NCBI GenBank assembly: GCA_947172415.1
Contig: OX359195.1
Coordinates: 7,371,001-7,435,000, forward strand
Reading direction: 5' to 3'
Origin: Chondrosia reniformis
Taxonomy: Eukaryota; Porifera; Demospongiae; Chondrillida; Chondrillidae
Length of the DNA: 64,000 nucleotides
Below, piece after piece: positions 1-64,000 of the stretch. Positions within the stretch are counted from its first letter, which is position 1. Every line of letters starts with the position of its first letter. The notes under the pieces are model-generated. The model was not told the origin of the DNA, searched no databases, and was given only the letters and a program-made list of their open reading frames with translations. The translations under genes were made by a program, and so were the position numbers.

Positions 1-3000
1 ATTATACATACGCATGACTATAATGCATACGTATGTACTATACAGTATATACGTACAGTTATTGTAATTGTTTAACTAACGGGATCACAGAGAATCACTA
101 AATCAATCTCAGTCACACAAAATGTGATTTCTGATACCACATCACTGAAATTTCCAAATCCAACATCTGATCCAGCCCTCACTCTCACCTCATATGTGGT
201 ATTTACCATGAGACCAGTTAGTGTAGTAGATGTAACATTGGAGTTGAGTATCTGGTCAGTGCAATTTTGGCAAATCTCTCTATATTCAACTTCATAATAC
301 AATATTGATCTTTCACTGGATGGCATGTCCCAGGTGACATCAAGAGAGGGGGGTTGTCCATTGGTTAAACTCCTTGCTAAACTTACATTGACTACCTGAT
401 CAGGAACTATACAAATACATGTAAAACATTATAACTGAATTTAAAACATACGTACATTATAGGATAATGTTTCACATCTTTGCAAATAAAGAGCTATTGA
501 TGCAGTTTCATTAAAACCTAGCAATTTCAAGTTTAACAAAATATTGCAATTGAACAATACAAATCTTACAGTATATACACAAAATAGTATAATTGACCAT
601 CAAAAGTTGTTTCATTGACTGTATCACTCCAGTTTCCATTCCCATGATCAGACAAAGCTCTCACTCTCACTTCATAGGGAGTTGCTGGCATTAGACCAGT
701 TAGTGTAGTATATGTAGCATTTGGGTTGGGTGACTGTATGGTCCAGTCCATGCCAATCTCTCTATATTCAACTTGATAATACAATATTGCTCTATCACTG
801 AATGGCTCATCCCAGCTGACATCAAGAGAAGGTTGACCATTAGAGGCATTTTTGACTAAAGTCACATTTTCAACCATTCCAGGGACTACAAATATAACTT
901 TTCTTCCCTCTACTATAGGGTCGTACAAGTATTCAGATTGAACTTACCATCACAAGTTGTTTCATTTACTGTATCACTCCATGTTCCATTCCCAACATCA
1001 GACATAGCTCTCACTCTCACTTCATAGGTAGTTGCTGGCATGAGATCAGTTAGTGCAGTGTATGTAACAGTGGTGAGTATCTGGTCAGTCAAACTTTGGC
1101 CAATCTCTCTATATTCAACTTCATAATACAATATTGCTATATCACTGGATGGCTCATCCCAGCTGACATCAAGAGAAGGTTGACCATTAGAGGCATTTCT
1201 GACTAAAGTCACATTTTCAACCATTCCAGGGACTACACAGTAAATGTACAAAATAATGATAATATTTACATTCATACATACTGTATACAATGTAGACAAG
1301 AGTTAGAGAAAGTGAAAGACAAAAGGTGTTAAAATGTTGGCACTTACCATCACAAGTCGTACCAATGACAATGCAACTCCACCGACCAAGTTCAGATATA
1401 GACACTCCTCTCACTCTCACTTCATAAGTGGTGGCTAGCTGAAGATTATCCAATGTAGTATTAGTAACATTTGAGGTTGTGTTGCTCCACACAGCTTCTC
1501 CAGTAGCTCTATACTCTATTTCATAGCTTGCTGAATTTTGTGCTTCATTCCATTCAATAACAAAAACATCAGGTCCTGCCTTGGTCACATTGATACCATT
1601 AACTGTAGTTGGTCCTGTAGCCATTATATTATATACAGTGCATGCAAGTTACAATATACCATTACAATATAATTAATTAATATAAATCTTTCATATCATA
1701 ATCATTGAACTCTGGATGTTACTGTATTTATATGTAAAGCTTACTATAGACAGGTCATTCATAATGAACTAGCTATTACCTCTACATAATAAGCAATATG
1801 TGTACATAGAAGACCCCCTACAGAAAATCAAAAGATGTAATATTTTCTAAACCTAGAGCTCAAACCTCCCCTTCATCTATATAGAAACCTCTAAAACTAT
1901 ATACTGGATGCCTAAACTCCACAAAAATCCCTATATATATGTTCATATCTGGTTCACATAATAAATGTTCGACTAAGCCCCTTTCCAGGTTTCTTATATA
2001 AGTCTGCCCTGAGACTTATCCTTACTCTCTTTAAGAAATACTGCCAAGGTACCCCCATAGGAACACTGGTGTGAATGCCTACTGGGTAGTGGAAAGTTCT
2101 GGAATTGTCTTATAGTTCCATACCAATTTAAAAGGCCTGTTAGCTAGTTTCGATTTCTCCATCCTGTATACAGCTATATGTATATCACATGATCTAAGAA
2201 ATGTTTCTTTTTAGTGTAATCTCATTATCATACGTAGTTTTTGGAATATGTGTTTTCGATAATTTACAATTTGCATAATTTAACTGATTAATTGAAAACA
2301 CATACTAGATCTTTATAAACTATCCCTCAGTGAATTAGTTAATCCCTACATTCAGCCTTATTGAACTACAGTATTACACATTGATGTATCAATATGTATA
2401 TATTATGTGGTTAATAGACATTACATTACATACAAAAAATTAGTTTGATTGTTATTTTATACAAAATGCCTTTAAATTAGCCTTGGTTCTAACATTTGTC
2501 AAATATCAGCTTCTTGATTTACCTTGTGGACATTCAATGGAAGTACTAAGAGTTAATTGGTTCATGTATACTCCTTGTGTAGTGTGTTGTGAGAAATTTA
2601 ATGGACCAATACTCTCCACAGTGCCACCATAGGCATAGAGGAGGTAAAATGTTTGATTTAGCGCAAGATCATTAGTGTCTCCAGTAACTCTCATTCTATC
2701 AAATGTCATCATTGTTCTGCCATTCTCTACTGAAACGCAGTAATTAAAAACATCTTGTTGACTGTCATCAGGTGGCCTGGCATGAGTTATAGCATATCTA
2801 AGAAAAGAGTAACCAAATTTTAGGATGTCTAATTACAGATTACCAATTGACTTACGCATCAGTTACAAACGTGTCCTCTCCTAATCTACCACCAATGATG
2901 ACATCTGAGTTGGACTGTATGGTATAGATATAAGAAAGTAGGAGTACTAAAGCTACAATTACAAGGCATATATCACATTTATATTCTGTGGTCTTACCAT

Positions 3001-3910
3001 ATTTGGAGTTAAGGAGAACCCTACACCAACCCAACCTGAGGTTTCTGCTGAGACTTCAAAGGAAATCACATCTCCTCTCACCATAATATTGGCTGTATAG
3101 TTACCACTTTCCAGTGAAAGCTCCAGGAAGCAGGAAGCTATAGCTAAAGATGAACAAACAGTAATAAGAGATAGAGATAATACTATTCACTTGAAATTCA
3201 TAACATTTTTTTTCAGAGTGTACTCTCTAATTAGGGGATGGCCAAAAACATGGCTGCCCTATTGAATATTTTTATCAATTACCATTTCGTCAATTAAGAA
3301 AAGTTTGGTTACATTTTGATTATTTGCAGTCATTCATATATGCTTTCTAAATGTAAAACCACGTTTCGATGCTCTACAACGGTCTCAAAATGTCTTACCT
3401 ACGTATATATATAAACATCATTTCTGTACGTGTTTGGATGCACCCTGCCTACTTCAGCTGTCATGGTGTTTTGTTACTATATCTCCATAATGCCCCTATC
3501 TGCATGTGGTGTCTTTATAATTAATTCACAACCAATCAGATATGTACTCCAGAATCTGTTGTGACTTCTCTAGTTTTAGGCAGTAGTGCAGTAGGCTTAT
3601 TAAGCAAGGTTGCAAATACTATTATATAAACTTTAGTCAGTCTTTGAAACTTTCCTATCCTGTCAGCCTCTAGTTAGAGTCAGACACAATTAATGATAAA
3701 ACTAAATACTAGTAAGTCTACAAGATTAGGTGCCTTGTTATCTCTTTATATTCTTCAATTATTAAGTTATATTCTATGACTATATACGTATATATTAATA
3801 CTTCAAATGTACTTACATGTTATACAATTCACTTGACTGAATGCTGTGAAGAAGAGAAATATTACTGAAAGAAATATGAAAGGAGACCTCTTCATCCCAC
3901 TGGTCACCAT
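1..3910 (-). CDS. DOMON–FN3 surface protein, paralogue A (3' part off window)
   Basis: Leftmost of three paralogues; it runs off the window. Exons in transcript order: 3910–3817 (signal peptide, MVTSGMKRSPFIFLS start), 3137–2998, 2914–2856 and 2797–2523 (DOMON), then one FN3 domain per exon at 1614–1348, 1232–948, 885–598 and 406–81. All junctions fit GT–AG and keep phase. DOMON is recognised from the GDVISFEVSAETSGWVGVGF block, the SDVIIGGRL strand and the RMRVTGDTNDL...YLLYAYGG end. The FN3 exons carry the W.....I..Y.VEYR and TTYEVRVRA signatures. DOMON domains in other proteins bind haem or sugars; the ligand here is unknown. Unlike the middle paralogue there is no EGF array, because the signal exon joins DOMON directly. 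By homology GAIN, GPS and TM exons should lie left of base 1. The third FN3 donor reads GTCAAT, weaker than the rest. Confidence 0.85.
3215..3420. mobile_element. Transposon remnant in intron 1 of paralogue A
   Basis: Begins AGAGTGTACTCTCT, then GGGGATGGCC and an ATGGCTGCCCTATT block. The same block follows the palindromic end of the element at 43591 and recurs at 17634–17830 in intron 1 of the middle paralogue. It therefore looks like an old insertion that predates the duplication of the two genes. Only one end is recognisable. Confidence 0.55.
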
Positions 3911-6900
3911 CTTCTGAGCTCTTCTAGACTGTCAGTATATTCAGTTACCTACGTATATATATAATAGGCTGGTAACACTGGAATGCAACAAGAAATTATC
4001 CTGAATATTATTGAGTTACAGTATATACGTACATATAAAGAATATCTAAAACTATGAATTCCAACTACAGCAAATGACTATATAGTTACTTAAATATCTT
4101 AATAAGCAAAAATAATCCCTGGAAAGTATTATGCCAATTTAATAGGACTTCGGTCCCCCAGCCAAGATTAGACTTCAGTCACTTGGTTGGTTGGCATAAG
4201 TGATTATGTTTGCTTATCATCATAGCCTTTGCACGGCTTAGTGCAATTACCTCCCTTTATTCATTAATAACTTGTAGACGTACATAAGTACATATAGGCT
4301 TTATTAAAGACAGTAGGCATATATAACATGTAGGAAAAATGTGTATTAGATTTTTCATATATATACAGTAGATAATAATAATATATATAGGTGATGTTAC
4401 AATGCTGTTAACCATGTGTTTATCTATATCCATCAGTTACCAGTTATATGCCTACATACATATAAAAGTGTAGGGATAAACATGCTGTTATATTAATACT
4501 GGGAAAAGGGCTGGCTGCATGAGACTACATAAAAAGAAAAAGTTACAAATTTACATTGACATTGCATTAAAATTATGTTTATGTATTGGTATACATAAAA
4601 ATGTCATAAAATATATATTTTCATTATTCCTTAGGCAATTTTAATATTTTATTGGACTGTGGCCCAGTTCCTGTGCATGTTGCCTTATATAGATATCAAT
4701 ATAAAATTAACATAACTAGCCATTATGTACAAATTATAAAACTAATCATGAATAATTCTAATCATGCAGACAACTATTATATATTATGTATGTGTTTGAT
4801 ATACATATATACAGTAGGAAGGGTTTGATTAACACATTAATTACTTGAAATGAATACAGAATGATCAGAGTGTATCTATATATACCTTGATGTGTATCAA
4901 GGTTCATGTAAAAGATATATATATCTGTTCATTTTAAGCTTTAATATCTTCTAGTTATGGAGAACATGAGTACTTAATCACTATTGGAATGAAACACTTG
5001 ACCAAGTTTGTATCCATATCGTCCAACATGTCCATTTTGAATAGCTACGTACCACAAAAGGTGCATGATATTTTTAGCTACAATATCTCCTGAGATCCTG
5101 CGTTACAATGTCTACATCCTGAGAATGCAGTTCAAGTTACATAGTGAATGTGAGAAATGGAGGAACAGGATACTTAAAGAATCTAACTGTATATATATAT
5201 GGGACTCTTACACAATATACGTACGTATATACACCCACAATAACATGTCCTCTAAACCACAAATGTATGTATGTATGTAATTATTGTTGTTTACATAATA
5301 TTATATATTGTTCACTCTCATGCTGAGGGCTACCATATTTTATATACTGTATACTGTAAAGAATTTGAAACGATAGCCATATGCATTAATCTGCTAGTTT
5401 TGTCAAATCCCTAAAATACAGTAGTAATACAATACTAAGCTAAGTTTCATTCTTAAGATCCCAATATATATTAAGTTAAGCACATGTACGTGTACAACAT
5501 GTTTGAAAGATTTCAATCCAGAAGTCTTCATCAACAACACGATATATCATTGCTGATGAAGACCTCCATGTAGGTCGAAACATCCATTAAAGTTGCTGAT
5601 GCTGAGTAAATCTTAAACAGTAATTGTAGTAATTTACAGTTTGTCATGCCATATCAAACCATACAACTAATTCATGAACACCCATACTAAGGTAATAGAT
5701 AGCATTATCTACATACATGTAATGAGATACTCTTACGTATATATGAGTGGGATATACTTCCAACACTTGCTATATGTTTACCAAGACACACATACATATA
5801 CCTGATCATCTGTACCCCAATGTTCCAAACCATAGATTGTGTACTTCTTGAGAATCTCAAATCGCTCATGTGAAGATATATCCCAGTGCCTAGTACATCA
5901 TAGGTAGTAGGACAGATAGTACAGTGTCACTGAAAATATATCATTATATATAAATTAATTTCAGTAAAGGTTTGGTCATTATATACACATGTATGCTAGG
6001 GATATTGACTATACAAAGCATTACATGTGTATATATACGTATAAAGTCAATTAAGATCCAAAAATTGATCAAAGCCCCGGCCCCCTATAAGACACAACTT
6101 AGAACCAAACGCTTCACATTATATTGCAAGAGCAATACATACAGTGTAAAACATGCAATGAGAGCCTAACATAGCACTAACTCAAACCATCACATATTAC
6201 TTCAGTACAGAACATTGACACACACATGTACACCTTCAGTATTTATACATTATGTACAGAATATATATATACAGTACAAAATATTTGACATGAGAACTTA
6301 GCCAAAAGAATGTGATAAAATACCAAACACACTAACTGTTAGGTACAAGGGTGCTGGGTTATTTATATTATTTCAGGAGCATGTATGTGAAATATTCCCT
6401 ATTCCCTTATACGTACTTATCTTCCAATCACGAGTCCATCCAGATATTGGTATATATTACTCCTCAAAGGAGAGCACACCACTGTTGCCTAGCAATGGAG
6501 GATAGTGTCATATTTGTATAGTCCCGCAAGTCAAGATTTGGTTCCTTCCCTGCCTGATTAAACTTATATATACCAGAAATTGAGATGCTTCCATGAATGG
6601 CTTTTGTATATATATAATCCTCAACACTTTGCTAAAATCATTTATTAATACAATCAAAGATTGAAAGTCAAATCATTAATCCTTAATTTAATTATACAAT
6701 ATATATGTTTTGATATACAAGAACTGCATAAATTAATAGGATGGCCATTTTATTCTATATATCATTCCTATATATAATTCTCCCGCCTTACTGCCTACAG
6801 TATTCTGTGATAAAATATACACTTCTAGTACTGGCCTTTGCATGGTAGTATAACTGTCCAATAACAATACCAAATGGTTCTCATTATATACACTGAATAA

Positions 6901-7498
6901 AGATGTTAAATGGTCAAATGTACAACAATACTAACTACAGCTATAAAGCTATACTAAACATTAGTCTAGTCGCATTAATAATATGATCTTGACTCTCCTA
7001 CAGATGCCTTAGTTTGATATCCCTGTAATGTTTTCTCTGAAGATAGCTACAGTATAAGCAAAATATAACTACAGTCATGTACATTACTGAATAGCTATCA
7101 TAGTAAAATATAATTCACTGGCATATGTTCCCTGATGTTATTAATGTAAATGGAATATGTCAGAAATAGATTTTCATACTCGGAAATTATGTGAATGTAA
7201 ATATACACATATTACTGTATATATATGTACCAACCCTAGGAAATCCCCCTTTTTAGACATAGATATATAATCATTACTAGTAGCCAACTTATCGCTAAAG
7301 TATATGATAAGCGAGAAGCCTTTAACTTTGATATAGTATTTCCCCATTTAGATATGTAGTAATATTCCTAATACCCCTGCTCTCTCCAGGTTTAGTTCCC
7401 CTATAGGCTTCTTTACAGAATAGGCACAGCATGTAGGAAGAAGGTGTATTAGATTTTCCATGCATATATATATAAGTACATATGCATACTCTGTATAC
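3911..7498. other. Spacer between paralogues A and B
   Basis: No intact gene seen. It is a close copy of 18337–22723 minus the 786-bp insertion there. It holds decayed DUS3L exon copies (5802–6488), a short foldback around 5530–5580 (CTTCATCAACAA paired with TTGCTGATGAAG) and a copy of the dispersed repeat near 7380–7460 (TTTAGTTCCCCTATAGGC). It must include the promoter of paralogue A and the 3' end of paralogue B, but I could not place either. Confidence 0.6.
5802..6488 (-). pseudogene. DUS3L exon fragments, copy 1
   Basis: Three pieces match consecutive exons of the intact DUS3L gene at 31083–31995. At 5802–5889 is an almost unchanged 88-nt exon ([10 protein letters not shown]...[11 protein letters not shown]). 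Near 6047–6090 is a decayed version of the [14 protein letters not shown] exon with internal losses. At 6422–6488 is the [17 protein letters not shown] exon with about 15 nt deleted and its donor changed from GGTAA to GATAA. Without upstream exons and with a broken splice site this cannot make DUS3L. It is best read as baggage carried by the segmental duplication that multiplied the receptor genes. Confidence 0.8.
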
Positions 7499-10400
7499 TC
7501 ACATCAACATCACAATGGCAATTGGAATAATGATGAGGAATACAACTATTCCAACCACCAAAAGTACAATCAATAGAACTGGTACAAAGTCCTCAGGAGG
7601 CACATCAACCTACATGTATTGAGTAATTAAATAAAAAATGGAACTTTTACATTAACATTCAATATTGCAATATAATTTACGTATATAGTGTATTACTGTA
7701 GCATACATATAATATATACTGTACACCGTATGTAAAGTGTATGAAGCAATACCTCCTGCAATGCAAACATGGTAAGATGACTGCACTGGCAAGTGACTGA
7801 ATTACCAGTTCTGGTGGATTCACAACCATCTTGGGACCAAGCTATACATGTAATTATAATATGTTATGTCATATTTGAACAATGTCATCAGTAGCTCTAT
7901 TTATTAACTGTTATTTGAGCATCAACAACAATAATTCCATTAAAAGGAATACACATTTCTACCCAGGAGTAATAATTTTTTTGAGGCTGATTAATGTTCA
8001 ACTAATTCAATATATATAGTGTCACCCACTTAATAGGCCACAATTCATTTTGGAAAATTTGGCCTATTATCTGTTTTGGCCTAATATTGAATTCATACAT
8101 GTACGTATGTGTGTGTGCGAGAATGTAGCAAATATACTCTTTATCATTTCACACTGTTTTAGAACAATGAAATTATCAATTAGAGCTTACAGCTTGCATC
8201 AGTATCATAGAATACACAGACAATTGCTCTACCAGCCACCTCTTGTTGAGATCCTTCTGGTATCTGTAAATTTACATATAAGTGGTATATATAGATACAT
8301 ACGTACGTGCTATAAGCATATACACATTGCACACACACATACTGATTATGTATAATGTATATATATGTATACATGAGAAACATGCACACACTACATATAC
8401 ATACTGTATAGTGTGTACCTGGAATATCACTGTTATTCTATCATCTCCTTCTAGTCCAGAGACAGGAAAGTTTACATCTATCAGGGTTGCACTACTCAAG
8501 ATATTGCTGTTAGGTGTCAGGGTATTGATAGCTGATTGGGATAGTTGGATGACAACTACTGAAACTGTTGGAGGAGCATTTTGAAATACTCCACTTGGCA
8601 ATGTTACATCTCCAGACATTGATGTGTATTCACTGGTTTGGGCATCATTATTTGCTAAACATCCAACTTCAGTAACTATATTGGAACCACTTGTTTGAGA
8701 AGCAATACAACTTCTAGCTGACACTTCTATCAAATTCTCAAGTATCATTATCACTTCACTGGAAAGAATAAATAAACAAGTTCTTGAATGCATAAGTAAT
8801 TAAAATCTAGTAAAAAAGCTACCTTGTGGAATTATTCAGCAGACTTGCTGGAGATGATAATAGACTGTCTATGACAACTACAACCAAAGTCTATAGAGAT
8901 ACATGGACACAATGAGAAAATGAGGGCATATCCTTTTAACTATAACTTTATAGGTATCTGAACGCATTTTGGATGTGCTTAATACATATATGTACATATG
9001 TATACCACAATACTAAGTATTGTATTAGATAGTACATGTAGGATTTCCTTGTATATATATACGTACATGTACATAGTAATCAAAATTTTATTGTGTATAT
9101 ACATACAGTACTCACCACATTAGAGCCTGTATTAACAACAAAATCTGTTAGAGTTGAGATGACTTCAGACACTCCCTCTGGAGTACTTGGGGGAGGGGCA
9201 TCTTGAATTGCCATCAGACGGTCATCAGAGTTGACAGCCTAAAGAGTATTATGTACATTATATATATACGTACACACAGTATATAGAACAATTCAACCAA
9301 TTTATATACATATTACATAGGTGGGTGCATATACTACGTAGATATACAATTATAAATAAATAATCACCATTTTTCTTACATGCTACATACGTCTACTTAG
9401 AGTAAAGACCTATAAGGAACTAAATCTAGTGAGAGATTATATTATACATACATATGACTAATGCATACGTATGTACTATACAGTATATACGTAAAGTTAC
9501 TGTAATTGTTTAACTAACGGGATTGCAGAGAATCACTAAATCAATCTCAGTCACACAAAATGTGATTTCTGATACCACGTCACTGAAACTTCCAAATCCA
9601 ACATCTGATCTAGCTCTCACTCTCACTTCATATGTGGTATTTAACATGAGACCAGTTAGTGTAGTAGATGTAACATTGGAGTTGGGTGACTGGGACATCC
9701 ACACTTCCATGCCCATCTCTCTATATTCAACGTCATAAGACAATATTGATCTTTCACTGGATGGCATGTCCCAGGTGACATCAAGAGAGGGGGGTTGTCC
9801 ATTGGTTAAACTCCTTGCTAAACTTACATTGACTACCTGATCAGGAACTATACAAATACATGTAAAACATTATAACTGAATTTAAAACATACATTATAGG
9901 ATAATGTTTCACATCTTTGCAAATAAAGAGCTATTGATGCAGTTTCATTAAAACCTAGCAATCTCAAGTTTAACAAAATATTGCAATTGGACAATACAAA
10001 TCTTACAGTATACACACACAATAGTATAACTTACCATTAAAAGTTGTTTCATTGACTGTATCACTCCAGTTTCCATTTCCAACATCAGACACAGCTCTCA
10101 CTCTCACCTCATATGTGGTATTTACCATGAGACCAGTTAGTGTAGTAGATGTAGTAATTGGGTTGGGTGACTGGGACATCCACACTTCCATGCCCATCTC
10201 TCTATATTCAACGTCATAAGACAATATTGATCTTTCACTGGATGGCACGTCCCAGGTGACATCAAGAGAGGGGGGTTGTCCATTGGTTAAACTCCTTGCT
10301 AAACTTACATTGACTACCTGATCAGGAACTATACAAATACATGTAAAACATTATATAACTGAATTTAAAACATACATTATAGGATAATGTTTCACATCTT

Positions 10401-13400
10401 TGTAAATAAAGAGCTATTGATGCGGTTTCGTTAAAACCTAGCAATCTCAAGTTTAACAAAATATTGCAATTGGACAATACAAATCTTACAGTATACACAC
10501 ACAATAGTATAACTTACCATTAAAAGTTGTTTCATTGACTGTATCACTCCAGTTTCCATTTCCAACATCAGACACAGCTCTCACTCTCACCTCATATGTG
10601 GTATTTACCATGAGACCAGTTAGTGTAGTAGATGTAGTAATTGGGTTGGGTGACTGGGACATCCACCCTTCCATGCCCATCTCTCTATATTCAACGTCAT
10701 AAGACAATATTGATCTTTCACTGGATGGCACGTCCCAGGTGACATCAAGAGAGGGGGGTTGTCCATTGGTTAAACTCCTTGCTAAACTTACATTGACTAC
10801 CTGATCAGGAACTATACAAATACATGTAAAACATTATATAACTGAATTTAAAACATACATTATAGGATAATGTTTCACATCTTTGCAAATAAAGAGCTAT
10901 TGATGCGGTTTCATTAAAACCTAGCAATCTCAAGTTTAACAAAATATTGCAATTGGACAATACAAATCTTACAGTATATACACAAAATAGTATAACTGAC
11001 CATCAAAAGTTGTTTCATTGACTGTATCACTCCAGTTTCCATTTCCAACATCAGACACAGCTCTCACTCTCACTTCATAGGTAGTTGCCGGCATGAGACC
11101 AGTTAGTGTAGTGTATGTAGCATTTGAGTTGAGTGACTGGCCTGGCCAGTCCATACCCATCTCTATATATTCAACTTCATAATACAATATTGGTCTATCA
11201 CTGGATGGCTCATCCCAGCTGACATCAAGAGAAGGTTGACCATTTGAAGCATTTCTGACTAAAGTCACATTTTCAACCATTCCAGGGACTACAAATATAG
11301 GTGAAAATTAAAATGTGATCATTGTTTAATAAGCAGTTTTATGCTACGCTAATAAAAATTACAAAATTCTTTTAAATTATAATTATGGCTAATTTAGCAT
11401 CAAGTAAGGTTAACAAAACAGAATAGCCTATTTATTGCTTAGAGAACTTTGAGGACACAATTTCACACCAACTTTTCCTCCCTCTACCATAGGGTCGTAC
11501 AAGTATTCAGATTGAACTGACCATCACAAGTTGTTTTACTGACTGTATCACTCCATGCTCCATTCCCAACATCAGACACAGCTCTCACTCTCACTTCATA
11601 GGTAGTTGCCGGCTTAAGACCAGTTAGTGTAGTATATGTAGCAGTTGTGTTGGGTGACTGCATGGTCCAGTCGTCCATGCCAATCTCTCTATATTCAACT
11701 TGATAATACAATATTGCTCTATCACTGGATGGCTCATTCCAACTGACATCAAGAGACGGTTGACCATTTGTGGCACTTTTGACTAAAATCACATTTTCAA
11801 CCATTCCTGGGACTACAATAACATATACAAATAATTAAATTGTCCTACACTAATCATAATATAATTGCTATGCTGCACCAGGATTTAAGTGATTGACAAA
11901 ATCTTTAATTTCTTACTATACACTTAAGTCACATATACTGTAATATGTAAGTATACACATGAGGTGAGGCTAATGTATATATAAGCTGTATACATTATGG
12001 TTGATGTGTTATTTAAGCTATATATCTATATACATCAATTTTTCCAACTATTATTTATTATTTAACTAGCAGCTGTAATCTGTAGATCTGTCCTTGTTAT
12101 TGCTGATGAAAACCCACAAAATGTCCAAAACTTTGTTGCAGATATACATAGGCTAATCGACTAGATCAGTTATGCATAGATATGTATTATTATTATTTAT
12201 TTGTACTGACCATTATAAGTGGTGCCAGTTACTATGTCACTCCATTCTCCATTTCCGATAACATTTACACCTCTCACTCTCACTTCATAAGTGGTTCCTG
12301 CCTCAAGACCTTTCAGTGTAATGTTAGTGTTAACTGTTGCTAGGTTGTTCCATTCTTCAGTTCCATTGATTCTGTATTGTATCTCATAACTTGCTGCATA
12401 CTGTATATCACTCCATTCAACAAGGAGAGCAAAAGATTCATCAATCACACTCCTCTCCAGACTGACATTGCTAACTTTATCTGGAACTGTAGTAATGAGA
12501 TCAAGTGTGTCCTCCTTAGTATACATGTACATACATACGTACATATGTGTATAAACATACAAATTTATGCGTCTGTACCTAATCATATACTGTATGTACA
12601 TATAAATAAATAGACATAAATAGACATATATAAAAATGAAAAACTTAACATCAAAGGGATAGTATGTGTATTAAACATTAGTTGTAATTACAAACATACT
12701 TGCTGGACATGTGTCACCACTAGATAGAGTTATTGTCTCATTACTAAACAGTCCTTGCACACCATGTCTTGAGATTGACACTGGATCTATGCTCATGATC
12801 ATACCACCATAAGCATAGAGGACGTAAACTGCTTGATCTAAGTCAAGATCTTTAGCATCACTGCTAACTCTCATTCTGTAAAATGTGACAACTGTTCTGC
12901 TCTCCATAACAGAAACACTGGCATTAAAGATGTCTTGTTGGCTGTCAATTGGTGGCTGACTTCGAGATGAAGCATATCTGAGGAAAAGAGGTACCTTAAC
13001 CATCTAGACGTCATGTACCTCTTCATATCAGTCGACTTACGCATCAGTTACAAACATGTCCTCTCCTAATCTACCACCAATGATGACATCTGAGTTGGGC
13101 TGCATGTTACACATTTAAGAAAGTGGAAGTGCTAAAGCTACAATTACAAAGCATATATCACATCTATATTCTGTGGTCTTACCATATTCGGAGTTAATGA
13201 GAACCCTACACCAACCCAACCTGAGGTATCTGCTGAGACTTCAAAGGAAATCACATCTCCTCTCACCCATATATTGGCTGTATAGTCACCACCAGCAAGT
13301 GAGTACTCAAGGTGACATAGATCTACTACAATATTAAATAATAGTGGTTACGGTATCATTGATCATCATTTTTAAAATACATATACACTGTATAGGTAGC

Positions 13401-16400
13401 TTTACAGTAAGTGCCAATTATGCAATACACTAAAGGCATTGCATAATAGGAAGTAAACATGCTTATATATACGTATGTACATACGTACAGTACATGAGAG
13501 TCAACTTACCATCCTTCTTTAACTACACATATACATACATACATACGTATGCTTTGTGTATATACATACTGTATGTAATAAAATATTTTCACAAATATAA
13601 CTCTTATTAAAACATAATATTCCTACTAACTTACTTTCACACATATCTCCACTGTAGATACTAGGACAGTCACAAGTACATGATTCATTTTCCAATGTTC
13701 CTCCATTCATACAATCTAGAATGCAGGCTGAATGAACAATAATGCACTTTAGTTAAGACAACATGAATAAAATACTCTATTTTATTAACTTACTCTCACA
13801 CATATCTCCACTGTAGATACTAGGACAGTCACAAGTACATGATTCATTATCCAATGTTCCTCCATTCATACATTCTAGAATGCAGTCTGAATGAACAATA
13901 ATGCACTTTAGTTAAGACAACTTGAATAAAATACTCCATTTTATTAACTTACTCTCACACATATCTCCACTGTAGATACTAGGACAGTCACAAGTACATG
14001 ATTCATTATTCAACATTCCTCCATTCATACATTCTAGAATGCAGCCTGAATGAACAATAATGTACTTTAGTTAAGACAACTTGAATAAAATACTCTATTT
14101 TATTAACTTACTCTCACACACCTCCCCACTGTAGATACTAGGACAGTCACAAGTACATGATTCATTATTCAATGTTCCTCCATTCATACATTCTAGAATG
14201 CAGTCTGAATGAACAATAATGTACTTTAGTTAAGACAACTTGAATAAAATACACCATTTTATTAACTTACTCTCACACACCTCCCCACTATAGATACTAG
14301 GACAGTCACAAGTACATGATTCATTTTCCAATGTTCCTCCATTCATACATTCTAGAATGCAGTCTGAATGAACAATAATGTACTTTAGTTAAGACAACTT
14401 GAATAAAATACTCTATTTTATTAACTTACTCTCACACACCTCCCCACTGTAGATACTAGGACAGTCACAAGTACATGATTCATTATTCAATGTTCCTCCA
14501 TTCATACATTCTAGAATGCAGTCTGAATGAACAATAATGTACTTTAGTTAAGACAACTTGAATAAAATACTCTATTTTATTAACTTACTCTCACACATGT
14601 CCCCACTATAGATACTAGGACAGTCACAAGTACATGATTCATTATTCAACATTCCTCCATTCATACATTCTAGAATGCAGCCTGAATGAACAATAATGTA
14701 CTTTAGTTAAGACAACTTGAATAAAATACTCTATTTTATTAACTTACTCTCACACATATCTCCACTGTAGATACTAGGACAGTCACAAGTACATGATTCA
14801 TTATTCAATGTTCCTCCATTCATACATTCTAGAATGCAGCCTGAATGAACAATAATGTACTTTAGTTAAGACAACTTGAATAAAATACTCTATTTTATTA
14901 ACTTACTCTCACACATATCTCCACTGTAGATACTAGGACAGTCACAAGTACATGATTCATTATTCAATGTTCCTCCATTCATACATTCTAGAATGCAGCC
15001 TGAATGAACAATAATGTACTTTAGTTAAGACAACTTGAATAAAATACTCTATTTTATTAACTTACTCTCACACATATCTCCACTGTAGATACTAGGACAG
15101 TCACAAGTACATGATTCATTATTCAACGTTCCTCCATTCATACAATCTAGAATGCAGGCTGAATGAACAACAATGTACTTTAGTTAAGACAACTTGAATA
15201 AAATACTCCATTTTATTAACTTACTCTCACACATGTCCCCACTATAGATACTAGGACAGTCACAAGTACATGATTCATTATTCAACATTCCTCCATTCAT
15301 ACATTCTAGAATGCAGCCTGAATGAACAATAATGTACTTTAGTTAAGACAACTTGAATAAAATACACCATTTTATTAACTTACTCTCACACACCTCCCCA
15401 CTATAGATACTAGGACAGTCACAAGTACATGATTCATTATTCAATGTTCCTCCATTCATACATTCTAGAATGCAGCCTGAATGAACAATAATGTACTTTA
15501 GTTAAGACAACTTGAATAAAATACACCATTTTATTAACTTACTCTCACACACCTCCCCACTGTAGATACTAGGACAGTCACAAGTACATGATTCATTATT
15601 CAATGTTCCTCCATTCATACATTCTAGAATGCAGTCTGAATGAACAATAATGCACTTTAGTTAAGACAACTTGAATAAAATACTCCATTTTATTAACTTA
15701 CTCTCACACACCTCCCCACTATAGATACTAGGACAGTCACAAGTACATGATTCATTATTCAACATTCCTCCATTCATACATTCTAGAATGCAGCCTGAAT
15801 GAACAATAATGTACTTTAGTTAAGACAACTTGAATAAAATACTCTATTTTATTAACTTACTCTCACACATATCTCCACTGTAGATACTAGGACAGTCACA
15901 AGTACATGATTCATTATTCAATGTTCCTCCATTCATACATTCTAGAATGCAGTCTGAATGAACAATAATGTACTTTAGTTAAGACAACTTGAATAAAATA
16001 CTCCATTTTATTAACTTACTCTCACACATGTCCCCACTATAGATACTAGGACAGTCACAAGTACATGCTTCATTATTCAACATTCCTCCATTCATACATT
16101 CTAGAATGCAGCCTGAATGAACAATAATGTACTTTAGTTAAGACAACTTGAATAAAATACTCTATTTTATTAACTTACTCTCACACATATCTCCACTGTA
16201 GATACTAGGACAGTCACAAGTACATGATTCATTATTCAATGTTCCTCCATTCATACATTCTAGAATGCAGCCTGAATGAACAATAATGTACTTTAGTTAA
16301 GACAACATGAATAAAATACTCTATTTTATTAACTTACTCTCACATATATCTCCACTGTAGATACTAGGACAGTCACAAGTACATGATTCATTATTCAACG

Positions 16401-18336
16401 TTCCTCCATTCATACAATCTAGAATGCAGGCTGAATGAACAACAATGTACTTTAGTTAAGACAACTTGAATAAAATACTCCATTTTATTAACTTACTCTC
16501 ACACATGTCCCCACTATAGATACTAGGACAGTCACAAGTACATGATTCATTATTCAACATTCCTCCATTCATACATTCTAGAATGCAGCCTGAATGAACA
16601 ATAATGTACTTTAGTTAAGACAACTTGAATAAAATACACCATTTTATTAACTTACTCTCACACACCTCCCCACTATAGATACTAGGACAGTCACAAGTAC
16701 ATGATTCATTATTCAATGTTCCTCCATTTATACATTCTAGAATGCAGCCTGAATGAACAATAATGTACTTTAGTTAAGACAATTTGAATAAAATACACCA
16801 TTTTATTAACTTACTCTCACACACCTCCCCACTGTAGATACTAGGACAGTCACAAGTACATGATTCATTATTCAATGTTCCTCCATTCATACATTCTAGA
16901 ATGCAGTCTGAATGAACAATAATGCACTTTAGTTAAGACAACTTGAATAAAATACTCCATTTTATTAACTTACTCTCACACACCTCCCCACTATAGATAC
17001 TAGGACAGTCACAAGTACATGATTCATTATTCAATGTTCCTCCATTCATACATTCTAGAATGCAGCCTGAATGAACAATAATGTACTTTAGTTAAGACAA
17101 CTTGAATAAAATACTCCATTTTATTAACTTACTCTCACACATATCTCCACTGTAGATACTAGGACAGTCACAAGTACATGATTCATTATTCAATGTTCCT
17201 CCATTCATACATTCTAGAATGCAGCCTGAATGAACAATAATGTACTTTAGTTAAGACAACTTGAATAAAATACTCCATTTTATTAACTTACTCTCACACA
17301 TGTCCCCACTATAGATACTAGGACAGTCACAAGTACATGATTCATTATTCAACATTCCTCCATTCATACATTCTAGAATGCAGCCTGAATAAACAATAAT
17401 GTACTTTAGTTAAGACAACTTGAATAAAATACTCTATTTTATTAACTTACTCTCACACATATCTCCACTGTAGATACTAGGACAGTCACAAGTACATGAT
17501 TCATTATTCAACGTTCCTCCATTCATACAATCTAGAATACAGGCTGAATGAACAATAATGTACTTTAGTTAAGACAACTTGAATAAAATACTCCATTTTA
17601 TTAACTTACTATAGTGTTTGCCATTTATTTTTCAGAGTGTACTCTCTAAGTAGGGGATGACCAAAAACATGGCTGCCCTGTTTAATATTTTTATCAATTA
17701 CCATTTCGTCAATTAAGAAAAATTTGGTTCCATTTTGATTATTCGCAGTCATTCATATATGCTTTCTAAATGTAAAACCACGTTTTGATGCTCTACAACA
17801 GTCTCAAAGTGGCTTACCCATATACATGTATATAAACATCATTTCTGTATGTGTTCGGATGCACCATGCCTACTTCAGCTGACATGGTGTTTTGTTACTA
17901 TATCTCCATAATGCCTCAATCTGCATGTGGTGTCTTTATAATTAATTCACAACCAATCAGATATATATATATATATACTCCAGAATCTGTTGTGACCTCT
18001 CTAGTTTTAGGCAGTAGTTTAGTAGGCTTATTAAGTAAGGTTGCAAATACTACAAACTTTAGTCAGTCTTTGAAACTTTCCTGTATATCCTGTCAGCCTC
18101 TAGCTAGAGTCAGACACAATTAATGATAAAACTAAATACTAGTACGTCTACAAGATTAGGTGCCTTGTTATCTCTTTATATTCTACAATTATTAAGTTAT
18201 ATTCTACATATATATTAATACTTCAAATGTACTTACATGTATCAGTTATACAATTCACTTGACTGAATGCTGTGAAGAAGAGAATTATTACTGAAAGAAA
18301 TATGAAAGGAGACCTCTTTATCCCACTGGTCTCCAT
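7499..18336 (-). CDS. EGF-array–DOMON–FN3–GAIN/GPS single-pass receptor, paralogue B
   Basis: Complete model, about 1826 aa. Signal peptide exon 18336–18237 (METSGIKRSPF...AFSQVNC). Then 25 EGF-like exons 17543–13635 (residues ~34–808); DOMON exons 13325–13183, 13099–13041 and 12977–12700 (~809–968); six FN3 exons 12486–12211, 11812–11522, 11288–11001, 10811–10518, 10328–10035 and 9847–9519; GAIN exons 9238–9116, 8890–8823, 8758–8419 and 8263–8191 (~1560–1760); GPS exon 7841–7753; TM exon 7609–7499. The GPS has VCVFYDTDASSWSQDGC and CQCSHLTMF, so cleavage between HL and T is expected from the family rule. After the TM (VPVLLIVLLVVGIVVFLII...) a TGA follows within about ten residues. That TGA overlaps a consensus GTGAGT donor, so an unseen tail exon remains possible. 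Exon sums divide by three. The family is known for adhesion; the specific role is unknown. Confidence 0.85.
10035..10811 (-). repeat. Tandem-duplicated FN3 exons in paralogue B
   Basis: FN3 exons 10811–10518 and 10328–10035, together with their introns, are nearly identical at a 483-bp spacing; for example EGW versus EVW is one of the few coding differences. Matching introns show a recent exon-plus-intron duplication. Both FN3 exons are phase 1–1, so the copy number can change without breaking frame. Confidence 0.85.
13635..17543 (-). repeat. 25-copy EGF-like exon array, 159-bp period
   Basis: Twenty-five 93-nt exons separated by 66-nt introns, one per 159 bp (3816 bp between the first and last exon starts is exactly 24 periods). 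Each encodes about 31 aa with six cysteines: CILEC, then MNGGT, then CTCDCPSIYSGDMCE. Spacing is C-x3-C-x10-C-x-C-x-C-x8-C, an EGF-like module in which the usual third cysteine sits late. Exons are phase 1–1, so copies can be gained or lost in frame. Introns are as conserved as exons, which points to very recent amplification or conversion. Most variation is in three short sites (ACATATCTCC, ACATGTCCCC or ACACCTCCCC; CAATGTT, CAACATT or CAACGTT; GCAGCC, GCAGTC or GCAGGC). Units 15065–16336 and 16337–17608 form an eight-exon higher-order duplication. Copy number in the real genome may differ if the assembly collapsed or expanded it. Confidence 0.93.
17634..17830. mobile_element. Transposon remnant in intron 1 of paralogue B
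   Basis: Paralogous to 3215–3420: AGAGTGTACTCTCT then GGGGATGACC and ATGGCTGCCCTG. It sits in the same place relative to the signal-peptide exon, so it was present before the gene duplication. Confidence 0.55.
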
Positions 18337-18530
18337 CTTCTGAGCTCTTCTAGACTGTCAGTATATTCAGCTACCTACGTATATATATAATAGGCTGGTA
18401 ACACTGGAATGCAACAAGAAATTATCCTGAATATTATTGAGTTACAGTATATACGTACATATAAAGAATATCTAAAACTATGAATTCCAACTACAGCAAA
18501 TGACTATATAGTTACTTAAATATCTTAATA

Positions 18531-19316
18531 GAGAACAATAAAAATTTTCTACAAAAATAGTGAAGATGTAGGGATGGCACAAAAAGCATAGAAACAAGAA
18601 AGGGATGTTACACAGTGAAGCATTAGCTATATATGCACGAATCATACAACACCCTTGCTTGTAGGATTCATGCATAGCTAATGCTTCACTGTGTAACATC
18701 CCTTTCTTGTTTCTATGCTTTTTGTGCCATCCCTACATCTTCACTATTTTTGTAGAAAATTTTTATTGTTCTCTAGTTTCTGTACTTTTTATGGAGCATA
18801 AGCTAGGAATTCGTTGTATTTTAAACCACTTTGGTTTTGCAATCTTCGACTGATTATGACGTCATTAAAATGGCGAATTTATTGAGGTCTTGACTCTTGA
18901 GCCATGAAAACTGTCATACTCAATAATAGCGTTATCGCTCTCGCTTCTACAAAAGAATACAGCTCGGAAAATTTAGAGTAATTTCGATTAAGAAGTAGTC
19001 CGAAGGCTTATTTCGTTTTTTAGTTACAGCGGGCGAAGAAGATGAAGAAGATGAAGAAGAAGATGAAGAAGATGAAGAAGAAGATGAAGAAGAAGAAAAC
19101 GAAAATGGGAGATTTCAAAGTTCGTTCGTTTGCCAATGATACACGGTCGCTTGCCTTCAAGGCCAATTTATAGCATGTTTGTTCTATATTCAACTCTACA
19201 TAGTCTCGTTTTGGCGATTTTCAGCCTAATTCGGAATTTCGCTCCTATACCAATGTATGGGGAAAACGAAACAACCCGTACCATCCCTACATAGAGAGTA
19301 CTACCGTACTCTCTGA
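18531..19316. mobile_element. Composite hairpin-ended element with preserved empty site
   Basis: Inserted at TA: the flanks read CTTAATA and TAAGCAAAAAT, while the paralogous site near 4100 reads CTTAATAAGCAAAAAT with nothing between. The left part is a foldback whose arms, 18531–18630 and 18674–18773, look perfectly complementary over about 100 nt with a loop of about 43 nt. Then come about 540 bp of unique sequence with a (GAAGAT/GAA)n tract at about 19036–19100. The right end is the near-palindrome AGAGAGTACTACCGTACTCT. No coding sequence was seen, so it is non-autonomous. The same layout, reversed, occurs at 43591–44745. Confidence 0.85.
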
Positions 19317-21058
19317 TAAGCAAAAATAATCCCTGGAAAGTATTATGCCAATTTAATAGGACTTCGGTCCCCCAGCCAAGATTAGACTTCAGTCACTTGG
19401 TTGGTTGGCATAAGTGATTATTTTTGCTTATCATCATAACCTTTGCACGGCTTAGTGCAATTACCTCCCTTTATTCATTAATAACTTGTATACGTACATA
19501 AGTACATATAGGCTTTTTAAAGAGTAGGCATAATATAGCATGTAGGAAAAATGTGTATTAGATTTTTCATATATATACAGTAGAATATATAGGTGATGTT
19601 ACAATGCTGTTAACCATGTGTTTATCTATATCCATCAGTTACCAGTTATATGCTTACATACATATAAAAGTGTAGGGATAAACATGCTGTTATATTAATA
19701 CTGGGAAAAGGGCTGGCTGCATGAGACTACATAAAAAGAAAAAGTTACAAATTTACATTGACATTGCATTAAAATTATGTTTATGTATTGGTATACATAA
19801 AAATGTCATAAAATATATATTTTCATTATTCCTTAGGCAATTTTAATATTTTATTGGACTGTGGCCCAGTTCCTGTGCATGTTGCCTTATACGTATAGTG
19901 TACAGTAGATATCAATATAAAATTAACATAATGCATTATTACTAGCCATTATGTACAAATTATAAAACTAATCATGAATAATTCTAATAATGCAGACAAC
20001 TATTATTCATGTGTTTGATATACATATATACAGTAGGAAGGGAATGATTAACACATTAATTACTTGAAATGAATACAGATCAGAGTGTATCTATATATAC
20101 CTTGATGTGTATCCAAGGTTCATGTAAAGGATATATATACCTGTTCATTTCAAGCTTTAATATCTTCCAGTTATGGAGAACATGAGTACTTAATCACTAT
20201 TGGAATGAAACACTTGACCAAGTTTGTATCCATCGTCCAACATGTCCATTTTGAATAGCTACGTACCACAAAAGGTGCATGATATTTTTAGCTACAATAT
20301 CTCCTGAGATCCTGCGTTACAATGTCTACATCCTGAGAATGCAGTTCAAGTTACATAGTGAATGTGAGAAATGGAGGAACAGGATACTTAAAGAATCTAA
20401 CTGTATATATGGGACTCTTCCACAATATACGTACATATATACACCCACAATCACTCCATATATATTGTCACAAAATCTTTATGACAACATTTTAACATGT
20501 CCTCTAAACCACAAATGTATGTATGTATGTAATTATTGTTGTTTACATAATATTATATATTGTTCACTCTCATGCTGAGGGCTACCATATTTTATATACT
20601 GTATACTGTAAAGAATTTGAAACGATAGCCATATGCATTAAAAGAGAAATCTGCTAGTTTTGTCAAATCCCTAAAATACAGTAGTAATACAATAAGCTAA
20701 GTTTCATTCTTAAGATCCCAATATATATTAAGTTAAGCACATGCACGTGTACAACATGTTTGAAAGGTTTCAATCCAGAAGTCTTCATCAACAACATGAT
20801 ATATCATTGCTGATGAAGACCTCAATGCAGGTCGAAACATCCATTAAAGTTGCTGATGCTGAGTAAATTTTAAACAGTAATTGTAGTAATTTACAGTTTG
20901 TCATGTCATATCAAACCATACAACTAATTCATGAACACCCATACTAAGGTAATAGTTAGCATTATCTACATACATGTAATGAGATACTCTTACGTATATA
21001 TGAGTGGGATATGCTTCCAACACTAGCTATATGTTTGCCAAGACACACATACATATAC

Positions 21059-21730
21059 CTGATCATCTGTACCCCAATGTTCCAAACCATAGGTTGTGTA
21101 CTTCTTGAGAATCTCAAATCGCTCATGTGAAGATATATCCCAGTGCCTAGTACATCATAGGTAGTAGGACAGATAGTACAGTGTCACTGAAAAGATATCA
21201 TTATATATAAATTAATTTCAGTAAAGGTTTGGTCATTATATACATGTGTATGCTAGGGGTATTGACTACAAAGCATTACATGTGTATATATACGTATAAA
21301 GTCAATTAAGATCCAAAAATTGATCAAAGCCCCCCCTATAAGACACAACTTAGAACCAAACGCTTCACATTATATTGCAAGAGCAATATATACAGTGTAA
21401 AACATGCAATGAGAGCCTAACACAGCACTAACTCAAACCATCACATATTACTTCAGTACAGAACATTGACACACAACTTTAGTGTATATACATTATGTAC
21501 AGAATATATATACAGTACAAAATACTTGACACGAGAACTTAGCCAAAAGAATGTGATAAAATACCAAAGACACTAACTGTTAGGTACAAGGGTGCATGGG
21601 TTATTTATATTATTTCAGGAGCATGTATGTGAAATATTCCCTATTCCCTTATACGTACTTATCTTCCAATCACGAGTCCATCCAGATATTGGTATATATT
21701 ACTCCTCAAAGGAGAGTACACCACTGTTGC
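21059..21730 (-). pseudogene. DUS3L exon fragments, copy 2
   Basis: Same three DUS3L pieces as copy 1: a full-length 88-nt [10 protein letters not shown] exon at 21059–21146, a decayed GALIKPW exon near 21301–21335, and the [10 protein letters not shown] exon at 21662–21730 with the same deletion and the same lost donor (GATAA). Sharing identical lesions with copy 1 means one damaged copy was made first and then duplicated with the receptor gene. Confidence 0.8.
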
Positions 21731-22723
21731 CTAGCAATGGAGGATAGTGTCATATTTGTCCCACAAGACAAGATTTGTTTCCTTCCCTGCCTGATTGAGA
21801 TGTGTCCATGAATGACTTTGTCTATATATATTATCCTCAACACTTTGCTGAACACACACATTCAAAGATTGAAAGTCAAATCATTAATCCTCAGTTTAAT
21901 TATACAATATATACGTTTTGATACATTTAAAAATGTATCAAAACAAGAACTGCATAAAATTATTAGGATGGCCATTTCATTATATCATTCCTATGTATAA
22001 TTCTCCCGCCTTATTGCCTACAGTACTCTGTGATGAAATATACACTTCTAGCACTGGCCTTTGGTAATATAATTGTCCAACAATACCAAATGGTTCTCAT
22101 TATATACACTGAATAAAGATGTTAAATGCAAATGTACAACAATACTAACTACAGCTATAAAGCTATACTAAACATTAGTCTAGTCACATTAATAATATGA
22201 TCTTGAGTCTCCTACAGATGCCTTAGTTTGATATCCCTGTAATGTTTTCTCTGAAGATAGCTACAGTATAAGCAAAATATAACTACAGTCATGTACATAC
22301 CTGAATAGCTATCATAGTAAAATATAATTAGTGCTAATTCACTGGCATATGTTCCCTGATGCTATTGATGTAAACAGAATATGTCAGAAATAGATTTTCA
22401 TACTCGGAAATTATGTGAATGTAAATATACGCATATTACTGTATATATATGTAACAACCCTAGGAAATCCCCTTTTTAGACATACGTAGATATATAACCA
22501 TTACTAGTAGCCAACTTATCGCTAAAGTATATGATAAGCGAGAAGCTTTTAACTTTGATATAGTAAATTTCCCCATTTAGATAGTAATATTCCTAATACC
22601 CCAGCTCTCTCCAGGTTTAGTTACCCTATAGGCTTCTTTACAGAATAGGCACAGCATGTAGGAAAATGGTGTATTAGATATTTCATGCATATATATGTAA
22701 GTACGTATGCATACTCTGTACAC

Positions 22724-25700
22724 TCACATCAGCATCACAATGGCAATTGGAATAATGATGAGGAATACAACTATTCCAACCACCAAAAGTACAATCAATA
22801 GAACTGGTACAAAGTCCTCAGGAGGCACATCAACCTACATGTATTGAGTAATTAAATAAAAAATGGAACTTTTACATTAACATTCAATATTGAAATATTA
22901 TATTATATAATTTACGTATTATAGTGTATTACTGTAGCATACATATAATATATACTGTACACCGTATGTAAAGTGTATGAAGCAATACCTCCTGCAATGC
23001 AAACATGGTTAGATGACTGCACTGGCAAGTGACTGAATTACCAGTTCTGGTGGATTCACAACCATCTTGGGACCAAGCTATACATGTAATTATAATATGT
23101 TATGTCATATTTGAACAATGTCATCAGTAGCTCTAGTTATTAACTGTTATTTGAGCATCAGCAACAATAATCCCATTAAAAGGAATACACATTTCTACCT
23201 AGGAGTAATAAATTTTTCAGGCTGATTAATGTTCAACTAATTCAATATATATACGTACAGTGTCACCCACTTAATAGGCCACAATTCATTTTGGAAAATT
23301 TGTCCTATTATCTGTTTTGGCCTAATATCGAATTCATACATGTATGTGTGTGTATGTGAATGTACGTATATAGCAAATATACTCTATATCATTTTACATT
23401 GTTTTAGAACAATAAAATTAACAATTAGTGCTTACAGCTTGCATCAGTATCATAGAATACACAGACAATTGCTCTACCAGCCACCTCTTGTTGAGATCCT
23501 TCTGGTATCTGTAAATTTACATATAAGTGGTATATATATATAGTACATATGTACGTGCTATAAGCATATACACATTGCACACACACATACTGATTATATA
23601 TAATGTATATATTCGTATAGAATAAGCTACATGAGAAACATGCACGTACAACATACATACTGTATATATAGTGTGTACCTGGAAGATCACTGTTATTCTA
23701 TCATCTCCTTCTAGTCCAGAGACAGGAAAGTTTACATCTATCAGGGTTGCACTGCTCAAGATATTGCTGTTAGGTGTCAGGGTGTTGATAGTTGATTGGG
23801 ATAGTTGGATGACAACTACTGATACTGTTAGAGGAGCATTTTGAAATACTCCACTTGGCAATGTTACATCTCCAGACATTGATGTGTATTCACTGGTCTG
23901 GTCATTAACTGCTAAACATGCAACTTCAGTAACTATATTGGAACCATTTGTTTGAGAAGCAATACAACTTCTAGCTGACACTTCTATCAAAGTCTCAAGT
24001 ATCATTATCACTTCACTGGAAAGAATAAATAAACAAGTTCTTGAATGCATAAGTAATTAAAATCTAGTAAATAAGCTACCTTGTGGAATTATTCAGCAGA
24101 TTTGCTGGAGACGATAATAGACTGTCTATGACAACTGCAACCAAAGTCTATAGAGATACATGGACACAATGAGGAAATGAGGGCATATCCCTTTAACTAT
24201 AACTTTATAGGTATCTGAACGCATTTTGGATGTGCTTAATACATATATGTACATATGTATACCACAATACTAAGTATTGTATTAGATAGTACATGTAGGA
24301 TTTCCTTGTATATATATACGTACATGTACATAGTAATCAAAATTTTATTGTGTATATACATACAGTACTCACCACATTAGAGCCTGTATTAACAACACAA
24401 TCTGTTAGAGTTGAGATGACTTCAGACACTCCCTCTGGAGTACTTGGGGGAGGGGCATCTTGAATTGCCATCAGACGGTCATCAGAGTTGACAGCCTAAA
24501 GAGTATTATGTACATTATATATATACGTACACACAGTATATAGAACAATTCAACCAATTTATATACATATTATATAGGTGGGTGCATATACTACGTAGAT
24601 ATACAATTATAAATAAATAATCAATACACCATTTTCCTTACATGCTACATACGTCTACTTAGAGTAAAGACCTATAAGGAACTAAATCTAGTGAGAGATT
24701 ATATTATACATACATGACTATAATGCATACATACGTATTATACAGTATAACGTACAGTTACTGTAATTGTTTAACTAACGGGATCGCAGAGAATCACTAA
24801 ATCAATCTCAGTCACACAAAATGTGATTTCTGATTCCACATCACTGAAACTTCCAAATCCAACATCTGATCCAGCCCTCACTCTCACTTCATATGTGGTA
24901 CTTAACATGAGACCAGTTAGTGTAGTAGATGTAGTAATTGGGTTGGGTGACTGGGACATCCACCCTTCCATGCCCATCTCTCTATATTCAACGTCATAAT
25001 ACAATATTGATCTTTCACTGGATGGCATGTCCCAGGTGACATCAAGAGAGGGGGGTTGTCCATTGGTTAAACTCCTTGCTAAACTTACATTGACTACCTG
25101 ATCAGGAACTATACAAATACATGTAAAACATTATATAACTGAATTTAAAACATACATTATAGGATAATGTTTCACATCTTTGCAAATAAAGAGATATTGA
25201 TGCAGTTTCATTAAAACCTAGCAATCTCAAGTTTAACAAAATATTGCAATTGGACAATACAAATCTTACAGTATATACACAAAATAGTATAACAGTATAA
25301 CCATAGGGTCGTACAAGTATTTAGATTGAACCGACCATCAAATGTTGTTTCATTGACTGTATCACTCCAGTTTCCATTTCCAACATCAGACACAGCTCTC
25401 ACTCTCACTTCATAGGTGGTTGCCGGCATGAGACCAGTTAGTGTAGTGTATGTAGCATTTGAGTTGAGTGACTGGCCTGGCCAGTCCATACCCATCTCTA
25501 TATATTCAACTTCATAATACAATATTGGTCTATCACTGGATGGCATGTCCCAGCTGACATCAAGAGAAGGTTGACCATTGGAGGCATTTTTGACTAAAAT
25601 CACATTTTCAACCATTCCAGGGACTACAAATATAAGTGAAAATTAAAATGTGATCGTTGCTTAATAAGCAGTTATATGCTACGCTAATATCAATTACAAA

Positions 25701-28700
25701 ATTCTTTTAAATTATAATTATGGTTAGCATCAAGTAAGGTTAACAAAACAGAATAGCCTATTTATTGCTTAGAGAACTTTGAGGACACAATTTCACACCA
25801 ACTTTTCTTCCCTCTACCATAGGGTCGTACAAGTATTCAGATTGAACTTACCATCACAAGTTGTTTCATTTACTGTATCACTCCATGTTCCATTCCCAAG
25901 ATCAGACACAGCTCTCACTCTCACTTCATAGGTAGTTACCAGCTTGAGATCAGTTAGTGCAGTGTATGTAACAGCGGAGGTGAGTATCTGGTCAGTCCAA
26001 TTTTGGCCAATCTCTCTATATTCAACTTCATAATACAATATTGCTCTATCACTGAATGGCATGTCCCAGCTGACATCAAGAGAAGGTTGACCATTGGAGG
26101 CATTTTTGACTAAAGTCACATTTTCAACCATTCCAGGGACTACAAATATAAGTGAAAATTAAAATGTGATCGTTGCTTAATAAGCAGTTATATGCTACGC
26201 TAATATCAATTACAAAATTCTTTTAAATTATAATTATGGTTAGCATCAAGTAAGGTTAACAAAACAGAATAGCCTATTTATTGCTTAGAGAACTTTGAGG
26301 ACACAATTTCACACCAACTTTTCTTCCCTCTACCATAGGGTCGTACAAGTCTTCAGATTGAACTTACCATCACAAGTTGTTTCATTTACTGTATCACTCC
26401 ATGTTCCATTCCCAACATCAGACACAGCTCTCACTCTCACTTCATAGGTAGTTACCAGCTTGAGATCAGTTAGTGCAGTGTATGTAACAGCGGAGGTGAG
26501 TATCTGGTCAGTCCAATTTTGGCCAATCTCTCTATATTCAACTTCATAATACAATATTGCTCTATCACTGAATGGCATGTCCCAGCTGACATCAAGAGAA
26601 GGTTGACCATTAGAGGCATTTTTGACTAAAGTCACATTTTCAACCATTCCAGGGACTACAAATATAAGTGAAAATTAAAATGTGATCGTTGCTTAATAAG
26701 CAGTTATATGCTACGCTAATATCAATTACAAAATTCTTTTAAATTATAATTATGGTTAGCATCAAGTAAGGTTAACAAAACAGAATAGCCTATTTATTGC
26801 TTAGAGAACTTTGAGGACACAATTTCACACCAACGTTTCTTCCCTCTACCATAGGGTCGTACAAGTCTTCAGATTGAACTTACCATCACAAGTTGTTTCA
26901 TTTACTGTATCACTCCATGTTCCATTCCCAATATCAGACACAGCTCTCACTCTCACTTCATAGGTAGTTGCCAGCATGAGACCAGTTAGTGTAGTGTATG
27001 TAACAGCGGAGGTGAGTATCTGGTCAGTCCAATTTTGGCCAATCTCTCTATATTCAACTTCATAATACAATATTGCTCTATCACTGAATGGCATGTCCCA
27101 GCTGACATCAAGAGAAGGTTGACCATTAGAGGCATTTTTGACTATAATCACATTTTCAACCATTCTAGGGACTATATAAATGTACAAAATAATGATTATG
27201 TTTACATTCATATATCGATCTATACAGTATAGAGAAAAGTGAAAGACAAAAGGTGTTAAAATGTTTACACTGACCATCACAAGTGATAACAATGACAATG
27301 CAACTCCACCGACCAAGTTTAGATATAGACACTCCTCTCACTCTCACTTCATAAGTGGTGGCTAGCTCAAGATTATCCAATGTAGTATTAGTAACATTTG
27401 AGGTTGTGTTACTCCACACAGCTTCTCCAGTAGCTCTATACTCTATTTCAAAGCTTGTTGAATTTTGAGCTTCATTCCATTCAATAATAAGTGCATTGGA
27501 TCCATCAATAACAACCTTAGTCACAATGACACCAGTAACTGTAGCTGGCCCTGTAACCATTATTCAGATAAACCTTAAACATACATACATATATACATAC
27601 ACATGAGCATGGCAAGATCTATATATGTATATACATTTGTTAACTACATCTGTGGTTTACAAATAACATACAATATACAGAAAAATGCATTTTGATTAAA
27701 AACTTCATAGGCATTGCTTTTTATATTAGTCTTCCTAGTCTCTATGAACATTTGCCAAATTGGATGGTAGGAATTCCTTCTACATTCCTTCTTCTTCCTG
27801 TAACTATGCCAAGCTTATTTTGAGATTGTCATCTTTAGTCAACTGAGGATCTCTTGATGCTCAATAGACTAAAGATGAACCATATCTCAAATATTTGTCA
27901 AATATTACCAAACTTCACCTATAAATACATACCTGCACACATTTCAGGACCACAAAAATAATGTTGACCGAATACTCCTTGTGTAGTGTGTTGTGAGAAA
28001 CTTAATGGATTAATACTATCAACAGTGCCATCAAAGGCATAGAGGAGGTAAAATGTTTGATTTAGCGCAAGATCATTAGTGTCTCCAGTAACTCTCATTC
28101 TATCAAATGTCATCATTGTTCTGCCATTCTCTACTGAAACGCAGTAATTAAAGACATCTTGTTGACTGTCATCAGGTGGCCTGGCATAAGTTATTGCATA
28201 TCTAAGAAAAGAGTAACCAAATTTTAGATGTCTAATTACAGATTACCAATTGACTTACGCATCAGTTACAAACATGTCCTCTCCTAATCTACCACCAATG
28301 ATGACATCTGAGTTGGGCTGTATAGTATAGATATAAGAAAGCATCATAAGTAAAAGTGCTAAAGCTACAAGGCATATATCATATCTATATTCTGTGGTCT
28401 TACCATATTTGGAGTTAAGGAGAATCCTACACCAACCCAACCTGAGGTATCTGCTGAGACTTCAAAGGAAATCACATCTCCTCTCGCCCAAATATAAAGT
28501 GAATAACTAGTATTGCTTACATAGTCAATGTTACATGTACACGAAGCTAAAGATTTAAGAAAAAGCAATAAGAGATAAATTTTTGGAAAATTAATACAGT
28601 TATATAATAGGATGGAAGTATATACGTACATATGCAGTATACATATGTGTGTGTATTTTATGTGTGTATGTGTGTGAATACGTATATATGAATGTATTTG

Positions 28701-29566
28701 AGAATCATGCTGCAGCATGCTTCTTAGCAATTAATGAATGAGGTAAAGATCGAAGGATACAACCAGCTGAAATAGAAAACAGGTGGCATGAAAAGGGTTA
28801 TGAATTATAATTTTATTGTCTTCTGTTCTCTGAAAAAAGGTAAAATGAAATCATCATCTTCCGAAATTTGTGAAGATGATGGTTTCCATGTTTCTGGAAA
28901 ACAAAGGTATATTGTGTCACATATGGTTGGCTTGAGTTTAACTGCTCTAATGGCAAGTTCCTTGAATCATATACTGTAAAGATTATATATACTACTGGTG
29001 ACCCGGGCCCATAGCTGCTCCTTCAGTTTGTTCATGACAAGTATATACATGTAGTTGGAAAAAGGTGTCTTGAAGTTGTTCTTTTAACAAATGACCATGA
29101 TATATCCTCCTTAAGTCACTTGGCGATAATCTATTCACTGTATAGGGCCGGCCCATTCGAAGTGTTGAGATTATATCCTAAATTGACAACTTCTATATAG
29201 TGACCAATACTGCAAAATCTAAGCTACAATGTCTTGTGATATCTTGTGCTATTAGAATGTCTGCATCTTGAGAATGCAGTATTAGTTAACTATGAAGAAT
29301 GTTATGCATAATTGGAGGACCATGATATTTTCTAAGAATCTTACTATATAGGAATACTATTTAGAAGAAAGTTACAAGTGCATGATTCATGATAAAATTG
29401 TAACAAGAAAATCTTTATCTGATAAACTAGGCTTTGTGCTTGGCAATGCTTATACATTTGTTAAATACTTACGTCCACCACAATTCACTTGACTGAATGC
29501 TGTGAAGAAGAGAATTATTATTGAAAGAAATATGAAAGGAGACCTCTTTATCCCACTGGTCTCCAT
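22724..29566 (-). CDS. DOMON–FN3–GAIN/GPS single-pass receptor, paralogue C
   Basis: Complete 16-exon model, 1040 aa, all in frame. Signal peptide exon 29566–29473 (METSGIKRSPF start); DOMON exons 28546–28404, 28317–28259 and 28201–27933 (residues ~32–188); six FN3 exons 27550–27275, 27171–26884, 26655–26368, 26139–25852, 25623–25336 and 25108–24780 (~189–774); GAIN exons 24495–24373, 24147–24080, 24015–23679 and 23508–23436 (~775–974); GPS exon 23077–22989 (CQCSHLT motif); TM exon 22834–22724 with TGA almost directly after the helix. No EGF array, but the signal/DOMON junction has CTC and nearby cysteines. FN3 exons 2–4 are near-identical tandem copies. NxS/NxT sites are frequent, as expected for an extracellular stalk. 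Autoproteolysis at HL/T is inferred from the GPS family. Ligand and signalling partner are unknown. Confidence 0.87.
25852..27171 (-). repeat. Tandem FN3 exon units, ~516-bp period, paralogue C
   Basis: FN3 exons starting at 26139, 26655 and 27171 repeat at 516-bp spacing. Exons and the introns after 26139 and 26655 are nearly identical, including an AATTAAAATGTGATCGTTGC block. The 25623 exon shares the same upstream intron. Recent unequal exchange or conversion is the simplest reading. All exons are phase 1–1, so domain number can change freely. Confidence 0.85.
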
Positions 29567-30040
29567 CTTCTGAGGCTCTTCTATATAGACTGTCAGTATA
29601 TTCAGCTACCTACGTATGTATGCAGGTAACACTGGAATGTAACAAGAAATGTATATATGTGCATAGGTACAAAAACAGGTAACTGGAATGTATCACTAAA
29701 TAAAGAATTCAAACAATCTATATATTTGAAATTTAATTGACTTACAGTGACCATAACTAATGAATAATACCTACGTACATACAGTATTAAAAGCATTTAT
29801 ATAGGTTTAGCTTGTAGATGTATGCGTATACGTATTTACAAAGATATATTATAGGTGATATCCACATTCTGAGATTATAAGTATACATAGTTCAAGTAAC
29901 TCTCCAAGAAATCTCAACACTTCAAAATATTTACATTTCATGAGACATCAGAGACCTGGGCAATTTATATATGACCGGTTGGTTTACATACATATAATAT
30001 TAATCAATTTTTTACATCAATTTAATCAAAATGGTAACCA
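29567..30040. other. Short gap between paralogue C and DUS3L
   Basis: About 470 bp with no gene. It must hold the paralogue C promoter and the DUS3L 3' UTR. A possible minus-strand ATTAAA polyadenylation hexamer lies at 30026–30021, 15 nt past the DUS3L stop. No other structure was seen. Confidence 0.4.
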
Positions 30041-33000
30041 CTAGTTATAGGAGTTTGCCTTGTGCTTTGGAAGGAAATTGAAGTCTCCCTTTACTGGTCC
30101 AAGAAGCATTTCACTGTAAAGATCAATGACAGATATAACAGGTGTATGATAGTAAATAAGGAAACAATGTTCATACAGTATCATGTGACGGGAAATAAGG
30201 AAACAATGTTCATACAGTATCATATGACAGGAAATAAGGGAACAATGTTCATACAGTATCATGTGACAGGAAATAAGGGAACAATGTTCATACAGTATCA
30301 TGTGACAGGAAATAAGGGAACAATGTTCATACAGTATCATGTGACATTTGTTAGACCAACCTAATTTTGACCCAATCTTTACAATTCCTTGAAGACATTA
30401 GCGTCTCCAAGTAATCCCTTCCCCTAAAATAGGGAGGTCTTTCATTAATTTTCTGTGGTACTCTCTCTAGTATTCCAACAGGTATATACCTAATTGCATG
30501 AAATGAGGATAGGACGTTGAGCAGAGATTTAGCTGACTGAGCCATTTAGATATATTTCAAGCAGCTCCTCTCATGATGTTTCATCTCCATTAGCAGTCCA
30601 AAAGTATTGGTTTAGCTATCTCATCATTTGAATACACTTTTAACAAGTCATGTAATAGGGAGCATTGTAAGATGTTTAAATACATTATACAAGTACATAT
30701 ACATACGTATACATCATCTGAGTTAATGTATTTTATTGTTTGATCACTCCCATGGTGAGGGCTACCATATTTTTAAAGAGCATACCTGTAAAGAAATGAT
30801 AACCATTCCAACAGAAATCTTCTAGTTTTGTCAACTCCCTAAACAAATAAAAGAATACGAGTTTTCATATGCTTGTGGACTCTAATTTTATTCCATACAC
30901 TCCTGCTTCCAACACTTGCTATATGTGAACACCCATACTAAGGTAATGGACAGCATTATCTACGTATATATATATGTAATGAGATACTCCTATACGTATA
31001 TGAGAAGGAGATATACTTAGTACATTCCATACACTCCTGCTTCCAGCACTTGCTATATGTTTACCAAGACACACATATATACCTGATCATCTGTACCCCA
31101 ATGTTCCAAACCATAGGTTGTGTACTTCTTGAGAATCTCAAATCGCTCATGTGAAGATATATCCCAGTGCCTAGTACATCATAGGTAGTAGGACAGATAG
31201 TACAGTGTCACTGAAAAGATATCATGCATTATAAATCTATCTCAGAACTTGTGAAATGGTACATTGGCTATACAAATATAATAACAATTATTAGAGTAAC
31301 AATCAGTATATGCAGAAACTGACTAGCCAAATTGGCTTATTAGTCACAAATATTGGTGGGTGATGATTACAACGGAAATAAAAGTCAGAACTATATGATA
31401 AATTGGCTATATATACCTATTGTATATTCTAGTGACAAATTCGTAAGCTGTGGAAAGGAATGTTACATATGTATATAACAATGAAAGTGGTTGGTGGTGT
31501 ACCGTTTCTCCTTAATTTCAGTAAAAATCCAAGGCTTTATCAAAGCCCCTCTACAAGACATAAATAGAATCAAGCATCACAATATATAAAGTCTCTTGTT
31601 AGGATTAATACCAATCATTGCTTACATATTGCACTAATACAGTGAAACTCAAGCACAACATCAACCCAAACCATCACATAAATATTACTTTAGTACAGAA
31701 CATATTGACACACAACTAAGCACTATGTGTGTACCTTCAGTACAGTATATTCGTACAAAATGCTTGACATGAGAACTTAGCCAAAAGAATGTAGCAAAAT
31801 AACAAACAGACTAACTGCTAGGTGCAGGGATGCATGAAATGTCTCACACCATTACTTACTGATTACTTCACCTAGATAAGTTCAGAGGTATGTATGTGAA
31901 ATACCCCCGTAATTACCTTCCAATCATAAGTCCACTGAGAGCAGTATCATCCAGATAGTGGTAGTACTCCTCAAAAGAGAGTATATCACCGTTGCCTAGC
32001 AATATAGAAAGTAATGTAAGAAAGTAAAAGAAAAAGAATCTTATTAAACTCACCAAAAACAGGGATATCCCCACACACTGTTTCAGCACACTGGTTCAGG
32101 TAATGGTAGTCTGCCAGTTTTGTATATCTCTGTTCCTTGGAGCGGCCATGAACTGTTACCATGGAAACACCCCAATCCCTCAATTTGGGGATCAAGGAAT
32201 GGGCAACAGACTGCTTGTTTTGTATGCCAGTTCTCATTTTAAGAGTCAGAGGAATGTTCATAACCTGCAGACATACGTACACACATATTAAATAAAGGCT
32301 ATACACATATACAGTACATACATGCGTTTGGTCATTCCATTTTCAAGGATGATATACGTATATAAATACATATATTATTTCAAGAATGTTTCAGAGCTAG
32401 TGTATTTAACAAGCTCCGTTAAAAGGGGCAGTATATAGACAGCAAAGCAACATAAAGTGTTTTATCATTTCATCCTACTAGTGTTGCATTCTACACATGG
32501 ATAGTGATGTACGTAGGAGTGTGCACTGTGATATATGTAGCAGTATATAGCAAATTAGTATTATTCCTAGGTAGGTAGGACCTGCCAGATCTACTACATA
32601 GTGAACCCTGTGGAGAGTTGGGCTGTGGTCAAGTGTTACAGTCAAATAAGTGTCTTTAAGTAAAGACTGTATAGTCTACAGTACATACAAAAGAGATGCT
32701 TGTTATTGAATTCCTGTAATGATTAGTTAAAAGCCCAAATATTGGAATACATGGAATGTACTGATACAATTCCTCTATATCTAATATGGAGGCATATACC
32801 AGCCAGAAATAGCTCTATTTTGCATACAGTACATACTTCTACGTATTATGAAGGATATAATATTACACATAATATTCTACTTGTCACATACACATACATA
32901 GGTACGTACGTACATTAGACCAGCCACATCTGAGTGGTATGTTATTTTATCGTTTTATATTAATATAATACTTTTATAACAAATAGGTTTAACATGACTC

Positions 33001-36000
33001 ATACAAAAAATTGAATTTGCTATCTAATGGAGTGTCCCAGTGTTTCCGAGGAGAGAGGGTTACAAGATTAGAGCCATTCACTAAAATGTGCTTTTGACTT
33101 CTTCAAAACCAATTAGTTGACAAATATAAACATTTTACCCATTCTCTAGTAGCTAGACACTCAAAAGATTAACATCTGATGTAATGCGTCTAAGGATGGG
33201 TTTGGAACAGTCAGGAGAAGTACATGCATTTACTCACACTAGTCATTCCCTTCACAATCTCCTCTAGTCTCTTTGACCTCCTCATCAGGGCAGAACCAGC
33301 TCCCTAAACAAGATAATCGGTTGACATCTTTACTACTCTCCCAGTAAAGATGTTACATAGCAGAAGTCAATGAGACATAATTCTAATGGTAATGTATGAT
33401 ACGTACTTGCCAATTATGGTTTGGGGTTTGACATATATGCCAGTTGCAACTAAAGATTTACAGCTAGCCTTGTAGCTGTATAGTATATAGTTTATCTACT
33501 AAGGGAATTTGTCACAACCAGATTTTTGAACTATAGACTGAGATATCTTCAGACTGAGTAGGTTAGAGTACTCATCCGGCTTCTAGCAGAGTACATCGTG
33601 TCAATTCCTGCTACGTTATTGCTCGAAAGATCGTACTGTCTAATATTTATTACATAGTAACGAGCCCCTACGATGTTATTCAAGTCCTCTATTGGTATTC
33701 CTTTGGATACGAAGCGCTACCTCATTAATAACAATTGAAGGTCGAATATGTAATAACATATGTATGCCCTTAGCCTGATGTAGTGGGGGATTGCATTATA
33801 AAACTGATGAGAGTTTACCGTGATTCTAATACATATCTACGTAGTACTCTGTAGAACTTGTCAACAAGAATCTAGTACTCTGTAGAACTTGTCAACAAGA
33901 ATCTAGTACTCTGTAGAACTTGTCAACAAGAATCTAGTACTCTGTAGAACTTGTCAACAAGAATCTAGTACTCTGTAGAACTTGTCAACAAGAATCTAGT
34001 ACTCTGTAGAACTTGTCAACAAGAATCTAGTACTCTGTAGAACTTGTCAACAAGGATCTAGTACTCTGTAGAACTTGTCAACAAGGATCTAGTACTCTGT
34101 AGAACTTGTCAACAAGGATCTAGTACTCTGTAGAACTTGTCAACAAGAATCTAGTACTCTGTAGAACTTGTCAACAAGAATCTAGTACTCTGTAGAACTT
34201 GTCAACAAGAATCTAGTACTCTGTAGAACTTGTCAACAAGAATCTAGTACTCTGTAGAACTTGTCAACAAGGATCTAGTACTCTGTAGAACTTGTCAACA
34301 AGGATCTAGTACTCTGTAGAACTTGTCAACAAGGATCTAGTACTCTGTAGAACTTGTCAACAAGAATCTAGTACTCTGTAGAACTTGTCAACAAGAATCT
34401 AGTACTCTGTAGAACTTGTCAACAAGAATCTAGTACTCTGTAGAACTTGTCAACAAGAATCTAGTACTCTGTAGAACTTGTCAACAAGGATCTAGTACTC
34501 TGTAGAACTTGTCAACAAGAATCTAGTACTCTGTAGAACTTGTCAACAAGGATCTAGTACTCTGTAGAACTTGTCAACAAGGATCTAGTACTCTGTAGAA
34601 CTTGTCAACAAGGATCTAGTACTCTGTAGAACTTGTCAACAAGGATCTAGTACTCTGTAGAACTTGTCAACAAGGATCTAGTACTCTGTAGAACTTGTCA
34701 ACAAGGATCTAGTACTCTATAGAACTGGTTAATCTGGATGCTGTGGGAGAAAAGGAGAAATCCCCATTGACCGGCTGTCCCACAGAAACTGTAGACACCC
34801 TTCATTGCATGCAGACTTGTAACATTAATGTTTACATAAAGTATTCTCTTTGATGAACGGTTCATAAGTGTTCAAGATGATGAAGACATTTTTTTGACTC
34901 AACTTACAGATTGAAAGACCATATCAATGGGACATCCACAATTAATGTCAATAAAGTCGACTTCAGTATGTCCACATAGCATCTCAGCACATTTGGTCAT
35001 TGTGTCCGGGAAGGAGCCACAAATCTACAAGAACAAGTGTATGATATAAATAGGAAGCAACTATTGCATACATACATACAAAGGTATACCTGTATTCCAC
35101 ATATATACATATATAGGTATACGTACGTATGTACAGTGGACCCTCACTTATCCGGACCTCGAGTATCCGGCCGCTCGGATTATCCGGCCTTAAATTCCGT
35201 TTCTAATTAACATCCATCATTTAATAGCGTGTACGAGTTTACGACAATGGCTAGCTTTAGCGATGTCTCCTTGAAAAGGAAGCATAGTTGTGATACTTTA
35301 AAGACCAAACTAACTTATTTGAACTAACCACTCGACGAAATCAACTGAAATATTACTCGTTCCTCGCTTGAAAATCTTGATCGAGGCGGCATTTCTTTTG
35401 CTTCACATATCCGGTCGTTTCAGTTATCTGGACATAGTCCGGTCCCGTTGGGTCCGGATAAGGGAGAGTTCACTGTACCCGTATTCCACATACATATACA
35501 GGTATACATATGTACCTGTATTCCGAACACATCTTCACTGGCATGTCTCTTGGCAAGGGCCCACTCAGACTGCTGACCTTGCAATAGGTTGGTACACATT
35601 GCCATCTCTCCGCAAGTAATGTCAGCTCCAAGCTCCTTACATATCCTTCGAAATGGTAGATTGCCCACCTGTATACATACATAAGTACATAGATGCATAC
35701 ACTACATTATATACATATATATAGATACTGTTAAGGGTGAGATACTAGCTTATCTGTACATACGTATGTACAACTTGACCAAAAGTGTAACGTGACTAAC
35801 TGTGGTCAATGGAGCCAAGTACAACTTGTTTTTAAAATCAACCTTCTTCCTAATTGGTTCTGGAGTAATTGGGAAGGAGGTACTTTCTTGTAGGGATCCA
35901 CCAGAAGTGGGCGTGGCAGGAGTCAGCATGTCTGGTTGATGCACACCCTCTAGTATAGTCCCTGTCTCTCTCAAAGGCTGGCTGTTCAGCCTAACAGCAG

Positions 36001-37204
36001 TTTCATCACTGTGAGTGTCATCAATCTGGACAGAAGAAGGCTTACTGCTAAGTGAAGGAGGACTTAGTGTATTGATAATTACATCACCATTAACCTGAGG
36101 ATGAGGTCTTGGAGAACACTGACTCTCTTTACTGCACACCTCTACTTTATCATTTAAAGCTTCTTTAGAAGCACACAGTCCACTGTTGCTAGGCAAAGGA
36201 TTGCTGCTCTCCAGGTCATTGGACACTGTCTTCTGGTGGGTGTCTTGAACACATGACTTCCTCTCCCTCTCTAGTGCCTTAAAATACTCATCACTCTTGG
36301 AGAAGATAACAGATCGTTTCCTCAAAGACTCTTGGAATTCCTTAGTGATGCTATTCTTGGTGTGCAATGTCTGGTTAGAATCATATATATCCATATTAAC
36401 AATATTCCTGTAGTCTTCAGATATGTGCTTTGAACCAAAGCGACAGGTGAGACCATGTGGACACTTTCCAAACTGCTCAAAGAAGACGCAATTATCTCCA
36501 AGATCTGGTGGCTTCAATTTCATGAACTCAGCTACATCATGGGAAAAGCGACACTCCTCCTTAAACTGACAGGCTTCACCAACTTTGAGATTGGGACATA
36601 ACTTTTGAGAGAAAGGTGTTCTTGTTCCTCGTGGTCTAGACCTGTTCTGTCCCTTCTTGTGTCTCTTCTTGGCAGGCTCAACTGGCTCTTCTTCCTCAGT
36701 ACCATCTTCTGGATACAAGTCCTCCCTCCGACAGATATAGCTATACCAACGAATATATCTCTCATATACCTACACAGATATAGCTATACCAACGAATATA
36801 TCTCTCATATACCTACACAGATATAGCTATACCAACGAATCTCTCATATACACAGATATAGCTATACCAACAAATATATCTCCCATAGACACAGATATAG
36901 CTATACCAACAAATATATCTCCCATAGACACAGATATAGCTATACCAACAAATATATCTCTCATATACCTACACAGATATAGCTATACCAACGAATATAT
37001 CTCTCATATACCTACACAGATATAGCTATACCAACAAATATACATATTACACGAACATATCTCTTATATAGGCCTATATGTAAATCGAACGTAATCGTAT
37101 CCTATAGTTTAAAAGAGATTCATTTATGTACTCTGCATGTTCACATCTCACCTTTGCTTCACTGCAGCAATTCCATCTCCCAAGCTGGATTGTTTGGCGG
37201 CCAT
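30041..37204 (-). CDS. DUS3L: tRNA-dihydrouridine(47) synthase DUS3L
   Basis: Reduces U47 of tRNAs (and some mRNA uridines) to dihydrouridine with FMN/NADPH; role taken from the family. Ten exons: 37204–37152 ([17 protein letters not shown] start), 36740–35801, 35668–35516, 35024–34908, 33303–33238, 32264–32054, 31995–31917, 31550–31503, 31170–31083 with 30536–30361, and a last 30113–30041 exon. The sum gives 667 aa, close to human DUS3L (about 650). Exon 2 has two CCCH zinc fingers ([42 protein letters not shown]). The catalytic part has [28 protein letters not shown] (active-site cysteine), [22 protein letters not shown] and [14 protein letters not shown], ending [11 protein letters not shown]. 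It lies head-to-head with the kinase-like gene. The exon 2 acceptor is my best choice and lies in a tandem repeat. Confidence 0.95.
30152..30345. repeat. 39-bp tandem repeat, 5 copies, last DUS3L intron
   Basis: Unit begins GAAATAAGGGAACAATGTTC and ends CAGTATCATGTGACAG; 39 bp is a multiple of three, so both strands stay open by chance. It lies between the last two DUS3L exons, so it is intronic. The first copies differ by one or two bases. Confidence 0.9.
33842..34735. repeat. 31-bp minisatellite, 28 copies, DUS3L intron
   Basis: Unit TCTAGTACTCTGTAGAACTT then GTCAACAAGAA. The main variable base is A or G in ACAAGRAT, and the order of the 28 copies is AAAAAAGGGAAAAGGGAAAAGAGGGGGG. Each unit contains the short dyad CTTGT-CA-ACAAG. 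It lies in the intron between the GCPID exon and the ALMRRSKRL exon. Confidence 0.95.
35134..35475. mobile_element. pogo/Tigger-like MITE in DUS3L intron
   Basis: Ends CAGTGGACCCTCACTTATCC and the inverse ...GGATAAGGGAGAGTTCACTG, flanked by TA on both sides. The ATCCGG-rich terminal inverted repeats match the known Tigger/pogo style. It is 342 bp with no transposase, hence non-autonomous. It ends only about 40 bp from a DUS3L exon. Confidence 0.85.
36732..37060. repeat. ~39–43-bp repeat spanning a DUS3L splice acceptor
   Basis: Eight starts of CAGATATAGCTATACCAAC at 36732, 36775, 36818, 36853, 36892, 36931, 36974 and 37017, with CAAATATATCTC(T/C)CATA fillers. The copy nearest exon 2 contains the acceptor TATAG/CTATATC that I chose for DUS3L, so upstream copies carry the same acceptor-like sequence. 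Confidence 0.85.
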
Positions 37205-38116
37205 TTTAGGCTTACTGTAGATAACTACGAAACCACAAGTAAGTAAGTGGATCAGATCAAGGCGATGGTGAGATTATAAAATTTCTACCACTGAATTGAG
37301 TGCTTTAGCGATAGAGTGTAATGTTGATACTGTACACAACTCGTTCGGCAGTTACACTGAATCGGATCCATAATAATAATGATCGTGACATGCTATACAA
37401 AATAATTTTATGTCTTCTACGCTAGTATCTATTAACTTTAATTTCTGTGGCGCTACCTCGTTTGTGACTCGAGGTTCTTGACTGAAGAGTAACGTATAAA
37501 ATAGTATTATAAAATTTAACTGTTTGTCATAAGGGAAGTTCAAATAGCCATCGCGCATATAAGTCGTAAAACTTATAAGGTCAAACAAATAACTATATAG
37601 GGATAGATCAGCAAATCTAGCCGATCCATAACCTATTAACTTATATTATTGACAATTTGTTATGTATATTCTGCCTTAATTTATGCAGAAAATGTTATGA
37701 CACATCATGAAATAGAGGCAGTATGGTCGGTTTGTCAGACTTTTTGCCTCTGTCTTCAGATCACCATTCAAAGGCAATTCCTAATCACGAGTACGATATA
37801 GCATCCATGTATATAATATAAGTCCAATTGTAATAATATACAATAATTATAATCCCATTAACATACATAAAATTTCCTTAATATGCATGGACCTACTAGG
37901 AAAGCTATACAGTAGTGTAGAGCCTTGTATTGGACAAATCAATTTATGTGGGCATATCCAATTACTATACATTAGGTCATTAGGTCATCAGACTATATGT
38001 GTACAATGTGCATCATTTAGCTGATTAAGCAGATTGTGGGCAGTGGTGTGTGTATATTTAGTTAAGCTGTACTTATAAGGCAACAAATGTTCACTTAAAT
38101 ATATTTTTGGTAATAG
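37205..38116. promoter_or_regulatory. Divergent intergenic region, DUS3L / kinase-like gene
   Basis: DUS3L starts on the minus strand at 37204 and the first recognised exon of the plus-strand kinase-like gene is at 38117. The region should therefore hold the DUS3L promoter and the start of the other gene. At least one upstream coding exon of that gene is missing from my model and may be here. No TATA box or motif is assigned. Confidence 0.4.
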
Positions 38117-41100
38117 GTTTCAAATCATTCTTCTTCTTCAAGTAATCGTGGTCGGTATGCTTACAGTTATTCCAATTGGTTGTGGACTAATTTGGTATGT
38201 ATAATTATATATTTCCAAATATACCAGGTGATAGAGGATACTGGTGTATGTACGTATGTATATAGAAGAAATACATATTTCAGTTTGCAGGCTGTTATCA
38301 TGAACAATACATAATTTAGGAGAACACTCATGAAATATGTCCCTATAATGAAATGACAATACTCAGTGTACATGTTTCATGTAAAAAATCTAAGATACCA
38401 TTTTCCTACATGCTATGTGCCTATACTGTAAAAGAGCCTATAGGGGAACTAAGCCTGAAGAGAGCTTTGGATGAAGATACATTCATGTGCATTAATCTTT
38501 TCCTTTTTCTTTCATTTCAAATTCAGTTTCAAAATATATGTAACACCTTTGCATAATACCTTATATTTATATATGTATATGAATAATCTAATATAACTGT
38601 ATTGTACTTCTGTCAGGTGTTATTTGAAAAGAAAGGAAAGAGACCACAAAGGTAATTTAAAGACTTATTATTATAAGATAGTCATAAATCTAAACTATCT
38701 AAGAATCAATGACCATATACATTTATATCCAGTCAATCAGAATCAGCTGCATACTATACGTACGTATATACACGAATAATCTAATACACTGCATTCCTAC
38801 ATCCTACATGAGCACAAAAGCTCTCTTCAGGTTTAGTTCCCCTATAGGCTCTTTTACAGAATAGGCATATAGCATGTAGGAAAATTGTATCTTAGATTTT
38901 TCATGCTATGCCTACTCTGTAATAAGTTAAGAGGCCTATAGGTAACTAACCCTGGAGAGAGCTGTAGATGAAGATACTGGAGTATTCTCTTTCTTCCTTT
39001 ACTTCACTGGGACAGACAGCTGTTTCTGGGAATTCCACCCTTCATCAGTGACACCTGGGAATCTTTGTCGTTTCTGGATCTTTTGTGAATCCTTGGCATA
39101 TGTATTCTAAAGATAGTAGTCTATTTCCAATAAAATCCCCTGTTAAGCATTGTATATGTACTCTGCCTCATAAAATATTGATATTTTTACATATTATAGG
39201 TACGAAAAGTTCTGATTTAAAGTTGAGATGCCGTAGTATAAGATTCAACAAAGAAGAAGACTCATATATTGTTTCACAAGAGAGTTATGGAGACCCCGGC
39301 TTACCACATTTAACCCAAAGTATAGCACTTTATGGAAACAGTCTTGACAGAAGTAATATTGTCATAAACGGCTTTACACTAGGTATGAGACAATAACAGT
39401 ATCAATACTATATACTGTATGTATAGTATATTGTATAATATGTACGATATATATACGTACATATACGTATAGTGGAATCCTGTTCTTCTATTTTGAATAT
39501 TGTATTTTATTCCAACCTTCTCAATTCTCCCACAGCATTATAGTCATTCCATAAAGTATTATATCTGTCACTATAATCTCCTGTCCTGTATACATCATAA
39601 CTGACCAATAGAAGTGTTAAATGAGATCACATGACTAACTCCAGCCATTCGTGACCTCTGTATGTATATGTACATGATTTTCCTTTTATATTTTTATAAT
39701 TAGTTTATATCTATGTACATATGTATGCAACTGTACATGTGTTATCCATTTCCTATATATCCTCCTTTCTGTATCAGGTAATGATAATGTGGTGTGTTCA
39801 GTTTCTGATTTCAGTATTCAATTTGATTTAACATTAAAAGCAATTGCTGACAAGATTGTTGAATATGAAGGTCTGGAGAAATCCCTGCTAATGCGTGCTG
39901 CTAACTTAACATCACTGGATCCAAATGACAGAATTTTTGGGAAGTGTGGATCTGTAGATACCATTGCAGACCTTTTTCTAAGAGCCAGTCAGAATCTTGT
40001 GTGGGGATGGTTGGATATTAATCCTTTGATCTGTCTCCTGGACAATTTGGAATATGAAGACATTACATCCATTTTGAATGATTATATCACATTACTGAAT
40101 AAACATATAGAAGATAGGCTGAACATTGTAAAACCAGAACACCGAAGGGCACTTTCCCAAGGAGATTGGATTGAGTTAAAGGATGAAAGTGACCATGGTA
40201 ACATCTCCCTCAGGGTAATAATAGAGCATAAAAAGAGTCTTATCGAATACTTTAAGGTTCCCCAGGATGCATTTGCTTTTTATGATGCCTTTGAAGGTTG
40301 TGTAACAACCTGTTGGTACATTAAATCTGAAAGAGTAGCTTCTCTAATAAAGAAGAGGCTGCAGGAGATTTACCTTCAAAGAGGTCTACCTTTTGAGCAG
40401 CAATTACCACTAATTAAATTTGGTTAGTAATAAATTTTTATATAATTTAATTTAAATTCTATTGAATGGACGTATTCCTACTACTACAGAAGGAAAGAAA
40501 TACATAGAAGGACAGAAAATTGAACATTCTGGGACAAATGCACCTCAAGTCGTAAGTCTATAGCTTATATTTGTTACATTTTGCCAATCAGGTATAATCA
40601 GTATATACATAATGGCTGATATATAACATACAATCTCTATCCAGTTAATTAATTAAATTACTGATAAACATTAACTTTCTTTAAATTCTAGTTAAATGAT
40701 TCGATTAGCAAAGAGAAAATGAATGATTTAGAGAAAGAGAATGTAACTCTATGTGACGAAGTCAACAAGCTCACAGCATCGAAGATTAAACTAAAAGATC
40801 AACTAGATAAAGAAAGGGAAAGCAATGTCTATTTAAGAAGCTCAAACCAAAGTCTCCTGGAAACAGTCAAAGAACTACAAGAGAAAGAGAAAACTGAAAT
40901 TGTAAGCTAGATGTGTTATACATATATAAACAATATTCATGCATTATCACTATTAATATTCATGCATTATGTAGTGATTACAGGAAAATATATACGTATA
41001 CATATACGTACATATATGGCAAATAGCACATCTTATCCACTTTTTATATGCATGTGATGCAATTTTTCCCCTTTATACTCCTATAGTCTAAAGGTGTCCA

Positions 41101-43242
41101 AGAAGATCAGACTAAAACTGATGTACCACTACCTAAAGATTGTGAGAGAGATGATCCTGAGCAGCTTGCATACCGCTATGTTAAAGTAAGCCGTTGTATA
41201 CATACTGTACGTACATTTATGACGGATTATACATTTACTAAATTTGTATATAGGATTCCCCAGTATATGACAGAGCATGCCCTTTGGGAGAAGGGCCTTA
41301 TGCGACTGTGTACAAAGGAACATTGCGTTCTCAAGCTGTAACCATCAAGGAAATAAATAGAAGTCAACTCATTGAGATAACGCATGAGAGAAAGTTTTCA
41401 ATCACAAACTTTTTGAAAGATTCAGAAGATGTAATCAGTAACATTCACCATCAAAATCTTGTGAGGTTTCTGGGTGCCTATGGATCCGATACTGCTCACA
41501 ATGTCACAATGTTAGTGACTGAATCAATGGGTGACACCTTAGAGAAATATCTAGCAGGGAATAAAGGGAAAGTTTCTATAGAGAAGCAACTCGACATTTG
41601 CCGCCAGTTGACATCAGGTCTTCAATTTCTTCATGATCTGAAACCCCACCCCATAGTGCATGGCAACTTAGTCCCTGGAAATGTACTTGCTGATGAAGTC
41701 AACCGGTTTTTCAAAATCACTGATTATGGATTGCATGAAATCCGACCACCTGTGAGGGCATACCAAGCTATGAAAAGAAAGCCCTCCAGTCTTCTGTATA
41801 TGCCTCCAGAAGCATTTCAAGAAGGTGGTCTTACCTGCGAGAGTGACATATATTCTCTGGGTGTTACAATGCTGCAAATAGCCACTCAAGAGCCACCTCA
41901 AGGTCTATCTCAAGAGCCACCTCAAGAAGTTGAGTATCATAGTCACCACCACTTGGATCAATTAGAAGAGTCACATTCACTTAAACAAGTTATCAGACAA
42001 TGTCTCAAGGAGAAGTCGGAAGAGAGATCAAAACTTGGCCATACTTTGGAGAGCATTTTGACTGCTTTGATGAATCTTGATGAGCAAGATGATGCTAAAG
42101 TAAGATAATTACATGATTCATGTTATATTGGTATTCAAGTGCACTCATGCAAAATACTCAGAATGTAATTTACATTTTTACACATAGAGAAAGAGAGTGG
42201 AAAACTTCTCATATTTATTCATTTATAAAGCCTTTATCTTCCTACGTATATATGTATAGACTTATGTATCCTTTTCGATTTATAGAACCAGTTCCATAGC
42301 CACTTGCTTGAAAAGGAAACTGGTTTGCAGTCCTTCACATTGCCTGATATGCCAGAACCTAGATGGGGAGCCACAGCTCTTCTGCTTGAGAGCAAGATAT
42401 ACATTTGTGGCGGTCACTGTAGTGATAGGAGCTCAGAGAAGAAGCTGCTAGTGTTCAGCCTGAAGACTGGTGGTTGGAGTATACTGCCAGAAGGACCTCA
42501 ATACTGGTGTAAGGCGGCTGTTATAAAAGGTAAAGTGACTCTATTGGGTGGCCTGAGGTGTTTTGATTCTAAGGTGACAGACCAACTGTCAACATGGACG
42601 GGTGAGAAGTGGGAAAATGTATTTCCAGCAATGAATATTAGAAGATGGAAATTCTGTGTTCATTCCTATGAGGACTGTATTGTAGCATCCGGAGGAATTA
42701 CAGGTGGAGGTATTGAACTAGACAGCATTGAGGTACTGGACATTGCAAAACTGCAGTGGTCCAAGGCAGAGGTGAAACTACCTACACCGTTACTCTACCA
42801 CAAAATGGCTGTTTGCAAGGAACATACATTCATTTACCATGGCCCAACAGGTGATATGTGGAGTATGTCAGGACAGACATTTAAGTCATTGCTAAATTCA
42901 CACCAAACTGACTCCAGGGATTCCGCAAATGAACACTCTTCTTGGCAGCTACTTAAAACAGCACCTCATCAGTGGTCCGAACTGCTAGCTAGTAATGCAC
43001 CTGTTATTATCGGTGGATGCAAGAGAGAAGGCAAACCTGTTGCAAAAGTGAATCTACTTAATGATCTTCAGTGGCGGGAGTGTGGCAAGCTTGCTGAAGA
43101 GAGAAGAGATGCTTGCAGCATCTTATTGAGTAACAATTCTATTATTGTCTTTGGAGGACACAACTCTACTGAATCACTCCCACCAAAAACTGCAGGCATT
43201 AAAACAGTAGAACTGATAAACATATTTAAGCCCAGAGATTAA
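38117..43242 (+). CDS. Membrane-anchored coiled-coil / pseudokinase / Kelch protein (first exon not found)
   Basis: Nine exons: 38117–38194, 38617–38651, 39200–39382, 39777–40422, 40490–40551, 40692–40901, 41097–41185, 41254–42099 and 42286–43242. They give 1034 in-frame codons; the first exon opens in phase 2, so an upstream start exon is missing. Exon 1 is a 26-residue TM helix (FQIILLLQVIVVGMLTVIPI start) followed by KRKERDHK. Exon 4 is a helical region of about 215 aa I cannot name (WGWLDINPL, ITSILNDYITLL). Exon 6 is a coiled coil. Exon 8 is a kinase fold: glycine loop LGEGPYATVYKG, VTIKEI lysine, but HGNLVPGNVL where HRD is expected, then DYG. The loss of the catalytic Asp predicts a pseudokinase, like the HGNL of receptor guanylate cyclases. 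The last exon has Kelch repeats (IYICGGHCSD, VTLLGGL, IIVFGGHN). Confidence 0.85.
38914..39099 (+). repeat. Dispersed ~170-bp repeat, copy in kinase-gene intron
   Basis: Contains GGCCTATAGGTAACTAACCC, then CAGACAGCTGTTTCTGGGAA and ATTCCACCCTTCATCAGTGA. The first part also occurs inverted just upstream at about 38810–38900 and forward at 38400–38485. Other full copies are near 50000 and 52850; partial ones are near 7400, 9370, 22620, 24650 and 49570. Confidence 0.75.
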
Positions 43243-43289
43243 TATAATTCTTTTTGTATCTCATTTAAATACAATTGTTGCTGAGTCTC

Positions 43290-43295
43290 AATAAA
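43290..43295 (+). terminator. Polyadenylation signal AATAAA
   Basis: AATAAA lies 48 nt after the stop of the kinase/Kelch gene, a plausible place for its cleavage signal. Confidence 0.5.
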
Positions 43296-43590
43296 TTAGT
43301 ACGCTCATTATGAACGCAACAAAAACCCCTTATCACTTCATGTATGTTAGTATATTATGTGCAATGTCATGGTGGCAGTACACTACGTACGTGTATATAT
43401 AGTGGTCATATATAAGCAGCTATGTAGCTATAGCTGTCCTGGCCATGGGTTTAATTTCCAACAGTTGTGGCATTTATGCATATGTTTTCCCTCTTCAAGG
43501 TGTCTGAGAATGAGAGGAGGGACTTCCCAGAAAATTTTCCCTAATTTTATTGCTGTTAAGGCAATCACAAGTATAGTCTTATATATATCA

Positions 43591-44745
43591 TAGAGTACGG
43601 TAGTACTCTATAAGTAGGGATGGCCGAAAAAAAACATGGCCGCCCTATTCAATGTATTATCAATTAACACCTCATAAATCAACAACGTTCAGATTTTCAG
43701 TTGCATTCGTGTGTTTGCAGTCGTTTTTGCATGCTTTTCTAAACGCCAAAACATGTTACGATGCTCTACAACCTTGGCAAAGTGGTTAAACCGAAATAGG
43801 CCAAATTCTGCAATTCCTCATTTTTTCTTCTTCTTCTTCTTCTTCTTCTTCTTCTTCTTCTTCTTCTTCTTCTTCTTCTTCTTTTTTCAAATGAGCTAGC
43901 GCTAACATGCGAACTTACGCAGGTACATACAAATACTAAATCGTCATGAATGTTTCCGAACTAGGGAATAGGCTACCCTAGATTTCAACGCGCTCCAACC
44001 GAAGCGTGTTACTTTTGAAAGTGCCAAATTTAGGGCCTCTTTGAACGCCATTTTTTAATTAAGTTTCAAATTCTCTCTATATAAAATAAGTAACCCGAAT
44101 GAGTAATATTTGTGGTACTGCCGTTACCCGCGATCGAATTTCTTAGTCGCTTTGCAGGGCCTATATACAGTCGTATTCTTAACGATTATGGACCCTTTAA
44201 TATCCTAAACTGAATGTTAAAGTACGGTAGAAAACATCTTATCAAATTTGGGATCTTTTCGGACGCCATTTTTTAATTTAGAGCTCTCTATTATATCGTC
44301 TATTCTGCTACTTTATTTCGAGTTTTCGCCAAGAAAACTTTCAAAACAAATATTAACAAGAAAAAAGGGGCAATACAAGTTAAATAAAAACATTCAAAAA
44401 TGAAGTTAAAAGTAGGGATGGCACTGCAGTGATTGGCACATCTAGAAAAAGTAACGAAACAAGAAAGTGATCATCTGGTAAGGCTAACATTGCAGAAGTG
44501 GCATACTGAAACTTAACTATACACATCACTTCTATGTTTGGGCGCATCGATCCCTACTTCTAGTATATCCATGATGCGCCCAAACATAGAAGTGATGTGT
44601 ATAGTTAAGTTTCAGTATGCCACTTCTGCAATGTTAGCCTTACCAGATGATCACTTTCTTGTTTCGTTACTTTTTCTAGATGTGCCAATCACTGCAGTGC
44701 CATCCCTACTTTTAACTTCATTTTTGAATGTTTTTATTTAACTTG
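43591..44745. mobile_element. Composite hairpin-ended element, second copy (reverse orientation)
   Basis: Left end is the near-palindrome AGAGTACGGTAGTACTCT, then GTAGGGATGGCC and ATGGCCGCCCTATT. A (TTC)n tract lies at about 43825–43881. The right end is a foldback with arms 44377–44548 and 44573–44745, which look perfectly complementary over about 172 nt around a 24-nt loop. This is the mirror image of 18531–19316, but the hairpin arms are different sequence apart from GTAGGGATGGCAC and ACAAGAAAG. No transposase was seen. Confidence 0.8.
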
Positions 44746-45525
44746 TTAGTATATAGAAGAGAAGAGAGTTAAGGAGTCAGTTGAAATTTATAATTAAGAG
44801 GTATTAAGGTACCAGGATTCAACTACCAGTAAGTAGGTGTATTTAGATTTTTAATTTTTGACTAATCTATAGACAAGTAGAAGTATTATCAACTTAGTAT
44901 ATACTAGTTAGTATTATTCAGTGTGTCTTGTTAGTAGCTAGTATGATACCAATGGTATTTGATTTTATCTGTTATAAGGTTTAACCTATCATAAATTATG
45001 TCCTTTAGGCTGTATCTAGTATACGTAGTTACCAATATTGCATTCAATTTCAACATAGCAAGATACACATATATATATATATATAGGGGAGGTATCTTCA
45101 GATATGGTTACTGTAATTGAGAACATTTTCCAAGGAGGAACAGTTGAACATCATTATTCAAGCAGTTGGTGAGATTTTATCTCTTTATCTGTATATATAA
45201 CCACCTACCTGCCCGCCTGCCTACCCGCCTGCCTGCCCGCCTGCTCACCCGCTTGCCCGCCCGTCTGCCCGCCCGCCTGCCTGTCTGCTTACTTATCTAT
45301 TATCTATACATAATCAAAGCAGAGTCCAACCATGTATACAGTATGTGTATATTATAGTCAATCTGTGCATCATATGGAGAGGCCTGTCCATGCATATTAT
45401 AAAATATATAATAGACTGTATCAATTTATTCATTAAATATATAATCAAAGACATTTACATCATTCTGCAGTATTGATAATATAATAAATTTGCTTGGACT
45501 TTATACTCACCTGTGCAACCAACAG

Positions 45526-47198
45526 ATGTTGATGACATTGTATCTGCTTGCAATAATCCTTTTCATCGTCATCATCTTCACTATTGTCTTTTTCACCATT
45601 ATCATCAAATTCCATAAACCCCAACTACACCTGGAGGTGGCCCCAGGAGATATTCTGTCAGAAACAAGGAATCTCCAAAATACTTCATATGCTCGGCTAG
45701 ATGAAGACACATCAGATACAGAAGTTTGTAAGTCAATAATCATGACATTCAAGTGTATATTACTAAACCACAATTGTATATAATAATTATTAACCTATCT
45801 TATGATCAAAGTTTGATAGCATACATACATATATAGGGGATGGAAGCGGGGGGGGGGGGGGGGGGCAAGGGAGGCACCACTTACAGATCAAAGTGATTAC
45901 CAACACTCACAATTTGGTGTAGAGTTGTTATATACATATATTATGATCTCTATAGCCATAGTCCCCCCCCCCCCCTGCCTTTCCTTCACCTATGGTATAT
46001 ACAATGGTTAATTATTTCCAAGGGTATATGGGTATCTTATCATGCACTAACATAAAATACAACTACAGTTTTAAGCTGTATAATTTATTTGTTTGTTCCA
46101 TTATTGTATATAGCTAACAACACATCTGTTAGGATTTGCAAACCAAGTAAGCATCTGAAACTTAAGCTCCCTTTTGCTGAGAATGGTTTGGAGCACAAAC
46201 TGATCAAACTAGTACTGTTTCCAGATGAATATAAGTTTAATGAATTTCTAACTCAGCTTGACTTCATTCAAAAACAACATGGCTGCATGGTGATTAAGTA
46301 CCAGACAGATAAGCTCTTTAACATACCCTTCCTTTGCCAGGAGAAGGATAGATGGATACGTTGGTTTATGGCAGAAGTAATGCTACATCTCCCTAAGGCT
46401 AAAGAGAATCTCAAACATTACTTTTCCAATGCAGACATGACCTGTGCACCAATGAAATGGTATTTCCTAGCAAGAGTGGCTGCCTTTGAAAAGGATGAAG
46501 AATTAATGGATGATCTTCAATGTGAGATCCATGCACATGGAAGTGCAAGAACTCCCGATAAGCATAGTGAGGCATGGGTCTACGACGCCCTTGGCTATAT
46601 CACTAGGAGTGATGACTTTGATAGCACTAAGAAGATAAAGGATAAATATCATGATGCAGCCATAGCTCTGAGAAAAGATTGCTATGAAGGGGCCTCTCCT
46701 ATCGACCAAATTATAATATTGTACGAAATAATGAAATCTTGGCAAAGCAGAGGTTATGCTAATGCTCACATCGGAACGAACGGTTCTGGTAATGCAAGGG
46801 AAAAATTGGCACATTTAAAGGTTGCTAAAAGTTGCCACAGACAAGCTCGATTAATATCAGAAGAGATCCATGCAAAGATAATCTTACAATACAGTAGAGA
46901 GCAGTTCAGTCAAAGTGACATAGAGATATGTCTAGATTTCGATGGGATGTTGCGGGAACTTCGTCTAAAGCAAACACAAGATCTCATGATCTCCAAAGAT
47001 CCTTTCAATTGTGAAGAATATGAAAATGTTGTTCAGAATTGTGTGGATAGAATAAGTTACAATTTGTCAAGCTCCAAAACCAGAGATGCAACAGAATTGA
47101 AGTGTCATTTGGAAGAAATAGCACTGAAACTGAAGGAAGATGTTGCCAGAGGAGAAATAGATGGAATCCTTCTCAATCACCCTGCCTGCTCAGAATAA
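45526..47198 (+). CDS. Unrecognised single-pass membrane protein
   Basis: Two exons, 45526–45727 and 46114–47198, joined in frame (T|CT) to give 428 aa. Start is the ATG at 45526, followed at once by a strong TM helix (LYLLAIILFIVIIFTIVFFT), then a basic KFHK, suggesting the bulk is cytoplasmic. The rest is soluble and mostly helical (for example FNEFLTQLDFIQKQ, WYFLARVAAFEKDEELMDDL), with a tetratricopeptide-like feel but no clear consensus. I do not recognise the family. It lies just downstream of the kinase/Kelch gene, which has the same plan of short N-terminal anchor then cytoplasmic body; a relationship is only a suggestion. A short upstream coding exon cannot be excluded because CAACAG/ATG looks like an acceptor. 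Confidence 0.7.
45845..45980. repeat. Poly-G / poly-C flanked intronic segment
   Basis: A run of about 17 G at 45850 and a run of about 13 C at 45964 bracket about 100 bp within the intron of the unrecognised membrane protein. They may be loosely inverted ends of an old MITE, but the flanks match poorly. Confidence 0.35.
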
Positions 47199-47741
47199 TT
47201 AATCACATATGTACAATCTACATGTATGTGCATACATATACATATGCACATATTCCATTCCACTTGGCTTTATTATTATGTAACAACTCAATAATTTATA
47301 TACCTACTGATATAGCTATGTATAAAAAGCTACGTGTATTCATAAATAGAATAGTTACTATAGGTAGTTTGGTAGATGGAGAGGTTTAGTAAATGTTGAA
47401 TGCTTACATGGTAATGTAAGATTTCTGTTTCAATAACTTTTCCTCTTAAATGTGTTGGCATCCTACAGCCACAAACCGGCACCCTATACTGGGAATGTGT
47501 ATGGGTCCATATACATATGAGACTACAGAATCATTACTGTATTACAGTATAGGACTAGGACTATGGGAATTCAGTGATGCGACCTATATAAGGTGACCAC
47601 GGCCACGCCCACGCCATAAATATGGACTGCGTGATAGTTGTGGCTAAGTATGGCTATAGGCGTGTACCAAAACTTCCGTTTTCTGGCTTCACAATGGCGT
47701 CCCTTCGTTAGTGACGACTATTTTCTCATCTATAGTGCGAA
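47199..47741. other. Spacer before the ASAP gene
   Basis: About 540 bp. The last 150 bp are locally more GC-rich (GGCCACGCCCACGCC near 47601) and should be the ASAP promoter. No other feature was seen. Confidence 0.4.
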
Positions 47742-50700
47742 ATGGCCGGGCAGGTAGATCTTAGCTTAGCACTCAACTTGGAGAGCTTGGTCCAAATCAA
47801 TGGACAATTCATTTCCGAGGTCACCAGGGACTTGGATAATCCTCGTGAAGCCAAGTTCCATTACTCCATCCCCAGGATCCGTAAGGAGCTGTTGTCAATG
47901 GAACAAGTTAGTTTACGAGCAGTTTCTCCTTTTGGGAATTATCCCTTGTATCCACCGCTTTCAATACCTAGATTGCGAACCTGTGCTCTTAAAGTAGCAG
48001 TTGACATTATTTTCCGTTCTTAATGGCTGAGTGTTGACTTACTATTGCCTTTTAAAATGTAGACAATATTTGCGTGTCTTTTGTAACGAATTATTATGCG
48101 CCAGAGACTGAATTTATTCATGTTAATGTAATTGTAGAAATATTAACAGTTCGTTTAGTATCCTATATTGGTGTGTGCAGACTTCATTGTTCCTGTACTG
48201 TATGCACAGCGGGAGTATCGATGTCTTAGAGCTATCGAAGCACGAAAAATTACATAACTGTAACGCGGCCTACAGTTTGTAGGCTATATACCTGGCTGCG
48301 AATCGAGCCTCCGTCATAACTTTAATTCGTTCGATAATTACTCGTAGTCTTCATGGCCTACTGTATTCAAATCTCCTTCGCAGAAAGACGTGTGTAACAA
48401 TTAAGACACTGTAATACGAGAATATTTGACACTCATATTCTCTAATCATATTATGTACGTACTGTATAATTAATGTGTATATAAGCAGTTCCTGGTTTAC
48501 AGAGTAACTGTGGTCTGAAGGAAGAGGTATAGTTATAGTTAGGAACTAAACTAATTTGCCATACTTTAACAAATTGCACCACAGACATTTCCCATTTTCA
48601 TAATCATCATATTCCATTCCTTGTATATTCACTATGCAGCCGTTAGCGAAATATTTCTGCCTTGTGTTATTGTTAACTGGTTGTATGTATGTAAATGGTT
48701 GCTAAATGTGAACGTATTTGAGCATGTATAACAAACTTCTAAATTGATCCTCTAATATGTATCTCATTGCGCAGAGTATATTCTCTCTCTCAATGATGAA
48801 GGTTTTATATATATATATTCCATATATTGAAGTGTAGTACATTGGAATGTGAAATTGATGTGCAAATGATTATTAACAGATCATGAATGTGTTGTTTAGT
48901 TTTATAAATACCATGCTTTGCATATACCGAATACCACTATATACATATATACAGTGTACAAGTATATTAAGTCCAGTTTGCTTTAAACTTTGTTTGTTGA
49001 CCATTCGCTATATTCTTCCAAACACCAATCTTGTACAAAGAAATTATTATATTTCTCATTGTTTGGAGTATTGTACATACAACATTGGTCCATTTGTTGC
49101 ATTCTATTCACATAACAATTGGCTAACCCATCTTGGCATTTAGTTTCATTAATGTAAAATTGTTGAAAGTTGTTCTCTGCCAGCCAGTTCACTTGTAAAC
49201 CTCAAACCTGTCTCCTTGCTGCCATAGTTACAGAAGTATTTGGTGTATTGAAGCTATTTACTGCTTCTAAAGGATGACAAGTGTTAGTAGTGAATTCACA
49301 TACTACAATCACACGATCCTGTATATCCAGTTGTGTGTGGATAGACTTAATGTAACTTGTATGACTGTGCATGAGAATATGTTACAATGTACGTATATAG
49401 ATTTATGAATGTATAATACGTAACATCTGTCAGTGTATTTCAAGGAACTATTATATATATAATATGTGTGTATGTAAGTATATAGATGTTGAAGTAGAAT
49501 AGTTGATTGCACAATGGCTATGATATTAATATGGATACAGTAGATGAATAATGTAATACACCACTTTCTTCTACATGCTATACATATTCTGTAATAAATT
49601 AAAAAATCTATAGAGAATTAAACCTGGTGAGAGCTTTGGATGAAGGTATGATATGAGGATGAGTGTAGTTGGTGATTTCTGTGCTAGGGTGTGTGAGGTA
49701 CATGACTAATGCTAATCGTGTACCTTTGCTTCACTACTGATGTTATGATAATTGAGATGTGTGCTAGGAGTATTTCAACTTTGTGTGGGTTCCAAGAGCA
49801 TCTCAAACACAGGAAGTTGTCTTTTCAACACAGGCAGTTGTCTTTTCAACACAGGAAGTTGTCTTTTCAACATTTTGGTAATATCTTATTATAAAATATC
49901 TTGTAAAAGACTCATATACTATTAATTCTTTGGCTACATTTGGCTGTATTTATGCCTTTTAAATGTAACTGATTAAATAATACATGGAAAACATTTTTCA
50001 ACATGCTACACTACTTTAGAGTAACAATCTATAGGGAACTAAACCTAGTGAGAGCCTTGGGTTAGTTTTCTCCTTCTCCACTGGGTCAGACAGCTGTTTC
50101 TGGGAATTCCATCCTTCATCAGTGACTTGGGAATCTTTGTCTTTTTGTGATTTTGTCTTTTTCTTGATCTTTTGTGAGTCCATGTATAGCTAAGAGGTAT
50201 TGTGTGTTATTTGTGTCTCTAGAGCCTCTAGTACTGAAGTGTGGTAATCCTGGTATCTAGGGAGCCTGGACCCAGCCCCTGTTGGTAACCCTGGAATGCA
50301 ATGTTTACCTCATCTGACATAGTTATAATAGTATTTGTAGTGCCAGATAGTGATTTTCTAATTGTATTCATTGGTAATGATTAATGTTGGGCATGTTAGT
50401 GTGACCTTTTCCCTGTAGTGTCTCCATGACGACAAGCGCTTAGTGGGGAAGATGATTGCTTCTCTCAATGAGATGACCAAAGCTGGAGAAAGTGAGAGAA
50501 ACTCTTATATGTTGCGTAATAGTTACGTATGGGTATTGTGTAATAGCCCTATAGCCATCTCACTAGACATTAGTTATGCTATTAATTGAGCATTCAATGA
50601 CTTTCTAATTATATTCAAGCTACACATGTCCATTGGCTTACTGAATGTACAAACCCATTGTATGAACGTGGCGCTATTATAATACTTTCCTTTCTGTATC

Positions 50701-53700
50701 AATATTCAGTTTACCAGCAAAAGTTACAGTCATTTTCAGGTATGCTAGTGGACTTTGGGACGACCACTAGAACTACAGACTCCTCTGTAGGTCAGTTGTG
50801 CAACTACTGATGTAATCAGGTCTAGCCTGTATATATGTATGTATGCTATGTCCGTGTGAAATATACCAAACCGGAGACATGTACTTGTGAATAAAGACTA
50901 TTTCTACAGTTTCCATCCGTCCCCCTAGTACATGAGGTCTTTCACTTCCTACCTCTCCAGGGAATGGTATCATAAAGGTTGGACAGGTTATGATGGTAAG
51001 TGTACCAGCCCTCTCTACATACAGTGAATGTGCTCCCTTTTATGTACGTACGGAAGACCTTATACATAGTCTTAGACTTAGGGTGGGGGGAGGGCTAGCC
51101 ACACCCACTGACCACACCCACTGACCACGCCCACTAGAAAAAATTTCTGGTTTGCCCCCGGGGGGCCCCCCTGAAAATTTTCCCTAAAAAAACTTGATAG
51201 ATGTATACATAGGTATGTACAGATATCTGTTACTTCATCCAATGAGTTTTAAACATTTAGTTGTAATGTATTTACAAAGTCCATGTGGTGGTAATCAGAT
51301 TTTTAAAGTAGATTTTAGATCTTAAAGTCCCCTACTTCTTCAAGATCAATGTTATTTTCATTGTGCTTATAATTGCATCTCAACTTGTTTCTTTGTAGCA
51401 AATCACAGCATTACTTCAATCACAGGTGAGATGTTAAGCAAAGTACCTACAACATCAAATATTGGGATTTGATTTATTAATTTTCTTATCTCTGCAGATT
51501 AGTTCTGTTAAGAATATGTGTACATCCTCACTGGAGGTGCTGTTTGACAATGAGCTAAAAGGAGTAAGTCTTCTTTTCTAAGAATCACTCACTTAGAGAT
51601 ACGTATGGTAACATTTTCAAATTGTGCCTGATTTACTTTCATGTTTCTAAATCTTCCATATATTCTCCAGGCTATCTTAATATATCCCATAAGGGTTTTG
51701 ATTATCTGAGAATCCTATCCCTTCTCTCTCAGATTTGATCGGATTTATGTTTTCCAAGCCATAGCTGTTTTGCATCATGTTACAGTAGACCACTCTACCA
51801 AGTCCTTGCTCTGATTGTATGAACAGCACAATACACAGTCATATTCTATAGATAAAATATGTACTGATATATTTATGTATGATATCCCTAGTGTTACATG
51901 TCTCTCTCTGTATGTTGCAGGGCAAGTATAAGTTACATGTGGACAGTATAGTCAGCCAGTATGAAACAGCAAGGTAATTACTGCTAGTTCCAGAAATGTA
52001 ATATCCTAATAGTACTGTGTCAGGTGTGGTGGGTGTGTCAGGTGTGGTGGGTGTGTCAGGTGTGGTGGGTGTGTCAGGTATGGTAGGTGTGGTAGGAGTG
52101 TCAGGTGTGGTAGGTGTGTCAGGTGTGGTAGGTGTGGTAGGAGTGTCAGGTGTGGTAGGAGTGTCAGGTGTGGTGGGTGTGGTAGGAGTGTCAGGTGTGG
52201 TAGGAGTGTCAGGTGTGGTAGGAGTGTCAGGTGTGGTAGGAGTGTCAGGTGTGGTGGGAGTGTCAGGTGTGGTAGGAGTGTCAGGTGTGGTAGGTGTGGT
52301 AGGAGTGTCAGGTGTGGTAGGAGTGTCAGGTGTGGTAGGAGTGTCAGGTGTGGTAGGAGTGTCAGGTGTGGTAGGTGTGGTAGGAGTGTCAGGTGTGGTA
52401 GGAGTGTCAGGTGTGGTAGGTGTGGTAGGAGTGTCAGGTGTGATAGGTTTACTAAAGGCACTGTCAGTCTTGTTCTCATTCCACTATTACATAGTCTGAC
52501 CTTATAGTCAAAAACAATCGAATAACATTTCATGTTTCTGGCCATCTGTAGACAGAGGGTTGAGCGTGAGGAAAGAGATGAATTGAGGAAGAAAGGTCTG
52601 CCAAACTGGAAGGAAAAGACTTTTATGCCAGAAGAGCTTGCTGGAAGGTTGGAGCAAGATAGGAGACACATACAGATGAAAGCAACAGAAGTGAGAACAC
52701 TCTAACACAGTCTACCATTGTCTTACAATGCTCTGTTTCAGGTCTCCGTGTTAGTGCTTACCTTACACACATATAAGAAATCTGCAACAATTTTCTATAC
52801 GTATGTACAGTATACATATGTACAGTATACGTATGTACAGTACTATGTCTATTATAAATTAAAAAGCCTATAGGGAACTAAACCTAGTAAGAGTTTTGGA
52901 TGGGAACACAACAGCCTTATCTTTGTTCTGCTTCACTGGGCCAGACAGCTGTTTCTGGGAATGCCACCCTTCATCAGTGACCCTGAGAGCCTTTGAAACA
53001 TCCTTGATCCTACATAACTGAATCCTTATGTGACTTGTTACAATGTGCAGTATGTTACAGTTGAGAGTAGAAATCTTTCAGAAATATAGCATTCTATAAG
53101 ATAAGGTACTATACAGCATTCTATATCTACTGCTTTACTTTTACTAGTACATGCTCAAGTTATTGGATGTTAGAAACAAGAGAGGTATGGAGTACTCAGA
53201 GCACCTCCTGCAGTATGTTGGGGCTCAGAGAAGGTAAGGCAGTGGCAATAAGATTTTAAATAATCAGTAATTGTTATAATTATGATTAATAATGTAGATT
53301 GAAAGGTGATAATGTAACACGACATTCAGAAACTTAATTGTGAACATTTGACATAATATGATCACCTTTGTGTTTGCCTGTGTTACTTTGTACGTACATA
53401 TGTAGGTGCTTTACTGACTGCTCAGAATTGTTAAAAGTGCTCAAGTCCTGGGAAGACAGATACACAGGGCAGCTCACAGAGGTTTGCTATTTGATGTTTA
53501 GTCACATGCAGCCCCAGATCAGTGTTGAGAGTAACAGTGTAGGTCAATGGCCCTTTACTAAGCACAAATGGGCTGAGGGAGATCCTACACAGAAGTGAGC
53601 TGTTACCTACAAAACGTTTGAGAAGCGGCACACTGATTTGGATCTTGCAAGAGCATCGTAATGCAATTCAACAATCAATGGATTGTCAGGCCAATTAAAA

Positions 53701-56700
53701 CTATAAGCATTTGATCAATATTAAACTATAAGCATTTGATCAACACTTGATCAATATTAAACTATAAGCATTTGATCAACACTTGATCAATATTAAACTA
53801 TAAGCATTTGATCAACACTTGATCAATATTAAACTCATTTGGACACGTGTCCTTGTAAAACCAAATATATAGCTATTTCCAGCACTACCAGTCCATTTCA
53901 AACGTTCCATAGTCACAGTATTCAGGTTTATGGTTCATTGATTAACTTGCAGAGGTGTATTTTCTTTCAGCTCTTCCGAGAAATAGTTGTTCCCTAAAGG
54001 ACTAGTCTAACTAGACATATTGTGTTATGACTTGTGTATTCTCCTTACAGCAACGTGGGGTTCATGAAGAGGAGCGTAAGAAGTTGCTTGGTTTGAAGGA
54101 GAAGCTAAAAGCTGCAATGGGAATGGGCAAGCATATTGACAACCGTGCTTCCATGATGCCCTCCACAGCCTCCAGCAGCCAGACCATCAAGACAGGGTAC
54201 TTGTTAATGAAACCCCGAGGAGTGTTGTTAAAACTGTAAGTCATGGAAAATGGTGGAATGAATATACCTCCTATAATCTTAGGTTACTAGTAGGTAAAGT
54301 GGCTAGCTAATGATCTACGTACATATTTGTGAGACCTGTATCCATATTCAGTTAAATTATAATATTACCCAGTTACAAGTTGATATAGATGAAATCAATT
54401 GTGTCAACTAGTAAGATGTTGGTTCGGCGTGTGATTCTGGGGCCACTATAAAGCAGCCAATGGTTAAGAGTTTCCCCGGTCTGAATAATGTCTATTGAAT
54501 TGGACCAAGTTGAGTTGATTGTTTGTGCTTCTTGTTTTCTACAGTGCTCGTCGTAACAAGTGGCAAAAGGTGTACTGTTCAGCCAGTCTGGAAGGCTTCT
54601 CTATTGCCAATAGCCATGTTAGTAGTGTACTTATACGTATATGCAGTATTATGTATACAGTATTGTATTAATGCATATGTACATATATGAAAGTATTTGA
54701 GAAATGGTTCCGCTAAGCATTTTATAGTAGTTCTGATATCATATTAATATACTTATGTACATGAACATTCATCTGATATTTTTACAATAATTGATGTATT
54801 CTTCATATCTGGCAAGATTTGAAGTGAAAATTTCAAATGAAATTTTATCTTCACATCAACCATGCATTGATATACACATGTACTTCCCTCTTTTCCCATA
54901 GACCCATGTTCCGCATATTAAAATACCTTTGATACATTATCAGTGCAAGGTACAATAAATACATATTGTCAAATATCCTTTTAGATTTACACCAACCATT
55001 CAATTTGCTTCCTTTTATAGTATGTAGTAATATACTGTATCATTAAACTGTAGCATTACGTACAGTATACATATTACTCTATTCATTGTGTAATATGTAG
55101 CATCTCATTGAAAGAAGAAAGTCTTTCCATATATCTCTGTCCTCCACCTAAGCCACTATATGCTTTCCTAAGTATTTACTTTAGGAAATTGTAATGTTTG
55201 TAATATAATGTTTCTTAAGTATTATATATTCATGTTAGTCATACATATATACGTATGTGAGTGTCTAGGAAAATTATATTTTGGAGTGTTCATATCTGCT
55301 ATCATGAGTTCAGTGATTGTATTCAAATTTTCCATTTGTAGGACACAGTAGAAGGAGAGGGACACAAGTATTGTTTTCAGCTTCTTACACGTATGTAAGA
55401 GATTATATATCCTTGTTTAAGCTTCCTATACATCAGATTGAAACACCTCCTCACTTGAATTAATCCACCACCATACCTACCTATGTTGAACTTGTACACT
55501 ATAAATGTAAACATGGGCATGCACACTTGTATATTTATATGCAAACATGGACATGCATACCTATACAAATACATTATTCTTCCTTATTTCTACTGCGTAG
55601 ATTCAGGAAATTATATTTTTGACACAGAAGCTGAAGGTGAACTTAAAGAGTAAGTTTAGAATGTATTTCATATTTCAAAACGAATAATTTTGTTTTATTC
55701 ACATGCTATTTTTCCCAAGTATTTAAGTACACACAGTCAGGATATTCAAGACGGCTGAGTGTGTGAGATAATTGAGTCTTTGTTTATTTCTGCTGCAGCT
55801 GGAAAGGTATTATTCACAACTGCCAGATAGTGATGTTTACAGATGGTCCCCAAGGGGCTACTACCAGAAGAGTACGCTAATCTAACACTTAGTAGATTTG
55901 GCAAATATTACATGAAATTTGAAATGCTCTCTTAACTTTATGTTTAAGATATCTTATTAATAGTGGGATAACCTGTGTTTTCTCTTTATTGCAGAAAACA
56001 GTGAGACGTAGCAATTACCAGAACTTGGTAAAGGGGCTAACAAGAACTATACAGAGACTACCTGGAAACAACATTTGCTGTGATTGTTCCACTCCTGGTA
56101 TGTGTTAGTAGTAAAAATGAAATTCCTTTTAGTACAAATTTCAACTTTATATAAGATAGGGATTTCTTTTATCTGTGCCAAACGTTTCTTTGATATAGTT
56201 CGTCTTTAGGTCTATTAAGTATCTAAAGATGCAGTTTAACTTTTGAGAATAATCACAACCACAACTATTGAATAATTAAACTCTTTGTACGTATTCAAGT
56301 GCTCCCTAATTCCTCTGTAGACCCGGAGTGGTTGTCAGTTAACCTTGGAGTGCTCATATGTATCGAGTGTTCTGGTCAGCACAGAGATCTCAGTGTTCAG
56401 TTCTCTCGAATCAGGTCCATCAAACTGGATGAACTACAGACCTCAGAGCTCCTGGTTGCCAGGGTGATGGGAAATCAGCTGTTCAATGAGGTCATGGAAG
56501 CTACTCTTTCCGCAGAACACAAGCCAAATTCAAAGTCATCTATAGACGCAAAAAAGGAGTTTATTAGAAACAAGTATATTCATAAGAAATTTGTTGAACA
56601 CAGCCAGACTGATGCGTCCTATACCATACAACATGAGCTGCGAGATGCTGTCCACAGTAGAGATATCAGACAGCTGCTGCAGGCCTACTCTGAGGGAGCA

Positions 56701-59654
56701 GACATGTCAGCACCTCTCCCTGATAGGGTAAGGGTGATGATGTAATCACTATATATAGAACAAGGGATGTATGATTAAGGCTACAACCAAATATGGGTAT
56801 TTCAAGTCATATATGTGGTATGATTAATAAATGTTTGTTATTTTTGATTTATGTATATATTGCATATGCTTTAAAATTGTACTAATGTGTATATTATGAT
56901 AAAATATGAAAATTTGATACTGTAAAGTATACAGTAGTATTTATAACTTAAATCTTCCACATGGTTATGCCATTACAATATATTTCAAAATTTCTTTGAC
57001 TTGCAGGGAGACAACTTTAATGCTTTACATTTAGCAGTAGAACAGGAGGACCTCTCATCTTTGCACATTGTAGAGTTTATAGCTAGCAACTGGTAAAGTA
57101 ATGATGCAATATGTGTGTACAATGATGTAATATGTGTGTACAATGATGTAATATGTGTGTACAATGATGTAATATGTGTGTACAATGATGCAATATGTGT
57201 GTACAATGATGCAATATGTATCCTAGCCTTAGGAACAATTAAATTTGAGAAATTTCAACCCAGAGGTCTTATTCAGCATAACGAATATATTTATGTACCT
57301 CTTTCGACAGTTTACCGACTATGTATATATTGACTAGTAGCCTGTGTGTATTTGCATGTAGTCGTGCTGTGGAGTCGCAGGATTTCAAGGGAGACACGCC
57401 CCTTCATTTGGCTGCATCCATTAGCAACTATCACTGTCTACAACTTCTCCTAACAAAGCGACCAAATTTTTCTGCTGGTAAGTATCTGTCAGTGAGATGT
57501 TGTTTTGCTGATGTAAGGGTTTTCCCCTTAATACCCCCTTCAGCGAATAATGCAGGTCAAACTGCCCTAGACTTAGCGGAGGAAGAGGAGAATGAGGAAT
57601 GTATTCATTTGGTAAGTAATTCTATAACTAGGTGGTTTGAAAAGTTAAAAGTGTTAGTTTTTGACTGTTTGGAGTGATTTTAAACAGAAAATACTAGTTT
57701 AACTGACCCATTATCTGTATAATTATAGAACCAATTGGTATAAATAAACAGTTGTTGTTGGAATTTTTTGATTTCTAATGTGGGTACCATCTTCAACCCC
57801 CAGACTTCTCCACTTCATTCTGGAACCTCTCAGACAGATGTTGGTAGCTCTAATGATGGTCTCCTACATACCTAACCTCCATAAGGCTTCTCCTATTCTG
57901 TTATTTTCTGTAGATAAAGGATGTCAAGAGGGGGAAAACCCAGAAATGTGGCAATATTGACATTGATTGGGGGATTGATGAAGCAGAAGACGCTGAGCAG
58001 CTATATTGTGCTCCAGAAGAAATACAAAAGGTATTGTCATGTTCCTTGGTATTGCTGTTTATTTACTGTTTCATAAACACTTGCTGCGCCTACTTTTTAC
58101 ATAATGTCTGATGCAAACCTTAAGCGTCTATTCATGTCTTTGGTAATAGTTATATAAGTCTGGCTGGTAAGAATATGATGTACATTACAGGAACTTTGAT
58201 GAGCTTTTTGATCCATCTAATTCTCTAAAATGTTCCGAGTCTTGTTTCACTAGATGCAAATCCAAGATTAGTGTGCGAATTAGACACAGCTTTGAGTAGT
58301 CTGATACATTGTATGTGTATTTGTAGGGTATTTCCCTCCATTCTCCATTTGTAGATTCAAGTTGCCAGAATGATGGCCAACTCAAAAAAGCGGCCTCTCA
58401 GCAGTGCATCCTCGGACCTTGGATTGGTGGATAATGCGTTTGAGGATCCCAAGGGACCGACTTCAAAACTGGCATCTCAGAATGAGAAGCTGAACCAGTC
58501 CACACCAAAATTAACGTAGGGATCTACAAGTTGTGTATTTCTTATGCATACATAATATTTATATATCGTTACCTTTGCTTTAAGTCTTCTGTGCAGTAAT
58601 ATATGAATAGTTTACTTGGCTGGTATAGATTAATGATTTTGTAATTTTTAAAGCAAACAGAGATTATATAACTGCTATTTATCACAATATGTTCTTTCTG
58701 TAGGCCAGGTTCACATGAACCTCCTGTAGCACCAAAGAGAAAACGCAGTCAGAAAGAGGGCAGTAGAAATGGAGGTATCCACCATAGCAACTATTGATTA
58801 TGCAATAGCAACTCTTGATTATGCAATAGCAACTGTTGATAGTCAAGGGCTTACTGATTCATTAATAATTAGATGACCAAACTCTAATTCTTGGCTTCCT
58901 TGGGTATGTGATAGAAACTTGTACATACAGTAAGTGCCAACTTTCCAAATTAACTTCATGGACACCTTACATGTAGTACCTTTAATGCATGAAATTGATG
59001 CATACATAATAAAACAACAACCATGTCGTCATCATATAAAAATGGAGGCAAGGAGCGGTCTGGGCTATGGGAGATTATTCGAGGGCCTGTTCTTCTTCAG
59101 AAGCATTGTTTGTGTTGAAATTTGTCGGCGAAACAAGTCAAGTGGTTATAAGCTAAAACCAACACACAATTCATTCAAATAACAAGGGAAGCTAATATTC
59201 TAAGCATTTTTCCATTGGGGGTTAAAATTTTAAATACCCAGGACAAAATAGTCTTTCCTCTGGGACAGTTGGCAACACTGCTTGTATGTGTATATTAAAT
59301 GTTGATACTTTCATTGTATAGGGAGTACTTCTGGCAAAGAAAGGAGCCAAAGTCCCAATCCTCCTCCCCTGCCCCCCAAACAGACTATAGTCTCTGCCTT
59401 GTATGACTGCTACCAAGACCACCCAGATGAGCTGTCCTTTGCAGAAAATGATCAAATTGTAGTTGTGAAGAAATTAAATGCAGATTGGATGGTAAACTAA
59501 CTATTCAGATACATGTTGATAAAAATAGTTAGCAAAAGAAGCAGCCATATCAGATGATCTTTACTTCTACTCTTTGTACTTGTAGGAGGGATACATTTTA
59601 GGGAAACCTGAAAAATGTGGAATATTTCCCTCAAATTATGTCTCTGAAAAGTAA
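47742..59654 (+). CDS. ASAP-family ArfGAP (BAR–PH–ArfGAP–ANK–SH3)
   Basis: GTPase-activating protein for Arf GTPases that links membrane curvature to actin and adhesion; role taken from the ASAP family. Twenty-six exons from 47742–47906 (MAGQVDLSLALNLESL) to 59586–59654 sum to exactly 864 codons plus stop. BAR region in exons 1–10 (residues ~1–250); PH from KTGYLLMKPRG to ATTRR; ArfGAP in exons 17–18 with CCDC...CIEC zinc ligands and the arginine finger in GQHRDLSVQFSRIRS; ankyrin repeats in exons 19–21 (NALHLAVEQ, GDTPLHLAAS, GQTALDLAEE); a short proline stretch (PNPPPLPPKQ); and a C-terminal SH3 (ALYDCYQDHPDELSF...GIFPSNYVSEK). It is shorter than vertebrate ASAP1 because the proline-rich linker is brief. 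ACAPs also have BAR–PH–ArfGAP–ANK but lack the SH3. Confidence 0.95.
49806..49871. repeat. ~21-bp tandem repeat, 3 copies, ASAP intron 1
   Basis: CACAGGAAGTTGTCTTTTCAA repeated three times with one C/A change, within the 2.5-kb first ASAP intron. Nothing coding. Confidence 0.8.
50000..50190 (+). repeat. Dispersed ~170-bp repeat, copy in ASAP intron 1
   Basis: Shares TATAGGGAACTAAACCTAGT, CAGACAGCTGTTTCTGGGAA and CATCCTTCATCAGTGA with copies at 38914 and 52845. A half copy precedes it at about 49570–49650. Confidence 0.75.
52016..52445. repeat. GTGTCAGGTGTGGTAGGA minisatellite, ASAP intron
   Basis: About 24 copies of an 18-bp unit, some extended by GTGTGGTAG to 27 bp. The unit length is a multiple of three, so long open frames appear on both strands; the repeat sits 43 nt past a clear exon donor and 106 nt before the next acceptor, so it is intronic. 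The plus strand is strongly G/T-rich. Confidence 0.93.
52845..53020 (+). repeat. Dispersed ~170-bp repeat, second ASAP-intron copy
   Basis: Contains CCTATAGGGAACTAAACCTA, CAGACAGCTGTTTCTGGGAA and ACCCTTCATCAGTGACCCTG, matching the copies at 38914 and 50000. Confidence 0.75.
53695..53835. repeat. Tandem repeat in ASAP intron (AAACTATAAGCATTTGATCA)
   Basis: Four starts of AAACTATAAGCATTTGATCA, most followed by ACACTTGATCAATATT, in the intron between the last BAR exon and the first PH exon. The TGATCA palindrome recurs twice per unit. Confidence 0.85.
57112..57219. repeat. 21-bp tandem repeat, 5 copies, ASAP intron
   Basis: TGTGTACAATGATGTAATATG repeated; the last two copies read GATGCAATATG. 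Lies about 20 nt downstream of the first ankyrin exon. Open on both strands only because 21 is a multiple of three. Confidence 0.85.
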
Positions 59655-60235
59655 TTATTATTATAGTATTTTGGTTTTATTATTAATTGAGTAGACTAAT
59701 TGTGTAAAACAGTTTTCTTCATTTTGTCTCAATAACCTGCTTGAATTATTCTCAGTTAAGTAATATTTTTCTTACCTGTTGACATGAAACAATTGTAAAA
59801 TTTTGTAATTATAAAATTCATTGTGCATTTAATGTCTAAAATGTGTCGGTAGAGAAACTTTGAGTATATATGAAAGCCACTCCAAAGAGGTATATACATG
59901 GCACCGCGGCACTGCTGTATGGTTAGTCTTATCACATGACCCCTGTCTTAATTGTTTGCTACATTTCAGGGTATGTTGGTGAAATTTGCAAGAACTGTCA
60001 TCCCTATTTCTAATTTATCTTGAAATGCATCACGAATTCCATGTACGTAATAAGGTTGATCCGCGGATTTCCGGTTACTGATTTGTTACCGGTTGCGTGT
60101 ATAATCGTTTGCTGTCGTTTTCTCTTCCCGCACTATACCACTTCTAAGGTAACTAGAGAATCAGTACTAAGATAGAGTTATCTGTCTAATCTTACTTTAA
60201 AGTACCTTAAGTGATAGCGTGAACTTTACGGACCA
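59655..60235. other. Spacer between ASAP and the RNA-binding gene
   Basis: About 580 bp holding the ASAP 3' UTR and the downstream promoter/5' UTR. CpG-containing sequence becomes commoner after 60040 (GATCCGCGGATTTCCGG), suggesting the promoter. No gene was seen. Confidence 0.4.
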
Positions 60236-63200
60236 ATGGCTACAGAACCGTGGTATGTTCTGAACGAAAAAATATCCTTGATAAATCTCCTAGTGGCAAA
60301 CTATTCTACAGTCAATGTCCACGTGAAAGGGATCGTTATTTACGTGATTTTGCTCTTTTTAATCTTAGCAAACTTTTCGTAGGCGGTATACATGAAGATA
60401 CCACAGAAGAAGGCCTTCGGAATTACTTTTCTTCTTACGGAGAAGTAACTGATTGTGTTGTGATGCACGAAAAAGAGAATCCTAAAAAGTCGAGGTGAGA
60501 AACATAAAGGGCGTGGGTGGGGCAGACATTTGGTAAAACGAAGAATATATTTGGTTTCACATAATTGCCTAGAAGCTTCAAGTTTAAAAGCACAATAGTC
60601 GAGGAGCTTTGTAAAGTTGTGGTGCCTTAGATTTATTCCATGATAATAGTTCTATAAGTGTCTTAAGACATGTATTATGTTTCTTTTGGCGAAGAAGCTT
60701 TGTATGGCTTGTTAAACCCTTTATCGACTGAAAGCCACATTTCATGGCTGTAGCCTGGTGCTCAAAAGGGGGGTGCTTTGATCTCAATTTGATTGATTGC
60801 ACTATATTAAGAAAATGGACGCCTTGGCAGCAGAAAGAGCTGGAGAATAAAATTTGAACAAATTAGAGTCAAATCTACTCCAAGCAAAGTGGTTTAGCCA
60901 AGTTGGTCATTAAAATTGGTTTAAAGGTAAAATAATATCAATTCTGTGTTTTTCCGCTGCATTCTGTGACCTACTAGGACTAAAATTTTGAAAACTTGCC
61001 TTTTCAGTTTAAAAGGGGGTGCGAATGCACCCAACGCACCTCCCCACCCTACAGGCCTGCATTTGTGGCTCAAAATTATTAGACCGTTATCGACGGCAAA
61101 GTTAAATAATCATACAATCTTTCCGAAATTCATATTAATCGATAGTGCTTATATAGTGTAATATACGTGTAAAATATTATAGGTTTCTACAGTAGTATAA
61201 CTGTTTTATAAAGAAAAGTATTACATAATATTTATGGCAAAGATATGGATTACGCAAGTGTTTTAGGAAAAACGCAAAACGGGCGTCGGGCGTCTATTAA
61301 CTTCAGTGAAGGTTTTTTGGATGTTATCCTAGCCAACAAAAGTACAAACGGAATTTAATAAGGTTAGAAGAGGTAGTTTTTACACTTGTGCCACAAATGT
61401 GGCCTTCAGTCCTAAAGGGGTTGAGGTAACACTTACACGCAGTCGTTAAAAGGTTAAAGTCTGAAAGAGCAGAACAAGCTTATTTGTTATTTTCTATACC
61501 TATGATAGGAGGTTTGGATTTGTAACGTTCTCAGACCCAAGCGGTGTAACACAAGTAATGCAACAGAAGCCGCACTTTCTTGATTCAAAGGAGGTAAGTA
61601 ATTGGTAGAAGCTTCAAAAGATTGTGTATTTGTAAACAGTGGTTATTAATGGATTGTCAGTATACATACATATGTGCATGTACGTATCTATGCAATTCTA
61701 AATGTTAATAATTAGTGATTTCAAATGTATTCAGTGTTTTGAGCATGTATGAGTACGTATATATAAATAAAATGCCATTTTTATGAAACTTATAACAAGC
61801 TTTGAATTTCAATGAATTACAGAAATTTTTCCTTGATTGTGTATATACACATACATACATACATACATACATACATACATACATACATTGGGATATGTGT
61901 TATCTAGTGCAGTTGTTGTGCAAAACGTCAGATACCATATGTACGTATGTTCAGAAATTTTTGGTGTGTAAAGGATATTTGGTGGATTGCTCAAATTTGG
62001 GTGTTTTGCAGATTTTACTGACAAGACAGTTGTTTTCCTAATTTTAGTGTAGTTTGGTGGTTGAAATATTGGTACAGTAGAATCTCATTATAACAAAGTC
62101 ACTTTAGTGAATGTCTCAGTATAGTGAAGTACGTTGCTAGTCGCAGCAAAAGTTGTATACTATTATATACATTCAATATAGTGAATATTCGATATAAGGA
62201 ACTTATTTTGGTCTCCTTTGAGCTTCACTATAATGAGATTCCACTGTAGATTGCTCTCAAAACCATCAATCAGCCAAAATAAATTCCCGCCAAAATTTCT
62301 GGCCATACGGTATACGTATGATAGTGGATAAGTTAATCAACTATTAAATTGTGTGTACGTATATGTACAGATTGATCCCAAGCCAGCATGGAAGAAAACG
62401 AGCAATCCACAGCAAAACGTCAAGAAGCTATTTGTTGGAGGGATTAGCACAACTGCTACAAAGGAAGAAATAAAAGAACAATTTGAACAGTATGGAGCAG
62501 TTGAAAATGTAGATCTTAAGTATGATAAGGATTCAGATAGAATGAGAGGTCAGTATACATAGCTTCTTAAGACTACAAAATGTCATAAACTTTGCAGTTT
62601 TGCAAACATAAACATACAGCTATGTTATGCAATTGCTTTTAGAATGATAATTCAATAGTGCATATGTGTGCAAACATATTGTGTTATTGCATTATTGCAT
62701 TGAATTAAACATTTCTGGTAAAGTGTGTATCTTATACTGTTCTTAGGATTTGGATTTGTGGAGATGAAGGATGAAAAGGCTGCCGAGAAACTGATTGACT
62801 TACAGTGGGTCACTTTTAAGGATAGACAAGTAAGCTTATGTGCACATGTGATTGTGGGATATACAGAAGTATTAGTCAAACAAATTCTTGCATACTTTAC
62901 TACCTTGAGTTTAAATACGTACGTATGTAATTCAAAATGTACTGGTAGACTTTATACATGTTCATCCATGAGCCTATGCATTGTGTCTTTGTGTCTTTGC
63001 TGTATATTCATACTGTACAAGTTTTTTTATCTGTACTATAATACTTAAGGGTCTGTACCCTCGAGACTGCCTTCTTTTGTCCATGCATGTGTATACAGAT
63101 GGAAGTTAAGAAAGCACAGTCCAGAAATGACAAGTCTACACGCGGTCAGCAATTTCCACAACACATGAGTTATGGTATGTTGGTCTTACAACTGCCACTG

Positions 63201-64000
63201 CTCCATTTAGCTATATACTTACGTGTACGACTGTGGTTAGATTGGACACCATCAGCTAGTCCCTTAGCATACATACGTACATACATATGAAGTGTGCATA
63301 CTTGCGTTTCATTCTTAATGCTACCGTTGAGGGTTGAATTTAAACTTTACAGGATATCCACGTGGAACCTTTCCTCAAGCAGGTTATCAGTCGTCTGGCA
63401 ACTTTGGTTACCCAGCTTACGGAGGTGGCAATTACAGTGAGTGCCTTGTGTTAGGATACACACATGCATTTTTAGGGGAATTCCCTGCTGTCCAGGCAAG
63501 TTAACCGTTAGTGCCCTGGTGTTGCCTTCAGTGCTTGCTCTGTGCACTTGAAGGTGTCAAAATGAGGCAGATATTAAAATGGATGCATTTCCACGGTGTC
63601 TGCATTCTTTTTCTTGTTTGTAAGAATATGAAGATGGATTGGCCATGGGACATAAACCTCTTCTTAACTTTTAAGTGTGTGTGTGTAGGATCCTGTTACC
63701 ATAGCTTGAGATAGGGAATCAATCATCCAATGCAATTACGTAGGTAAAATAAATAAAGTAAATTGGACGTCTTCAAGGAAGGTCAAAAACTTTTAAGAGG
63801 GGGCAAATGCCCCCCCCCCCCCCCTATTCAAAAAGAAACCCAGTTTACAGACATTTACCCTTTCGTTTATTTTTTTATTTTAGACTTTTCAGGGAGTTAC
63901 CCTCCGGGATATAATCAACAATCTTATAATAGCAGTTACCAAAATCATGGCGGTTTTGCTTACAATCAGGGCACAGGGTATAATTATGGTGGTGGCTCCT
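60236..64000 (+). CDS. Two-RRM hnRNP A/B- or DAZAP1/Musashi-like protein (3' end off window)
   Basis: RNA-binding protein of splicing or mRNA control, by family. Exons: 60236–60252 (MATEP start, ACCAATGG context), 60369–60494, 61509–61593, 62371–62548, 62747–62829, 63099–63174, 63353–63436 and 63884–beyond 64000. RRM1 has KLFVGGI (RNP2) and RRFGFVTF (RNP1); RRM2 has KKLFVGGI and FGFVEM; the linker is IDPKPAWKKTSNPQQN. The tail is rich in Gly, Tyr, Gln and Asn (YPPGYNQQSYNSSYQ), a low-complexity domain typical of hnRNPs that phase-separate. The first intron is only 116 nt: reading straight through from this ATG meets a TAG, so splicing is required. Which hnRNP subfamily it belongs to cannot be settled from this part. 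Confidence 0.92.
61848..61887. repeat. (CATA)n microsatellite
   Basis: About nine CATA units in an intron of the RNA-binding gene. Confidence 0.9.
62075..62246. mobile_element. pogo/Tigger-like MITE in hnRNP intron
   Basis: 172 bp with inverted ends CAGTAGAATCTCATTATAAC and the inverse ...TATAATGAGATTCCACTG, flanked by TA target duplications. It has no coding capacity. Its termini differ from the MITE at 35134, so it is a separate subfamily. Confidence 0.88.

Follow-up and report, generated by a model that had tools for sequence, protein, structure and literature searches.

Structure of the array gene

We analyzed a window of 64,000 nucleotides from chromosome 7 of the sponge Chondrosia reniformis, in which one gene carries a long run of near-identical EGF-like exons, and asked how such an array came to stand in this gene and what it may do there. 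The spliced model of the array gene, on the minus strand, was open throughout its 1841 aa and comprised, in order, a signal peptide, 25 EGF-like modules, a DOMON domain, six FN3 domains, a GPS motif, one transmembrane helix, and a short tail (Table 1). The GPS motif, a criterion for adhesion GPCRs, was present in the gene, but Pfam found no 7tm_2 domain in the model, whose last parts are the one transmembrane exon and the short tail; the model does not support assignment of the gene to the adhesion GPCRs.

Table 1. Features of the array gene and of its local paralogues in the window
Feature	Position	Strand	Remark
Signal-peptide exon, window gene	18237..18336	-	By eye; also present in two local paralogues and in a C8 copy
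Complete array-type 66-nt intron sequence, upstream of first EGF exon, starting at GTAAGT	17544..17609	-	Left edge of array block
EGF-like array: 25 exons of 93 nt, 24 introns of 66 nt, 159-bp period	13635..17543	-	
DOMON, three exons (13325-13183, 13099-13041, 12977-12700)	12700..13325	-	PF03351, 3.1e-22
Six FN3 exons	9519..12486	-	PF00041, six stretches
FN3 exons 1-3	12486-12211, 11812-11522, 11288-11001	-	
FN3 exons 4-6	10811-10518, 10328-10035, 9847-9519	-	
Presumed GAIN region and GPS motif, five exons	7753..9238	-	PF01825, 9.3e-11; GAIN inferred from position only
Single transmembrane exon	7503..7609	-	Hydrophobic stretch, by eye
Last coding exon, short cytoplasmic tail and stop	6998..7046	-	
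Block (array, DOMON, FN3-1, and introns) also found in distant 34-EGF gene	11861..17609	-	
Signal-peptide exon, local paralogue 3	3819..3910	-	Without EGF array; gene continues left of window
Signal-peptide exon, local paralogue 1	29480..29566	-	Without EGF array

The regularity described in the earlier note was borne out. All 25 exons measured 93 nt and all 24 introns 66 nt, giving 24 exact periods of 159 bp between the first exon (17543-17451) and the last (13727-13635), and in the spliced model every exon was entered and left in phase 1. Splice signals were of the GT-AG type (donors GTAAGT in 25/25 and internal acceptors TTCAG in 24/24), stops were absent (0/25), and six cysteines were present in each exon (25/25). 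TRF reported 25.1 copies with 96% matches (score, 7184; span, 13627-17610). Exons and introns were indeed both conserved, with mean pairwise divergences of 5.1% and 2.5%, respectively; 20 of the 24 exon-plus-intron units were distinct, and the modules, of 31 residues each, comprised only 11 closely similar protein variants. Unit order was nonrandom, with units 8 apart differing by a mean of 3.19 nt versus 6.14 nt overall and no lag that low in any of 2000 unit-order shuffles, which marks a higher-order repeat of 8 units in the window array.

Related arrays elsewhere in the genome

It had been claimed that only the middle paralogue has an array. This was correct for the window, since a scan of both strands found no six-Cys phase 1-1 exons beyond these 25, but not for the genome, in which the same exon type formed arrays of 34, 46, and 57 copies as well as smaller sets; these differences in copy number are between loci of one assembly. 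The gene with the 34-copy array, about 0.6 Mb from the window gene, is a probable adhesion GPCR, its predicted product having a GPS motif and two 7tm_2 pieces (5.1e-10 and 1.5e-6). Units of the 57-copy array were ordered at lag 14 (0/2000 shuffles as low), and order was weakly structured in the 34-copy (123/2000) and 46-copy (88/2000) arrays.

Constraint on the EGF-like modules

The six cysteines of an EGF-like module were found in all units of the window array and in 162/162 exons of the four large arrays. An EGF profile scored below its curated cutoff (EGF_TEN, 32.9 bits versus 65; Pfam, 8 of the 25 units scanned), for which reason we call the modules EGF-like only, and PDB matches were weak (best E, 0.011). 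Across the four large arrays neither a stop nor a lost cysteine was found (0/162 each), and an N-glycosylation sequon was present in 160/162 exons. None of 67 variable exon sites fell on positions 1 and 2 of a Cys codon (P, about 1e-4 for evenly placed sites). Glycosylation sites differ between arrays, an additional NGT sequon being present in most units of the 34-copy array.

With a simple count method, in which the first base of the junction codon was set to A, dN/dS was 0.37 within the window array, 0.39 within an 8-copy set, 0.54 within the 34-copy set, and 0.18 to 0.73 between sets; a 3-copy set had no synonymous differences and hence gave no ratio. Positive selection on the units was rejected on these values. 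As dN/dS reached 0.73 between arrays, some array loci may be diverging in function.

Mosaic origin of the window gene

Comparison of the loci showed a mosaic structure for the window gene, in which the ends resemble the local paralogues and the block of array, DOMON, and first FN3 exon resembles the 34-copy gene. The signal-peptide exon was 97 to 99% identical to those of the local paralogues, and intron 1 was 90% identical to that of paralogue 3; neither had a match in C7:7951001-8021000. DOMONc, FN3-1, and their introns were 90 to 99% identical to the distant 34-EGF gene, whereas against the local paralogues the exons of DOMONc and FN3-1 reached only 68 to 76% and the introns gave nothing or 36-nt pieces. 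The edge of the block was sharp on the right, near 11861, and on the left the homology to paralogue 3 stopped at about 17622. The EGF block therefore resembles one paralogue and the membrane part another, as in a chimera of the EMR2 kind. The proposal that the array simply arose, or was retained, after the duplications was not supported, as the block recurs in the gene at a distance of about 0.6 Mb and here lies inside an otherwise local gene. DOMONa and DOMONb were 94 to 100% alike across all loci compared, FN3-2 was 87 to 90% identical to all, and the intron adjoining the array was only 81% identical to that of the distant gene, so that the history was not one clean event.

A probable spacer stalk, resized and exchanged between receptors

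We consider it probable that the array encodes a spacer stalk that is glycosylated, whose length changes in frame through unequal exchange, and which has passed from one receptor gene to another through ectopic exchange. It would form the outer stalk of a single-pass GPS receptor, in front of the DOMON and FN3 domains. Because the exon comprises 31 codons, is in phase 1-1, and is repeated together with its intron, whole modules would be added or removed, with the frame intact, whenever misaligned units undergo unequal crossing-over or gene conversion. That unequal crossing-over could change length in frame, as had been suggested, is in keeping with the phase 1-1 array, the conserved introns, the 34, 46, and 57 copies elsewhere, and the 8-unit repeat. 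Such exchange events we infer; what was observed was only 159-bp multiples, a higher-order repeat, and differing copy numbers at related loci. Ectopic recombination or gene conversion would have carried the array, DOMON, and first FN3 exon together between two clusters, the local one of single-pass receptors and one of adhesion GPCRs at a distance of about 0.6 Mb; the mosaic identity was observed, and the transfer presumably ran from the distant cluster into the window gene. The same repeat at other lengths in related genes suggests that stalks have been lengthened, shortened, and swapped between genes, and variation in array length between individuals is plausible. The most likely effect would be on receptor reach or mechanics, not on the diversity of a binding surface.

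Neutral growth and shrinkage, with an array that persists only through staying in frame, is a possible but doubtful alternative. It is favored by the array exons being no more conserved than the introns (5.1 versus 2.5% divergence) and by the suggestion of the ADGRE1 authors that EGF sequence is under no constraint beyond structure (PMC6174849). It does not sit well with 162 exons lacking any stop or lost cysteine, with the near-universal sequon, or with a whole model that is open from end to end.

Use of the array as an isoform cassette, with copies chosen singly, as in Dscam, or skipped in groups to give many splice forms, appears unlikely. In-frame phase 1-1 exons could be skipped freely, and exon skipping is reported for the EGF exons of mammalian ADGRE1 (PMC6174849), but choice among the modules would add little, because the 25 comprise only 11 near-alike variants; skipping in groups may still occur. 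Local folds of the consensus introns were no better than those of shuffled sequences (z of -0.79 for the window array and 0.09 for a second array) and gave no support to intron structure as a splicing selector.

The suggestion that the gene encodes a hypervariable self/non-self molecule, with stalk length as an allelic tag, seems very improbable. Strongly different copy numbers among related loci (25, 34, 46, and 57) and glycosylation sites that differ between arrays would speak for it; however, the units are homogenized and constrained, unlike diversified recognition surfaces. Near-identical units, the absence of cysteine loss in 162 exons, and a dN/dS of 0.37 within the window array lend no support to a hypervariable recognition molecule and fit a constrained spacer. 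No sponge allorecognition system with EGF domains, polymorphism, and an adhesion GPCR was among the literature matches listed (title or start of abstract).

An assembly artefact, in which the assembler inflated a true locus with few EGF exons, is extremely unlikely: assemblers are well known to err in tandem repeats of near-identical units, but the assembly was built from PacBio HiFi reads (10.31 Gb, 0.80 million reads, about 70x, QV 69.8 [PMC12181767]) with a mean of about 12.9 kb, about three times the length of the array, which makes an inflated 4-kb array improbable, and the 20/24 distinct units give unique anchors. The long reads proposed as a test of this artefact are thus largely provided by the matching HiFi assembly, as judged from assembly statistics.

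The spacer stalk reading would give an early-branching animal a receptor family whose stalk is a repeat array changeable in length in frame and apparently exchanged en bloc between receptors of the 7TM and single-pass types, combining the known EMR2/CD97 chimera with the length polymorphism of LPA KIV-2. It makes stalk-length variation between sponge individuals, and its relevance to contact or graft compatibility, directly testable. A wider version we regard as a long shot. In it, dispersed genes for adhesion GPCRs and for single-pass GPS receptors would share interchangeable stalk arrays of 25 to 57 near-identical EGF exons, homogenized by exchange both within a locus and from one locus to another; stalk length would vary among individuals and among haplotypes and would confer a heritable individual difference in cell contact, possibly as part of self/non-self discrimination.

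Comparison with known systems

EGF-TM7 adhesion GPCRs (ADGRE1/EMR1, EMR2, and CD97) resemble the window gene in their single-exon, in-frame EGF modules, of which ADGRE1 has from 7 to probably 14 depending on species (PMC6174849). EMR2 is described as a chimera maintained by gene conversion, its EGF region being almost the same as that of CD97 and its 7TM part resembling that of EMR3 (PMC2077338). The EGF domains of ADGRE1, described as calcium binding, differ among themselves (PMC6174849), whereas the sponge copies are near-identical, number 25 (up to 57 elsewhere), and have introns of equal length; the window gene further differs in having one transmembrane helix, not seven, plus DOMON and FN3 domains. 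LPA kringle IV type 2 is likewise an in-frame tandem array of near-identical coding exon-plus-intron units, with 1 to 40 units per allele (PMC11462820) and exons 98 to 100% alike (PMC7613587). The LPA unit spans about 5.6 kb, contains two exons, and encodes a different domain, whereas the sponge unit is 159 bp with one exon and occurs in several genes of one genome. LPA copy number is known to vary between people, whereas the sponge differences are known between loci of one genome.

The domains listed for adhesion GPCRs of Amphimedon queenslandica include EGF, fn3, Ig, GPS, and HRM, a set like that of the distant Chondrosia array genes; the available text of that paper does not mention near-identical EGF exon arrays (PMC4302439), and no paper on such arrays in sponges was among the open-literature matches listed (titles or abstract starts). 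A homologue search with the model containing only 3 of the 25 EGF units returned 159 proteins, and among the 120 listed FN3 proteins dominated, mostly bacterial where named; the DOMON region of a shorter piece gave no match (candidates of about 370 to 1170 aa). The EGF part returned 7 proteins, none with a sponge name and one nameless. For the mollusc and starfish EGF-array proteins (draper-like P0013 and P0121), precomputed Pfam annotation gave only EGF_TEN, with no DOMON, FN3, or GPS, and their modules were more varied in spacing and sequence; these proteins were 41% and 44% identical to the array and, compared by eye, had similar modules ending in C-x-C-x-C-x8-C.

Array structure and predicted gene model

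The EGF-like array of the window gene runs on the minus strand from 17543 to 13635, with exons of 93 nt (25/25), introns of 66 nt (24/24), GTAAGT donors at all 25 exons and TTCAG at all 24 internal acceptors; in the spliced model, every EGF exon begins in phase 1, and TRF reported a 159-bp repeat of 25.1 copies (96% matches). The coordinates and numbers of the earlier note (25 exons at a 159-bp period, with 93 nt of exon and 66 nt of intron in each) were correct. It had also proposed long reads as the test of whether the array is an assembly artefact. The genome searched, in which the window occupies C7:7371001-7435000, comprised 117,379,552 bases in 15 contigs. The published description of C. 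reniformis odChoReni1.1 gives 117.37 Mb as 14 chromosomes plus the mitochondrial sequence, built by hifiasm from 10.31 Gb of HiFi data (0.80 million reads, ~70x) (PMC12181767), which we compute as a mean of ~12.9 kb per read. Judged from this HiFi-built assembly rather than from individual reads, the outcome largely favors a genuine array.

The hand-built spliced model predicts a protein of 1841 aa with no internal stops. Its introns are GT-AG throughout, the weak donors being two near the end (GTAGCT and GTATTG). The signal peptide and TM helix were called by eye, and GAIN was called from position. Pfam identified DOMON (3.1e-22), GPS (9.3e-11) and fn3 (six stretches) in the model, and the sole match of the EGF units (8 of 25 scanned) was EGF_TEN, under cut-off. 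PDB matches were weak (14 at E ≤ 1, best 0.011), the molecules matched being EGF-bearing. Close counterparts of the TM exon (99%) and of the tail and 3′ region (83 to 85%) occur in both local paralogues, which supports the prediction, made from sequence, that the window gene ends as a single-pass receptor. An inverted repeat (18529-18775; arms of 107 nt, 98% complementary, 33-nt gap) lies directly 5′ of the signal-peptide exon.

Features of the window gene and runs of six-Cys phase 1-1 exons
Feature	Location	Strand	Detail	Basis
Signal-peptide exon	18336-18237	minus		by eye
Domain order after signal peptide		minus	25 EGF exons, 3 DOMON exons, 6 FN3 exons	spliced model
C-terminal order		minus	3 exons at GAIN place, 2 GPS exons, 1 TM exon, short tail	spliced model
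25-exon run	window			exon scan
34-exon run	C7:7982170-7987509		spacing 159 exclusively	exon scan
46-exon run	C7 from 8001038		spacing 161-162	exon scan
57-exon run	C5 from 725967		spacing 160-161	exon scan
Smaller runs of 14, 12, 5, 2 and 1 exons	C7			exon scan

Array family across the genome

One window unit had 79 DNA matches in the genome, 25 of them inside the window, and one unit of the chromosome 5 (C5) array had 127, another small set of these lying near 1090000 on C8; protein matches of the module numbered at least 150 (150 of 228 candidates scored). The scan for six-Cys phase 1-1 exons covered the window, C7:7951001-8021000, C5:720001-750000 and C5:1058001-1098000, the last of which contained no such exons. 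The window holds three local paralogues, identified by their signal-peptide exons, and paralogue 3 extends past its left edge. The claim that only the middle paralogue has the array stood within the window and failed genome-wide, where runs of 34, 46 and 57 exons were found. A fourth signal-peptide-exon match (87%) lies on a different chromosome (C8:1767335-1767418). A further receptor-domain array lies at C5:1073181-1085516, where 13 DOMON-containing units recur every ~1,005 bp (pairwise identity 93% on average, 59% at the lowest), and C13:6759384-6762778 holds four DOMON matches at a spacing of ~1,050 bp.

The module has 31 residues, C-x3-C-x10-C-x-C-x-C-x8-C followed by a linker of two. In the window array 24/25 units carry an N-glycosylation sequon, as do 34/34, 45/46 and 57/57 units of the other large arrays, and the 162 exons of the four contain no stop and no lost Cys. 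None of the 67 variable exon sites falls in Cys codon positions 1 and 2 (8.6 expected under even placement, P ~1e-4, sites of related arrays not being fully independent). The near-identical units and a dN/dS of 0.37 inside the window array argue against a diversified binding surface; most likely, the array serves as a glycosylated spacer setting receptor reach or mechanics.

Six open frames 3′ of the 34-copy array, ~0.6 Mb from the window, were scanned with Pfam, yielding two 7tm_2 pieces (5.1e-10 and 1.5e-6), GPS (6.6e-12), Ig and a DOMON exon slightly under cut-off (28.8 vs 32.7 bits); one frame had no Pfam match. The order of these exons suggests a single adhesion GPCR. Of four further frames, those near the 57-copy array matched EGF_CA and HRM, and the two near the 46-copy array had no Pfam match. 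The upstream regions of the 34- and 46-copy arrays were 91 to 92% identical over ~700 nt.

Mosaic composition of the window gene

The best local match was taken for each segment of the window gene. The signal-peptide exon (paralogue 3, 97%; paralogue 1, 99%), intron 1 (paralogue 3, 90%; paralogue 1 without a match) and the GAINa-to-TM exons (95 to 100% to local paralogues) had no match in the distant stretch, C7:7951001-8021000. The distant 34-EGF gene, whose DOMONc protein was 96% identical, matched two exons, DOMONc (97%) and FN3-1 (99%), together with the intron behind each (96% and 90%, respectively), whereas the local paralogues reached 68 to 76% over parts of these two exons and, in the two introns, gave either no match or pieces of 36 nt. 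In collinear alignment with the distant gene, the 100-nt steps between 13360 and 12161 were 93 to 100% identical and the array-adjoining intron 80 to 91%; identity dipped to 87% at 12160-12061, recovered to 95 and 97%, and dropped to 72% beyond 11861. On the left, paralogue 3 homology stops at ~17622. The array block has its edge on this side at 17609, exactly at the GTAAGT donor with which a complete array-type intron starts; the exon of this intron is absent.

DOMONa and DOMONb (94 to 100% alike) and FN3-2 (87 to 90% to all three) are similar at all loci compared, which argues against a single clean event. Transfer of the array block from the distant C7 cluster to the window gene would be the favored direction, because several arrays of the same exon type sit there. 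Overall, we consider it probable that the array is a spacer stalk, resized in frame by unequal exchange and moved between receptor genes by ectopic exchange, a confidence slightly lowered because intron 1 matches just one of the two local paralogues. The 225-nt intron at 8891-9115 has counterparts of 100% identity in paralogue 3 and of 99% in paralogue 1, above most neighboring introns, and may reflect either recent conversion or constraint. Two 300-nt stretches 5′ of two paralogues (4383-4682 and 19585-19884) are 100% identical.

Probable length change, divergence and known relatives

Window array units at lag 8 differ by 3.19 nt on average vs 6.14 overall (0/2000 shuffles as low at any lag), and the 57-copy array gave the same order signal at lag 14 (0/2000); the tendency was weak in the 34- and 46-copy arrays (123/2000 and 88/2000). 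Block duplication through unequal exchange would produce such traces. Mean divergence within the four large arrays was 3.2 to 5.1% in exons and 2.2 to 8.4% in introns, both being homogenised. Between the 25- and 34-copy consensuses, 7 of 11 differences fall in one 13-nt patch of the last loop, a clustering matched by 42/20000 random placements, and this loop may differ in role between the two loci. Introns of these two arrays differ by 5.8% and synonymous sites by 29%, a gap due partly to the clustered exon patch.

The closest precedents are EGF-TM7 receptors, among which EMR2 is described as a gene-conversion chimera (PMC2077338) and ADGRE1 as variable in EGF exon number (PMC6174849), and LPA KIV-2, described as a polymorphic coding repeat (PMC7613587, PMC11462820, PMC6314250). 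The window gene resembles these, as so described, in its genetics; however, it is not an adhesion GPCR, because the 7TM part is missing, and we rate it a new, extreme form of an established type. Elsewhere in the window, TRF reported a minisatellite (33842-34726; 31-bp unit, 28.5 copies, 99% matches) and an 18/45/63-bp tandem repeat of ~25 short units (52017-52448).
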